Assembly (NCBI GenBank): GCA_008330645.1
Contig: VLTN01000001.1
Location: 310,001-374,000 of the forward strand
Source: Cafeteria roenbergensis
Lineage: Eukaryota; Sar; Bigyra; Bicosoecida; Cafeteriaceae
Direction: 5' to 3'
Length of the DNA stretch: 64,000 bases
Numbering within the stretch: position 1 is the first letter of the stretch; each line of letters starts with the position of its first letter. Below the pieces are notes generated by a model. That model was not told the DNA's origin, did not search any database, and worked only from the letters and a program-made list of their open reading frames with translations. The position numbers and the translations under genes were made by a program. Shown here piece by piece: positions 1-64,000 of the stretch.

Positions 1-1
1 G

Positions 2-351
2 GGGTCTGCGTCATCCCCCTCGGGCTGGGTGCCGCGTGACGCGCCTTCGCCCTCCTCGTCGCCGGCGGGCACCTTCGCCGCCGCAGCTGCGTCGCCCCCT
101 CGCAGGCCAAGGCCAGTTTCCATGTTTGCGTCTCCGGAAAGCAGCCGAGGGAGGCCGCGTCCTCTGCCGCAGCCAGCACTCCAAGGAGGCGTTGTGGTTG
201 CCAGCGACGGCGTTGTGGGCGAGCTGCTGCGGTCGCGACCTGTCGCGTCGCTGCCTTCCACGCGGCCGCGCCACGGCCTTGACGCTAGTGGAAGCAGCAG
301 CAGCTCCGTTGCAGCGCGCGTGAGTGCAGCCAGCGAAGCCGGCGCCGGCGC

Positions 352-385
<34 letters not shown>

Positions 386-547
386 CAAGGCGGCGATGGC
401 CTCGAGACTGTCATGGCCAGTCGCCACATGGCACGCGCCAGGGCCCACCCTTCTGCATCGGCCAACCATGCCCCTGCTCGAGCAAGTGGCCCGATGGACG
501 CTGGGATGGCCCTGATCGACGCACTGCAAGATGATGACGATGAGTGA
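2..547 (+). CDS. 3' end of an unrecognised protein with an acidic tail (partial)
   Basis: The frame is open from the first bases of the window to a TGA at 545-547, so this is read as the last exon or C-terminus of a gene that starts upstream. The visible 180 or so residues are low complexity: Pro/Ser/Ala-rich, then a run of ten Asp encoded by GAC repeats (about 357-385), then a short C-terminal segment ending in an acidic DALQDDDDE-type tail. No domain is recognisable. The opposite strand also has a long open frame here, but it would turn the Asp run into poly-Val and looks like a GC-driven shadow. Coding on the plus strand is inferred from the acidic repeat, which recurs in other genes of this window, and from the stop lying about 130 bases before the next gene. 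Confidence 0.45.
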
Positions 548-680
548 CGGTTGCGAATGCGAATCCTTGCTCTCGCAAACATTCGCGAGAACGTCACCAT
601 TTGCTCGCTGCACTGCTTTGGCTGGCGCTGACGGTGGACTCCGCTTGCCTTGACCGCTGGCCCAGCGCACGAGTCCGAGC

Positions 681-3060
681 ATGGCTTGCTGCGCTGTTGC
701 CAAGCCACCCCGGTCTGAGCCGCTCGCGGCTGCTGTCCCGGCCACCGTGAGATTCAGCAGCCAGCCCGGGCGCAGGCGCTGGCGCCCGCAGCTCAGGCGT
801 GCCGTCCCTTCTTGCGCCCCGTCGTGTCACGCGCAGCCCTCCGGTTCTGCACGGAAGTTCCCCCCAACCTATTGCCGCAGAAGCCCGTTGTCGTCAGGAC
901 CGTGGTCGCCGACTCCGTTGCCACCGGAAAGCTGACAACGTTTGTTGCGGACATTGGCGGAAAAAAGTTTCCGCTGCTGCTTGCCAGGGTGAGATCCCGC
1001 GTTGTCCTTGCGGTTGGGTGGCCAAGACTTCGAGCGCGGCCCGTTGCCGCGCAGGCGACTGGGGGAGAGGGAGGGGGGCTGCCTGCACGCGCGTCGCCGC
1101 TGCGATTCGCTGCTGACGCGTCCGCACGTTCCCTGGGGTCTCTTGCGACACTGCGCAGACTGCTGATGGCGCGCTCCACGCGACGGCGAACCGATGTCCG
1201 TGAGCCAGGTCGCATGTCGGGCTTGTGGCTGTGTGCGCCGGAACTCCATGTGGACGCCTCTTGGCTTTGCTGCCCATGCCCACGTGGTCGCGCTGCGCCT
1301 TGCCGCGCCTTGATGCGCCTCGCCGCGCCGCCGCAGGCACTACGGTCTGCCGCTCACAAAGGGGGTTGTCGCCGCCGGGTGCATTTCGTGCCCGTTCCAC
1401 GGCGCCCAGTTTTCTCTCGAGACTGGCGACATTGAGGACGGGCCGTCCATGGACAAGCTGCCCATCTACGCGGTGACCGTGGCTGCCGACGGGTTTGCGT
1501 ACGTCGAGCTGCCTGGCCCGGAGCCGAGCCTGGCACTGACGCCTGCGTATGCGGCAGCGAGTGATGGTGCGACCTCGGACGCCTCGGTGGTCATTGTGGG
1601 GGCCGGGGCGGCTTCTCAGGGGGCGGTGGAAGAGCTGACCGCGGGCGGCTTTGGCGGCTCCATCACCATCATCGCGCGCGAGGGGCCAGGGGAGAACCAC
1701 ATCGACCGCACCAAGCTCTCCAAGAACCTCTCCATGGGGTCGGACCTTGAGCGTATCGCGCTTCGCAGCCCTGCGTGGTGGACGGCCCGCGGCGTGAGGC
1801 TGCTGCTGGGCCGCACGGCCGTGGACATCGACGTCTCTGGGAGCCACGTGCGTCTCTCGGACGGCGGATCCGTCCGCTTCACTTCCCTTGTCGTGGCCAC
1901 GGGGGGCCGGGCCCGCCGACTGGACGGCTCGGACGGCCCTGGAGCCCCGAGCATGGACGGAGCGAGCCTGCTCGGCGCTTTCGTGTGCAAGGACGCAGGG
2001 GATGCCAAGGCCATCCTGCAGGCGGCGCGCGACGCCGGCCCGCGGGGCAACGTCGTCGTGGTCGGAGCGGGTTTCGTGGGCATGGAAGTCGCCGCCAGCA
2101 TCGCTGGGCTGCTGCTCCTCGCCGACCCCGACGAGCGCCAGATCGGCTCCGTCACGGTGGTGGGCAGCAGTGCGGAGCCGTTTGAGCGGGCCATTGGGCC
2201 GGAGCTGGGCGGCGCCATGCGGGCCGTGCACGAGGCCAACGGGGTGACCTTTCGCATGGGCGCGAGGGCGGCGAGCATTCGGCCGTCCGATGCCGCCCCG
2301 GAGCGCGTGGGGGCGGTCAGGCTGAGCGACGGCTCGGAGCTCCCAGCCGACGTGGTCGTCATCGGCGCGGGGATTGTGCCCAAGGCAGAGCTACTTGCCA
2401 AGGTGCCTGGCGCCGTGGTGGAGCGAGGGGCGGTGCACGTTGACGCCAGCATGCGAGTCGTGGCCGGCCGTCAGATCTTTGCTGCTGGGGACATCGCGAT
2501 GTTCCCAGTCGCGAGGCCGCTGCCCAAGCAGCCCGCCAGAATGCGCCTCGAGCACTGGAACGCGGCCATGTCCCAAGGGCGCGTCGCCGCCCGCGCCATC
2601 ATGGGGAAGGAAGGCGCCGTGTTCGACAAGGTGCCTTTCTTCAGCACAGGGCAGTTTGGCACAAACGTTCGCGTCGCGGGACACGCTCACAAGTGGGACG
2701 AGGTTGTTGTGCAGGGCACGCTGGGGCCGGAGCCGCGGGCCACCGCATTCTACTGCGTTGCCGACACGGTGAGTGGTGTCGGCGAGTAGCTCGCTCGCGC
2801 CGCAGCAGCGATGCCCTGTGTGCGCGCAACCGCTCCCCCCAGCGCCGTCGCTGCCTGCTCGCGCTCGCGAGCCCGCCCCGCTTCCTTGCCCTTGTGCCAA
2901 CTGCGCCCCGCAGGTCGTCATGGTCGCGACCATCCAAAACGACCCGGTGGCCGTCGCTGCTCGAGAGGCGATGCGGCTCGGAGTCATGCCCACAGCTTCG
3001 CAGGTAAAGGCGGAGGATTCGTTTGATATGCTTGCGTATTTGCGTGCCCGCTCTACTTGA
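681..3060 (+). CDS. AIFM3-like Rieske/FAD-dependent oxidoreductase, five exons
   Basis: A predicted 597-residue NAD(P)H-dependent oxidoreductase of the AIF/AIFM3 family; human AIFM3 has about 605 residues. Exons: 681-746, 881-988, 1159-1199, 1337-2768, 2914-3060, all with GT-AG borders and matching phase. The N-terminal Rieske domain binds a 2Fe-2S cluster through CPHYG (split across exons 3 and 4) and CPFHGAQF. The flavoprotein part follows, with an FAD-binding site (VVIVGAGAASQ), an NAD-binding site (VVVVGAGFVGMEVAAS) and the second FAD contact (FAAGDIAMFP). Exons 2 to 4 are fixed by alignment to AIFM3, for example the short exon supplying the 'ALHATANRC' stretch just before the Rieske cysteine. 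Exon 1 is less certain, because it rests only on an ATG, a GTGAGA donor and phase. AIFM3 relatives are mitochondrial or cytosolic redox proteins; no clear targeting peptide is visible. Confidence 0.88.
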
Positions 3061-3186
3061 GAGCCGCGCGAGACTCGATTCCGCGAGGCTCGATTCCGGC
3101 AACCGCGAGCGACGAGCGCTGCCACTCAGTCTCCCGCTGCTGCCCACGTCGCTGGGCTCTGGTCGGGGGCGGGGCCGTCGCAAAAG

Positions 3187-6100
3187 ATGGCAGCGAATGC
3201 CAGCTCTTTCGAAACAGCGAACCCCATGCACCGGGCCCAGGCGGAGGCGCAAGCCAGGCAAGCCGGGCGCGAAAGGCGCAAGGTTCGCCGCGGCGCCTCG
3301 CGGCCGCGGCTCGACGACAAGCAGCGCATTCGCGACGCGCAAGCGCAGGCTGTTCCGAAGTCCCTGCAGGGGCGGCGCCTGAGGCTGGAAGGGGTGGCTC
3401 TCCGAGGCGATTGGACTGCACCTTCCACGCAGCACGCTGTGGAGCATGCCAACAGGGTGTGAGGCTGGGTGGCTAGGCAGTCGCCCCAGCCGCTCCCGCC
3501 AGAGCTGCCCTCGCTGCCGCGCCACGCCCTCGCGGGGAAGCACGCGCTGGCCGCAACCTTGAAGCAGGGCGGACACTGTGGCGCGGCGCCGCGTGCGTTG
3601 CTAGTGTTGGTACCGCGGGCGAGGGACACATCTCAGGGCTGCGTGCGTCTTTCCTTCCGAGCTCCCTGACCCGCGACCGCGTTGCACCGCCCCGGGCGCA
3701 GCCACCCACGGACGAAGGATGCCATGGATGACGTGGTACCATGGAGTGTCTGCGAGACGCGCGCAGGTGAGCGGCGGTGGCGGCGGTTGCTGTGCGCACG
3801 CCGGCGCAGCTCGGAAGGCGCTCCGACCCTCGCATTCGAGACTCATCGGGCCCCACGCTCCTTGCTTGCGCCCTCCTCGTCCGCAGGGCGATTTTGCTTT
3901 CCCAGCTGTGACCCCCTGTGCTGCTTCCAGCCGTCCGCGTCGGATCTTGCCGCCATGGGGCCGGGGATCTCCTCTTACTTTAAGCTCCTCAAAGCGTTCG
4001 CGTGGCTCTTTCTGCTGTGGACGCTCTTCACCCTCCCCATGGACGTGATGGTCACGTTCGGGACGCGCAACACGACTCTCCCCGAGGCCACTGCGTTTGC
4101 GGAAGTGACGCTCGGGCAGGTGAGCGGCCGTCGCCTCCGGCGCTTCGGCATGCGCGCATGTCGCGCCCGCTTGCGCAGCCGGCCCCTGCGCGTCCTGGCA
4201 CGCGCCCTCGCGCCCACTGCCCTGCCGCTTTGATTCCCGCTGATTGCCGCAGCTGGGCGCCGACCCCAACGTGACCAACGTCGAGGTCGTCGGAACGGAC
4301 TGCGCGCCGGAGGGCCAGCCCTCGCGCCCCTGCCTCGTGACGAAGCTCGAGGCGGCGCAGGTGTTCACTATCAGCGACTTGATCTCGATGGCCATCTGGT
4401 GCGTGGCCTATGTCTGGATCCGCGTGATGGAGAAGCGCGAATCTCAGGCGATCGATATGGACCACATGACCATTCAGGACTACAGCGTGCACCTGACCTC
4501 CGTGCCCCCCTTCGCCAAGGCGGACCACATCCGCAAGCACTTTGAAGCGATCACGGGGGAAGGCTCCGTGGCGGACGTCCAGGTTGCCGAAGACGACGCA
4601 GAGCTGCTCCGCATCTTCGTGAAGCGCGGGCGCCTGATCAAGCGCATCACCGACCTGACGGAGCAGCAGGCCAAGGCGCACGCCATGGGCCGCCATGGCC
4701 TCGAGAAGCGACTGCTGTCCCGCCGCACGGCCATCAAGGAGAAGATCATGCTCCTCAACGGCCAGGCGCGGTCCGTGAAGACCAACAACCGGTCGCTCGC
4801 CGCTTTCGTCACCTTCGAGCGCCACGCGGACATGTCGCGCGTGACCAGGATGTACCGCAGCCGAGGGGCCTGCTCGGCCTTTCTCCAGCCGCACCGCCTC
4901 CGGATGAGCGTCCCCGACCCCACGCAGCGGTCCAAGGGTCGGTTGGCGGCCGCGGCCAAGGCCGCGTTCGGCGGCGGATCAGCCGCGCCCGAGCCTCGGC
5001 CGGCCGACGAAGCGGCTTTGCCGGAGGTCTCGGTGCGCGTGCGGGTCAAGGCTGCGCCGCCCCCGTCCACGATCATGTGGCACAACCTCCACTTCAGCTG
5101 GTGCTCGCGCATGCAGCGTCGCTCCGTTACCGCGGTGGTGTCGGCCGTGCTCCTCGTGCTGTCGGTGCTGGCCGGCGTGCTGGCGTCCGTGCAGCAGGCC
5201 CAGCTTGCGAACGCCTCGGGGGGCGGCACGTGCGCATCGACGTCCTCGGCAGCCGTCTTGAAGAAGGCAGCAACGGGGCCGGAGGCCACGACTGAGGACG
5301 TGTACTGCTACTGCCAGTACCTAGGCAAGCACGACGCAGTGGCGTTTGCAAAGGAGGGACGCCTCTGCGCCGATTGGGCTTCCAGCGTCCTCATCACAAC
5401 CATTGCCACCGTTGCGGCCGCTGCCGTCGTCCCAGTCGTCAACGGCGTGTTTCGGATCCTTCTCAAGTACATGTCTGAGTGGGAGGCCCACCACAGCCTC
5501 AACTCTCAGGCAGAGTCTTTCGCCCAGCGCCTCTTCCTTCTCACGGTGATCAACACTAGTATCCTCCCGCTGCTCATCAACGCCCGCATCCCCGGTCTCG
5601 TCCTGCCTGGGAACCAGTTCGAGGACCTGGTCCCGGTCTGGTATGCCACCGTCGGCGTGCAGATCACCCTCACCATGCTCATCAACGTCTTTGTGCCGCA
5701 CGTGACGCCCATCCTTCGCTTCTTCTACGTGCTGGCCGTGCAGAGGGGATTCTGCCACGAGCGTGGCTGCTCCTTCAAGTGCCTCGGCGACCCCAGCCAG
5801 CGCGCCGTCTCCCAGCGCCAGCTGAACAGCTGGTTCGAGGGGCCACAGTTCCACCTGGACACGCGCTACGCCACCATCATGCAGAGCGTGTTCGTCACCC
5901 TGCTGTTCGGGGCTGTGCTGCCCCTCCTCGTGCCGATCGCCTTCTTTGGCATGGTGAGCTCCTGCGGTTGCTCCCCCCCCCCACACTCTCGCCCGCTTGA
6001 AACCCGCCTGCGCCGAGCTCGCTCCCAGCGGCACGCTCGCTCGCCCATCGCTTCGCCCCGGAGATGCCCTGCCTGTAGCAGCATTTCCCCCAACGTTCGC

Positions 6101-7812
6101 CCCCCCCCCCCCTCTCGCCGACCTGCGCGCGCGCGCGGCCTCTCTGCTCGCAGCTGCTCTCCTTCTACGTGGACAAGTGGCTGTTGCTCCGCTTCTACCG
6201 CATCCCGCCCCACTACGACGTGCACCTCGGCCGGGCGCTGACATCCTGGATCCCTTGGGCCATCTTCCTCCACCTCGGCTTCACGGCTTATGCCATGTCG
6301 ACACCGGCAATTTTCGCGTCTGTGGCGGCAGACGTGGGTGTCTTTGGCGACGTGACGTCGGCTGCGGCGGCCAGCAGCGGCACGCTGCGGGAGCTGGTCC
6401 AGCGGCTGCAGCAGACCCACGTGTTCAGCCTCACCGTGGCCGCGCTCGCGGTCCTCCTCTTCACAGTCCTCTCCAAGTTCGTCAGCGGGCTCACGCGATG
6501 CAGCCGCGTCGCCTGCGCCGTGGTCTCCTGCGGCGCCTGCGTGGAGCGCCCCAAGGACCGACTCTCGCTCGCCTGCGCGAATACCACGTTCTCCGAGGCC
6601 AGAGACAGCGGCCGCCTCTCCGGCCTCGTGTCGTACAGCCTGATGCAGAACCCCGACATCGCGGACGCTATGGCCATCGCGCCGGAGGTGGCCAAATCGA
6701 AGAAGCGGGTCATTGAGTTCCGCGACGAGCTCCCCACTTGCGACACAAAGGCCGCGGCCGCAGCTGTGGCCGCTGGCGAAGCAGCCGCCGCGGCGGGGGA
6801 CATCGGCGTGACGGACAGCAAGTCCGCGCCTCTCGCCACGGCGGCCTCCGCGTCCGCCATCGCTTCGGCGGAGGATGGACCGCTGCTTGCCACGGCAGCT
6901 GCGGCAGGCCACAAGGACCACGAGGAGCTGGTGATGGTCGAGCGGCGCCTGGCACCGCCCCCTCCGCCGGCCGTCGAAACGGCCAACCCTGCCTTCGGTG
7001 CCGGCGTCACCGGCGAGGATGCGACCGGCTTTCGCGGTGCTGACACGCCGCGGACGCGGCTCGGGCATCGCCGACCGGGGGAGGGCGGCGAGTCCCGCGG
7101 CACCTTCACGGGAGTGCGGCGGCGCGTGTTTGGCAGCGACACGGGCGCAGATGACGAGTGGACCGACGCCGCTCCGGGCAGGCGGCTCAGGCGCGAGGAG
7201 GCTGAGGCAGAGGCGCGGGAAGCCATGGTGCTGGGTCGAGACGTGTCCTTGCGCATGCTGGCCGCGTGGCGGCGCGGCGAGGACAGTGCGGCTGCAGCGC
7301 ATGCAGCCACGCTCGGCGCCCGGTACGTCCAGACGGACCTGGACGATTCAGACGGCGACTCTGGCAGCGGTGCTGACAGCGCTGCTGACGCCTGGGCCGG
7401 CGGTCACGGCTCGTCTGCGGGCTTGGCCGGAGTCGGGGGCGCGTCCGGCATGGTCGTCACTCCGGTTGCGGCGCTGCCAAACTCCAAGTCCTCCAGGCTT
7501 TTCGGCGCCTCCGCGCCTTCCGCCGCCACCCCGTCGTCCGGCATGGTCATCACTCCTGTGGGCATGCCAGCGGGCGTCCCCCGGCCGCTTGGCCCCGCGC
7601 ATGCGGCGGCGGCGGGCGCCTCCGGTGCGTTTGACTTCGACCTCGACGAGGAGGACAGTGACTCAAGCGAGGAGGAGGTGAGGGTAATGCACCGTGCTGG
7701 CATCCCAACCAACGACTGGGACGTTGACGAGAACCAGCCTGTGCGCTGGACGGGATACGGGGGCGTGATCCAGCCCCACGCCGACGCCGACGCCGGCGAG
7801 AGGGACGCCTGA
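3187..7812 (+). CDS. OSCA/TMEM63 (CSC1, DUF221) family cation channel, five exons
   Basis: A predicted 1309-residue multi-pass membrane protein. Exons: 3187-3458, 3702-3766, 3887-4119, 4253-5953, 6154-7812. The family assignment rests on three things. There is a first helix near residue 165 (YFKLLKAFAWLFLLW). A cytosolic RRM-like PHM7 domain covers about 265-380 (from YSVHLTSVPP to AAFVTFERH). The signature PPPSTIMWHNL near 462 corresponds to the family's APEPxDIxWENL, and a cluster of about seven hydrophobic helices follows, running to about 870. OSCA/TMEM63 proteins are mechanically or osmotically gated Ca2+-permeable channels. After about 890 a 400-residue Ala/Asp-rich cytosolic tail has two near-copies of SGMV(V/I)TPV. 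The first exon is inferred from a GTGAGG donor that joins in frame to the exon carrying MDDVVPWSVC; if it is wrong, the start is 3724. Channel function is family inference. Confidence 0.78.
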
Positions 7813-8294
7813 GCGCTGTGACGGGGCCGTGCTTCGGCGGGAGGAGAGAGAGGGGCGGGAGGCACCGGCCAGCACGCCCCTGCCGCACCCGCTGGTTTCG
7901 GCGGCACAGAACTCGGGCTTGGAGCGCGACGGGGGCACGGCAGGGTGCGACTGGCTTGCGGTGCTTGTTTCCCCCCCCCCCTCCCCCCCCCCCTCCCGCG
8001 CGCCTTGAGCCGCCTTGTGATTGAGAATCGATAGGGACGCACAACCCTTGTGCTTGTGGCTTGATTGGTGCAAAGGGGCAATGCAACTTGGTTTACAATT
8101 TGCGTGTGCCTATGCCTGTGCCTGTGCGTGAGCGCGCGCGCGCGCGCATGAGAGCGCTTGTCGGGATGTGCGCCAGGCTTGAGAGCGCGCCCCTGCCGGT
8201 CGTCGTCCCCACTCACATCTGTTCCCTCAGCGCTCTCGCGCGTTGCCCGACAAGCCACGGGCCCATAGTCAAGGCCTCGCGCACCGCGGCTCCG
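7813..8294. other. Intergenic region between two convergent genes
   Basis: No gene is seen. It holds two cytosine homopolymer tracts separated by a T near 7971-7995 and a short alternating GC tract near 8131-8147. It separates the 3' ends of the OSCA-like gene (+) and the Cys-rich gene (-), so both polyadenylation signals must lie here or just inside the genes, but no consensus AATAAA is evident. Confidence 0.5.
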
Positions 8295-9424
8295 TCAGAG
8301 GAGGCTGTAGTCCGGAAAGGGGCACTCGGCAGGCATGGGAGAGCCGTCTGAGGGCGGCATCTCGGTGCAGCAGCCGGCGCACTTGCAAAGGGCCTCCGCC
8401 GGAGCGAAGAACGAGGCTGCGTCGTTCCTCTTCGCAAGCAGATGCGTGTGTACCTTGAGGCAGCGGTTGTACGCCCCTTGGAACTTGTCGTCCTCGTCGG
8501 CCGGAGGCCGTCCGGGCGATGAGAGCGGGATGAGGTTTCGACAGCTCTTGTCAGGGTCCTCGTCCACCATGCTGAAGCGAAGCACCATTTGCTTCTGGCA
8601 AGCGAGGCACCGCGCCGACGTCGCGTCCGCGTCCACCGCGTCGTGGCGGCAGACCTGCATGGGGAGCGCTCCCGTCAAGAAAGCCGCTGCGCCGTCGCCG
8701 GGGTCCACCGCCGCCGCGGACTGCGCCACCACCCACTGCCGCAGCCCGTTGAATGCGCTGTCTGCCTTGGCCCCCTCCGGGTCCTCCCCCTTGTCGCAGC
8801 ACTCGGCCATGTCCGAGCAAGCCTTGGCCTTGGCCTGCGCGCACATGGCCTTGGACTCGGAGGCCGAGACCGCACCAGCCCACGGGCCCGTGCCCACCAC
8901 CTCGCACTTCCAGAGCGAGTCGCCCAGGCACAAGTCGTTGCACAGCGAGTCCCGGCACTGCCGCTCGATGCCCTCGCAAAGCTCCGTCTCTGCCCCAATC
9001 GCCTTGTCCTTGGAATCGCAAGCCTTGCAGAGGTCTGCGCCGCCCCCGCACGATCCCTTTCCATGAGGTGCGAACGGGAAAGCTGCGAGGCCACGAGGGC
9101 GGGCGCACAGTCGCACGGGTGGAACGAGCTGGTGGCCAAAGCAAGCCCTTGCGGTGTCGCAGCCTTTTGCAGGGCGCGCCTCTCCGGCCGACCCCCAGCT
9201 TCGACTCCTTGCGGCGCGCCAGCGGCACGGGCCTCACCATCCTTCAATAGCTTGTCGTTGCGTGCACTGGCGCGCAACAGCTCCGCCAAACCCTCGCGCT
9301 CAAGCGGTGAGAGAACCCCAGGCGTCTGGCCACGAACGCGGCCGCCCCTCGTCATGACAGCATGAGCAAGGGCTGCACACGCCAAGCCCGCGACGATCCT
9401 GGCCGCAAGGCCACCCCCCCGCAT
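8295..9424 (-). CDS. Secreted or lumenal Cys-rich orphan protein, two exons
   Basis: A predicted 324-residue protein of unknown function. Exon 1 is 9424-9238 and exon 2 is 9082-8295, with a GTGAGG donor, a CGCAG acceptor and matching phase 1. The first 22 or so residues form a plausible signal peptide: a basic start (MRGGGLAAR) followed by a hydrophobic stretch ending in ALAHAV. From about residue 70 the mature chain carries some two dozen cysteines, many as CxxC or CC pairs (LCKAC, ECCDK, RCLACQ, LCKCAGCC), as expected of a disulfide-rich extracellular or vacuolar protein. I do not recognise the family; saposin-like, EGF and VWC spacings do not fit. The exon junction lies outside the Cys-rich core, so the core reading is secure and the signal peptide linkage is an inference. 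Confidence 0.6.
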
Positions 9425-9594
9425 CGTGGGCCGAGTGCGGCGCTAGAGCGGCTAGCCGGCAGAGCTGTGCGTCGCACTGGCCAAGAATGTTGCAGTTCTG
9501 GACCTTCACCAGCACACAGGCACCAAGGCCAACAGCACGCACAGCCTACGCAAAACCCAGCGAGTGAACATCCGCGTGCCTCGCGCCGTGGCTC

Positions 9595-10965
9595 TTAGGA
9601 CACGCCAGCAAGTCGCTCCTGCGCGGTGCGAGCGCCAAAAATGAAAGTTGTGAGCTCGCCCAGCACAACGTTGGCCACCTTGATCGCGCCAATCATGGCT
9701 CCAGGCTCGCTTGTGAGTCGGTGGAAGCGGTTAATGACCACCTGCATCTCGTTGGCGACCGCTGCCGCCCTCGGCCCGACGCGGCCACGCTCCTTGGCCT
9801 CGATAACGGCGTCCGCCATTTGCCAGGGCACCACTCTGTTGACTCCCCAGTGGTCGTCCCTGATGGAGTTGATTACGGAGGTTGCACGCTCGTCTTCGTC
9901 GTCAGAAGTCCCCGGCTGGGGGTCCGAATCCGTGAGATCGGCGACTGCGACCGTGGGCCCGGTGCGCCTGGCCAGGCAGGAGTCGGCTGCACCCTCGGAA
10001 CCGTGGGAGCTCCGCTCAGTCTTGGCGGAAGGCTTTGGTGAAGGCCGGTCGGCCTCCTTGTTGTCGTGGCCGTCGTTCATCTTGGCTCGCTTTGGGGACT
10101 GCTCCAGGTTTGCAATCGAGGCCAAGCTCCGCTTCGGGGCGCGCTTCGGTGCCAGTGCCTTGACGCCTGCCGCGACCGCAGAGCTGAGCCTGACCGCACC
10201 CTTTGGCCTGACTCTTGCTGCAGCCGGGGACTTGGTTGCGGCAGCTGCGGCCGCGCCAGACGACGACGAGCGGGGCGCAGCGGCAGGGGCGGCTTTCGCG
10301 GGCGTGGATGCCGCCGCGGCAGCCGTCGTGGCCCCTGCTGCGGCGTCTGACCCGGCGCACGGAGTAGTGATGTCCCGAATCCAGGTTCGCTCTCTGTTTG
10401 CCAGAGAGAGTTGCTTGACCGTGCTACTCTTGGGCACAGCGCCCAGCGCAAGCAGCTTCTCGTGCAGTCCCCGAAGGACGGCCCCTTCCACGCCCTCGGC
10501 CTGGATCTTGGTGATCTGCGCCGGCTTCAGGCCGTCTCGCCGCAGGGCTTCCCTGCCCCGCGCCAGCAGCTTCGCCGTGATGCTCTGCCGCGCGTGCTCG
10601 ATCCACTGCACCATCGCAAGCGGGTTCTTGGGCATGCAAGGGAACTCCGTTGCTGAGAACTCGGTGGCAGCGTTCTTGCGCGACATCCCGAGGCTCCGCA
10701 TGGCACTCTGCAGCTCCTTGGAATCCGAGAGGTGCATCGCGCTGTCGACGCCGTAGGGGCGGGCGGCAGGCGACGTTGCGAACTCCGCGGCGGCGATGAG
10801 GACCCCAGCGCGCACAGCCCACACGACCGCCTCGTAGATGGCGGTGGATACCACGCGGCGTGTGGTGGTCACTGTGCTGCGGCCGCGCTTGATGGCGATT
10901 GAGGGACTGCCCGGCGTCTCCACGAGCAGCATGATCCTGGCCTGCAGGTCGTCGGGGAGGGCCAT
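9595..10965 (-). CDS. Putative nuclear protein of unknown function
   Basis: A 456-residue protein in one exon, starting at the ATG at 10965 (MALPDDLQAR). The frame stays open upstream but only through proline/arginine-rich GC sequence, so the first good ATG was chosen. The N-terminal 200 residues look like a folded, mostly helical domain, ending near VKQLSLANRERTW. An Ala/Ser/Thr-rich linker follows, then a basic bipartite-like stretch (APKRAPKR...SPKRAKM) that would serve as a nuclear localisation signal. Next come an acidic segment (DPQPGTSDDEDE) and a second compact C-terminal domain of about 80 residues (from NSIRDDHWGV to the end). The order of domain, basic linker and domain suggests a DNA- or chromatin-associated protein, but no family was recognised. 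Confidence 0.6.
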   Translation of the reverse strand: MALPDDLQARIMLLVETPGSPSIAIKRGRSTVTTTRRVVSTAIYEAVVWAVRAGVLIAAAEFATSPAARPYGVDSAMHLSDSKELQSAMRSLGMSRKNAATEFSATEFPCMPKNPLAMVQWIEHARQSITAKLLARGREALRRDGLKPAQITKIQAEGVEGAVLRGLHEKLLALGAVPKSSTVKQLSLANRERTWIRDITTPCAGSDAAAGATTAAAAASTPAKAAPAAAPRSSSSGAAAAAATKSPAAARVRPKGAVRLSSAVAAGVKALAPKRAPKRSLASIANLEQSPKRAKMNDGHDNKEADRPSPKPSAKTERSSHGSEGAADSCLARRTGPTVAVADLTDSDPQPGTSDDEDERATSVINSIRDDHWGVNRVVPWQMADAVIEAKERGRVGPRAAAVANEMQVVINRFHRLTSEPGAMIGAIKVANVVLGELTTFIFGARTAQERLAGVS

Positions 10966-11778
10966 TGTCTGTGACGCGGGCGTGCAACATCGGACGAGAT
11001 GATCGGAACAAGGGTGAGGCGGGCGCCCCAACAGCGCGACCCCGCGAGAGCGCACCACCAAGCCCGTGCGTTGAGGGGGGGGGGGGGGGGGGGAGGGGGA
11101 ATGCCGGCGCAGCGGCCTCGCGACCCAACGGTCCGCAACAGGCAAGAGGGCAGGAACCCCGCCCCCCCGCCCCGCCCCGCGCTGCCACGTGCCCACCCCG
11201 CCTCCAGCAGCGCCCTCTGCAGACCCAGTGGTGCGAGCGGTCATGCCGGTCCAGGGCGGGCTCCGCCGCGCCGGGGGCAGCGGCTGAGAGCCGCAGGCGA
11301 CGGGGGACGGAGGCGCCAGAGCCAGAGACGGCTGCCGAAGCACGGCTGCCGCCCGTTGAACGGCCCGGCACGAATGTCCCCGCGAGGCGGCGGGAGCAGC
11401 GGCAAGCGAGCCCGGACCGCCCGCCATTGGCGGGCGGCCCGACCCCAGCCCGGCACCAGCGCTGGTGCTGGCGGCGGCACGCAGTGCCAGCTCACTCCCT
11501 GGTGGATAAGTCGCTTCGACTGTGACTTGCGCGTGTGCTGTGTGGCGGGCTGCGTGGTCTCTGCCCGTTGCCCTGCCGGCGACCACCACTCGAGCGGCGC
11601 AGACAGCGTGACCGCTTCGTCGTGAGCCGAGTGTCCCGCACCGCGCCACCGGCACGTGCCCGAGGCCTGCGCGGCCCGCTCTGCTGTACAGCTCCGCTCA
11701 AGGGGCAGCGGCTCCACAGCCCAGGAGCGGGGGATGGGGAGGCGGGAGCCGGCGGTCAGGCTGCGGCGCGACGGTCAC
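10966..11778. other. Intergenic region with a 19-base G homopolymer
   Basis: This lies upstream of the putative nuclear protein gene (-) and downstream of the Gfo/Idh/MocA gene (-). No convincing coding sequence is seen. A run of about 19 G at 11075-11093, followed by A and five more G, could form a G-quadruplex on the plus strand and would be prone to length change. The rest is GC-rich without recognised signals. Confidence 0.5.
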
Positions 11779-13009
11779 TCAGAGGGACACCGGAGCCACG
11801 TCCACAAGCTTGCCCCCCTCCTTGCTGGACTGCATGATCGCATCAACGACCAGCTGCGTCTTGAGCGAGATCTCGGGCCAGAAGGCTGCCGCCTCGGAGG
11901 CCGCCCCCGCGCGGACGCAGGCTGCGAAAGTCTCGAACATGGAAGCCTCCTGGTTGCAGCCCAGCACCTCAGTCTCCGTCTCGGTCACTGGCGCCACGCG
12001 GCGGGCGTCATCGATCAGCCCGCCTGGGCGGCGCACCGTGTACCTCACGCTGTCGGGCCCGGCGGCGACCACGAAATCTTCCAGCCTCAGGAGGCCGCCA
12101 CTTGTTCCAACCTCTGCCCACTGCGAGAAGGCGGTGTGGAAGCCGCACGCAAACGTGCTGTGCCTCCCGCCAGAGAATACCAGCGTGGCGGACGTTTCGG
12201 TGGGCACGCGCCCGCCGTCGGTCCACCGAGAGGTCACTGCCGACACCCGCTCGGGCATCTCGTAGCCAAAGGCCCACAGGCTGAACCGCACGTTGTACCA
12301 GCCCAGGTCGCCCACACACCCAAGCGGGTCGCAGTCGGCCTTTACGCGGATGTCGCCCTCCAGGAAGGCCTTGTCAGCCGGAAAACTAAAGCCGCTCACC
12401 ACGCGCTCCGCGGCGCCCAGCTCACCGGCCCCCAGCAGCGCACCCATGCGGGGCAGCCGCTCGTGGTGCATGAACATCACGCCGTCCATGAGCACAACAC
12501 CCGCCGCCGCGCAAGCTTCCGCCATGAGGCGGAGGTCGGCCGCGCACACGGCAACCGGCTTCTCCACCAGCACGTGCTTGCCGGCTGCGGCTGCCTTGCG
12601 GACCCACTCCAGGTGCATCGTGGTGGGGAGGGGCATGTAGACCGCCTGCACCCTCTCGTCGGCGAGAAGCTCGTCGTACGAGCCGTGCGCAGTGACTGCG
12701 CCTGACTCGGTGTCGAGGCCCTGCTCCGCAGCCCACGCCGCGGCGCGCTCCTGGCTCCGGGAGGCAACCGCCTGCGCAGGGAGTGCAGCAGCACACCAGT
12801 GGCACCGCCGCTCGTGGCTAGTGCCCCACGAGGGCAAGGCGAGCGCGCCCGGCCGTCGCTCCAGCGCTTGCCGCGCGCGGGCGCCCCGCAGACCTTACCA
12901 CGAGCGTGTTGCCTGCGGCCGCCTTGATGGCCTTGACGTTCTTCTTGGCAATGTTGGCGCACCCCATGACGCCCCAGCGCAGCGCTGGCACATCCGCAGC
13001 CGCTGCCAT
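11779..13009 (-). CDS. Gfo/Idh/MocA-family NAD(P)-dependent oxidoreductase, two exons
   Basis: A predicted 367-residue dehydrogenase. Exon 1 is 13009-12899 and exon 2 is 12771-11779; a GTAAGG donor and GCGCAG acceptor join in phase 0 to give NTLV/AVASRSQ, exactly where the family's second beta strand lies. The N-terminal Rossmann fold carries WGVMGCANIA (residues 12-21). The catalytic-site lysine motif is VLVEKPVA near 120, followed by the C-terminal dehydratase-like sheet domain (GDLGWYNVRFSLWAFGYEMP near 210). The best remembered match is the plant At4g09670-type oxidoreductase, which shares 'MDG', 'DIRVK', 'LGALGD.GWY' and 'KTQLVVDA' equivalents along the whole length. Relatives act on sugars, sugar acids or dihydrodiols; the substrate cannot be told from sequence. 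No targeting signal is seen, so it is probably cytosolic. It is transcribed divergently from NMD3. Confidence 0.9.
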
Positions 13010-13346
13010 GGCACTGCTGGAGGGGGGGTGGCGCCCGCACACGCGGCGCACTGTGGTGGCAGCAGTCTCAAGCCGAGGGTCACCCTCCGACCGCGCTTGG
13101 CAGAGCTTCGCACTTGCCACTCTCCGGTGAGTGCGCCCAACCGCATCGGCATCCGCAACAAGGGTGCAACCCTCGGTTCCTCGGAATTGCGCCGGGATAT
13201 GCGACGGCGGCGCTGCGGGGCGCGCACAGGTTGGTTGCAATCGCATTTGGCACATCGCAGCTCTGCCGCACTTCTGGCAGAGGCGCCGGTGGGAGTCCCG
13301 GCAGCAACCCATCGCTTCCCGCCCCCACTCAACCTTCGGGCCCGTC
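13010..13346. promoter_or_regulatory. Bidirectional promoter region between the oxidoreductase gene and NMD3
   Basis: Only 337 bases separate the two divergent start codons, so both core promoters must lie here or overlap. No TATA box or other known motif stands out, and no gene is seen. The promoter role is inferred from gene orientation alone. Confidence 0.4.
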
Positions 13347-16212
13347 ATGGACACGGACGGCGAGAGCACGGCGATGGTGGACGGCCCCACCGAGCTCCCG
13401 CGCGGAGAGGACGGGATGCCGCTGCGCCGCGAGGCCACCATGTGAGGAGCCCGCAGCTAGAGCCGCACTCGCGTTCGTTCCGCGGCCTCTTTGCGCCTCT
13501 GACGAGGGCGTACGGGATTCCATGCTGGGACCGGCCCGTTGTCATGCGCCAATCAGGGGCTGGTGTGCCTCCCGAGGCTGTGGCCCCCCGCCGCGCGGCC
13601 CTGAGGCCGGCGACTGGAGGCCATCGACGCGGCGTTCGGCCGCAACACGTCCTCTGCTGTCGGCCGCCCGCCTCCTTTTCCTCTCCCGGCGCGCCAGCGC
13701 GTGTTTGGCTCGGGCACGCGCTTGCTTGCCAGGCGGCGCTTGCTCGCCGCCGGATGAGCCTGCGGAGGGGGGGTGAATTGCGTCGCTGTCGCACTTTGGA
13801 ACGCGGCACGGCCTGCTTCACCCGCGTTCTCCAACAAATCGTTCCGTTCGCGCTCGCCCGCTCCCCCTGCCCCGCAGTCTGTGCTGCCTCTGCGGCGTGC
13901 ACATTCCGCCCAACCCTGCCAACATGTGCGTGGCGTGCTTGCGCTCCCAGGTGGACATCACCGAGGGCATCCCTCGCTCGCTCACCGTGCAGCAGTGCCG
14001 TCAGTGCAACCGCTGGCACCGGCCCCCGTTCCAGCATGCCGAGCTCGAGTCCCCGGAGCTGCTTTCCATCCTTCTCAAGAAGATTCCCGGCCTGAGCCGC
14101 TCGCACGGCGCCACGCTCGTCGACGCCGGGTTCGTGTGGACCGAGCCGCACTCGAAGCGCATCAAGGTCAAGCTCACGCTTCAGAAGGACACCGACTTCC
14201 GCGTGCGCCTCCAGCAGAGCATGGTCGTGGAGTTCAGCATCACCAACCAGCAGTGCACCGACTGCCAGCGCTCCTTCACGGAGCACACTTGGAACGCCGT
14301 GGCGCAGGTGCGCCAGGACGTGCCCCACAAGAAGACCTTCTTCTTCCTCGAGCAGCTCATCCTCAAGCACAGCGCTCACACCGAGGCCACCACCGTCACC
14401 ACCGTGCCTCAGGGCCTGGACTTCTTCTACGGCGACAAGTCAAACTGCGCAAAGTTCGTGGACTTCCTCGCCTCTTGCGTCCCCATCCGCTACCGCACCG
14501 CCAAGAAGCTCGTCAGCGCGGACCTCAAGTCCATGGTCTACAACTACAAGCACACCTACGCCGTGGAGATCGCGCCCATCTGCCGCGACGACCTTGTGCT
14601 GCTCCCGCCCAGGACAGCCTCCTCCCTCGGCTCCATCAACCCGCTCTGCCTCGTCTACCGGGTGTCCAACCTCATCTTCGTCGTCGACCCCACGACCCTG
14701 CAGACCGCCGAGCTCGGCGCTGACCGGTACTGGAGGGACCCCTTCCGCCCCCAGCTGAGCGCCCCGCATCTCATCAGGTTCACCGTGCTCGACGTCGTCC
14801 CGGCCGCTGTGGAGGCCACGGGCGAGGCCGCTGCTGTCTTTGCTCACGGGACCTCCTCCACCAAGAAGCACCGCGGGCGCAAGGGCGGCCGCCGCGGCCG
14901 CAAGGGCCGCAGGCGCGCGGCTGACGGCGACGACAGCGACGACGACGACGGCAGCGTTGCGGGCTCTTCCGTGGCTGGGGGGGCCTCGGGCAAGCCCCGC
15001 ATCTTTGGCGGAAGCGTGGCCTCCATTGGCGGTCGCAGCGGCCGCAGCCGCGGCACCGGCCTCGGCGGGGCCCTCAACCCCGCAGGCCGTCGCAAGCTCC
15101 TCGCCGACGACGATGACGCGGGCTCCATGGTCACGTCCGCCAAGGACACCACCCGCAGTGTGGGCGTGGGCCAGGGCGGCATGGGCGGCGTGACCATGGG
15201 CCGCCGGCTCTTCACGTCTGGCACCTCCGTGACGACCAGCGTGACCGGCGGACCCAAGGGCAAGTTCCTGCTCGCAGACGTGGAGCTGATCCGCGAGCGC
15301 GACCTGGGTGTGTCCGACAACCGCGTCACCGTGCGCACGCACCTCGGCAACGTGCTCAAGCCCGGTGACACCGTCCTCGGCTACGACATGGCCGGCGCGC
15401 TCTTTGTGCGCGAGGCCGTGAACAAGGGCACCAGCGTGGAGGGCACCGGCGACGGTGCAGGCGAGTCAACGGGCCGCAAGGGCGGCCGCAAGGGCGGCCG
15501 CGCAGGCGCAGGCCCCAAGACTCGCGCCTACAAGGGCACCATCCCCGAGGTCATCGTGGTCCGCAAGATCTTCCCCGAGCGCTCCCGCAAGACCCGCGGC
15601 TGGAAGCTTCGGAAGCTCAACATCGCCGCCTCCACGGAGGGCCTGCCCGCCGGCAGCCGCGCCGCAGCAGAGGCCGAGCGCAGCGCCCGCGACTACGAGG
15701 CCTTCCTCGACGACCTCGAGCAGGACCGCGAGATGCGCCGACAAGTGCGCCGCTACAAGCAGGCGCCCAAGGGGCCGGCAGTGCTGGCGGCTGAAGCCAA
15801 GGCCAAGGCTGCTGCGGCGGCGGCTGCCATGGAGGCGGGCGTCGTCGACGACGCGGGAAGCGGCGCTGCAGCTGCGGCCAGCGGCGCAGGCGCTGACGAC
15901 GAGAAGGATGAGCTTGCTGAGCTCGAAGCCCTGGTGTCCAAGGACGCGGCGGCAGATGCGGAGGACGATGAAGATGACGACGACGATTTGCTGGACGAGG
16001 ATGAGGCCGAGCAGGCGGATGCCGTCCTCGCCAAGCGCCGCGCAGAGCGCTTGGCCGCGCAAATGCTGGCAATGGCCGAGGACGACGCCGCCGCGGACGA
16101 CGCCGCCGCTGCTGCCGCTGCCGGGGCGGGTGAGGACGAGGACGAGGAGAGCGAGTGGGTGGCCGGCGACGCCGGCAGGAGCGCCGAGTTCGGAACTGTG
16201 CGCGAAGCCGCC

Positions 16213-16243
<31 letters not shown>

Positions 16244-16269
16244 AGGAGGGCGAGGGCGACGAGGCCTGA
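13347..16269 (+). CDS. NMD3: 60S ribosomal export protein NMD3, two exons, with long insertions
   Basis: NMD3 is the adaptor that binds pre-60S ribosomal subunits and links them to the CRM1 exportin. Exon 1 is 13347-13441 and exon 2 is 13878-16269, 828 residues in all; human NMD3 has about 503. The splice joins AT to T to create ILCCLCGVHIPPNPANMC, the canonical NMD3 N-terminus. Zinc-binding pairs follow (CVAC, CRQC, CTDC). The eIF5A-like segment RTHLGNVLKPGDTVLGYDM is near residues 518-536, and the C-terminal conserved block from PEVIVVRKIFPERSRK to DYEAFLDDLEQD is near 587-655. Two low-complexity Gly/Lys/Arg insertions interrupt the core at about 355-490 and 545-585. An Ala/Asp/Glu-rich acidic tail of about 165 residues follows, where nuclear export signals would be expected, though none is obvious. 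Confidence 0.95.
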
Positions 16270-16567
16270 GCTGTCCAGGCGCCCTCCCTCCCCCCCTGAT
16301 CATCCCCGCCTGCACCGGTCGCGTTGTGTCTGTGTATGTGTGTTTGTGGCCGCCCGGCACGGGCTGCAGCGAGCGCCCCATGCGGCCTCTCTGCCCGCTG
16401 CCGTTGGCATGCCTGCGCCCTTCTCCCGCCCACGGGCTCCCCCGATGTCGCGCCTGCTCAGCTTTGCAAGTGTGTGTGCCCCCAGTGATCCCCGCTGCGT
16501 CGCCGCTTCAATGCACGTTCTTGAGCTCGACTCCCGCAGCCCACGCACAGAGTCACCCCTGCCCCAC

Positions 16568-17071
16568 TCACAGCCGAACAACGTGCCCGTCGAATACGCC
16601 TCCACCCTCCCCCACGGGCGCCACCCGGTCCGCCTGTTCGTCGGCAGCGAGCTGCAGCTGGGCCACAGTCGGGTCTGCCCCAGGGGCAACGGTCACGCCC
16701 ACTCCGCCGCCAGCAGCCACAACGCTCCGTAGCGCTGCAGCAGCGCCCCCCTCAGTCCCCGTTGCGCCTTCGCGAGCCGCCAGCTTCGTCACGCCTGCAG
16801 CAAGCGCGTCCCCGCGGCGGGCAGCCGCTGCCACCGCGCGCATGCGGCTGGCGCTCTGCGCGGGGCCGTCCACAGGCGCAGCCCCAGCCCCTCGCCGGCG
16901 CGCTGCCGGGTCGCCAGTGGCTGCCGCAGCCAGCGACGAGGCAGCTGCCGCCTCTGCTAGCGCCCGTCGTCGGCTTGTTTCGGCCGGGTCCCGCTCGCCG
17001 TCGGCCGGCTGCGCGTCGCGCTTTCCCGGGTTGCGGCTGCGTCGACCAGCGCCGCCCCCAGCGCCGCCGCC

Positions 17072-17107
<36 letters not shown>

Positions 17108-20100
17108 ACTGCTACTGCTACTGCTGCTGCCTGCAAGCCCGCCATCAGCCCCTGCCGAGGCCTCCCCGGCTCGCGACGACGCGCTGGCCGAGGGGCCCGC
17201 CGCCTGCCGCGCAGCAGCTGCCTCCGCCGCGCCGGCCTGTCCTTCCGGAGCCAGCGCGCCGCCCAGAACCTCCTCCACGGGCCACCCCGACTCCTCCGCT
17301 GCAGCTGCCAGCCGCTCGTCAAAGACGTCCCACCCGGGCTGGTCGTTGGCCCATCCCCTCGCAAGGAGGCCCTCCCGCTCCTCCTCGCCAAAGTTCGTCT
17401 TGGCCCACCTGCCGCGCAGCTCCAGCGCCTTGGCATCGTATGCAAGCGCCGCCGCGCGGGCCGTCGCGAAGGACCCGAGCAGCGACCGGCGGCCGTCGTG
17501 GTCGATGCGAGCCCGCCAGCGGCCGCGCGGCGCCGCTGTCCCCATGTCCACCCCTCGATAGGGGCTGGTGAACTTGCGCCGCGAGGAGGACGGAGCGCCG
17601 AATATGGTGGCCGTGCTGCGGGGCCTGCCACGGAGGGTAGACGCTGCCTCGGCGACAAAGGAGGCCGCTGCTGCCTGCATCATCGCCGACGTCTCTCGGG
17701 AGACAACAGCAGCGCGTCGCCTGGGGCGACGGCGGGGGGCGTCGTCATCGTCATCGTCATCGTCATCGTCCTCTCCAGCTGCAGTCGACTCGCCATCGGC
17801 GCCCTCCTTCGCGCCAGCTTCCGAGAGCCCGCTGCCGGAGGCTCCGCGCCTGCGCGCAGTCTCCGCGTCGCGCCTGCCCCCCGGGGTCGACGACCCTGAC
17901 GTTGTAGATGCTGAGGAACCCTGGGCAGGCCCACCGTGCCGCCTGGCCGCGCTGGGTCGCCTGCCAGCTCGGTCGGCGTCGCCGTCGACGGAGGTCCTGC
18001 CACCGCCATCAGCCTCGTCGCCATCGCCGGAGGATTCGGCGCCGTCCTCCCCACTGTCACCGCTGGCACTGCTGCGCTGCGCGCGCTTCCTCCTGCCCGC
18101 CTTGCCCCCCCCCACATCGCTTCCAGCTCCCCCTCCGCCAGACTGGCCGCTGCCGCTCCCGCTGCCGACAGCGTCCCCCTGCCGCCTACCCTGCTCCCCC
18201 GTCACGAGCGACCCGCCGATCTCCTCCACGTCGCCGCTGCCCTCGAACAGCCCTGCCTCCTCCAGCTCCCGCCGCCGGGCCAGCTCGGCCTCCACGTCCT
18301 GCGCGTGAAACCGCCGCGTAATCCTGTAGGCCTGCGCGTAGAAGCGACCGTGCAACTGGGCGAGGGTGCCCTCGGCGTCGGCCAACCCGGCGTCGGCAAA
18401 CAGCTCGTCCGTGTTGTACGCAAAGTTTGTGGTTGCCGCCGGTCCTGTGCTCAGCAGCATGGCGACGTCGGCGGCGCGCGCCGCGGCGGATTCCGATCGG
18501 AAAGGACCGAGCCAGCGGCAAGCCCCGAGCCGCTCCACGCACGCCCACCAGGTGTTGCGGCCGTCGGGACCAGGCGGGCCCTTCCTGACGCCGGCGTAGC
18601 GCGAGGAGCCGTCGGGGGTCCACGACCCCGGGAAGAGCTTGGGGGCCGCGACGGGCAGATGCTCGAGCGTGGGGGAGAGCGCGGCGAAGCGAGGCACGGT
18701 GGGCGTGGCAACCTCGAACGTGAACCGCTGGGCGCCCACGGGCAGTCGAGGGGCCATGGGCGGACGGAAGCAGTTGATAGTGCGCCCGCCGCGAGGGAGG
18801 GGGAGGGATGCGGGGTCTGGCTCGGGCACCGCGGTCCACGGGTTGTCGCCGGGCACGGACCACAAGGGCGCCCGCAGCCCTGCCTCGGCTGCGCCGCCAG
18901 AGCCTGCCGGGCCAGAGGCCGCCAGCGGCGAGGATGCGGCCGCCGTTGCTGCACGCTTCGCCCCGCGCGAACCAGGGCCAGCCTCGGCCCGCGCCCGCTT
19001 TGAGCTTCGCTCCCTCCGCTGGCGCGCTCGCCTCCACTGACCGGAGGACCCTTCCGCCTTCGGGGAGCCCACGCCGGCATTGGTGCTGGTGTCGCCAGTG
19101 CCAGGACCGCCTCCTCCTTGGTTGTCGTCATCATCGTCGCCCTCGTCGTCGTCGTCGTCATCGTCGTCGTCGCCGATGTCGTTGTCGTCGACATCGTCTT
19201 CGCCCTCGTCTTCGTCGTCGTCCCCGTCGCCGCCCAGCACGCCTCCTGCCACCGCCCTAAGCCCGGACGAAGACGACGAGTGGCCCGCACCTCTGCCGGT
19301 TCGACGGCGCTTCGCCGCTCGGCCTCTGCCTCCCGAGGCGCGCAGGGGCCCGGCGGCGGCCCCCGCTGCCACGACCATGCCGGCGTGCTGCAGCCTTCCC
19401 TGCGCTGCCTGGGCCATGGCAGCAGCCTCGGGCAGGTTCCCCGCCGCGGCAAGCTGCACGGCTGCCGCTGCCTCCTGCGCAGCCCCGGTGAAGAGCGCGT
19501 GAGGGCAGTCCGGCTCTCCGGTGTCGTGGTGCTGCTCCGCGTGAACCGAAGCCGCGCTGAACAGGTGCATCGCAGCCAGATGCACGGAGCGGAGCTGCTG
19601 GAAGGCCTGCATCTGCTGCTGCTGCATCTGCTGCTGTTGTTGCTGTTGCTGCTGCTGCTGGTCCGAGGACAGCAGCTCGGTGCCGGGGGCGAGCGGAGTG
19701 GCTTGCGGAGCGTCGGCGGGGCCGGGCGACTTGGCCGCGGGCGACCTTGCATGAGAAGCGCCTCTGCTCGACCCGCGGCGGGGGTGAGCGCCGCGGCTGT
19801 CCGCCTGGGCATCGGCTGAAGGGGCCGCCGTGGGCGAGACGGCCTGCCGCCTGTCGGAGGAGCCGCGGTGTCCGCCCCTGCTCGCAGACGAGCCCCTGCT
19901 GGACGCTGGCGGAGAAGATGAGGCCGCAGAGGACCCCCGCCCCCTGCCGCGCAAGGGGAGCGACGACGGCGCGGCGGTTGGCTGGGCAGTGGCGGCATCA
20001 GCTGGGTCGGCCGCGGCGACAGATCGGGCCCTGGCCAAGGCCGAGCTCTGCCTAGTTGTCAGGCGAGGAGTGCGGGCAGCCAGGGCAGCCATGCCCGCAA

Positions 20101-20926
20101 GAGGGGCGGGAGCGGCCGCAGGGAGCTGCTGGGAGGACGAGGCGGACGAGGACGAGGACGGGTCCTGCGGCTGCGGCGCCAGAGGCGAGGCCAGTGCCAC
20201 CGGTGGCAGAGACTGGTGGGCCGCTGGAAGGGCGGGCGCTGCTGCTGGCTTGGCCTGGGAGAGCGTGGCCGGCTCTGCAACTGGTGGCTGGTCTCCGGCG
20301 TGGACAGTCGGAGGACTGAACGGGGCTTGGACGTGAGGTGCGGCGGGCACCGCTCCTGCGAACTGGGCAACTGAACACACAGCTGCCGGAGCAACGGCCG
20401 CAGCATCGGCTGCGACGCCGTCGCTTGCTCCTGCGACGTCGTCTACCGCCGCGCGGATGGCCGGTGATGGCACCGCGGGCTCTGGCTGCAGTGCCGGCCC
20501 GGGTTGCGCCGATGGCTGCACACCCTGAATGGCTGGTACGGTTGACCCCTGGGCCAGCCCGGCTGCGGTGGCGGGGGCTGGAGAGATCAGAGGTGCCGTT
20601 AGGGGCCCTGGAGCATCGGCCGGGGCAGCGAGTCCTGTCACTGCCACGGCGGTGGGCTCGCCTTGCCCAGGAGCCAGGGCGACTGAGCAAGCCACAGAGC
20701 TTCCCACACTGCTCCCCAGTGCGGTGCGCTGCGGCGCAAATGGGGCCAGCCTGCTGGGTGCGGCGAGCGAGTGACCAGCTTCGGCAGCTGCACCTGCCTG
20801 GACCTCTGAGGGGACAGAGCCGGCCTGCGCGCCGGTGCACGCGCTGGTGTGCTGGCGGGGGGGCTCTGCGCCGCCTGTGCCTGCGGCAATCGACGGAAGG
20901 CCGTGGGTGGGTGCGGTCGGGTCCAT
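16568..20926 (-). CDS. Large protein with two AP2/ERF-type DNA-binding domains
   Basis: A 1452-residue protein in a single exon, starting at the ATG at 20926 and ending at 16568. Two AP2-like domains are visible. The first (about 775-835) begins SRYAGVRKGP and has W-W-A and CRWLGPF strands with an A-R-A-A-D-V-A helix. The second (about 1121-1180) begins PYRGVDMG and has GRWRARI, SLLGSFATARAAALAYD and KTNF, the classic ERF pattern. AP2 domains bind DNA, so a transcription factor is likely. Everything else is low complexity: a poly-Gln run (about 422-438), an Asp/Glu block, basic nuclear-localisation-like clusters (AAKRRRTGR, RRERSSKRARAEA), an Asp run and a poly-Ser run of about 19 near 1265-1285 made by CTG/CAG-type repeats. 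AP2 proteins occur in plants, apicomplexans, stramenopiles and other protists; the target is unknown. Confidence 0.82.
17073..17130 (+). repeat. CTG trinucleotide microsatellite inside the AP2 gene
   Basis: About 19 copies of CTG with a few CTA variants on the plus strand. On the coding (minus) strand this reads as AGC/AGT serine codons and makes the poly-Ser run. A second, less perfect CTG/TTG tract at 19612-19660 in the same gene is read in another frame as poly-Gln. Confidence 0.9.
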
Positions 20927-21671
20927 GGTCGCTCGCAGTCACGATCGCGCTCCTCCCTAGCCGTGAGCTGGGGAGCAGCTGCACCCGCAAAGTTGCGACA
21001 GTGAGGACTGCCGCGACAGTCGCAGTGCCTGCGGACGCAGGGCGGTCCCAACGCCTCTGGTGGACGGCGCAGGGTGGCGAGCGCGGCGGCGTGGTCGTTG
21101 TTGTTGGCCTGGCAGAGCCGGCGATTTCGGTTTGAGCGCGAACTGCGCCGCAAACGAAATTGCTCCGGGCAACGGAAGCCACCGACTGCTGCAGCTGGAG
21201 CTGAGCACGCGCTGCATGCGCTCGGCCATGCTGGCGCCGCACGTTTGGGAAGCCTGTCCGGTGGGGGCGGCTGGCGCTGGGCGAGTGCGCTCGCCTGCAA
21301 CATGCGCGCGGACCGGTTTGAAGCAGGGCGCCGAACCAGCAGCCGCAATGGCAAGAGCCAAGCGCATGCACGTGGCGTGCTCGCACCGACCTGCTCACAA
21401 ACACACACGAACACTCACACACACACACACACACACACGGCCAGGCTAGCAGCGCCCCGAGCCTCGAAAGCCGACGCTCGTGCATTAGCAGACCGAAACG
21501 CCCCCGTGACTGTCGTGCCAACAGGAGCCAATGCGGCCATGGACGCGCGTGCGCACGCACACACACACCGCGGGTCTGAGAGAACCGCTCCCGCAGAGCC
21601 GTACCGGTACTGCAGCCGGGAGCTTGGCGGTGGAGATGGGCTGGAAGGGCGGGCAAGTGAGGCCGGGAGCA
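20927..21671. other. Intergenic region with a CA microsatellite
   Basis: Upstream of the AP2-domain gene and downstream of the EF-hand gene, both on the minus strand. It contains a CA-rich stretch (21396-21438) with an uninterrupted (CA)n core of about 12 units ending at 21438, and a second short one near 21556-21568. No gene could be supported. Confidence 0.6.
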
Positions 21672-22921
21672 TCAATCCCGGGTGGGCAGGCGCTGCAGCG
21701 GCGGTGCCCCCGATGCGGGCTGCGGGCCGCCAGTGGGCGAGCCGACGAAGACCTCTGCGGATGCGTCCGAGGCCCCGGCCGCGCCCGAGGTCTTGGAAGC
21801 CCCAAGGGCAGGTCCCGCGCCCGCGCGGCCGCCGTCAACGTCCACCCCGGACTTGACACGGGTTGCTTTCTCGCTCGTGATGCGGCTGAAGCGCTCCATC
21901 ATGGCGTCCATGAGCGCGACGAGCGTGTCACCGGTGGAGAGGTGTACCGAGGAGGCGGCCGCCATGAACTCGTGCTTGTCCACCGCCTGCGAGCGGTCCT
22001 TGTCCAGGCGGGCAAACACCTGGTTCACAAGCGACGACACCTGGGAGGGGGCCTTGGGCTTGCCGATGGCCCGGTAGACGGTGCGGAAGAATGTTGCCAT
22101 CTCCCCGTGGGTGATGGTGCCGTCGTGGTTGCTGTCCATGAGGTCGAACGACGTGGCGAGCTTTTCGCGCGCAGACGCCCGCCGGGAAAAGGCGATGACG
22201 TGGAGGAACTCGTCAAACTCAATGGCCCCGCTCCGGTCCGCGTCCCACTTGCGGAACAGCGACTCGATGATGCCCTTGTCCCGGATGCCAATTTCCTTGC
22301 AGACCTGGACGAACCCGGCCGTGTCCAGGAAGTACTCGCCATCCTTGGTCACGCGAGCGTGGGCGCGGAACTTGCGCTCGAGGTCCTCCACGGCGTCCGC
22401 GTCGAACACGCCCTCAGCACCAGCTTCGCGAACGGCCGCGATCAACAGCTGCGAGGCGGCAACAAGGCAGCACAAGCAAGACGACAAATGGCACAAGCGC
22501 ACCCTGAACAGCACGCACCTTCTCGCTGCGTGCACGGATGGTGTCGCTGCATCACACTTCTGACGCTCCGAAGGAGGCGGGGCGCGCGGAGGGGGGGGGG
22601 GGCGCGGAGAAGGGGCAGGGGCGTTGACCGCAGGCCGAGGCCGTCCAGCGGCGCACTCAGGGCCGGCCGCGCCTGCCACTTCGCCCGCTTCTCCAGGCAC
22701 GCTTGTTCACCCTGGCATGCTTGGTGCTGCCTCACATCGACGTGGTCGCCCGTGCTCTCCAGGAACGACACGCTGGGGGGCTTGCGGAAGACCGCGTGGT
22801 CACCGGTCCAGGCCATGTAAGCTGCCAGCCCCGCAGCCGTGGCCCCGATGCCCACTAGCGAGGCCTCGAGGGGGTGCTCTCGCACCCACTCGCTGGCCCG
22901 GGAAATTGCTGCGAATGCCAT
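21672..22921 (-). CDS. Membrane-anchored EF-hand calcium-binding protein, two exons
   Basis: A predicted 320-residue protein. Exon 1 is 22921-22736 and exon 2 is 22448-21672; a GTGAGG donor and CGCAG acceptor join in phase 0. Exon 1 encodes a single hydrophobic helix (ASLVGIGATAAGLAAYMAW, about 20-38) near the N-terminus, suggesting a signal anchor or a mitochondrial inner-membrane-type anchor. Exon 2 encodes a calcineurin-B-like fold. It has two good EF-hand loops, DADRSGAIEFDE (about 130) and DSNHDGTITHGE (about 165). A third, DKDRSQAVDKHE (about 209), has Gln in place of the usual Gly at position 6, so its Ca2+ binding is doubtful. A region before the first loop (VTKDGEYFLDTAGF) may be a degenerate EF-hand. 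The last 70 residues are Ala/Gly/Pro-rich. It is likely a Ca2+ sensor tethered to a membrane; the partner is unknown. Confidence 0.82.
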
Positions 22922-23324
22922 GGCTTCGGCTCGGGGCTGTGCTCCCCAGAGTGCTGACCCCCGACAGGCGCTTTCGCCTCGCGCCTCTGCCGCCGATTCT
23001 CGAATTTGAGGCAGGCAACTGGGGATGCTGTTCCTTGCTGGCTGGGTCCGCGCGAGGGCAGACATGCGCCACTTGCCAATACTTGGGGGGCTTGAGGTGT
23101 GCGGTTGCGCCGGTGGGGCTTGCTGCTGGACGGAGAGCTCATAGGGTCATAGTGTTCGCCAGGGCGCGCAGCGAAGGGGTGCGCGTGACTCGGCACGCAC
23201 GCACTAGCAAGACGCTGTAGCTTGCACGAGCCCTCCGCATCCGAAACTGCACGGGGCGCTCTCCATCGTCTTCAGTTCTGGCAACTCGATGCAGTTGACG
23301 CAGCTCAACGTGGCCAGCAAAACC
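22922..23324. other. Intergenic region, no gene seen
   Basis: About 400 bases upstream of the EF-hand gene and downstream of the multi-pass membrane protein gene. Nothing recognisable was found on either strand. Confidence 0.4.
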
Positions 23325-25226
23325 TCACACAAAGGGAATGGGAGCCTCCACGATGGCGGCATTGTCGCTTCCAAAGACGGAAAAGCTGTCCTCTGACGAG
23401 ACCGCTGACGCAGTGGGAACAGCTGCAATCGACCACATGCTGGGCGCTGTCGCGCCCGAGACGGGCTGTGCTCGGAAAGCGAGCGCAGGCGCAATTCTGC
23501 CAGCTCGCACGAACCCGCACGCCGACGCGCAGACCCGGCGGGCCAGGGTGGTAGTCCCCAGCCTGGAGTGTGCCAGCATGCCAGCCACGAGCACGAGCGC
23601 TCCGAGCGTTCCAAGCGACCAGTTGGCCATTCCGCTGCAGCGGGCCAGCAGCTCGGCGCTCCCAGATGCCGCAATGAGCGGGATCGAGAGGGAATGCGCG
23701 AGTGCGAGAGCGGCGCATGCCGCCACTGTCGCTCTCGCGGAGCACTGCGTCATTCGGCGGCGCGCGTCGTCGATGACCCGGCTCAGCCAGCGATGTCGTG
23801 CCACTGCCCTCGCGTGCCTGCCCTCGCGGCCACGCAGCTGCCAGATGAGGTGGTCTTCACGCCTGTTCTTGGGCGCGGCACCCGCAAGAGACCGCACAAG
23901 CCCGCCCAGCGCTCCCTCCGCGCTGAACGGTGACGGCCCGGGGGACATGACAACCGAGAAGCTGCTGTGCCGCGATCGCCGGGCATCCACTCCGAACGCA
24001 CTGGCCCTGGATGGGGCAGACGTGGAAGCTGCCGCTGCTGCGTAGTCCCCTGAGCCAACTCTCTCGTTTCGGTAGCCGTGGGGAGCAAACGCTCCGCTCG
24101 TCGTGTCGCTCCGACGGCGAATCCGCTTCGGGCCTCGTGCAGACTGGACGAACTGGCCGAGCGCCATGACCTCCGCGCGAGTCAGCGTGCCCAGGAACTT
24201 GGCGGGCGAGCCGTCTCCGGACGCCAGGGCAGCTCGCGCTCCAGCTTTTGCACGATTCGCGCGCCAGGTGAAGTCTTCGAGGCCACCGGCGCCATCACAC
24301 GCGTTCGCTGCGCCGACGGCGTGGTCCTCGACTCGCGCAACCATATTACTGAGTGTTGCATCGCGGCGCTGACGAACGCTGGCGAGCCGTTTGCGAGACC
24401 GAGCCGCAAGCTGCCTGGCAATGCTTGTGACGAGACGACCCGACGAGAACAGAGGCACCAGTCCCAGAACGAATACCACAGCGCCAGAAATGCACGCGAC
24501 GCTCCCGAGGACAGGGCTCGACGAGTCTTCCGGTTCCCCTGTTGTCGTCGAGGTGGCTCCGTTTTGCGCGTCTGGGAGTATCGCAGGCAAGAGCGCACCA
24601 ACCCCCGTCGCAAGCGAGAGCAACACCACGACGAAGTAAGGTCCAAGCCCGGTGACGCTCGACACACAGGGGTCTTGCTGCGCTGTCGCTGGCCCAAGAG
24701 CGGCAGAGTAGGACCTCTCACGAGGTGGCAAGGGCCCCGAGCGCATGGCTGGCATCGGCAGGTCGGCACCTCTCCCCGACGAGAGCCAGGATGGTATCTC
24801 AGATGGCGCCGCTTGGGCTTCCGGCGAGCGCTGCGCCAGAGTTGCCCCTCCACCTGCCAGCAGCAGCGAGTGCAAAACATCATCAGTGCAGTCGCGAACC
24901 AGCATACGGGCCTCTCTTCCAAAGAATGCCAGCATGATTCCCACATGCGCAAGCGCAAGGGCGACAACTTTCTGTGCCCCCATCGCCTGGGCTTCAGGCT
25001 CGGTGTCCAGCGCGAGAGCCAGCCAAGGTGCCGGGCCAACCAGGGAGAGCGCCCCTGCAATCGCGAAGGCCGCGCGCACCACCCCGCCTTCACACGAAGT
25101 TGGCGCCCCAGCTTGCCTCGGAGCCCATCGCAGGCCCAAACCGAGGCCAATGTACAGGGCCGGAAAGGCCGCCAGCCAGACAGCCGCGGCCACGACGACG
25201 AAAATCCCGGCGATCCCAAACCCCAT
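23325..25226 (-). CDS. Multi-pass membrane protein of unknown family
   Basis: A 633-residue protein in one exon, starting at the ATG at 25226 (MGFGIAGIFVVVAAAVW). About seven hydrophobic helices can be seen. Three lie in the first 105 residues (about 5-30, 50-72 and 82-102). Two follow at about 190-212 and 235-258, after a Pro/Ser/Ala-rich loop. Two more are near 485-510 and 525-545, after a central hydrophilic domain of about 220 residues that is rich in Arg and Ser. The central domain ends in RHRWLSRVIDDARRR just before the sixth helix. I do not recognise the family; the order of helices does not match common transporters or GPCRs. The frame is much more hydrophobic and regular than its antisense shadows, which supports coding. 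Confidence 0.6.
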   Translation of the reverse strand: MGFGIAGIFVVVAAAVWLAAFPALYIGLGLGLRWAPRQAGAPTSCEGGVVRAAFAIAGALSLVGPAPWLALALDTEPEAQAMGAQKVVALALAHVGIMLAFFGREARMLVRDCTDDVLHSLLLAGGGATLAQRSPEAQAAPSEIPSWLSSGRGADLPMPAMRSGPLPPRERSYSAALGPATAQQDPCVSSVTGLGPYFVVVLLSLATGVGALLPAILPDAQNGATSTTTGEPEDSSSPVLGSVACISGAVVFVLGLVPLFSSGRLVTSIARQLAARSRKRLASVRQRRDATLSNMVARVEDHAVGAANACDGAGGLEDFTWRANRAKAGARAALASGDGSPAKFLGTLTRAEVMALGQFVQSARGPKRIRRRSDTTSGAFAPHGYRNERVGSGDYAAAAASTSAPSRASAFGVDARRSRHSSFSVVMSPGPSPFSAEGALGGLVRSLAGAAPKNRREDHLIWQLRGREGRHARAVARHRWLSRVIDDARRRMTQCSARATVAACAALALAHSLSIPLIAASGSAELLARCSGMANWSLGTLGALVLVAGMLAHSRLGTTTLARRVCASACGFVRAGRIAPALAFRAQPVSGATAPSMWSIAAVPTASAVSSEDSFSVFGSDNAAIVEAPIPFV

Positions 25227-26250
25227 GGCACGGAGCCCGTTGGCTCAGAGGCGCGAACGCGAGGCGAGGCAGGCAAGGCACCCTGTTGCCGTCCACTTTG
25301 TTCTGCCCCCTGCCTGGCGCGTGCCCCTTGCGCGGGGGGCTACTGGCAAGTCACACCGGCTGGCAACCGAGAAGCCGGAGGAAACCCCCAGCAGAGGGCT
25401 TGAGTTGGGATCGAGGGGCGCCTGACCGTGGGGCGATCGCCGCCCGAGACCAGAGTGACCTGGGATGCAAGCACCAGCTGCGAGACCAACTGATGCCCTG
25501 CCGAGGAAGCGCGCGAGCGACCACAGCAGCTGAACCGTGCAGCGCTTGCCAGTCCTGCAGCACCCCAGCAAATGAGAGAGCCACCGCTGACTGTCGCGCG
25601 GGTGCAGCACTTCCCCGAGGCCAGTCGACGGCGGGCGGGAATCTAGGGGCCGGCGATGCCGGGAAGATTGAGCCGAAACCGTTGCGGACAGCGCATGCTC
25701 CAGGTGGGGCTTGCCGCTGGCGCACAAAGTGTGCCTGGGTCGCGAGCGCTGTTTCAGCTGCCGCAGCTGCCAGGCCACCCGCCAGAGGTGCGGCGAACCG
25801 CCCGTGGGACCCGCGCGAGCCGATAGCTTGGGCTGCCTGGCCAAGCCTGCTCGCAAGGTCGGCCAAACAGCTGAGCCTTCTTGACCAGTCGCTGGCTTGG
25901 CCACGCCTCGGGGACTCCGTGGCCGGCCATCGCGCGCCAGCGAAGGCTGGCTTCCGCGGGCAAGGGGCAATCGTCTGCTTCCCCCGCCATGGGACACTGC
26001 TCCAAGCCGTCTGGATGGGTCGTTCGGTTCGAGGCGACGAGCTTCGCTGACGCTCAAACTACGGGCCCCGTTTGCGCGCTGCTCAGCCGGCATCGGTCAC
26101 TCAAGAGGCACGCAACGCAAGAATGACGCCACAAACGAGCACTGATCGGTTCGCGACTTGCAACGCCTCCCGCTTCCCACCCGGCGGCAAAAGCTGACGT
26201 GCCCGTGCCCCCCAGCCGCGGCGCCGCCAAGACACTGTGCGCAAACGAGA
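25227..26250. other. Intergenic region of about 1 kb with one doubtful reading frame
   Basis: Between the membrane protein gene and the coiled-coil gene, both on the minus strand. A minus-strand frame at 25351-25866 (about 171 residues, starting ADLASRLGQAAQAIG) has protein-like composition but no ATG at its start and no recognised domain. It could be an exon of an unresolved gene or a GC-driven frame. Nothing else is supported. Confidence 0.3.
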
Positions 26251-29200
26251 TCAGCGTGCACCGGAGCTGGCTGGCTTCCCCGAAGACAGGCTCTTGCGAA
26301 CGAGCATTCCCCTCCCAGCCGCGGTGATCCGAGTTGCAGCAGCGTGCTCCCTGCTTGTCGCATCTTCTGCGAGGCTTGCTGCGTTGGAAGGGCGGGGCTC
26401 AGTGACCTGGGCGCTGGATGACGGCGACCCGGCCGCAGAGTCCTCCAGCGTTGCTTGTCCCTCCCCCGCGGGCGAGGCCGGTCCAGCCAAGCCGGAGACA
26501 ACGGACACACCCTGAAGCTTCGTTGGAGAGTCGAGCTGCTCAGTTGGGGCCCTCAAAGGCGATCGCACAGACTGGTCCGGCATCCCAGAAGCAGTCACCG
26601 TGCTTCTGCTCGCAGAGCGCTCGAGCGCGAGGCGGTCCATCGCCTCCCGAAGGCTTTGAACGTCAGACGTGGCGGACTGACGCAGGTGGCCGAGTCGCGC
26701 CCCGGTGGCCTCCACGGTGGCCTCCACGGCGCGAAGGGCCCGCTCCACCAGCTCCAGCCGCTTCCTCACGCGTCTCCGCAAGTCTGCCTGCTCCTCCTCC
26801 GTGGTGCGGATCCTGGACCCGACTGCCTCAGCCTCATCTGCAGCCCGGCGGGAAGTCGCCAGGGCGCGCTCCGCCTCGTCCCTGCTCGCCCTGGCGTCGC
26901 CGCTGGCGGCCTCCGCCGCTTCGAGGGCCCGCCTTGCCATTGCCACGGCCGCTTGTGCGTCTGCGCTTGCTGCCGCGCTCGCCGCGGCCTCTCGGCGCGA
27001 CGCGCCGCTGCCTGCAGCCGCCATAGACGACTCCGAGAGCGCTGACCGCAGTGCCCGCCCGAACTCGCCACGGAGACGACGCTCCAAGGACCGCAGGCCC
27101 TCGGCGCGGACGTCGTTCGCGTACCCGCCAGCTGCCCCAGACCGGACGGTGACCTCGTGACCGGTGTCCTTGGCTCCGCCCCCGCTGCCGCTCCCAATCC
27201 CGCCTCCGCCTCCGCCTCCGCCGCCCGCTCGGCTCAGCAGCGCCTCTCTCAGAGACTGCACCTCCTCGCCAAGCAGCTCCCGCACAGCCGCAAACTCGCC
27301 ATCCACGTGTAGGGACAGCGCTCGCAGCGCCTCGTCCGACGTGGCCTCCTCTCTCGCCTCGTCGATCAGCTCCCCCACGCGCGTCAGGCTCGCGTTCACC
27401 TGCCCCGCGAAGTCGCGCAGTCGCCTGCGAAGCCTCCGCCCGTTGGCGCGCTCCTGCTCCACAGCCGTCGTCAGCGCGTCCCCGAGCGCGCGCTCGCCAG
27501 TCACGCGGGCCGAAACTTCGCCGCGCAGCGCAGCCTCAAGGCCAGCAAGCTTCTGAGCAACTCCCAGGCGGAACGCCTCCAGCGTGGCCGCACTGGGGTG
27601 CTGCCCTGCGCCGCTGCCAACTGTGACGATCCCGTCAGCGGCTGACGCGCCGCTCAGAGCGCCTCCCCCGCTTGCTGCAGCGGCTGCCGCCTCCGCCCTC
27701 CGGGCCATCGCAGCCACCTCCTCAAGCGCCGACCGAGTCCACACGCCCGCGGCAGTCAGGTCCCGCCGCAGCCCCGCCACCCCCGCCTCAGCCTCCGCCA
27801 CGCGCCGGGAGTCGGCCGATCCCGTGCGCACGGCCTCCAGCTCTGCATAGATCCGTTGCACCTCTTTGCTCCGCCGCTCAGCATCAGTTTTGCTCTCCTC
27901 TCGGGCGTGCGAAACCGCGCCTCTCGTCGACTCCACGAGGCCGTCCAGCGCCTCGACGCGCGTTTCCACTTCGCGCAGCTGCGCACGCAAACGCCGCTCA
28001 GACTCGGCAGAGCCCTCCCGCGCCTCTCGAATGGCCTCAGCCGCGCTCCGGTCCGCCGCCTCGGCGCGGGCTGCGGCGGCAGCGGCCGACGCTGCGGCTG
28101 CAGCAACCATCTCCGCACCTGCCCGGCTGGCGCCGTCCCGCCCGCCGCCAGCCACGGCCGCCTTGGACGACCGCGCGGCTTCGTCTGCCTCCAGCCTCTG
28201 CGCCACGGTGCTGGCTGCTGCGGCCTGCGCGTTGTCGGCGATGGTGGCAGCGGCCCTGCGCGAGACCGCTTCGGCAGCGTCCACCGCAGCCCGCACAATG
28301 CTCGCACGCTCCTTTGCAAGCGCGCTGGCGACTCCCTCGGCCGCCGCCTCTCGCTGGCCGGACAGCAGCGCGGACAGCTGCTCGATGCGCTCCCGCAGGC
28401 GCTCCGCAGCGGCGCGGCTCCGGTCGTCCGCGTCTGCGAGGGAGGCCCGAAGTCCGGCTTCCGAGTCGCGAAGCGCGGCGCCCAGACCGTCCACGGCGCG
28501 TTGCGTGGCCGCCCGGTCGTCTCGGCGCAGTCCCTCGGTCTGCGGGGCAATGCAAAGCAGGGCGGGCCCGGAAAGCAGGGCGGGTGACTGCAAGCAAGGC
28601 ACCGCGCGCGCGCGCGACGGGCGGCGGGGGGCCGTGGGGGGGGAGAAGGGGAAGAGGCGAGTCGGCGCTGCAAATCCGGCGCGCGGCCTGCATTGGGCGA
28701 CCACGACTGCTGCCCGGAAGGCTAGCTTGACCGCAGCCTCGGCCTCGGAGCGAGTAGCGGCAACGGGCAGCAAGCGCAGCAGGCGCAGCAAGCGCGCAAG
28801 CAGCCGCGCGCCGCGAAACGCTCCTTGCTCGCTGGCGGGATAGCGAGCCTGTCTCACCGCGTCGACGCGAGCTTGCAGCTCGGCCACCTCGCGAGACAGG
28901 TCTGCCAGCGACCGCCCGGAGGCGCCGCCCGCCTTTTCGGCATGCGCGGCCGCTGAGCGAGCCGCCGCCATGGCCTCCTGTGCGGCTCTGCCCGCGTTCT
29001 CAGCGCCGCTGGCTGCCTTGTCGGCGGTGGCCTTGGCCAACCCGGCGTCTCTGGCGCTGCGGTCTGCGCGCGCCGCTGCGTCGTCGACAGCGCGCCGCAC
29101 GGCTTCGAGCTCGCGCCGAAGCGCTGGTGCATCAGCTGACGCCGCGGTTTCGCCTTCAACGCCGCGGCGGGCAGCTTCGGCGGAGCGCCTGGCCGAGGTT

Positions 29201-29958
29201 TCCGCCGCGTCAGCAGCCCGCTCCGCGGCTAGGACAGCAGCCTGCGCCCGCGCAGCAGCCGCTGCCACTGCGGCGGTGGCTGCTGCCGAGGGCGCGGCGT
29301 CGCCTCCCGGGCGCGGAGACGTGAGCGCGCCGTCCGCCGCAGCGATGGCACCGCGGGCTGCGAGAGCTGCCGCAAGCCGGTCCTCGGCGGCGGAGGCTGC
29401 TGCGAGAGCCCGGCGCGCTGCCGCGGTGGCGTCCTCGGCCGTGGCCTCGGCAGTCGCCGCCCGCACCGCTGCCCTCTGAAGCTCCGTCTCGAGGTGACGG
29501 CGGGCGCGCGCCTCCTCGTCGAAGCGCCGCTCAGCCCACGCGCGCAGGTCGGCCACAGTGGTAAGCACAGAGCTGTCAGGCGCGGCGGCGGGGGCGCTGG
29601 GTAGCACTGGCGGGGCGTTCCCTGCGGCAGGCGGCGGCTGTCGCGGGGACGGGCCGCGACCTTCGTCGGCGGCGCCTGGAGGCGGCCGCGGCCGCAGAGC
29701 GCGGCCGCCGCCCCCGCCACCGTAGGGATCAGACTTGCGCTCCCCTCCCGCGTGCTCGCGGGACGGCTCGGCGCCCCAGTCGAAGCCGCCCAGCTTGTCG
29801 GCACCGATGACCTGGCGGCTGGAGCGACGCTGCCCCCGGGCCCGGCCGTCCGCACCGTGAGCTGGGAGATCTTCGATCGTCCGCCCCACAACGTCGGAGT
29901 CGGCGGCTGCACGGGCGGGGCCAGCGCGAGGCGGGCGCTGCCACGGTGCCCAGTTCAT
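26251..29958 (-). CDS. Long alpha-helical coiled-coil protein with C-terminal IQ-like motif, two exons
   Basis: A predicted 1129-residue protein. Exon 1 is 29958-28858 and exon 2 is 28539-26251; a GTGAGA donor and CCGCAG acceptor join in phase 0 (ELQARVDA/TEGLRRDD). The intron contains no stop, so read-through is also open. After a Pro/Gly-rich N-terminus the chain is almost entirely Ala/Arg/Glu heptad-like sequence, as in a long coiled coil. A Gly-rich break sits in the middle (GGGGGGGGIGSGSGGG, about 913-928). At the C-terminus, ATRITAAGRGMLVRKSL fits an IQ motif (a calmodulin or myosin-light-chain site) although Gln is replaced by Thr. Such proteins are typically centrosomal, ciliary or cytoskeletal. 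The start at 29958 (MNWAPW) is preferred; an in-frame ATG at 30117 is possible. Confidence 0.65.
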   Translation of the reverse strand: MNWAPWQRPPRAGPARAAADSDVVGRTIEDLPAHGADGRARGQRRSSRQVIGADKLGGFDWGAEPSREHAGGERKSDPYGGGGGGRALRPRPPPGAADEGRGPSPRQPPPAAGNAPPVLPSAPAAAPDSSVLTTVADLRAWAERRFDEEARARRHLETELQRAAVRAATAEATAEDATAAARRALAAASAAEDRLAAALAARGAIAAADGALTSPRPGGDAAPSAAATAAVAAAAARAQAAVLAAERAADAAETSARRSAEAARRGVEGETAASADAPALRRELEAVRRAVDDAAARADRSARDAGLAKATADKAASGAENAGRAAQEAMAAARSAAAHAEKAGGASGRSLADLSREVAELQARVDAVRQARYPASEQGAFRGARLLARLLRLLRLLPVAATRSEAEAAVKLAFRAAVVVAQCRPRAGFAAPTRLFPFSPPTAPRRPSRARAVPCLQSPALLSGPALLCIAPQTEGLRRDDRAATQRAVDGLGAALRDSEAGLRASLADADDRSRAAAERLRERIEQLSALLSGQREAAAEGVASALAKERASIVRAAVDAAEAVSRRAAATIADNAQAAAASTVAQRLEADEAARSSKAAVAGGGRDGASRAGAEMVAAAAASAAAAAARAEAADRSAAEAIREAREGSAESERRLRAQLREVETRVEALDGLVESTRGAVSHAREESKTDAERRSKEVQRIYAELEAVRTGSADSRRVAEAEAGVAGLRRDLTAAGVWTRSALEEVAAMARRAEAAAAAASGGGALSGASAADGIVTVGSGAGQHPSAATLEAFRLGVAQKLAGLEAALRGEVSARVTGERALGDALTTAVEQERANGRRLRRRLRDFAGQVNASLTRVGELIDEAREEATSDEALRALSLHVDGEFAAVRELLGEEVQSLREALLSRAGGGGGGGGGIGSGSGGGAKDTGHEVTVRSGAAGGYANDVRAEGLRSLERRLRGEFGRALRSALSESSMAAAGSGASRREAAASAAASADAQAAVAMARRALEAAEAASGDARASRDEAERALATSRRAADEAEAVGSRIRTTEEEQADLRRRVRKRLELVERALRAVEATVEATGARLGHLRQSATSDVQSLREAMDRLALERSASRSTVTASGMPDQSVRSPLRAPTEQLDSPTKLQGVSVVSGLAGPASPAGEGQATLEDSAAGSPSSSAQVTEPRPSNAASLAEDATSREHAAATRITAAGRGMLVRKSLSSGKPASSGAR

Positions 29959-30769
29959 TGCGGCTTCCTGCCCGCCACCGCGCCGCTGCCCGCCTGCCGC
30001 GGCAGGCGCAGCCCGCAAAGGGCTGGGGCTTCGCCTCTTGTCCCGCTCGCCAATCTTCAGGGCGTCAGCAGGCTGCGGAGGCGAAAGGCACAGAAGCAGC
30101 GCGCGGCGCGGCGGCATTGGGGAGTTGCTGCAACGGCACAGCGGCGTCACTGCATGCCAGCGCACGCACCCGCGCCACCCGCTGCCCGACGCTCAGCCAC
30201 TGCTCCTGGCGGCGGGAGCCCAGCCCCTCGCACCCGGACGGGCCGGCGCGGTCCGGCGGGAAGGCCGTGGCCGGGGACGAACCTCGGCCTTGCGCCGCGC
30301 GCGGAGCTCTGGAGGAGTGTCCCGCCCAAATTTGGCGCCGAAGCCGAAGCCCAAAGCGGAGGGCTGCATCGCTTGTTCCACGCAGGTCCCGAGAGCGCCT
30401 CGTCCCTCCCGGTGGCCGTGCTCGCAGCGGCTGTTGGCCCGCTGACCGCACTGTGCGATGCTCGCGCGAACGCCGCCGCCGGCAGGCCATGCCATTATTT
30501 GCCCGCCGGGTTATATGCATTTCAAGCAAGCCCAAGCCGCGGCGTCGCTGCACGTTGGACCCGCGAGCACAGCGAGCCGCGGGCGCGGCTGTCCAAGAAG
30601 CAGCCAGCCCGCTCACCGGCTCGGACGTCCCGCGCGGGCCGACCTTCGGCCGCCCGTTCGCGCTTCTGCAGCCGTCGACGCGTCGGCGTTGGGCACAGCG
30701 GGCTGCGAAGCCAGCGCCCCCGACAAGCGGAGGCACTGCTTGCCGTGCCACGCCCGCCTCATCGGCGGA
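29959..30769. promoter_or_regulatory. Divergent upstream region between the coiled-coil and RCC1-BTB genes
   Basis: Both flanking genes are transcribed away from this region, so both promoters should lie here. A TATA-like TTATATG sequence occurs at about 30511-30517, some 250 bases before the chosen start of the RCC1-BTB gene, in otherwise very GC-rich DNA. No gene was seen. The plus-strand frame of the RCC1-BTB gene is open across part of it, so a longer first exon cannot be excluded. Confidence 0.35.
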
Positions 30770-33739
30770 ATGGATCGGCGCACAGCAATTGTGCGGCAGG
30801 CCTGGCGCGAGGCCGGACGCGCTGCGACTCAGTCGGCGAGGAGAACTGACGAGTTCGAGCCCCAGCCCTCGCATGCCGGCCAGCAGAGGTCGACCACCGA
30901 GAAGCCACGGACCGCATCGGCGGAGGACGGGGCCCGCTTTGCGGCGCGACCTGTGAAGCGGTCCGCTGCTGGTGCGTGGGCGGCGCGAGGCCCACCGTGC
31001 GCCGTCGTTGCAAGGGCCGACGCCGATGCAGTTGTCCGCGCAACCTCGCGCTCCATGGCGCGGGCATCCAGCTCGGCAGAGTGCGAGGCCGCACTGCGGA
31101 AGACCCTCATGGAAGGGTCTGGCGAGCCCGTGGCCCGCCGTGGAGCCGCTGCGGCGCTGCTGGCTTCGGAGCGAGTCACTCTCGGCCCCGACGCCAGCCA
31201 CCCGCTCGCTGGCGTGAGCCTGCCTGCTGCTGAGGCGCGCGGGGACGCGCCCGACGGGGACGGTGCAGCGCCGGTCCGCCCCCCCCCCGCGTCCCCCGCT
31301 GGAGCAGCTGCGACGGCCGGCGCTCCGTTCTCGGTTCCCGTCCACGTGGCGGACGCCCTGGGGCAATGCGCCGGCAATCTGTCCCAAAACAGCGCGGGCA
31401 CCGACGGCGGCGCCACCGACTCCAGTCCTGAAGGCCAAGGCACCACCGGGTCGAGGGGCGACGCAGACGATGTCGCCAGTCAGCTGGCTGCGGCAATCGG
31501 CGCCAGCGCCGTCACGGTGGGAGGCGTCCGCTTCCCAAAGCGTGCTGGAGCGCGCGCCCTTGTGGCCGCCGTGGCCAGGCGAGCCGCCGCAGCCGCGCCA
31601 TGGCTGACTGGCCCTGCCGCGCACGCGCTGGCGCTGCACGCGGTCGCACGGGCCGTAACGGCCGCTCGGCGCGCAGGCGTAGCAGCGGTTGCGCGAAGGC
31701 TGCTCGCTGTTCCAGGAAAGTTCGCGGTACGGCTGTCGCCTGACGGCGCGGCCTCGTCGTCAGCGAGGGCGCCGACACCGGCAGGAGCTGGCCGAACAGC
31801 GGACGACGCTTCTGCAAGCAGCGCTGACGGCGGCGAGGCTGGCGGCGCCGGGACGGCGTCCTCGGTTTCGGAGGGCCAAGGAGAGGCTTCTTCTTCGCGC
31901 CCGGGCTGGCGTGGCGTTATTGCGATCGACGTAGCCCGCGTTCGAAACCCGGAGGGCCCTGCTGCATCCGCCGCCCCAGGTTCCGAGCGACTGCTTGCTG
32001 GTTCGGACGAGGCTCTGCTGGTGCTCTGCCGGCGTGCCCTCCTCGCGGACGTCGTTCGTACGGCCGCGGTTCCCGGCTCCGCCCCCACCGCCACGCTCGT
32101 ATTCGTTGGCGCGGAGGCGCTTGTCGCCTCGCCCGGAGGAGATGGGGGCGCGGGGGGCCTCGTCGCCTGCGATCCGTCAGAAGCCCCCGGGGCGCCTCTG
32201 AGCCGCCCGAGCGGGTCGCTGGGCGGAAGCGAGTGGGGGATGCGGGTGGAGGCAGGCCTGCTGCCTGCGGGAGGCGGCGTCGCGGACGCGCTCCGCTTCC
32301 TCCTGCCCTCGGTGGAGGCCACTCTCCCGGCAGCGATGAGCGACGCGGGGTCAACGAGCGACGCAGGGAGTTTCTCCGTGCGGTCCGAGTCTGGTCCCGG
32401 TCCCGCCGGGTCCGATGTTGGGTCGGGCCTCGCCCTTGGCGACGGGGAGGACGTCGACGCCGCGTGGCTGTCTGTGGGGGGCGCGGACGTCGTGCTGGGC
32501 GCTGGCGTCGGCGCTGCCGTGCCTCCAAGCACAGCCCGGGAACGCGCCGCGCTGGCTGGAGGCGTCCCCAGCACCGTGCCAGGAGCCGGCGGCGACGGAC
32601 CTGCTGCCCAGGACAGCAGCCAGGCGCCTTTGGGTGGCAGTTCGGGAAGCCGCAGCAACGCCGGGCCCGCCAGCGCGGGCCATGCCGCTGAGTCCGTGCT
32701 TGGCACCGATCACCCGTTCGTGTGGGGCGAGCCTGCGTCGGTGGCGGAGCTTGAGGCGCAAGAGCGCGCCGAGGCAAGGCTGCAGCGGGCGCTGCGGAGC
32801 CCCGACGCGGACGACCCGGGGCCACCCCACCGCGCGGCCCCCGGGGCGGTGTCGTGCCTGTGGTCGTGGGGCAGGGGCGAGTACGGCGTGCTGGGCACCG
32901 GCGGGGAGGGCGATGCGGCCGCTCCCTCCCCTGTCCTCGTTCCGCCGGACTTGGGCGCCCCTCGAATCGTCGCAGTGGCGTGCGGGTGGTACCACTGCGC
33001 TGCTGTGACGGACTTGGGGACGCTCTACACGTGGGGCTCCGGCGCGGACGGGGCGCTCGGCGACGGCAGCGGCGCGTCGCGCTTCCGCCCTGCCATCGTG
33101 CCCTTCTTCGGCGTGGAGAACCCCGTGTTCGCCTCAGCCGTGGCCTGTGGGTCCGACGTCATGGGTTCCCACACCCTGGTCGTCGCGACGGGCTGCCTGG
33201 CGTCGGAGTCGGAGGCCGACGCAGGCGCCACTGCTGCCGGTGCTGGCGGCGCTGCCGCCAGGTCCCCGCCTGCGATACGGGGCGCGCTCGAGGCGGACGG
33301 CGATGCAGACGCCGCGGCCTCGCGTGCAGAGCTGCGAGAGGCCGGGGCAAGAGGCCGCCTCTTCGCTTTCGGGCGCGGCACCGCGCTCGGCCGAGGCGAC
33401 GGCGAGAACTTGGCAGAGCCTGGCCTGGTCCAAGACAGTGAGCTGAACAGGGCAGAGGAGGGCGGAGTGGTTGCCGCGGCGGCAGGAGGGGGCTTCAGCG
33501 TCGCACTCACTCGCCGCGGCTCCGTCTTTTCCTGGGGTGCCTGGGCCAACGGCCGGCTTGGACGCGGCCAGCCCCCAGTCATCCGGCCGAGCTCCGCAAT
33601 GCTTGCAGGGCGGGCCCAGCGGCCGAGGTACAGCCTCCTGCCGGGCAGGGTGTTGGGGCCCCTCGGCGGGTGGCCGGAGAGCGCAGCCGCTGGGGTCGCC
33701 GGCAAGCAAGGCGGCAGCTCAAGGCGCAGCAGCAGCATT

Positions 33740-33772
<33 letters not shown>

Positions 33773-36700
33773 GACAACAGGGACAGCAGTGGAAAGCCGC
33801 TGCCGTCGTCGTCGTCGGGAGGATTTGTCGGCGCGCGGCACATCGCGGCGGGGGAGGCGCACTGCGTGGCGGTAGACCGAAACGGCGCCTTGTGGTGCTG
33901 GGGCAAGGGCGCCTCAGGGCAGCTCGGCACCGGAGGGACGGTGGACTGCATGCAGCCCAAGCAGGTGGCAGCGAGCCACATCGTGAGGATGGTTGTGCCA
34001 GTGACACGGCGCGGGGACGGCAGCGTTGTCGGCGGAGCCGGCAATGGCGCGGGAGCAGGGGCGCCAGGCGGGCCCGAGGGTGCCGCAGGCCTCGCGGCCG
34101 GCGCTTGCGTGGCAGTCGCCCGGCGGGTTCCGGCTCGGTTCGTCCGCGTGGCATGCGGCCTAGCGCACAGCATGGCAATCGGGGCAGACGGCTCCCTCTG
34201 GACGTGGGGAGGCGGCGGGGGCGAAATGCTCGGCCAGCGAGACCGGGTCATGCGAGCTGCTGCCCGGCGCAGGGCCAAGGCGCGCCGTGCGGCCAGCGCT
34301 TCGGCAGCGGCCGTGCAGGGGTCTGGGCTCGAGACCCTGGATGCCCTGGGCGATGGCGAGGGCGAGGCAGGCCCTGGCCGTAGGCCGAGCACCGGGACGG
34401 TGGAAATGGGTGCGCTGTTGGGGCGGCCAGACGCGGAGCGGCGCCTTGTCGCCCACGCGCAGGAGGCTGAGGCCGAGGCGGACGAAGCGGCCTGGGCCGC
34501 GAGCGAGGAGCGCCGCGCGGAGCTCCGCCGGGGTCATCTGGAGGCGGGAGCGGGGGGCGAGGGCGGGGTCAAGGCCTCGGCACAGCCTGAGGAGGGCGTT
34601 GCGTCGGCCGCAGGCGGTGCCAAGCCAGCACGAAGCGCCAGCACCACCGATGCCGCGTCGGAGCCTCGGCAAGAGCCGCCCCCGGCCGGCCAGAGTGCGG
34701 CCCTGGCTGGCGACGGGGATGCGGACGAGGAGGTCGACGGCGACGCGGGGCCGGGGGGACCTCTGCGCGGGTCGCGGGCTGCCGAGTTCCGGAAGCGACG
34801 GCCGTGGCTGCGACCGAGGCGTGTGAGAGCGCTGCCCGGGGCGCCGAGCATGCCTCGCGTTGTGGCAGCCGACGGCGGCGCCCAGCACTCTGTGGCAGTG
34901 CTGGAGAACGGCGAGATTCTCGTCTGGGGAAGCGCCGAGGGACCGGTGCTGGGCGTGCCGGGCGCCGCGTCGGGCCCGGGTGGAGCCGCGGCTTTTGCCA
35001 CGCCCGCTTCGCTTCTGGGCTGCACGGGCGCGGACGGCTTGTCGCCTCTGGGCGTCGGCACCATGCTGCGCCGGGTGACGGAGGCTGCTCGTCGGGGCGC
35101 TCTTTCGCTACAAGCGCGCGCACCGGAGGCCCTTGAGCCCGCTGCGCCGCATGCAGGCGCAAAGGCGGCTGTGCCTGCAGGCCCGGTTGAGGGCCCCGCG
35201 CGTGACGCAAGCGAGGCCGGAACGCCATCGTCGCCAGGGCGCAAGGCGAAGACCGCGGCGACTCGCGAGGCCCAAGGTGGCAGCCCGGGCTCTCGCGGGT
35301 CTTTCGCGCGTGGCGCCAGTACAGGCGAGGACGACACCCGCCGCAGCGACGGCGAGGCCGAGGGCGAGGCGTCGCCGCTGCTCCCCGACGATGCGGTCCT
35401 TGACACGCTTGAGGAGGAGGAGCTTGCAGGTCGAGGTGCGGCCCCACCCGGAGCGCTCCCGACGCCGGACGATACGGCTTCCCAGCTCGTGGTTGCCGTA
35501 GCCTGCGGCGGCTGGCACACGCTGTGCGTCAGCTCTGGGTCGGCCCTGGCCGCAGACTTGCGGGCCTGCCTCCCGCCCGCGCTGGCCGGCGCTTCCCGCG
35601 CCGAGGCGGCTCTCCCAGACCTGCCCGGACCAGAGGGCGGGATCGCGGGAGCGCGCGACGAGCCTGGCCCATCCGGGTCGTCGGGCGCATGGCTGCCGTT
35701 CTGCACCGCGCCATCGCACGTGGAAGGCCACGACGTTGTGGTGTGGGCCGGCGGCGCGGGCCCGCGGGCCGAGGGATCGCTGGGCGACGGCCACGGCTCG
35801 GGGGTGCCGATCCGTGCGCACGCTGCCGTGCTGGCGCTGCGCAGCCCGCGATTCCGGGCGCTGCTCACTGCCGCCGCAGCGAAGGAGCGGTCGCTCGGCG
35901 CGGTCGTGGGGCCCGCGGACGGCGGCGATCTCGGCCAAGACGCGGACCTGTCCAGCCTGCCTGAGCCGCCCAGCCAGAGGCCGGCTGCCGGCACGATCCT
36001 CCACGTTGCGCTCACGTCTGTCAGCCCGGCCGTGGCTGGCATCCTCATCGAGTGCTGCTACGTGGACCTTCCCCGTAGCCCGCTTTCCCCTCTCGAGCCC
36101 CGGCTTCGCGAGCTGCGCGCAGCCGCGGCGGAGTTTGGCCTCACTCGGCTGGAGGCCCTGTGTCGGCTCGTGCTGAAAAGCGCTGTTGCAGCGGGTGCGT
36201 CCGCCATCGGGGCGCACGGCGAGGCTGGAGCGACGGGCAGCGACGGGGGAGACGACCAGGACGAGGAGGAGGACGAGGGCCGCGGGGAGGAGGCCGGCCG
36301 CCTGGCGAGGCTCGTGGCAACGGACACTCTGGGCCCCGACCTCGCCCTTGGCCTGCTCGACACTCGCTGGCATGATGTGGTGCTCGTGGCCCAGGGAGGC
36401 GAGCGCTTCCCCGCCCACCGAGCCATTGTTTGCGCCCGCTCGCCCTTCCTCAGGATGCTGCTGCTGGGAGGAAGCTGGGCCAGCGGCGCCGGGGGAAGCG
36501 GTGTTGGCGGGGCCGGGATTGGCGCCACAGAGGACCAGGACTCCGGCGCGCTCCCTGGGGAGGTGGTCGAAGTGGCTCTGCCGGACACCGCCCACGCTGT
36601 GTGGCGCTTGCTGGTGCACTGCTACACCGGCTACCTGCAGCCGCCTTCGTCCGCCGCCGATCCCAGTCTGGACCTGGTCACTGCCGACCGCTACGGCTGC

Positions 36701-37462
36701 GAGCGGATGCGAGCCACTGCTGCCGCCATGGTCCCAGTCGGGCCAAACTCTGCCATTCGCGCGCTCGAGCTGGCCGACGCGCTGGGAGCAGCGGTGCTGC
36801 GGGAGCGCGCTCTGGCATGCCTGGTGGAGGCAGCCGCGGCTGCCTCCAGCAGAGGCGCCCTGGTGGACCCCGCAGCGCCGCTGTCGGCGCGCAGCCCGCA
36901 CCTGCGAGCCGAGGTGCTGCGCCGCTGTGCCGAGCGAGACGCAGAGTATCTGCGCGCGCGCAGGCGGCGCTTGCGGCCCCGAGACCCGCTGACTGGCCTC
37001 GCCGCTCCCGCGGGGAGCACTGGCCGCCTGCCCGCCGTGCAGGAGGGCGACGCCGAGGACGAGCCCGACGCTGCCGGAGCAGCCGCCAAGCCGACTGCCG
37101 ATGCTGCCGCGGGCGACGCGCTTGGGGCTCAGAGCGGCACCGACTCGGAGACAGACGCCGACACCACGGACGACGACGACGATGGTCGCGATGGCACGGG
37201 CGGGGACTCGGACTCCCTGGGGCAGGAGCCCTTCCCATGGCTGTCAGCCCTGGCTTTGCTGGTGTTCGTCATCGGGTTCTTCTTCGTGTCGCGGCTCAAC
37301 GTGAGCGTGGGGTGGGCAGTGCCGCTCATCAACGCGGTCGCCATTGCAGGCGTCGGGTTCTTTGGCCTCCGGGGGCTGCTCTTGCCGTCCGAGTCCGACA
37401 AGGCGCAGATGAAGGCGGCCAAAGCCAAGCGTGAGCGTCAGCGCGCGCGCAGCTACCGGTAG
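30770..37462 (+). CDS. RCC1-repeat / double BTB protein with C-terminal membrane anchor
   Basis: A 2230-residue protein in one exon; the start at 30770 (MDRRTAIV) is uncertain, with 31055 as an alternative. After about 680 low-complexity residues come scattered RCC1 propeller blades: about 693-803 (CLWSWGRGEYGVLGTG, LYTWGSGADGALGDG), 862-930, 1017-1080 (LWCWGKGASGQLGTGG), 1120-1157 (LWTWGGGGGEMLG), 1360-1407 and 1573-1590 (VACGGWHTLCVS). They are separated by long disordered linkers. Two BTB domains follow: about 1653-1807 (HDVVVW, HAAVLALRSPRFRALL) and 1860-2030 (WHDVVLVAQG, HRAIVCARSPFLRMLL, LLVHCYTGYL). The end (about 2157-2207) has two hydrophobic helices (LSALALLVFVIGFFFVS and AVPLINAVAIAGVGFFGL). 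BTB domains suggest a Cullin-3 adaptor or a scaffold. The terminal helices place it on a membrane, facing the cytosol by inference. Confidence 0.82.
33726..33769 (+). repeat. AGC trinucleotide microsatellite inside the RCC1-BTB gene
   Basis: About 14 AGC codons with one ATT interruption, encoding a poly-Ser run between RCC1 blades. The same repeat motif on the other strand makes poly-Ser in the AP2 gene. Confidence 0.9.
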
Positions 37463-38117
37463 GCGGCCCGGCCGACTGATTGGTGCGTGCCGCCGCCCCA
37501 GGCTTGGCAGCTCCCGGGTGAAAGTTCTCATCTTCGCGAGCCCCCCGCACGCCCATTTCCATAGGGGTGTGTGATTTTGTCCCCCCTTCGAGCTTGTGAG
37601 CTGCCATCGCCTCTTGCACAACTCGGTGTGCCACACGCCGCGATCGAAACGCGCACAACTCAATGCGGCTGGTGTGGTGCACGATGCACCCCTCGAATTG
37701 CCGCGCGCCTTCGACCTCTGAATACGCCCCCCACCCAAAACTGCCCCAGTCTGTCTCGCAGTCCTGCCTGCGACCACGCACACCTCTGCTGCAGCGCCTC
37801 GCGCGGTGTGGGCGCAGTGGGGAGTCGAAGAAAAAAAAATGCGCCATGTTGGAAAAGAGACAGTCCCGCTGCCTCCCAGCCCAAGTCGGAGCCCACTTTC
37901 CGACACTCAAGCCGTGGCAGCAGGACCTGCTGAGGCAGCAGGTGCGCCGCAGTTGGCGCCGGTGCCTTGCCGGCAGGGCGATTGTGGGAGGGGGACAATT
38001 TGACAATCTGCCAGCCGGCGATCGACGAAGCTGCAGAGCGAAATCTGGCCCATCAGCAGTGATGCGGCGCCGGCGCGGCCCGCTCACGCGCCCAGCCTCC
38101 ACGGCAGGGAGTTGGCC
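37463..38117. other. Intergenic region, no gene seen
   Basis: About 650 bases between the 3' end of the RCC1-BTB gene and the S18 gene. It is slightly less GC-rich than its surroundings and has a run of nine A near 37831-37839. It must hold the S18 promoter. No RNA gene or coding exon could be supported. Confidence 0.45.
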
Positions 38118-40493
38118 ATGCGCGGCGCCCTTGGTCGCGCGTCTGCATCGGCAGCTTCAGCTTCCACTCGGCGTGCCCGCCCTGTGGCTTCCCTGGAGCG
38201 GCTGAGCGCTGCTTCCCGGAGTCCGACTTCGCAGCAGGCGCCGGCACCCGCTGTTGCGCGCGCTGCCGCTGACAGCCGTGCGGTGTGCACAACCGCGGCC
38301 GTGCGCGCCTCTGCCTCGGATGACAGCGGGCCAGGTGCGGCGGCAAGCGCAACTGGGGCCAGCAACGCGCGCCAGGCGGGCGCTGGCACAGCTGCGGACG
38401 CTGCGGCGCAGCCGGCTAGCGCCACGGCGCAAGACTCGGCCTCAGGCCAAGGCATCACGACTGTGGAGTGCGATGACCTTCCTGCGGGCCGCCCGGTCGG
38501 TCTGCTCGGCCTCCACTCCCTGGGCAAGTCTTCGTTCCCGGGGAGCAGCGTGCCGTTCGAGCCTCTGAGCGTCTTCCCAGGCCACGCCCAGGAGGTGTGG
38601 GCTGGCCTTGGGATGGGCTCCAAGAAGGGCGACCTGCCCCCCGAGGAGCTGATCGCGACGCCGTTCGACCACCCCGCCCAGTCGGTTGCGTCGAACACCA
38701 AGGAAATGTTCCATCGCTACCCCCAGTTCACCCAGGCCGACGTGGACGCCGCCAAGCTCAAGAACTTGCGCCGCATCCACGACCTGGGCCGCTGGATGCG
38801 CTTCCACGAGGACGGCACGACCTTCAACGACCACCTGGCCGAGGACGAGGCTGCAGTGCGTGCCCACGGGCTGCGGCGCACCCCAGAGGAGCGCCTCCTG
38901 GAGCTCGCCAAGCGGCAGGCCGCTCCCCGCATGAAGCAGTGGGGCGCATGGGCCATCGCCTTTGCGGATGCCCCTGGCTTCGACGAGCTCGTGGAGGAGG
39001 CAGCCTCCGAGCCCGGAGAGTTCGCGCAGATCAAGCATGACATCGTCACTGCCGGCACCTACTTCCAGCAGGAGCGCAGCGACGTCTCTGAGGAGCAGAT
39101 GGCCACCGCGGAGGAGTGCCGCCTGCGCGTGGACGCCTTCATGGAGCGCCTCGTCGACCTTGGTATCGTTGCCCGCTACGAGCCGGCCGTGGGCCCCAAC
39201 GTGGCCGCAATGGAGAAGCGCGCTGCGAAGGCGTCCCCCATTCCCCCGACCCCCCTCAAGCAGTTCGTCGAGGAAGACGCTGAGCTCCGCGAACAGCTGC
39301 GCCAGGCGGTCAAGGACGGCGACGACGTGAAGGCGAAGCAGATTGCAGCCAAGATGCTGCCCCTGGGCAGGAGGATGACCCAGGAGCAGACTGCCCAGGC
39401 CCTGGTTGACGAGGGAAAGGGCATGGTCACGTACCAGCGCCGCCTCGCCCGGTTCGTTGACGCCGTCTACGGCGCCGAGACCGGCGTTTCCGCGCTGCCT
39501 CAGGACATTGTGAGCACATTGGCCAAACCAGCAGCGGCGACCCGCTGCCCCGTCCGCCGCGATGCCGCCGCCATGTCTGCGGCTTGACTGCTGCGGCTCT
39601 CGCGCTGGCCCGCTGTGCCTGTGCATGCCCCAGGCAGCGCCACCGGCTGCGCATGCCCACCTTTCCGGCAGCCAATGCCACTAACTGTTTTGCAACCCTC
39701 TGCACCTCCGCCCTTCCCGCAGGCTGACAAGTTCTGGAACCCGCACCACCCCCGCGACGAGCACGGCATGCCCCTCGATGACGAGGAGGAGCTCTACAGC
39801 CTCGAGAACATCCTCGGGGAGAGTGACCCCCTGCGGAAGCGCTTCCTGGACCGCGAAGCGACCGGAGGCCTGTCCCACCGCGACGTTCGCCGCGGCGGCC
39901 TGCACCTGGGCTACTGCATCTTCTGCTCGCACGGCGACGGCCACGGCGCCCCCCAGGGCCTCCCCCTCCTGCGCGAAGACAACACCCTCCTGCTGTCCAA
40001 GCTCGTCGCGCCAGACGGCCGCATCCTGCCCCGCCGCTTCACCGGCGTCTGCGCCAAGCACCAGCGCTCCGTGTCGCGCACCATCAAGCGCTCCCGGGCC
40101 ATGGGCTTCATGCCGTTCCAGAAGAAGCTCCCGCCTCAGCTGCGCTTCACCTCCATGAACCCCGACCCCGTGAGCACGGCGCTGCGCGAGCGTGTGTGGG
40201 AGAGGCAAGTGCGCTGCCGCCACGCCCCGCCCAGGAGGCTGTGTGTCGCTCTGTTCACTCCACCCCACTTGAGCTACTTGCGCCTCGCTCTCTCCTGACC
40301 GTTCGCCCCAATGACTGCCCCGCAGGACCTGGAGCCCCGCGCATACGTGCCACCGGAGCCCAAGGAGGAGGAGGACGAGGAGGACGAGCGCGACAAGGAG
40401 CACTCTCGCGCCTCTGCCGACCTCGACGCCGCCCTCGAGGAGCTTCAGTCCATGCTTGATGTCGACGACGCAGGGGACTCCGCACGCGCTTGA
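38118..40493 (+). CDS. Mitochondrial ribosomal protein bS18m with a very long N-terminal extension, three exons
   Basis: A predicted 681-residue protein. Exons: 38118-39509, 39723-40208, 40326-40493, all in phase 0. The S18 core is at about 525-605: YCIFCSHG, then LLLSKLVAPDGRILPRRFTG, VCAKHQRSVSRTIKRSRAMG and FMPFQKKLPP. This is the bacterial-type S18 small-subunit signature, including the RRFTGxCAKHQR rRNA-binding block. The N-terminus (MRGALGRASASAASASTRRARP) is Arg/Ser/Ala-rich without acidic residues, as in a mitochondrial presequence. Between presequence and core lie about 450 residues of mostly helical, charged sequence with no recognised domain. The last exon adds an acidic helix ending LEELQSMLDVDDAG. 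Typical S18 proteins have 75 to 200 residues, so this is greatly enlarged. Confidence 0.87.
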
Positions 40494-40934
40494 ACCTTCC
40501 CCCCCTGCAGAGCCGGGAGACCTCAGCTCCTGATCCCCGTGTTGCCGCCGCCCATTCAGCAGCGGCTCCGCGCAGCGCTGTCAGGCCCCCCTCCGGCGCT
40601 GTCGTGGAATGATTGTGTGACCCAGTCGCGTGGCGGCCAGCGCTGCTGCGGGTACGAGCTGTCGCTGTACCGAGAGCGCTCACGTGCTCTGCTGGACAGA
40701 TCTCGACATGCTTCGCCCGTTTCCCCCCGCTGCCGCCTGATAATCGACGCGAGACCGTTTCAATTGGCTGCCGGCTGCTCGCGCCCTCACGGAGCCATGA
40801 GGATGGCCGAGCCACGACAAGGGCCAAGCAGGCGCCCCTGCTCGCCCTCGCAGCCACGGTACGCACACAAACGGTCGCGGTCTCTTCTGCTCAAACGCCA
40901 GGACGCACAAACGCTGCACCGCTGCGCCTTGCTG
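40494..40934. other. Intergenic region between two convergent genes
   Basis: This lies between the 3' ends of the S18 gene (+) and the repeat-motif protein gene (-). Nothing recognisable was found. Confidence 0.4.
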
Positions 40935-43066
40935 TCACGACCTCCGCCGCTGCCCCAGCTCGCGCATGAACGACTGCCCGGCGCTGAGAAGCCACGCGTC
41001 GGACGTCGGAGAGAGCGCCGCAGCCGACGACACTGCGAGGCCGCCGTGAGCCCCGGGAGGGGCGACCGACTCCATGCTCGGCTGCGGCCGCCGCGAGCTG
41101 GAGGCGGCGATGGACAGGCCGGCCACGCCCCCGACGTACCCGTCACGGAGGTACGCCGACGCCCGGGCACCGGTGCGGCGACCCCGCGGCCCGCCGTCCA
41201 GGGCCGGCGAAGCTCGCGCCTGGGCCTGATTGGACGGGACTAGGGGCGGAGCGCTGCCGCCAGGAAGTGGAGCGGCTGCTGGCAGGGCCGCGGCGGCGGT
41301 CCTGGGTGGCGGCGCCGCGCTGGAGAAGAGCGGCCGGCCTGCGGACCCGGCGCGGGGCAGACCCTGCTCCAGGAGCAGCTCTGGGGGTTCACCGAACCGG
41401 GGGTCACCAGCATCGGGGCGAGGTGGTGTGAGGCCCGCGCCTGCGCCGTGGTTGGGAGACGAGTGGCCATGCAGCGAGTCTTCCCGACCAGGCTGCGTGG
41501 CGCCGGCCGCTGCGTGGCTGCCTGGGCCGCCCATCGCGCGGGCCATTGCCTCCCTCAGGGTGGGGGCGTTCCCTTGGCCGCCTGGCAGAGCTGGCGGCTG
41601 CTGCAGCGCTGGGCGCCCCCGGCCGAACGACGACGCGGGGAGGCGGGAGGCGGGAGGCGGGGGGGGCGGCGGAGGTGCGTGTGCGTCGGGCGGCGCAGCG
41701 CCGCCGAGGCCTCTTCGGTGGTGCCTCGCTTCAGGCACGCCGCCGCCTGACGACCTCGGTTGGGGAGGGGATTCCCCTCGGCGAGTGGCGCTGCCCCGCC
41801 GAGCGGTGCGCGATGGGCGGCCTGAAGACGAGGCGGCAGAGCGAGGGCGGGACCGGACTGAGCCGGCGTCGGAGGGGCTGGGCGGCGACACAGCGCCCGA
41901 CGAGGGCACGGCAGGCGCGGCGGCGGAGATTGCCGCCAGCGGGCCGGGGTTGCGGGCGCGTGCGGCCTCCCTGATCGCAGACGACGACACCAGATCCGGC
42001 TTGAAGCTGTGTCGCGCCGCTTGCCGCTGCGCCGCCACCTCGCGCCGCCTCTCGTAAACTGCAGCCATGCCGTACAGCCGGCTTCCCAGTGCCTCTGCAG
42101 GCCGCTTTGGGTCGGCTGGGGGAGAGCTCGGTGGCGGCGAGGGCTTGCCGTTGTCGCGGCCCCGCCCCCGCCCCCGGGACGTGCCGCTTCGCCGCGCTGG
42201 GTTGCTCGCGGAGCTGTCGGCGGAGCCGCCGTCTGACTCGGCGAGCCGCGCCGCTCGCACCCTGGCAGCCTGCTTCGCCCGAGCGTTGGCTGCGAGTTGG
42301 GCGGACCGCTTGTCGATGCGGGGGTGCCCAGTGGCAAGGCTTGCCTGCTGCGCTCGCGCTGCGGCACGACGCGCCTCCAGCTTGGCCTTCCTCTTCTTCT
42401 CCCACGCTGCGGTGCGGTCTGCGGCAGTCTGGCCGTACAGGGCGCCGCGGGAGCGCATGATCCGCTCGGACGCCTTGTTGATGCTGGGCCGACCGGTCAG
42501 CTCTGCGTCCGCCCGCGCCTGCAGCTGCGAGCGGAGTCGCTCTGTCTTCTCTTCCTTCCTGGCCTGGGCAGCCAAGCCCCGTCCAAGGACGCCGACGGGG
42601 CCGGACTGCTCGGCCACGCCTGCAGCCGCGCGCCTGCGCTCAGCCATGCGGCGCGACGCGGCGCTGATACGGGGAGCCTGAGCCTGCTGCTCGGCCACCT
42701 CGGCGGCGCGCTTGGCTTCGCGCATCTGCGTTAGGCGCTCGTCCCGCTCTGTTTGCTTGGCCAGCAAGCGATCCTCGACTCGAAGGCTGCTGCTGCCTTC
42801 AGATGCGGAGGGCGAGAGCGGCACATCCCCGGTCCGCACAAGCGCCACAGATGAGGCGGCAGGGGAAGGGAGGGGCTCAACGTCCGTGATCTCCGCCTTG
42901 GCCCGCCGAATGCTTCCAAGCAGCGCTGCGACCGCACGGCAACCGTGGGCAAGAGACCCGCAAGCGAAAACTTCAGCCGCTGAGCCTGCACTGGCAGCCC
43001 CAAGTTCAAGCCAGCCGCCCCATTCGCGCCCTCACGCCAAGGGGAGCGGGGCGGGCCTATCCACAT
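40935..43066 (-). CDS. Basic protein with repeated P-x-I-x(3)-S motifs, two exons
   Basis: A predicted 673-residue protein. Exon 1 is 43066-43036 (MWIGPPRSPW) and exon 2 is 42925-40935; a GTGAGG donor and TCGCAG acceptor join in phase 1. The long exon has no ATG until residue 74 of this model, although the preceding sequence (VEDRLLAKQTERDERLTQ) is clearly protein-like, so an upstream start exon is needed. The N-terminal half is Arg/Lys/Ala-rich helix containing three related motifs: APRISAASRRMAERR, GRPSINKASERIMRS and GHPRIDKRSAQLAAN. A GSRLYGMAAVYERRREV element follows. Such spaced PxI..S..L motifs followed by basic helices are seen in protist proteins of the microtubule or ciliary cytoskeleton; that link is from memory and weak. 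The C-terminal half is Pro/Gly/Ala-rich and disordered. Confidence 0.6.
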
Positions 43067-43547
43067 CCAGCGCGGTGCTCACAGGCAGCAGCAAAGCAAC
43101 GTTGGGCGAGCCTGGCGCAACGTTCGCTCAATCGCCATTCTCCCCCCCGCCTCCCCCCCCCCGCTACCCCCACCCCCGTCGCTTCTCATCTGCCCAAACA
43201 CTGTCGCCTCGTCCACCCCGTCCGCCGCGGCACGCCGTGACGCAGTCTCCCACGTGCTTGTGCTCACCATCTGCGCTTGCAAGCACGGAGGCAGCTTGAG
43301 CAAGGCTCGGGAACTGAGCGCCAGCTCGGGCTCCTGCGGGTGGTGACAGCGACCCTGCCGCGCCAATGGGCCTGGCTGGCATACTGCGGGCGGGGCTCAG
43401 TCCTCCCCGTCCCTGCCTGGCGGTGATGTGGCACCGCAGCGGTGTCCGGCACAGCTCTGCCGCTCAAGCCGTTCGGCATTGGACCCCATGCAGTCCTCCC
43501 GCTGGGGCTCCGACACCCGACCCTGAAGGACAGGGCCCGGGGTTCAG
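43067..43547. promoter_or_regulatory. Divergent promoter region upstream of the cyclophilin and repeat-motif genes
   Basis: About 480 bases separate the two divergent starts. A cytosine-rich tract lies at about 43141-43177. No gene or known promoter motif was seen; the promoter role follows from orientation. Confidence 0.35.
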
Positions 43548-44566
43548 ATGTCCGGCCAAGACGTTAAGGCCGCGAAGGTCATCCTAAACACGTCGCTGGT
43601 GAGGGCCTCGCACCCGTTTGCTTCCGCGCGCAAGCAAGCTCACCTGACGCCGGAGCCTGGGCAACGGGCCAGACTCCCAGAGCTGTGACACTGCGGTCCA
43701 GATTTCGTCCCTTGTGCCCCGCGATGGTTGTCCGTGAGCAGGGCGCTGTGGAGCTGGAGCTTTACGTGGAGCATGCGCCGAAGACTTGCCTCAACTTTTT
43801 CTGCCTGGCCCAGCGCGGCGCCTACGACGGTGTGGTCTTCCACCGCATCATCGCCGACTTCATGATCCAGGGTGGTGATCCCACCGGCACCGGGGCGGGT
43901 GGTCAGTCGATTTTCGGCGGGCCGTTCGAGGACGAGATTTCGCCTGCGCTCAAGCACACGGGCGCAGGCATCTTGAGCATGGTGAGCACGGCCATGGAGA
44001 CCCAGTGTGTGGAGCGCTGCTCCTCGTGTGCGTGACCGCCCTGGGAGCAGCGCTGGTGCTGCCTTGCGACCCGTTGTGCTGGTCCATGATCGCGCCGGCT
44101 TTGCTCCCACTCCCCGCGCCCCCTCCCTTGTGCGGTGAACCCTCCCTGCTGCAGGCCAACTCTGGCCCCGACTCGAACAAGTCACAGTTCTTCATCACAC
44201 TGGCGCCCACGGCTTGGCTCGACGGTGAGCCGGCGGCTGCTGACATTCGCGTCGGCTCTCCACGCACAAGCCACGCCCGAGTCTGCCTTCACAGCCCCGC
44301 AGAGGAAGGTCCGCCTTTCGGCCCGTGTCACCACTTGCTCGCTCGCGCGCTTGCGGCCCCGCCCTCCAAGCCAACCTGGCCACCCCTGCTGCGCCCTGCT
44401 CGCAGGAAAGCACACAATTTTTGGCCGCGTGTCTTCCGGCATGGACGTGGTGGAGCGACTGGGCAGTGTGCCCACGGACAAGTCGGACCGGCCGACCCAG
44501 ACTGTGCGAATCGAGTCTGCCGTGGCTGCGGACGCGGGGTCCATGGATCTCTCCGCTGCTCCGTAA
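43548..44566 (+). CDS. PPIL1: PPIL1-type cyclophilin (peptidyl-prolyl cis-trans isomerase), four exons
   Basis: A predicted 173-residue cyclophilin that catalyses cis-trans isomerisation of proline peptide bonds; human PPIL1 (166 residues) works in the spliceosome with SKIP. Exons: 43548-43598, 43742-43981, 44155-44224, 44406-44566. All junctions are fixed by alignment: VILNTSL/GAVELELYVEHAPKTC, GAGILSM/ANSGPDSNKSQFF, WLDG/KHTIFGRVSSGMD. Active-site residues are present: the FHR arginine (VVFHRI), the FMIQGGDP phenylalanine and glutamine, QFFITLAP and the tryptophan in AWLDG. The internal GTGAGGQSIFGGPFEDE loop is typical of the PPIL1 branch. No signal peptide is seen, so it is nuclear or cytosolic. 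Four exons in about 1 kb makes this the most intron-dense gene here, each intron 143-181 bases long. Confidence 0.95.
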
Positions 44567-44774
44567 TCCCGCCGAAGTTTGCGTGTCAACCGAATTCGTG
44601 TCGCCTGCCCCAAGGAAAACACCCATAAAAGCTCGACACGAGAGTGAGACTCCAAAAACGCGGCTTGGGGTCAGCTCCCGGGCGCCGCGCGCACTTGAGG
44701 CGAGCAGCAACGTGGGCTCTGCCAAGAAAATGCTGGTCCGAGAATGCGCTTGCCACTCGCGTAGGCATTGCAGC

Positions 44775-47700
44775 ATGGCGACGGAGGCCGCAGACGCGAA
44801 CCCAAGCCCGCCTGCGAGCTTAGATTGGTCTGCTGCCGGGCTCAAGGCACTGCGCTGTACCGATGAGGAAGCTGCAGCACTGACCGCGCTTGTGCGGTTC
44901 ACTGCCACCGGCGCTCCCCCTGACGCCCCGCGTGACGCTGAGACTTGGGGCGAGATTCCGGTGTGCCAGCTTGAGCGTCTGGATCGTGCCCTGTCGAGGC
45001 ACTCTCGAAAAACCGAGACCGCAGCCATGTCGGCTGTCAGCGCAGGATTTGCGTTCGCAATTCGCTCATGCTCCGCCTCTGCGGCCAGCGGAGGAGACGC
45101 TGCGACGTCGCGCGTGGCTGCCGCATGCAAGCGCGTGGTGGACATAGCCGCGTTTGGGATTCGAACGCTGGGCTCAGACGGCAGGAGCGCCGTTGCATTT
45201 CGGAAAGAAGTATCTCGCTCGACCGGGGAGTGGGCCAAGCGACAGCGCACGACCAAGGACCCGCTGCCCGATGACATCGGGGCCCGCCGAATCGCACGAA
45301 CGGCCCTTCTCGCGCTGGAAATCGCTGCGGCGCAGGACAGGGGCGTTGTCGGCCAAGTCATCGCCACGCCCTGGGGCGAGTGCGCGGGCAGGCTGCTGTC
45401 GGCGGTGGCAGAGGCCACTCGCGCCGCCTCGCCACCTGGGAGCCGACATCAGGACGCACCGCAAGACGGCAGCGACGGCACCGCTGCCGTCACCACCGCC
45501 ACAGGAAGGCCCGTGGTTGCTGTCGGGGGCGACGACCAATCTGAAGACTGGGCGGGAATCTCCCCGCCCCCCACGATCGTGGCTTGGGTGTGGCGAGTCA
45601 CTGCCGCCAACGACTGGTCGTGGACGTCGGTGCCTGACACCTCTGACCCTGTTCAGGCGGCGACCTCTGCCGCTCTCGAGGAGGCAGCCCGTGAGCTCTC
45701 GGGCGGGTGGATCCAGTGGCTGGTCGCCTCGGCAGAGCCCACTGATGCTGCAGATGCGATCATCGCCATTCGCGCTGCGGTCCTGCCTGGCGCGTCGGCA
45801 GAGCTGCAGCCAAGCCCTGTGAGCGGCACTGCAGCCTGTCCCGAGCCCATCGCGGCGAGTCTGCTTGCCAAGTATCACCCGTGGATCGCGGCGTCTCGCG
45901 CGGAGGCATTTGTGGGCACGCTCGCGTCGGTGGACCGCTATAGGCTCCTCCCGAGGGCGGCCTCCGCCTTATGGGCTGGTCGGCCGCAGGCAGCGGCGCT
46001 GGTGGTGGGCAGAGCGGCGCTTGCTCTGGCCCGGGCCGCAGCGGGAGGCAATCGAGCGCTGTTGATGTCCGCATCCAGCAGGGGCGAGCAGGCGGGCAGC
46101 GAGGCTAGGGACGGCGGCGTCCGGCCTGGCCAGGCCAGCTGCTGCGCAGATTCACGCGACACGGCCGAGGAGCTGCTGCGGGGGGAGACGGAGCTTGAAG
46201 TGAGAGGACGGGTAGAGCTATTGGCAGGAGCTGCTTCGTTGCTCTCGGCCTCTGCACAAGCCGTGTGGAATCTGGCCGTTGCGGCAGCCGCTTGCCAAGA
46301 TGCTGCCGGGGCCGCCGCAGGCGCTGCTGGCACGCCGGCGGCGGGCGGCCCAGCGGCGTGCAGGCCCGGCGAGGAGCGCCCCGAGGGGGGTATGTCCGCC
46401 ATGACAGCGGTTCTCAGGGCAGCGGCAGAGGCTGCGCCTCCGACGTCAGTGGCTGCGAGCGGTGCGGGAAGCGCCAGCCTGCTGTATGAGCCGAAGCTTG
46501 GTCCTGGCGGCAGCAGCGACAGCATCCGCACCCCGGGCGCTGGCGCTGGAAGCGGGCGACATGTTGTGTGCAGCGGCGCCGGTGGGGAGTTCGCTGACGA
46601 CCCTGCTCTGGGCCAGGGCGAGCAGCTGTACGACGGGAGCACGCGAACTCCCGTTTGGCGGCCGGCCATGGCTTCCTTGGGCATCAGGGTATCGGCCGCG
46701 GCGGCAGCGCGGGCCGTCATGCCCTCTCAGACGGAGCGTGGGTCTACTCCCGCCGCCAGGTCGACGCATGGGGGGGCGCCAGCCGCTGTCGACGCGCCGC
46801 ACTCTGGTGCCGCCGCTGGACCCTTTGCGGCTTCGGGCGGGAGGGATGGGGTTGGCGAAGCTGCTGGCCCCGGCACCGCGGCTGTGGGAGGGATCGATGT
46901 CTCCCCGCTGCCGTGGGTGGATCCAACGGTGGCGGTCCCGTTCAACCCCCGCCCGCCTGACAGTCAGGAAGGCATTGAGCGCGAGTGGACGCTGCTAATG
47001 ACGGCACTGGGCTCAGTCAAGCTGTGGCGCGCGTTCGACGCCACGGCGGACGCTGTCTCACTGTTGGGGTCGCCCGCAAGCCTGGTCGACACCGACCCCG
47101 GTGGCACGCTCAAGCGCCCGCAGCACCAGAGCGCGCGCCGCCCGCCCCGCGCACAGGGAGCAGACCACGAGGAGCAAGGTGGAGGAACACCTTCCCGTGT
47201 CGCTGACGGAGACGGCGTCCGCCGTGGCGCTGGTGCCGGTGCCGGCGCCGGTTCTGGTGATGGGTCCGAGTCTGGAGATGGCAGAGGCGGCGACGGGGGC
47301 GCCCTAACAGCCCCGCTCCGCACTGGCGCCGCCACGCCGGGTGGCGGGGTCACAGGCAGAGCAGAGAAGCCGAGCACTTCCGACTCGTTGCTTCGGCTCG
47401 CGGAGCGCGCTGGCGTGCTGGACGGGAGCGGCGCGCCCAAGTGCGAGGCGGGCACCGAGCCCGTGATTGGCACAGGCGAGGAAAGGCTGCCGCACATTAC
47501 GCTGGCAACGACTGCCCAGGTGGTGCGGGGGCCTCCGGCGTCGGCCGTGGGGACCAAATTTGAGCGCACTGGCGAACGGCGTGCGCTGGCCCGCAAGTCC
47601 TTGCTTGAGGCACTGGCTGCGACCAGCGCGCAGCCGCCGGAGGCCCTCAACGGCGGCCAAGGCCCGGAAAGGCAAGGCATGCCGCCCATTTGGCGCGCCG

Positions 47701-50588
47701 GGGAGCCGGACTGGGCGCTGTGCTTGGCGCAGGCAGGCACCGTTCTGTCCCTCCAGCGGCTCGTGTGCAAGGAGGCTGCGGCCCGCGGAAACTGGCCCGT
47801 CGCGTTCGCCATTGCGCGCTGCCTGGACGTGAGTCGAGCACTCCCAGCCAATCCAGGGGATGCCCAGCCAGCGCTGCCGGCGGACCCTTCGCTGAGCGAA
47901 GGCGGATTGCGTGCAGCCCTGAAGGCGCATCCCGCCGGGAAGCTTGCGGCCGCAGCCAGTGCAACGGGCAGTGCGGTCGGAACCTGGGGACTGACGCTGG
48001 CGCACGGCGAAGGGGAGGCTGCAGCTTGCCGGCCGTCTGTCGTGGCCTTTGCTGACGGGCGAGTCGTGGAGTCTGCGGTCGTCCCTGCCACCCTCGTCAA
48101 GACGTCGGGCAGTCTTGCCGCCGCGCTGGAGTCAATCCTCGCCGAGGCAAGGGCTCTACCTGACGGAGAGCCGATGCTCCTCGCGATTGACGTCGAGTGG
48201 AGGCCGTCTGGCCAGTTCGACAGCGTGCTCCCGGCAAGCGTCAAGGCCGCCCGCGGGACGGGCGGGGAGTCTGGCCTGCACCCGTGGCACCCGACCAGGG
48301 TGTCCTGGCCCGCTTCCACGCTGCAACTGGCCACGCTTGGGCGCTCGTGGGTTGTGGACCTGCTCGCGCTGCACGCAGAAGCAGTGGCGGGGGCTGATGG
48401 AGCCCTCCCGCCGCCGTGGCACGTCCCGTCCGGGGACTTGTCCCGGGCAGTTGAGGCTCTCAGCGCCGTCATGGCTGACCCGTCAGTGGTGAAGGTCGGC
48501 TGGGGTCTCTCAGGCGACTTGGCCAAAGTGGCTGCCAGCCACTGCTTCTTGCTCCGGCCGCTGCATGTCGTGGAGCCGATTCTTGACCTTCGCGACGCGT
48601 TGGGCACGCTAGCCCGGGCAGCCGGCGAGGCCGCCCCTGCCGAGCTGTGCGCCGCCGCGGACGCCAGCGGCCTGAGCAACGCGGTTCGCGAGGTGCTGGG
48701 GGGCCGGCTCTCCAAGAAGGAGCAGACCTCGGACTGGCAGCGCAGAGAGCTCAGCGTCGCGCAGATTCGCTACGCGGCCATCGACGCGCTGGCGACAGCG
48801 CACCTCGCGGCGGGGTCCATTGCACTTGGGGGGCAGGCGCTGGACATGACTGGCTGGCACTTGCTGCCGGGTGCCGACGTGACGGGCGGCTCAAGCGAGC
48901 TGGCTGCCGGCGCTGGTCGAGCTCCGTCGCTCTCCCTTGTGTCTTCGTCGACCCTCTCTGCCAAGGATGTGGGCTCTGCCGCTCCCTCCTTCGCCTATGC
49001 TTGGAGGCACGCGTGGCCGGACCTGGCAACCAAGGTGGGTTCGGAAGCACCACTCTCTGCCACGGACCCCGCAGAGTTCCTGCGGGAGTGTGCCGCCTCG
49101 CTCTCTCCACCTGGAAAGAGCCAACTGTCGGAAGATCCAAATCCGGATCTTGCTCTCCAATGGGCCAAAGGACTTTACCAGCCTCTGGGCGCTAGCCGGT
49201 TGAAGCTCGCGGACGCAGCCACCACGGCGAGTCTCGGCACCGCCCGGGTAGGCGCTGCTGCCCCTACCAGCGGTGCTGCCGCTGGTGGGGACGGATCGCA
49301 TGCACGGGCATCAACCATCGGCGGCCGTGATCAACGGCATGTGATGGCTGCCCTTGTTGCGGCCGGGCTGCCGTCGAGCCGTGTCATCGACGCGCCGGAC
49401 ACGCATCGGGCCGAGGACGCCGCGGCAAGCATAGGCGTGCCACACGGCGCAATCATCAAGTCGCTCGGCATCGTTGTCGCTGGGAGGCCCGCGCTGGCCC
49501 TCGTGCCCGGAGGCGCTCGTATGGACTACAAGGCCGTGGGTGCGGCGATTGCTGCGGAGCAGGCTGCCAGGGCCGCCGCCGTTGCTGCCGCAGCCAGCAG
49601 CGCGACGGAGGGGATTGCGGGGAAGAAGCCAGGCAAGCACGTGCGCACCAGTGCGCGGGCGCGAATGGCCCGGGCAGAGGAGTGCGTGCCGCTGTTTGGG
49701 TTTTCCCCGGGCGCATTCCCGCCTCTGGGGCTCAAGTGCTCTGAAGCTGGTGCTGGCTCGCTCGTCGTTGTCATGGACTCTGCGGTGCTCCATGCCGGCG
49801 TCCCTGCAAGCTCTCTCTCAACGGAGGCCAAGGCGGCCCTTGGAGTGGCTCTGCCGCCGGATGACTCCCCCGTCGTCTTTGCTGGTGGCGGGACGGTGCA
49901 CCATGTGCTCTGTTTGACTCCCGACGAGTTGAAGGCCGCATCTGGGGCCGTTGTTGCATCCTTTTGCAAAACCCGAGAAAGGGCTTCGGCTGCTGCTGCG
50001 CCCACGGGGCAAGTTGCCTGCGCCCCTGACGGGCCGGCGGCTGAAACCCCTGCGTTCGACCCTGATTCGTTCCACCCCGACCCTCGGTGGTTGTGCCTCC
50101 TATTCCCCCGTCCTCGCTTTCTTGTTGACAGCAGCCTCGGGCGGCTTGTGCGCTGGCTGAGGGTGGTGGGCATCGATACCCTCGAGCGCACGCGGGAGGA
50201 GAGTGTGGGCGCAGCCATGGCGCATGCGGCTTCCACAGGACGGCTGTTCGTGACGCGCGATCACAAGCTCGCCTCCCGCAAGGGGTCACGGTCACTGCTG
50301 ATGATTTTACAGAACACCACTGGTGGCCAATTCGAAGAGATCACGGCTCACTGCGGCCTCACCTGCTCCGTTGACGACTTGATGTCGAGGTGCTCCAAAT
50401 GCAACGGCCGGGGCTACCGAGTTCTGTCGCGGGATCGCGTACTTGCGCGTGGAGGGTTGGGCATCCACCCCAAAGTGCTCTCCTCGGTCGCAACGTACTT
50501 TCAGTGCCTGTCGTGCGAGGCCGTGTACTGGGCTGGCCCCAAGTTCGACTCGACGCGCGCACACTTTGCCGGACTCGTTGTCCACTGA
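44775..50588 (+). CDS. Mut7/EXD3-like 3'-5' exonuclease fused to YbaK-like and Mut7-C domains
   Basis: A 1937-residue protein in one exon; the start at 44775 (MATEAADANP) is preferred and 44730 is possible. The first 1100 residues are Ala/Gly-rich with dispersed helical segments and no recognised domain. A DEDDy exonuclease follows at about 1133-1345: LAIDVEW supplies the first Asp and Glu, VGWGLSGDLAKV the second Asp, and IRYAAIDALATAHL the Tyr and last Asp. A YbaK/ProX-like deacylase fold lies at about 1519-1728 (VMAALVAAGL, GAIIKSLGIVVAGRPAL). The C-terminal Mut7-C domain at about 1770-1930 is a PIN-like nuclease (RFLVDSSLGRLVRWLRVVGI, LFVTRDHKLAS). It ends in a zinc ribbon (CSKCNGRGY and FQCLSCEAVYW). 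Nematode mut-7 acts in small-RNA silencing. The role here could be RNA trimming or quality control; the YbaK-like part suggests a link to tRNA. Confidence 0.85.
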   Translation: MATEAADANPSPPASLDWSAAGLKALRCTDEEAAALTALVRFTATGAPPDAPRDAETWGEIPVCQLERLDRALSRHSRKTETAAMSAVSAGFAFAIRSCSASAASGGDAATSRVAAACKRVVDIAAFGIRTLGSDGRSAVAFRKEVSRSTGEWAKRQRTTKDPLPDDIGARRIARTALLALEIAAAQDRGVVGQVIATPWGECAGRLLSAVAEATRAASPPGSRHQDAPQDGSDGTAAVTTATGRPVVAVGGDDQSEDWAGISPPPTIVAWVWRVTAANDWSWTSVPDTSDPVQAATSAALEEAARELSGGWIQWLVASAEPTDAADAIIAIRAAVLPGASAELQPSPVSGTAACPEPIAASLLAKYHPWIAASRAEAFVGTLASVDRYRLLPRAASALWAGRPQAAALVVGRAALALARAAAGGNRALLMSASSRGEQAGSEARDGGVRPGQASCCADSRDTAEELLRGETELEVRGRVELLAGAASLLSASAQAVWNLAVAAAACQDAAGAAAGAAGTPAAGGPAACRPGEERPEGGMSAMTAVLRAAAEAAPPTSVAASGAGSASLLYEPKLGPGGSSDSIRTPGAGAGSGRHVVCSGAGGEFADDPALGQGEQLYDGSTRTPVWRPAMASLGIRVSAAAAARAVMPSQTERGSTPAARSTHGGAPAAVDAPHSGAAAGPFAASGGRDGVGEAAGPGTAAVGGIDVSPLPWVDPTVAVPFNPRPPDSQEGIEREWTLLMTALGSVKLWRAFDATADAVSLLGSPASLVDTDPGGTLKRPQHQSARRPPRAQGADHEEQGGGTPSRVADGDGVRRGAGAGAGAGSGDGSESGDGRGGDGGALTAPLRTGAATPGGGVTGRAEKPSTSDSLLRLAERAGVLDGSGAPKCEAGTEPVIGTGEERLPHITLATTAQVVRGPPASAVGTKFERTGERRALARKSLLEALAATSAQPPEALNGGQGPERQGMPPIWRAGEPDWALCLAQAGTVLSLQRLVCKEAAARGNWPVAFAIARCLDVSRALPANPGDAQPALPADPSLSEGGLRAALKAHPAGKLAAAASATGSAVGTWGLTLAHGEGEAAACRPSVVAFADGRVVESAVVPATLVKTSGSLAAALESILAEARALPDGEPMLLAIDVEWRPSGQFDSVLPASVKAARGTGGESGLHPWHPTRVSWPASTLQLATLGRSWVVDLLALHAEAVAGADGALPPPWHVPSGDLSRAVEALSAVMADPSVVKVGWGLSGDLAKVAASHCFLLRPLHVVEPILDLRDALGTLARAAGEAAPAELCAAADASGLSNAVREVLGGRLSKKEQTSDWQRRELSVAQIRYAAIDALATAHLAAGSIALGGQALDMTGWHLLPGADVTGGSSELAAGAGRAPSLSLVSSSTLSAKDVGSAAPSFAYAWRHAWPDLATKVGSEAPLSATDPAEFLRECAASLSPPGKSQLSEDPNPDLALQWAKGLYQPLGASRLKLADAATTASLGTARVGAAAPTSGAAAGGDGSHARASTIGGRDQRHVMAALVAAGLPSSRVIDAPDTHRAEDAAASIGVPHGAIIKSLGIVVAGRPALALVPGGARMDYKAVGAAIAAEQAARAAAVAAAASSATEGIAGKKPGKHVRTSARARMARAEECVPLFGFSPGAFPPLGLKCSEAGAGSLVVVMDSAVLHAGVPASSLSTEAKAALGVALPPDDSPVVFAGGGTVHHVLCLTPDELKAASGAVVASFCKTRERASAAAAPTGQVACAPDGPAAETPAFDPDSFHPDPRWLCLLFPRPRFLVDSSLGRLVRWLRVVGIDTLERTREESVGAAMAHAASTGRLFVTRDHKLASRKGSRSLLMILQNTTGGQFEEITAHCGLTCSVDDLMSRCSKCNGRGYRVLSRDRVLARGGLGIHPKVLSSVATYFQCLSCEAVYWAGPKFDSTRAHFAGLVVH

Positions 50589-50723
50589 GAGCCGACGCCA
50601 GAGTGTGTGTGACTCTGCACATGCTGCACACCGCTAGAAGCAGCCCATTGCCCTGAATACGGAACATCACGCAATCCACCCTGGAAACACCGGCGTTTCA
50701 ACTGGCCAGCGCCACTCGCACGT

Positions 50724-53700
50724 TCACCACACGGGCAAGTCGTCGTGGAATGTGCGGCCGCTGAGCGTCGGCTTGATATGGCCTGCTCGGATCACGAAGT
50801 CTCCGAAGTGCTCGCCGTCGAGCCTCTCCCGGGCAAACTGCCGCAGCAGCGGAGCGAGCACCTCCAGAATCTCTGCTTCGTCGATCCCATCGCGGTAGAG
50901 CTTGTTCAGCCTTTGCCCAAAGAATCCGCCGCCAAGGTAGAGATTGTAGCGGCCCGGGCTCTTGCCGACGAGTGCCACTTCCGCCACGAAAGGGCGAGAG
51001 CAGCCGTTCGGGCAGCCACTGCTGCGAATCACGATCTCCTCGGAGCGGAGGCCACACTCGTCGATCACGTCTTCAATCTTTGTGATCAAGGACGGCAGGT
51101 ACCGCTCGGACTCTGCCATTGCCAGGGCGCACGCTGCGAAAGGGGCGAAGGGGAGGGGGGGGGGCAAAGGGGAGGGAAAAATGTGAAGAGGCACAGCAGC
51201 ACTCGCAAGCGCGAGCTACCCAGCCATCAGCCGTAGCCGGAATCCGCCACCCTGCTTGCCAAGACCAGCAATCGGAGACTTACTGGGCAAGGCCACGCAG
51301 GCGACAGAGTTGAGGCGCAGGCCAGAGAAGCCCGAAGTGCTCAGTCCGTGGTCGGCCAGGACCGCGTCAATGGCGCTCCGCATCGATGGCAGGACGTTGG
51401 AAACCACCACGTTCTGGTTCGCCGTGAGGACAAACTTGAGGGACGGGTGCATCGACGCGACCTTGCGCAGCGCCGTCTTGGCTCGGCACCCCGGGTCGTC
51501 TCTGACCCTACCGTTCTGGATGAACAACGTCAAATGCATCTTTCCGTCCTCCCCAGCAGCCCATCCGAAGGCATCCCCACGCGTGGTGAACTCGAACGCA
51601 CGAGGCTCCTGCAGGCGGAACCCGAGTCGGGATTCGACTTCGTTGCGATACCAGCTGATGCCACGGTCGTCGATGGTGTACTTGAGCCTGGCATGCTTCC
51701 GGTTGACGCGGTCGCCGAAGTCGCGCTGCACGGTCGCGCAGTGCTCGGCGACGGCATTGACCTGGTCCGGCGTGCAGAAGCCAAGAAGCTCCCCAAGGCG
51801 AGGGAATGTCTTGGTATTTCCATGAGTCATCCCCATGCCGCCGCCAACGATGATGTTGAAGCCCACGAGGCGCCCGCCCTGCCGCCGTTCAGCAGCCGAC
51901 GGCTCTGCGTAGAGAACACGCCCAGTGTGTGCCCCCCGGTCTGCGCCAGGCGCCCGCGAGGCCAGGCCGTCCTCGATGTCGGCGCTACTCGTGGAAGGCA
52001 GGTGCTCTCCTTCCTTCGACTCGACGGCCGACGAGCTGCGCACTCCTTCGCCAGCAGAAGCAGCAGCAGCAGCAGCAGCAGACGTGGCCTCCGGCTCGTC
52101 GTCGTGCTCCACGATGGCCACAAAGTTCAGGCAATGAGCGTAGACGTCGACGTCGTTCACGGGCGGCACAGCGAAGGAGATCTTGAACTTCCGCGGCAGG
52201 TACGTCGGGCCGTAGATGGGCTCAGACTCGGGAGAAGCACTCATGGCTCCACCGGCCACGAGCTTGCGATCCAAAAACACCTCATGGTAGGCGCGGCTGC
52301 CCGCGTGCGGCTTGAGATGAGCAGACACGGAGTCCGCAATTGCCACGACTTGGGTATGGACCGACGAGAGCTGCGGCAAGGCCGACACCATGACGTTGCG
52401 GTTGACGTCCCCGCAAGCAGCAATGGTGTCCATGAGCCGAGCGTTGATCGCCTTGATTGTGGCCTTCAGCTTGGACTTGATGACGCCGTGCAGCTGGAAG
52501 GCCTGCCTCGTGGTCAGCTTGAAGGTGCCGTTGCCGTGAGTGTCCGAGAGTCGGTCGAAAGCCAGCCACTGGTCGGCGGACACCACACCCCCTGGCATGC
52601 GGGCACGGACCATGAAGGAATACGCTGGCTCCAGCCCGGCCTTCCGGCGTGCCGTGCGAAGGTCGCGATCGTCCTGCATGTAGATGCCGCTGAACTTTGT
52701 CAGCTTTGTGTCCTCAAACGGAATGGCACCCGTCGTTGGGTCGACCAGTGACGTGGCAAGCGTGCCCCGCAGGAAGTTGCTTCCGCGCTTGATGTCCTCG
52801 TCGCTACGGTGGACTGGCTCGGCACTGGCGAGTTCCCCGTCCCCGTCATGCGACTCGAGGTCCGAAGCTCTGGCAACTCCCAGGCCTGCCCAAAGCTGCG
52901 GCACCCAGTCCTTGAGAGCCTCCTCGAACCCGTCATCGTCTTGCTCGTCGCACAGGCAAAGGCTTGCGAGGTGGGACACGCCAAGGGCCGAAAGCCGCGC
53001 AAACACGTCCTTGGCAGCCTTGTTGTAGTACACAGCCTGGTCAGGCCGTGGCCAGTAGTGGCTATCTCCGAGACCAACCACGCCGACCTGGAGGCCGTCG
53101 AGCATGGGCTGGTCAGTGGACATGAGGCGGGCAACAAACTCCTTCGAGTTGAGCGGCTGCTCGCCTTGCCCAGCAGTGGAGACCACGAAAAGCAGGCGCT
53201 GGGCCTCGACCAGCCGAGTGGGATCCACATCGTCGGCAGGCTTGATATCCACGTCAAAGCCTCGACGGGCCGCCTCGTCGCCAAGCCGCTTAGCCACCCC
53301 CGCCGCGTTGCCGCCGTCCGACCCGTACAGCACGAGCAGCTGCTCCTTAGCCTCGCCGCCTGGTCCTCCCACGGCAGAGGCAAGGCGCTTGAACGAGCCG
53401 AGCAGCCGCTTCTCTGCCGTGTCGTGGGCACTCACAGCTACAGCTGGCATCCCGGATGCGGCAGCGTCAAACTCTGGGGATGCCGCGGCCAGCAGACTGA
53501 GGTGGTTCTGCCTGCTGACGAAGGCCTCCAAGTCCCGGAGCACACAGGGCGAGTCAACGGCCAGGGCAGGGGACAGCCCGGCGGCGGCTCGTGGCGCGCT
53601 GGTTGCCGACTCTGCGGCGGCCGCCGCAGCAGACGCAGCCGGTGGCGGGGAAGCCGAGAGCTTTGTGCCCAGCTCCGAGTCCAGGCTCGGGTTCCAGCGG

Positions 53701-54782
53701 TAGAGCGGCCACGCCCCAGAGTCAACTGCAGCAGTAGCGACTGCAACATCGACCGCTGCGCTCTCCTCAGGATGCGCGGTCAGCGATTCCGCGGACGCTG
53801 CCTCGGGCGCGGCGCGCGGATCCAGCACGAGCACGAGAGCCGGACCATTGAAACTTGCTGCTTCGTCGAGCGCACGTTGCAGCTGAACGCCCCCGTCTGC
53901 CGCCGGCGCGCACGACGCGACGAACGCGCTTCCGTGCTCCATCGTCCAGAGCCCGGCATCCTTCACACGCCGAAGCTCTGCAGCTGCGTCAGCAGCAACG
54001 TGCTTCAGGCCCACCGAAAGCGGAAGCGCCGCTGCAGACGTCGCAGATTCTGCCGACGAGTCTGCGTCGGAGCCTGCAGCGAAGGAGGCAGCTGCAGCGT
54101 GCAACACAGAGGGAGCTCCCGTCGCGAGGACGAACTTGACGTTCGCGGACGTCCGCAGCGCGTGGTGGAGACCCGAGAAGTCTTCGCCAACAGCGAAGGC
54201 ACGGGCATCAGCAATGACCCAGCGAGAGGCCGATGCGCCAAGGGCCACGGACTTCGCTCCAACGGAGGAAGCGGCCGCGAGCGCGGGCGGACCAGAAGCC
54301 AGGGTGTCCAACGCAGATTCAACGGAGGCATCTCCGGCACAGCCACGCGACACAGACGCCGCGGCCACAGCAGCGCCCGCGCTCTCGGCGATGCTGCCGA
54401 CGTCATCTGCCAACACTGCCCTGGCCCAGCGATCCAACAGCGCAGCGTTTTCGCGAGATAGCGACGACATCGCACCAGGTGCAGCCAAGCGGCTGGCTAC
54501 CGACCTGGAGAGCGCAATGTGGGCAATGTGCACGCCTAGTAGACCTTCGGCAGAAGCTTCCAGCGAGGCGGGTGACCCCTCAGTCGTGGCAAGCACAATT
54601 GCCCGGTGGCCACCGGCAGCGGCAGACGCAGCCCGAGCCATGTCCAGCTTGTGGGCTGCCACGCCAATCGACGCGAATTTGGTGGGAGTGGTGGGGCAGC
54701 TGTCCGCAGTGGCCGAGGGCGAAGAGGAGCTGGCTGCTTCAATTTGCGGAGTACGCGTCGCTTCTGACGCCACGGGGGTCAT
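50724..54782 (-). CDS. Met5-type sulfite reductase (beta subunit, flavodoxin-hemoprotein fusion), two exons
   Basis: A predicted 1302-residue enzyme that reduces sulfite to sulfide with siroheme and a 4Fe-4S cluster, for cysteine and methionine synthesis. Exon 1 is 54782-51284 and exon 2 is 51133-50724; a GTAAGT donor and TCGCAG acceptor recreate [21 protein letters not shown]. It matches yeast Met5 (1442 residues) from end to end. There is an N-terminal pyruvate-oxidoreductase-like region ending in [10 protein letters not shown] flavodoxin domain covers about 479-634 ([45 protein letters not shown]). Then come the two sulfite reductase repeats ([31 protein letters not shown]). Cluster ligands are the C-x5-C pair at the exon junction and [13 protein letters not shown] low-complexity Ala/Ser insertion of about 60 residues sits near 890-953. 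It should pair with a Met10-like flavoprotein subunit not seen here. Confidence 0.95.
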
Positions 54783-55679
54783 TTCCGCTGGTGACGTGTC
54801 CCGCCCGCCCTGCGCACCGTGGCAGCAACGAGTCGTGGCGGCGAGAGCAGAGGTTCCAGGATAGTGGCGCCGGAGCCCATGGGTGACACTCGCCGCGGAG
54901 GCGGTGCTGAGAGCTCGCCGGGCAGCGCGAGCAGCGAGTTGCAGGGCCGTGGTCTGCCCCAAAACGCGTCGCCATTGATTGACCCTCTCACTCGAGACAG
55001 CGCCTGGGCCAAGAGAACAGCGCCTGCCCCCAAGCCAGCACTGAGAAGGGCTGCCGTGGCGGACTTTGACGGTGGCCAAGCTGCCATGTCGACTCCGGGG
55101 ACGACGTGCAAGAGTGCCTCGGATCGCAGCCTCGCAGCGCCACTCGCTCGTGACGTCATCCGCGATCGGCGGCGCTGCGACCGTGGCGGAATCCGAATGA
55201 CGGGGCTTGAGCTTCAAGCCACGGCGGCTCCGCCCAAACGCCTGCTGTCACGGTGTCGTCACCTCCTCAAGAGTGCTCCATACCGCATTGAACGACGAGG
55301 AGGACAGCTTGCTTGTGGTGGTCGGCGGGGCAGAGGCACCAGTGAGCCAAGCCCTTGCAGCTGCGACGAGCCCCAGCGTGGCTGCGGGCATGAACCACGA
55401 CGGCGCTCCCACCAAGATCTGCTGCAAACAAGGGGCAGCCCCGTGCGCGAGGTGTGTGCAGCCGTCGCTGGAGCCAAAGAGAGCATGCAAGCGAGGCAAA
55501 TCGTTGTGGTGTGAAGGCCGTTGCGCACCGTTGTCAGAGGCCTGTGCAAACGCTGGTCTGAAAACACCACGAAAGCGTGATGAGCCTATGTCACTTTGAA
55601 TGAGGAGGCCCAGGCGATGAGGTCAGAGGCGCCCGGGACGCTCAGCAACACAACTGCAGTATGCGTCACCCGCAAGGCT
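54783..55679. other. Intergenic region with competing short frames, unresolved
   Basis: About 900 bases between the sulfite reductase start and the tRNA array. A minus-strand frame from an ATG at 55087 (MAAWPPSKSATAALLSAG) contains a hydrophobic helix and could be a short membrane protein or an upstream exon. It ends in a stop overlapping the sulfite reductase ATG. Other frames at 55248-55499 (-) and 55207-55599 (+) are equally protein-like. None has a recognised domain, so no gene is called. The sulfite reductase promoter should also lie here. Confidence 0.3.
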
Positions 55680-55846
55680 GGTCAGCGGGCCGCGTCGCGC
55701 GCATGCGTCGCGCAGATGCTCCGTGGCGAGAGCAGGAGCGTCGGTGCGGGCGGGCGTGCGTTGTGCGCGGCTGTATGTGTGTTTGTTGTTGTCGTCTGTG
55801 CTGTAGTTGTATGTGTGTTCACATTTTGACCAATTCCGTCATCTCA

Positions 55847-55918
55847 GGGCGTGTAGCTCAGGGGTAGAGCGCCCGCTTAGCATGCGGGAAGTCAAGGGTT
55901 CGATTCCCTTCTCGTCCA
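55847..55918 (+). tRNA. tRNA-Ala (anticodon AGC), array copy 1
   Basis: A 72-base intronless cloverleaf. The anticodon loop TTAGCAT is closed by CCCGC/GCGGG, the D stem is GCTC/GAGC and the T arm is AAGGG-TTCGATT-CCCTT. The acceptor pair G3:U70, the main alanine identity element, is present, and the discriminator is A. Position 6:67 is a U:U mismatch. Internal box A (TAGCTCAGGGG) and box B (GGTTCGATTCC) are intact, and a TTTTT pol III terminator follows at 55921. CCA is not encoded as a full 3' end. Copies 2 to 9 are identical. Confidence 0.97.
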
Positions 55919-56220
55919 CATTTTTGATGAATTTTGCACGCCCAAGCCGCGACCCGCGCACGCTCCCGCCCGTCCCACACTCCCACATCCGGCGCAATGC
56001 ACGGCCCGCATGTAGTCCTGTGGGCACAGCGCACGAGACCACGACCAGGTCGATCACACGCCGCTCGCTCTCAGCCTTGACGATCGCACTCAGCCCGGGT
56101 GCTCTTCCAAGTGCCTTGGACGAGCAGTCCGGTCCCCTGTGGACCTCGCGCCGCAGCCGTCGTCTCCCGGGGTCGGCTTCCCGCTCCGCTCCGCCCGCGC
56201 CCTCAGCAGTTAGTGCGCGT

Positions 56221-56332
56221 GGCTGCCCCTCCCCCACCACGTGGCCGCCCCTCCCCCACCACGTGGCCGCCCCTCCCCCGCCGCGTAGCCGCCCCTCCCC
56301 CCGGCCGCGTAGCCGCCCCTCCCCCGCCGCGT
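56221..56332 (+). repeat. Spacer minisatellite, unit 1 (five subunits)
   Basis: Subunits are 22 bases with the core GCCCCTCCCCC followed by ACCACGT, ACCGCGT or GCCGCGT; one 24-base variant has CCGGCCGCGT. Joined ACCACGT+GG forms the palindrome CCACGTGG, which contains the E-box CACGTG. Order here: 22, 22, 22, 24, 22. Confidence 0.92.
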
Positions 56333-56720
56333 CGCCGCAGCTGCACAGCCGCCCCCACCGCGGCCCCGGCCTGGCCGCACGCGGGAGGACCGGCGGCCGG
56401 GCGAGGGCGCCTCCTTGTGACCCAGCCGGCCGCTCACCCGGCTGTGTGCAGCGCGGCCCCGGGGTCATCGCCGCGTCCCCGACAGGGGCGGGACGGGGGC
56501 GCAGGGCGGGGGGAGGCGGTGGCGTGAGCGCGGAGTACGTCGCGCACTGGGCGGGTCGGCGGGCCGCGTTGCGCGCATGCGTCGCGCAGATGCTCCGTGG
56601 CGAGAGCAGGAGCGTCGGTGCGGGCGGGCGTGCGTTGTGCGCGGCTGTATGTGTGTTTGTTGTTGTCGTCTGTGCTGTAGTTGTATGTGTGTTCACATTT
56701 TGACCAATTCCGTCATCTCA

Positions 56721-56792
56721 GGGCGTGTAGCTCAGGGGTAGAGCGCCCGCTTAGCATGCGGGAAGTCAAGGGTTCGATTCCCTTCTCGTCCA
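56721..56792 (+). tRNA. tRNA-Ala (AGC), array copy 2
   Basis: Identical in sequence to copy 1, with the same T-run terminator and the same upstream AT-rich stretch. It starts 874 bases after copy 1. Confidence 0.97.
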
Positions 56793-57094
56793 CATTTTTG
56801 ATGAATTTTGCACGCCCAAGCCGCGACCCGCGCACGCTCCCGCCCGTCCCACACTCCCACATCCGGCGCAATGCACGGCCCGCATGTAGTCCTGTGGGCA
56901 CAGCGCACGAGACCACGACCAGGTCGATCACACGCCGCTCGCTCTCAGCCTTGACGATCACACTCAGCCCGGGTGCTCTTCCAAGTGCCTTGGACGAGCA
57001 GTCCGGTCCCCTGTGGACCTCGCGCCGCAGCCGTCGTCTCCCGCGGTCGGCTTCCCGCTCCGCTCCGCCCGCGCCCTCAGCAGTTAGTGCGCGT

Positions 57095-57184
57095 GGCCGC
57101 CCCTCCCCCACCACGTGGCCGCCCCTCCCCCGCCGCGTAGCCGCCCCTCCCCCCGGCCGCGTAGCCGCCCCTCCCCCGCCGCGT
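57095..57184 (+). repeat. Spacer minisatellite, unit 2 (four subunits)
   Basis: Order 22, 22, 24, 22. This is one subunit fewer than unit 1, which accounts for the 22-base shorter period. Confidence 0.92.
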
Positions 57185-57572
57185 AGCCGCAGCTGCACAG
57201 CCGCCCCCACCGCGGCCCCGGCCTGGCCGCACGCGGGAGGACCGGCGGCCGGGCGAGGGCACCTCCTTGTGACCCAGCCGGCCGCTCACCCGGCTGTGTG
57301 CAGCGCGGCCCCGGGGTCATCGCCGCGTCCCCGACAGGGGCGGGACGGGGGCGCAGGGCGGGGGGAGGCGGTGGCGTGAGCGCGGAGTACGTCGCGCACA
57401 GGGCGGGTCGGCGGGCCGCGTCGCGCGCATGCGTCGCGCAGATGTTCCGTGGCGAGAGCAGGAGCGTCGGTGCGGGCGGGCGTGCGTTGTGCGCGGCTGT
57501 ATGTGTGTTTGTTGTTGTCGTCTGTGCTGTAGTTGTATGTGTGTTCACATTTTGACCAATTCCGTCATCTCA

Positions 57573-57644
57573 GGGCGTGTAGCTCAGGGGTAGAGCGCCC
57601 GCTTAGCATGCGGGAAGTCAAGGGTTCGATTCCCTTCTCGTCCA
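57573..57644 (+). tRNA. tRNA-Ala (AGC), array copy 3
   Basis: Identical to copy 1, followed by a TTTTT terminator. It starts 852 bases after copy 2. Confidence 0.97.
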
Positions 57645-57946
57645 CATTTTTGATGAATTTTGCACGCCCAAGCCGCGACCCGCGCACGCTCCCGCCCGTC
57701 CCACACTCCCACATCCGGCGCAATGCACGGCCCGCATGCAGTCCTGTGGGCACAGCGCACGAGACCACGACCAGGTCGATCACACGCCGCTCGCTCTCAG
57801 CCTTGACGATCGCACTCAGCCCGGGTGCTCTTCCAAGTGCCTTGGACGAGCAGTCCGGTCCCCTGTGGACCTCGCGCCGCAGCCGTCGTCTCCCGCGGTC
57901 GGCTTCCCGCTCCGCTCCGCCCGCGCCCTCAGCAGTTAGTGCGCGT

Positions 57947-58012
57947 GGCTGCCCCTCCCCCACCACGTGGCCGCCCCTCCCCCACCGCGTGGCCGCCCCT
58001 CCCCCGCCGCGT
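57947..58012 (+). repeat. Spacer minisatellite, unit 3 (three subunits)
   Basis: Three 22-base subunits and no 24-base variant. It is the shortest tract of the array. Confidence 0.92.
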
Positions 58013-58400
58013 AGCCGCAGCTGCACAGCCGCCCCCACCGCGGCCCCGGCCTGGCCGCACGCGGGAGGACCGGCGGCCGGGCGAGGGCGCCTCCTTGTGA
58101 CCCAGCCGGCCGCTCACCCGGCTGTGTGCAGCGCGGCCCCGGGGTCATCGCCGCGTCCCCGACAGGGGCGGGACGGGGGCGCAGGGCGGGGGGAGGCGGT
58201 GGCGTGAGCGCGGAGTACGTCGCGCACAGGGCGGGTCGGCGGGCCGCGTTGCGCGCATGCGTCGCGCAGATGCTCCGTGGCGAGAGCAGGAGCGTCGGTG
58301 CGGGCGGGCGTGCGTTGTGCGCGGCTGTATGTGTGTTTGTTGTTGTCGTCTGTGCTGTAGTTGTATGTGTGTTCACATTTTGACCAATTCCGTCATCTCA

Positions 58401-58472
58401 GGGCGTGTAGCTCAGGGGTAGAGCGCCCGCTTAGCATGCGGGAAGTCAAGGGTTCGATTCCCTTCTCGTCCA
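58401..58472 (+). tRNA. tRNA-Ala (AGC), array copy 4
   Basis: Identical to copy 1, followed by a TTTTT terminator. It starts 828 bases after copy 3, the shortest period, because the preceding minisatellite has only three subunits. Confidence 0.97.
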
Positions 58473-58774
58473 CATTTTTGATGAATTTTGCACGCCCAAG
58501 CCGCGACCCGCGCACGCTCCCGCCCGTCCCACACTCCCACATCCGGCGCAATGCACGGCCCGCATGTAGTCCTGTGGGCACAGCGCACGAGACCACGACC
58601 AGGTCGATCACACGCCGCTCGCTCTCAGCCTTGACGATCGCACTCAGCCCGGGTGCTCTTCCAAGTGCCTTGGACGAGCAGTCCGGTCCCCTGTGGACCT
58701 CGCGCCGCAGCCGTCGTCTCCCGCGGTCGGCTTCCCGCTCCGCTCCGCCCGCGCCCTCAGCAGTTAGTGCGCGT

Positions 58775-58864
58775 GGCTGCCCCTCCCCCGCCGCGTGGCC
58801 GCCCCTCCCCCGCCGCGTAGCCGCCCCTCCCCCCGGCCGCGTAGCCGCCCCTCCCCCGCCGCGT
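58775..58864 (+). repeat. Spacer minisatellite, unit 4 (four subunits)
   Basis: Order 22, 22, 24, 22. It lacks any CCACGTGG palindrome, because its first junctions read GCCGCGTGG. Confidence 0.92.
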
Positions 58865-59252
58865 AGCCGCAGCTGCACAGCCGCCCCCACCGCGGCCCCG
58901 GCCTGGCCGCACGCGGGAGGACCGGCGGCCGGGCGAGGGCGCCTCCTTGTGACCCAGCTGGCCACTCACCCGACTGTGTGCAGCGCGGCCCCGGGGTCAT
59001 CGCCGCGTCCCCGACAGGGGCGGGACGGGGGCGCAGGGCGGGGGGAGGCGGTGGCGTGAGCGCGGAGTACGTCGCGCACAGGGCGGGTCGGCGGGCCGCG
59101 TTGCGCGCATGCGTCGCGCAGATGCTCCGTGGCGAGAGCAGGAGCGTCGGTGCGGGCGGGCGTGCGTTGTGCGCGGCTGTATGTGTGTTTGTTGTTGTCG
59201 TCTGTGCTGTAGTTGTATGTGTGTTCACATTTTGACCAATTCCGTCATCTCA

Positions 59253-59324
59253 GGGCGTGTAGCTCAGGGGTAGAGCGCCCGCTTAGCATGCGGGAAGTCA
59301 AGGGTTCGATTCCCTTCTCGTCCA
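59253..59324 (+). tRNA. tRNA-Ala (AGC), array copy 5
   Basis: Identical to copy 1, followed by a TTTTT terminator. It starts 852 bases after copy 4. Confidence 0.97.
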
Positions 59325-59626
59325 CATTTTTGATGAATTTTGCACGCCCAAGCCGCGACCCGCGCACGCTCCCGCCCGTCCCACACTCCCACATCCGGCG
59401 CAATGCACGGCCCGCATGCAGTCCTGTGGGCACAGCGCACGAGACCACGACCAGGTCGATCACACGCCGCTCGCTCTCAGCCTTGACGATCACACTCAGC
59501 CCGGGTGCTCTTCCAAGTGCCTTGGACGAGCAGTCCGGTCCCCTGTGGACCTCGCGCCGCAGCCGTCGTCTCCCGCGGTCGGCTTCCCGCTCCGCTCCGC
59601 CCGCGCCCTCAGCAGTTAGTGCGCGT

Positions 59627-59714
59627 GGCCGCCCCTCCCCCACCACGTGGCCGCCCCTCCCCCACCGCGTGGCCGCCCCTCCCCCGCCGCGTAGCCGCCT
59701 CTCCCCCACCGCGT
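59627..59714 (+). repeat. Spacer minisatellite, unit 5 (four subunits)
   Basis: Four 22-base subunits without the 24-base variant; the last has GCCTCTCC in place of GCCCCTCC. Confidence 0.92.
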
Positions 59715-60102
59715 GGCCGCAGCTGCACAGCCGCCCCCACCGCGGCCCCGGCCTGGCCGCACGCGGGAGGACCGGCGGCCGGGCGAGGGCGCCTCCTTGT
59801 GACCCAGCCGGCCGCTCACCCGGCTGTGTGCAGCGCGGCCCCGGGGTCATCGCCGCGTCCCCGACAGGGGCGGGACGGGGGCGCAGGGCGGGGGGAGGCG
59901 GTGGCGTGAGCGCGGAGTACGTCGCGCACAGGGCGGGTCGGCGGGCCGCGTCGCGCGCATGCGTCGCGCAGATGCTCCGTGGCGAGAGCAGGAGCGTCGG
60001 TGCGGGCGGGCGTGCGTTGTGCGCGGCTGTATGTGTGTTTGTTGTTGTCGTCTGTGCTGTAGTTGTATGTGTGTTCACATTTTGACCAATTCCGTCATCT
60101 CA

Positions 60103-60174
60103 GGGCGTGTAGCTCAGGGGTAGAGCGCCCGCTTAGCATGCGGGAAGTCAAGGGTTCGATTCCCTTCTCGTCCA
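60103..60174 (+). tRNA. tRNA-Ala (AGC), array copy 6
   Basis: Identical to copy 1, followed by a TTTTT terminator. It starts 850 bases after copy 5. Confidence 0.97.
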
Positions 60175-60476
60175 CATTTTTGATGAATTTTGCACGCCCA
60201 AGCCGCGACCCGCGCACGCTCCCGCCCGTCCCACACTCCCACATCCGGCGCAATGCACGGCCCGCATGCAGTCCTGTGGGCACAGCGCACGAGACCACGA
60301 CCAGGTCGATCACACGCCGCTCGCTCTCAGCCTTGACGATCACACTCAGCCCGGGTGCTCTTCCAAGTGCCTTGGACGAGCAGTCCGGTCCCCTGTGGAC
60401 CTCGCGCCGCAGCCGTCGTCTCCCGCGGTCGGCTTCCCGCTCCGCTCCGCCCGCGCCCTCAGCAGTTAGTGCGCGT

Positions 60477-60586
60477 GGCTGCCCCTCCCCCACCGCGTGG
60501 CCGCCCCTCCCCCACCACGTGGCCGCCCCTCCCCCGCCGCGTAGCCGCCCCTCCCCCGCCGCGTAGCCGCCCCTCCCCCGCCGCGT
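60477..60586 (+). repeat. Spacer minisatellite, unit 6 (five subunits)
   Basis: Five 22-base subunits without the 24-base variant. Confidence 0.92.
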
Positions 60587-60974
60587 CGCCGCAGCTGCAC
60601 AGCCGCCCCCACCGCGGCCCCGGCCTGGCCGCACGCGGGAGGACCGGCGGCCGGGCGAGGGCGCCTCCTTGTGACCCAGCCGGCCGCTCACCCGGCTGTG
60701 TGCAGCGCGGCCCCGGGGTCATCGCCGCGTCCCCGACAGGGGCGGGACGGGGGCGCAGGGCGGGGGGAGGCGGTGGCGTGAGCGCGGAGTACGTCGCGCA
60801 CAGGGCGGGTCGGCGGGCCGCGTTGCGCGCATGCGTCGCGCAGATGCTCCGTGGCGAGAGCAGGAGCGTCGGTGCGGGCGGGCGTGCGTTGTGCGCGGCT
60901 GTATGTGTGTTTGTTGTTGTCGTCTGTGCTGTAGTTGTATGTGTGTTCACATTTTGACCAATTCCGTCATCTCA

Positions 60975-61046
60975 GGGCGTGTAGCTCAGGGGTAGAGCGC
61001 CCGCTTAGCATGCGGGAAGTCAAGGGTTCGATTCCCTTCTCGTCCA
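60975..61046 (+). tRNA. tRNA-Ala (AGC), array copy 7
   Basis: Identical to copy 1, followed by a TTTTT terminator. It starts 872 bases after copy 6. Confidence 0.97.
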
Positions 61047-61348
61047 CATTTTTGATGAATTTTGCACGCCCAAGCCGCGACCCGCGCACGCTCCCGCCCG
61101 TCCCACACTCCCACATCCGGCGCAATGCACGGCCCGCATGTAGTCCTGTGGGCACAGCGCACGAGACCACGACCAGGTCGATCACACGCCGCTCGCTCTC
61201 AGCCTTGACGATCACACTCAGCCCGGGTGCTCTTCCAAGTGCCTTGGACGAGCAGTCCGGTCCCCTGTGGACCTCGCGCCGCAGCCGTCGTCTCCCGGGG
61301 TCGGCTTCCCGCTCCGCTCCGCCCGCGCCCTCAGCAGTTAGTGCGCGT

Positions 61349-61438
61349 GGCCGCCCCTCCCCCACCACGTGGCCGCCCCTCCCCCGCCGCGTAGCCGCCC
61401 CTCCCCCCGGCCGCGTAGCCGCCCCTCCCCCGCCGCGT
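61349..61438 (+). repeat. Spacer minisatellite, unit 7 (four subunits)
   Basis: Order 22, 22, 24, 22, the same arrangement as unit 2. Confidence 0.92.
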
Positions 61439-61826
61439 AGCCGCAGCTGCACAGCCGCCCCCACCGCGGCCCCGGCCTGGCCGCACGCGGGAGGACCGGC
61501 GGCCGGGCGAGGGCGCCTCCTTGTGACCCAGCCGGCCGCTCACCCGGCTGTGTGCAGCGCGGCCCCGGGGTCATCGCCGCGTCCCCGACAGGGGCGGGAC
61601 GGGGGCGCAGGGCGGGGGGAGGCGGTGGCGTGAGCGCGGAGTACGTCGCGCACAGGGCGGGTCGGCGGGCCGCGTTGCGCGCATGCGTCGCGCAGATGCT
61701 CCGTGGCGAGAGCAGGAGCGTCGGTGCGGGCGGGCGTGCGTTGTGCGCGGCTGTATGTGTGTTTGTTGTTGTCGTCTGTGCTGTAGTTGTATGTGTGTTC
61801 ACATTTTGACCAATTCCGTCATCTCA

Positions 61827-61898
61827 GGGCGTGTAGCTCAGGGGTAGAGCGCCCGCTTAGCATGCGGGAAGTCAAGGGTTCGATTCCCTTCTCGTCCA
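61827..61898 (+). tRNA. tRNA-Ala (AGC), array copy 8
   Basis: Identical to copy 1, followed by a TTTTT terminator. It starts 852 bases after copy 7. Confidence 0.97.
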
Positions 61899-62200
61899 CA
61901 TTTTTGATGAATTTTGCACGCCCAAGCCGCGACCCGCGCACGCTCCCGCCCGTCCCACACTCCCACATCCGGCGCAATGCACGGCCCGCATGCAGTCCTG
62001 TGGGCACAGCGCACGAGACCACGACCAGGTCGATCACACGCCGCTCGCTCTCAGCCTTGACGATCGCACTCAGCCCGGGTGCTCTTCCAAGTGCCTTGGA
62101 CGAGCAGTCCGGTCCCCTGTGGACCTCGCGCCGCAGCCGTCGTCTCCCGGGGTCGGCTTCCCGCTCCGCTCCGCCCGCGCCCTCAGCAGTTAGTGCGCGT

Positions 62201-62290
62201 GGCTGCCCCTCCCCCACCGCGTGGCCGCCCCTCCCCCGCCGCGTGGCCGCCCCTCCCCCCAGCCGCGTAGCCGCCCCTCCCCCGCCGCGT
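62201..62290 (+). repeat. Spacer minisatellite, unit 8 (four subunits)
   Basis: Order 22, 22, 24, 22, with a CCAGCCGCGT form of the 24-base variant. The 14 bases that follow the tract in all other units (around AGCTGCACAG) are missing here. Confidence 0.92.
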
Positions 62291-62664
62291 GGCCGCCCCC
62301 ACCGCGGCCCCGGCCTGGCCGCACGCGGGAGGACCGGCGGCCGGGCGAGGGCGCCTCCTTGTGACCCAGCCGGCCGCTCACCCGGCTGTGTGCAGCGCGG
62401 CCCCGGGGTCATCGCCACGTCCCCGACAGGGGCGGGACGGGGGCGCAGGGCGGGGGGAGGCGGTGGCGTGAGCGCGGAGTACGTCGCGCACAGGGCGGGT
62501 CGGCGGGCCGCGTTGCGCGCATGCGTCGCGCAGATGCTCCGTGGCGAGAGCAGGAGCGTCGGTGCGGGCGGGCGTGCGTTGTGCGCGGCTGTATGTGTGT
62601 TTGTTGTTGTCGTCTGTGCTGTAGTTGTATGTGTGTTCACATTTTGACCAATTCCGTCATCTCA

Positions 62665-62736
62665 GGGCGTGTAGCTCAGGGGTAGAGCGCCCGCTTAGCA
62701 TGCGGGAAGTCAAGGGTTCGATTCCCTTCTCGTCCA
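62665..62736 (+). tRNA. tRNA-Ala (AGC), array copy 9
   Basis: Identical to copy 1, followed by a TTTTT terminator. It starts 838 bases after copy 8. Its downstream spacer is cut short at about 62873, where unique sequence begins. Confidence 0.97.
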
Positions 62737-62873
62737 CATTTTTGATGAATTTTGCACGCCCAAGCCGCGACCCGCGCACGCTCCCGCCCGTCCCACACTC
62801 CCACATCCGGCGCAATGCACGGCCCGCATGTAGTCCTGTGGGCACAGCGCACGAGACCACGACCAGGTCGATC

Positions 62874-63153
62874 GCTTTCCGCTTCCACAAGCCTTCGGCA
62901 CCCGAACCTTCAGTTTTCTTCGCATGGCACTGGGGGATGCAAAACGGTGCACAGTCTCCATTGCACTGCGTTTGGCCAGGAGTGCAGCACTGCTGCTGCG
63001 TTCCCCTCTCACGCATCCGCTTCTGTCCACGGTGTCGGGCCTCGTTCCTAATGGCAGCCCAGAGCTGGCAGAGCGATCCTGGCGTCTCTGCCGGCTTCCA
63101 GGCAGGCTGTTTGCACTTGGTCGTCTTGCGGCTCCTGCGCGAATCCTGTGGTG
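62874..63153. other. Unique sequence between the tRNA array and the last gene
   Basis: About 280 bases with visibly lower GC than the array. It presumably carries the promoter of the downstream gene. A plus-strand frame here is short and without features, so no gene is called. Confidence 0.4.
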
Positions 63154-63798
63154 ATGTTCGGGTCAAGGCTCGGGCCTCAGGCGTCGCCGTCTCCCTCGCG
63201 CACGGACTCTTCGTCGGCTCTCTCCGTTCCCCGGCGGGTGGTCCTCGGCAAGGGAATGTCAACTGACGACGTTTTCGGACGCAGCACCAGGCGGAGCCCA
63301 GCCAAGGCATCAGCTGACGTGTTTTCTGTTGAGGACCTGGACGGGGTGACCTATGTTGACGACGACGACGAGCAATCCTCGTCTCGGGGCCAGCGCTCAT
63401 CAACTGCATCCAAGGGCGCGGATCGGCGGACAGGCGTTGCGTTGGCCACGCCACGCACCACCTCGCACTCGTCGCCGCGGCCGTCAGCGGATGCAAACTT
63501 CTCGCCTGGATCGGGTGGGTCGCCACGAACTGCGCACGCAGTGCCCAAGGGTGTAGCAACCTCTGGTAGCCCCTCGCCATCGCTCTCCCCGCAGCGCAGG
63601 ACTGTGTCCTTTGCGCGGGAATCGCCCGTGTCAGGCCGTCCTGGCGGGGGCGCTCTTGCTCAGCGTGACGCAGCTGACCTTGACAAGGCACTGGCGGACC
63701 GGGATGCAGCCGTTGCGAGGGCAGAGGCGGCAGAAGCAGTCGCCTCGGGGCTGCGGGACGAGCTTCGGAGGGCAGCAGCAAAGCACATCGATGAAAAG
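63154..63798 (+). CDS. First exon of a Ser-rich, coiled-coil protein (partial, runs off the window)
   Basis: From the ATG at 63154 (MFGSRLGPQASPSP) about 215 residues can be read up to a GTGCGT donor at 63799; without splicing the frame would stop at 63816. The N-terminal 170 residues are Ser/Pro/Arg-rich and disordered, with an acidic patch (VTYVDDDDEQ). They are followed by the start of a coiled coil (from DLDKALADRDAAVARAEAAE to AAAKHIDEK) that is cut mid-helix at the donor. That is why an intron, not a stop, is favoured. No acceptor is evident before 64000, so the next exon should lie beyond the window. The family is unknown; cytoskeletal or scaffold proteins often look like this. Confidence 0.5.
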
Positions 63799-64000
63799 GT
63801 GCGTCTTTTGCCCTAGCTGGCCTTTTTGGGGGGCCTTAGACAAATTCGAGGGGCGGTTCTGCTCCTCCTTTGTCGCTGGTCCGTTCGCTGGGAGCCGTGT
63901 GTGGCTGCTGCGCTCCTCAAAGTCGAGGGGCAACGCTGGAGTCGCAGTCTGTCCCAGCCGTTGCGCCTGCTCTTCCTCCTCGGTTTGTTTTGCTTCGATG

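Follow-up and report, generated by a model that had tools for sequence, protein, structure and literature searches.

Introduction

In Entamoeba histolytica, almost all tRNA genes are found in 25 types of tandem array that account for more than 10% of the genome (PMC2652664). The array units contain up to five tRNA genes, some together with 5S RNA; the location of the arrays at chromosome ends is a proposal, and their function is stated to be obscure (PMC2652664). Large tDNA clusters arise independently many times throughout eukaryotes (PMC2888827), and tandem tRNA arrays or clusters have been published for human 1q23.3, Hydractinia, Nematostella, Arabidopsis, maize and a bryophyte (PMC2888827, PMC4041453, PMC11067881, PMC12652284). 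The plant clusters comprise 27 tRNA-Pro genes in Arabidopsis, 28 tRNA-Ile genes in maize and 26, 18 and 14 identical genes in the bryophyte (PMC12652284). The rarity outside Entamoeba that a first-pass annotation of the present locus had assumed is weakened by these animal and plant clusters, although two of the papers still term homogeneous tRNA tandem repeats outside Entamoeba uncommon or unusual (PMC4041453, PMC11067881). No published case closer to the present array than those of Entamoeba, human, plants and Hydractinia was recognised in the literature search. The Xenopus tDNA repeat is a further case, for which the same search found no matching paper.

Results

Nine identical tRNA-Ala(AGC) genes form a tandem array

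The entire stretch of DNA analysed here (the window; 64 kb) contains nine tRNA genes according to both ARAGORN and the Rfam tRNA model (RF00005), and neither method finds a tenth. All nine reside in a tandem array on the + strand (55680..62873), which consists of eight full units of 828–874 bases and a partial ninth unit of 376 bases. The tRNA-Ala(AGC) genes are 73 bases long, identical to one another in every letter and arranged head to tail (55847..55919, 56721..56793, 57573..57645, 58401..58473, 59253..59325, 60103..60175, 60975..61047, 61827..61899 and, in the partial last unit, 62665..62737; all +). Each gene is located by both ARAGORN and Rfam, with the Rfam end of copy 1 one base earlier, and scores 64.5 bits against RF00005 (gathering score, 29). 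The start-to-start distances of 874, 852, 828, 852, 850, 872, 852 and 838 bases match the 828–874 bases of the first-pass annotation, whose gene number and identity are likewise confirmed. Neighbouring tRNA genes are less than 1 kb apart and serve one amino acid (Ala), which fits a homogeneous tandem tDNA cluster in the sense of PMC2888827. The array has a GC content of 71%, in a genome of approximately 70% GC.

The likeness of unit 1 to the other units fades approximately 165–170 bases upstream of the first tRNA, and that of unit 9 fades approximately 135 bases downstream of the last tRNA. Unit similarity thus breaks down at 55680 and 62873, the edges that had been proposed. No target-site duplication was seen by eye, with no statistic applied, in the 72-base edge sequences. 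When the array was masked and unit 2 was used as the query, only short matches and no further copy of the unit were obtained in the window. The best match (54 bases, 76%, E 0.004) falls in and just past the minisatellite part of the unit.

The confinement of nine of nine window tRNA genes to the array, with no dispersed tRNA gene, would be expected if the genome resembled Entamoeba or Hydractinia in keeping most of its tRNA genes in tandem arrays, and the head-to-tail units with spacer tandem repeats provide a local likeness. However, 64 kb is too small a sample to judge such an organisation, and each unit here carries a single tRNA, in contrast to the E. histolytica units of up to five tRNAs, some with 5S RNA (PMC2652664). 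A genome full of arrays is thus an improbable reading of this locus. The description of the array as Entamoeba-like is supported for its local structure; the single array of one tRNA seen here is too little to extend it to the genome.

The tRNA genes are predicted to be intact

The A box TAGCTCAGGGG and the B box GGTTCGATTCC, judged against the consensus boxes, are present in 9/9 tRNA copies. All nine copies also contain the anticodon AGC and a TTTTT terminator two bases past the 72-base tRNA. The Rfam alignment reveals a G3-U70 pair, the alanine identity pair. In the acceptor stem, all nine tRNAs have a U6-U67 mismatch. Folded alone, the tRNA adopts a cloverleaf in which the U6-U67 pair is open, with no notable excess stability relative to shuffled sequences (z −1.2; 24 of 200 shuffles equally stable). 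Judging from the Rfam score and the boxes and terminator in every copy, the array genes appear to be intact rather than pseudogenes, despite the acceptor-stem mismatch.

No RNA gene other than the tRNAs reaches the Rfam gathering score in the 64-kb window. At E ≤1, unit 2 additionally yielded a Plastid-ycf2 match antisense to the tRNA, which was dismissed as chance (22.7 bits, versus 65.7 bits for the tRNA), and no other listed Rfam match. Exact matches to the 72-base tRNA and to 26 bases of its 5' flank were absent from viral contigs, and exact matches to the 36-base tRNA core were absent from prokaryote genome contigs.

A 22-base minisatellite resides in the spacer of each full unit

The short spacer repeats noted in the first-pass annotation correspond to a GC-rich minisatellite with a 22-base period, detected by TRF at approximately 3.5–5.5 copies per full unit. 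The minisatellite is longest in units 1 and 6 (56216..56338 and 60472..60592; ∼5.5 copies each) and shortest in unit 3 (57942..58018; ∼3.5 copies). Approximately 4.5 copies are found in units 2, 4, 5 and 7 (57090..57190, 58770..58870, 59622..59720 and 61344..61444) and approximately 4.6 copies in unit 8 (62196..62299). Unit length varies through the minisatellite copy number and a 14-base deletion at the 3' edge of unit 8. Seven minisatellite forms are observed among the eight full units, with one form common to units 2 and 7.

Candidate quadruplex/i-motif tracts are denser in the array (17 tracts; 2.4 per kb) than elsewhere in the window (0.3 per kb). Tract coverage as high as that of unit 2 was reached in 6 of 300 dinucleotide-shuffled sequences and in 1 of 66 other 852-base stretches. 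The minisatellite was rejected as the quadruplex former, as the pattern matches of unit 2 (56839 and 57337–57365) lie outside the 22-base repeat.

The units differ by shared variants in a mosaic pattern

The eight full units differ pairwise by 2–14 substitutions (mean, 8.8) over 814–872 aligned bases, a likeness for which chance is not a serious explanation, and none of the 28 pairs is identical. Because all eight differ, an echo of the assembly is disfavoured. Tandem repeats are difficult to assemble, and an assembler could have multiplied fewer true units; however, the full units are distinct by substitutions, display seven minisatellite forms and are bounded on both sides by non-array sequence, which makes such an artefact very improbable. 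The true unit number could nevertheless be larger or smaller than the assembled nine.

All four combinations of variants occur in eight of ten pairs of shared variable sites, including the pair at columns 334 and 491, neither of which is a CpG transition. Such a mosaic is expected from unequal exchange or gene conversion. Outside the minisatellite, however, CpG transitions account for seven of the twelve variable sites, so part of the mosaic may reflect recurrent mutation. The similarity of units is independent of their distance (Mantel r −0.09, P 0.65), with mean differences of 10.0 between adjacent and 8.4 between non-adjacent units. Units 2 and 7 are only 2 substitutions apart, and units 1 and 6, like units 2 and 7, are alike in length; a five-unit higher-order repeat was nonetheless rejected, as other shared variants are off-period. 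Outside the minisatellite, invariant runs reach at most 293 bases, and the longest one includes the tRNA. With the variable sites shuffled, this run has P 0.065, which does not support the gene being more strongly conserved than the spacer.

The array is flanked by non-array sequence on both sides

Within the window, non-array sequence extends over 55,679 bases on the left of the array and 1,127 bases on its right. The left neighbour is a sulfite reductase frame (51216..55247, −; stop to stop) with flavodoxin and nitrite/sulfite reductase domains in Pfam; it is oriented away from the array, and its first in-frame ATG is at 54782. The tentative right neighbour is an open frame (63052..63816, +) with in-frame ATGs at 63154 and 63256. 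It is overlapped by a longer open frame on the − strand (62657–63835), so that a gene could have either orientation, and neither frame has a Pfam match. Pfam support was obtained for nine of the 22 open frames tested on the left side. The supported frames, which include sulfite reductase with flavodoxin, NMD3, RCC1-BTB and Mut7-C, represent eukaryote-type content. No mobile-element match was found among the tested flanking frames.

The telomere-like role suggested earlier finds no support at this locus. The array is non-terminal within the window, and no two adjacent copies of any of five telomere motifs tested occur anywhere in the 64 kb; it might still be subterminal if a chromosome end lies past the right edge of the window.

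By analogy with the proposal for the human 1q23.3 tDNA repeat, the array might act as a chromatin boundary that keeps its two neighbours apart. Barrier activity of tDNA is documented, and CTCF is found at the human array (PMC4041453). The orientation of the sulfite reductase frame and the density of candidate quadruplex/i-motif tracts would be compatible with this role, but the tracts amount to no more than a sequence pattern, and the right neighbour could face either way, given the overlapping + and − frames. We consider a boundary role doubtful.

Codons read by tRNA-Ala(AGC) rank first in predicted demand

Codon demand was estimated from nine Pfam-supported stretches, set by hand around the Pfam matches with the residues between matches counted, and from 31 decoding classes built from decoding rules. 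In this sample, GCC, GCT and GCA constitute 10.6% of 4,496 codons and rank first of the 31 classes, followed by Gly-GCC (7.3%). Taken singly, six of the nine stretches are led by this alanine class, and in three another class is ahead. Alanine accounts for 15.0% of residues in the nine stretches. The reading of C-ending codons through inosine by such tRNAs has been reported in holozoan protists (PMC6188563). Because the codons read by tRNA-Ala(AGC) rank first, gene dosage would be the simplest purpose of the array. The lack of a link between tRNA gene number and codon usage in Entamoeba (PMC2652664) counts against a dosage reading.

The same ranking bears on neutral amplification, in which a chance tandem duplication would have grown by unequal exchange with its copy number unselected. 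This account is compatible with gene and spacer not differing significantly in conservation, with the description of tRNA genes as recombination and fork-pausing hot spots (PMC2652664, PMC2888827) and with the reported fast turnover of tRNA gene locations (PMC2888827). It does not anticipate that amplification would affect the very tRNA for which predicted demand is highest, or that none of the nine copies is decayed, although recent homogenisation would equally account for the absence of decay. Neutral growth is therefore a rather unlikely, albeit credible, explanation.

Discussion

The explanation that we favour, and hold to be reasonably probable, is a homogeneous tandem tDNA array in which a single tRNA-Ala(AGC) gene, together with its flanking sequence and a minisatellite, was amplified, homogenised and kept for tRNA supply. 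The unit would have originated by tandem duplication, head to tail, and reached nine copies. As judged from sequence features, the genes would be transcribed by RNA polymerase III. Unequal sister-chromatid exchange or gene conversion may homogenise the units (concerted evolution), and slippage or misaligned exchange may change the minisatellite copy number. The array would be retained because it provides tRNA-Ala, presumably carrying inosine at position 34, for which the need would be greatest in this Ala-rich, GC-rich genome. The locus probably represents an ordinary case of a heavily used tRNA gene that was amplified and homogenises itself, and comparable arrays are known from several eukaryotic lineages.

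As a single locus, the array is one more case of recurrent tRNA-gene tandem amplification and concerted evolution. A far-reaching extension, which we think has little chance of being correct, is that a GC-rich eukaryotic lineage independently gathered most, if not all, of its tRNA genes into minisatellite-spaced tandem arrays, each sized to codon demand, and that the tRNA-Ala array is one of them. If true, the tRNA genes of this genome would be organised as in Entamoeba but at the opposite compositional extreme, with array size linked to demand. A second, compositionally opposite genome would be informative because the function of the Entamoeba arrays is obscure and gene number there is unlinked to codon usage (PMC2652664). 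If array size tracked codon demand across isoacceptors, the import would be greater, and dosage and structural roles could be compared.

The array resembles the human 1q23.3 tDNA variable number tandem repeat in being GC-rich and located at one locus, with human alleles of 9–43 units (PMC4041453). The human units are 7.3 kb long and contain tRNAs for four amino acids, a CTCF site and ERV LTR flanks (PMC4041453), unlike the units here, which are shorter than 0.9 kb and carry one tRNA, with no mobile-element match in the tested flanking frames. The homogeneous plant clusters are likewise tandem series of numerous tRNA genes of a single kind, defined by neighbours less than 1 kb apart (PMC12652284), but they consist of isoacceptors other than tRNA-Ala(AGC), and spacer minisatellites are unmentioned in the parts of PMC12652284 that describe them. 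The Hydractinia ncRNA arrays share the even spacing, the near-identical tRNA units and spacers of at least several hundred bases, but reach tens to hundreds of copies and include, besides other ncRNAs, the tRNAs of all 20 amino acids (PMC11067881).

The Entamoeba arrays are also composed of near-identical head-to-tail copies, for which concerted evolution was proposed (PMC2652664). Short intergenic tandem repeats that vary in number, as observed here, are present in every unit only in E. histolytica and E. dispar (PMC2652664). E. histolytica differs in its multi-tRNA units and A+T-rich spacers (PMC2652664), compared with one tRNA per unit, nine units and 71% GC here. Because the composition of the 70% GC genome is unlike that of Entamoeba, an independent origin of the arrangement, as the first-pass annotation had suspected, is likely.

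Organization of the tandem tRNA array

The tRNA-Ala(AGC) array contains nine genes, all on the + strand (55847–62737), which were detected by both ARAGORN and Rfam. The 73-base tRNA sequences are identical in all nine copies, and the successive spacings are 874, 852, 828, 852, 850, 872, 852 and 838 bases. An in-register alignment resolves eight full units starting at 55680, followed by 376 bases of a ninth that end at 62873. The first-pass annotation, which had described nine identical genes in units of 828–874 bases, is accurate in number, spacing and edges. No other tRNA was found in the 64-kb window by ARAGORN and Rfam, and no Rfam family other than tRNA reached its gathering score. Because unit 9 (62498–62873) breaks off after 376 bases, a collapse of the array would remove the 498-base minisatellite part from the locus; in unit 9, that part may have been lost at the right edge or may never have been present there.

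Each full unit opens with about 167 bases of 5′ flank, which include a T/G-rich stretch. The tRNA follows, with its internal A and B boxes, and a TTTTT terminator lies two bases past the 72-base tRNA. Next come a GC-rich spacer and the 22-base minisatellite, and a tail closes the unit. Units differ in length because the minisatellite varies in copy number (lowest in unit 3, at about 3.5; highest in units 1 and 6, at about 5.5) and contains a 2-base difference, and because unit 8 has lost 14 bases. The GC content of the array is 71%, versus 70% for the window. Stop-to-stop open frames of 280–298 residues cross units 1, 5 and 8 (55807–56717, 59213–60099 and 61787–62661) on both strands and are probably an effect of the high GC content.

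A U6-U67 mismatch, marked in the Rfam alignment, is present in the acceptor stem of every tRNA copy and lies near the G3-U70 pair; the tRNA score is still high, at 64.5 bits. When folded in isolation, the tRNA adopts the cloverleaf with the U6-U67 pair open, at a z-score of −1.2 relative to shuffled sequences, 24 of 200 of which fold as well.

Variation among the units

Outside the minisatellite block, only 12 alignment columns vary. The eight full units differ from one another by 2–14 substitutions, all 28 pairs are distinct, and neighboring units resemble each other no more than distant ones do. Of the ten pairs of shared variable sites, eight contain all four combinations. Seven of the 12 variable sites are CpG transitions by sequence context, so some recurrent mutation is possible; columns 334 and 491 are not CpG transitions, yet exhibit all four combinations. 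The variant pattern is that which unequal exchange or gene conversion along an array would give. A 293-base stretch containing the tRNA is invariant, a suggestive pattern that falls short of significance (P 0.065).

Eight variants outside the minisatellite each occur in one unit only, and five of these are CpG transitions by context. The CpG observed/expected ratio is 1.06 in the array and about 1.0 in the window to its left. CpG transitions among private variants despite a ratio near 1 may hint at local cytosine methylation.

Genomic surroundings

The left neighbor is a sulfite reductase frame (51216–55247, − strand) with Pfam flavodoxin and NIR_SIR domains, whose best solved relative is a sulfite reductase hemoprotein (chain 6c3y, E 2.9e-102). 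To the right, an open frame on the + strand (63052–63816) is overlapped by a longer one on the − strand (62657–63835); as both lack a Pfam match, a gene there may run in either direction. Five telomere motifs were tried, and no two adjacent copies occur anywhere in the window.

Pfam matches were obtained for 9 of 22 frames compared with Pfam (2/2, 5/10 and 2/10 in three batches). One, a 2,114-residue open frame (44244–50588, + strand) about 5 kb from the array, matches DNA_pol_A_exo1, an aminoacyl-tRNA editing domain (PF04073) and Mut7-C RNase in order. In the PDB, its editing part has only weak similarity to a putative trans-editing enzyme (whole-query E 2.8e-5), and no single stretch passes alone in this comparison. 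Another (1314–2789, + strand) combines Rieske and pyridine nucleotide-disulphide oxidoreductase domains, an AIFM3-like architecture.

Codon demand

Codon usage was sampled in 4,496 codons from nine stretches placed manually around Pfam matches, with the residues between matches counted as well; alanine composes 15.0% of the residues in these stretches. The three alanine codons readable by an inosine-34 tRNA account for 10.6% of codons, the largest share among 31 decoding classes drawn up by eukaryotic decoding rules, and this class ranks first in six of the nine stretches taken singly. Amplification of just tRNA-Ala(AGC) agrees with a gene dosage role but does not prove it; tRNA gene number and codon usage are described as unlinked in Entamoeba (PMC2652664).

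Comparison with known tRNA arrays

The background of PMC2888827 names E. histolytica as the sole case of tandem tRNA repeats reported until then; the same source describes many independent origins of large tDNA clusters in eukaryotes, with mostly homogeneous pairs in Tetrahymena, Monosiga and drosophilids. A GC-rich human tRNA array is reported in PMC4041453, which rates homogeneous tandem repeats as uncommon outside Entamoeba. PMC11067881 rates the arrangement as unusual, recording arrays in Hydractinia and Nematostella and none found in other cnidarians, and numerous tandem clusters of identical tRNA genes are listed for plants in PMC12652284. Given these published arrays in Entamoeba, human, cnidarians and plants, the tRNA-Ala(AGC) locus is one more case of an already known, uncommon kind of tandem tRNA array, and it shares its local design with the Entamoeba arrays as described in PMC2652664.
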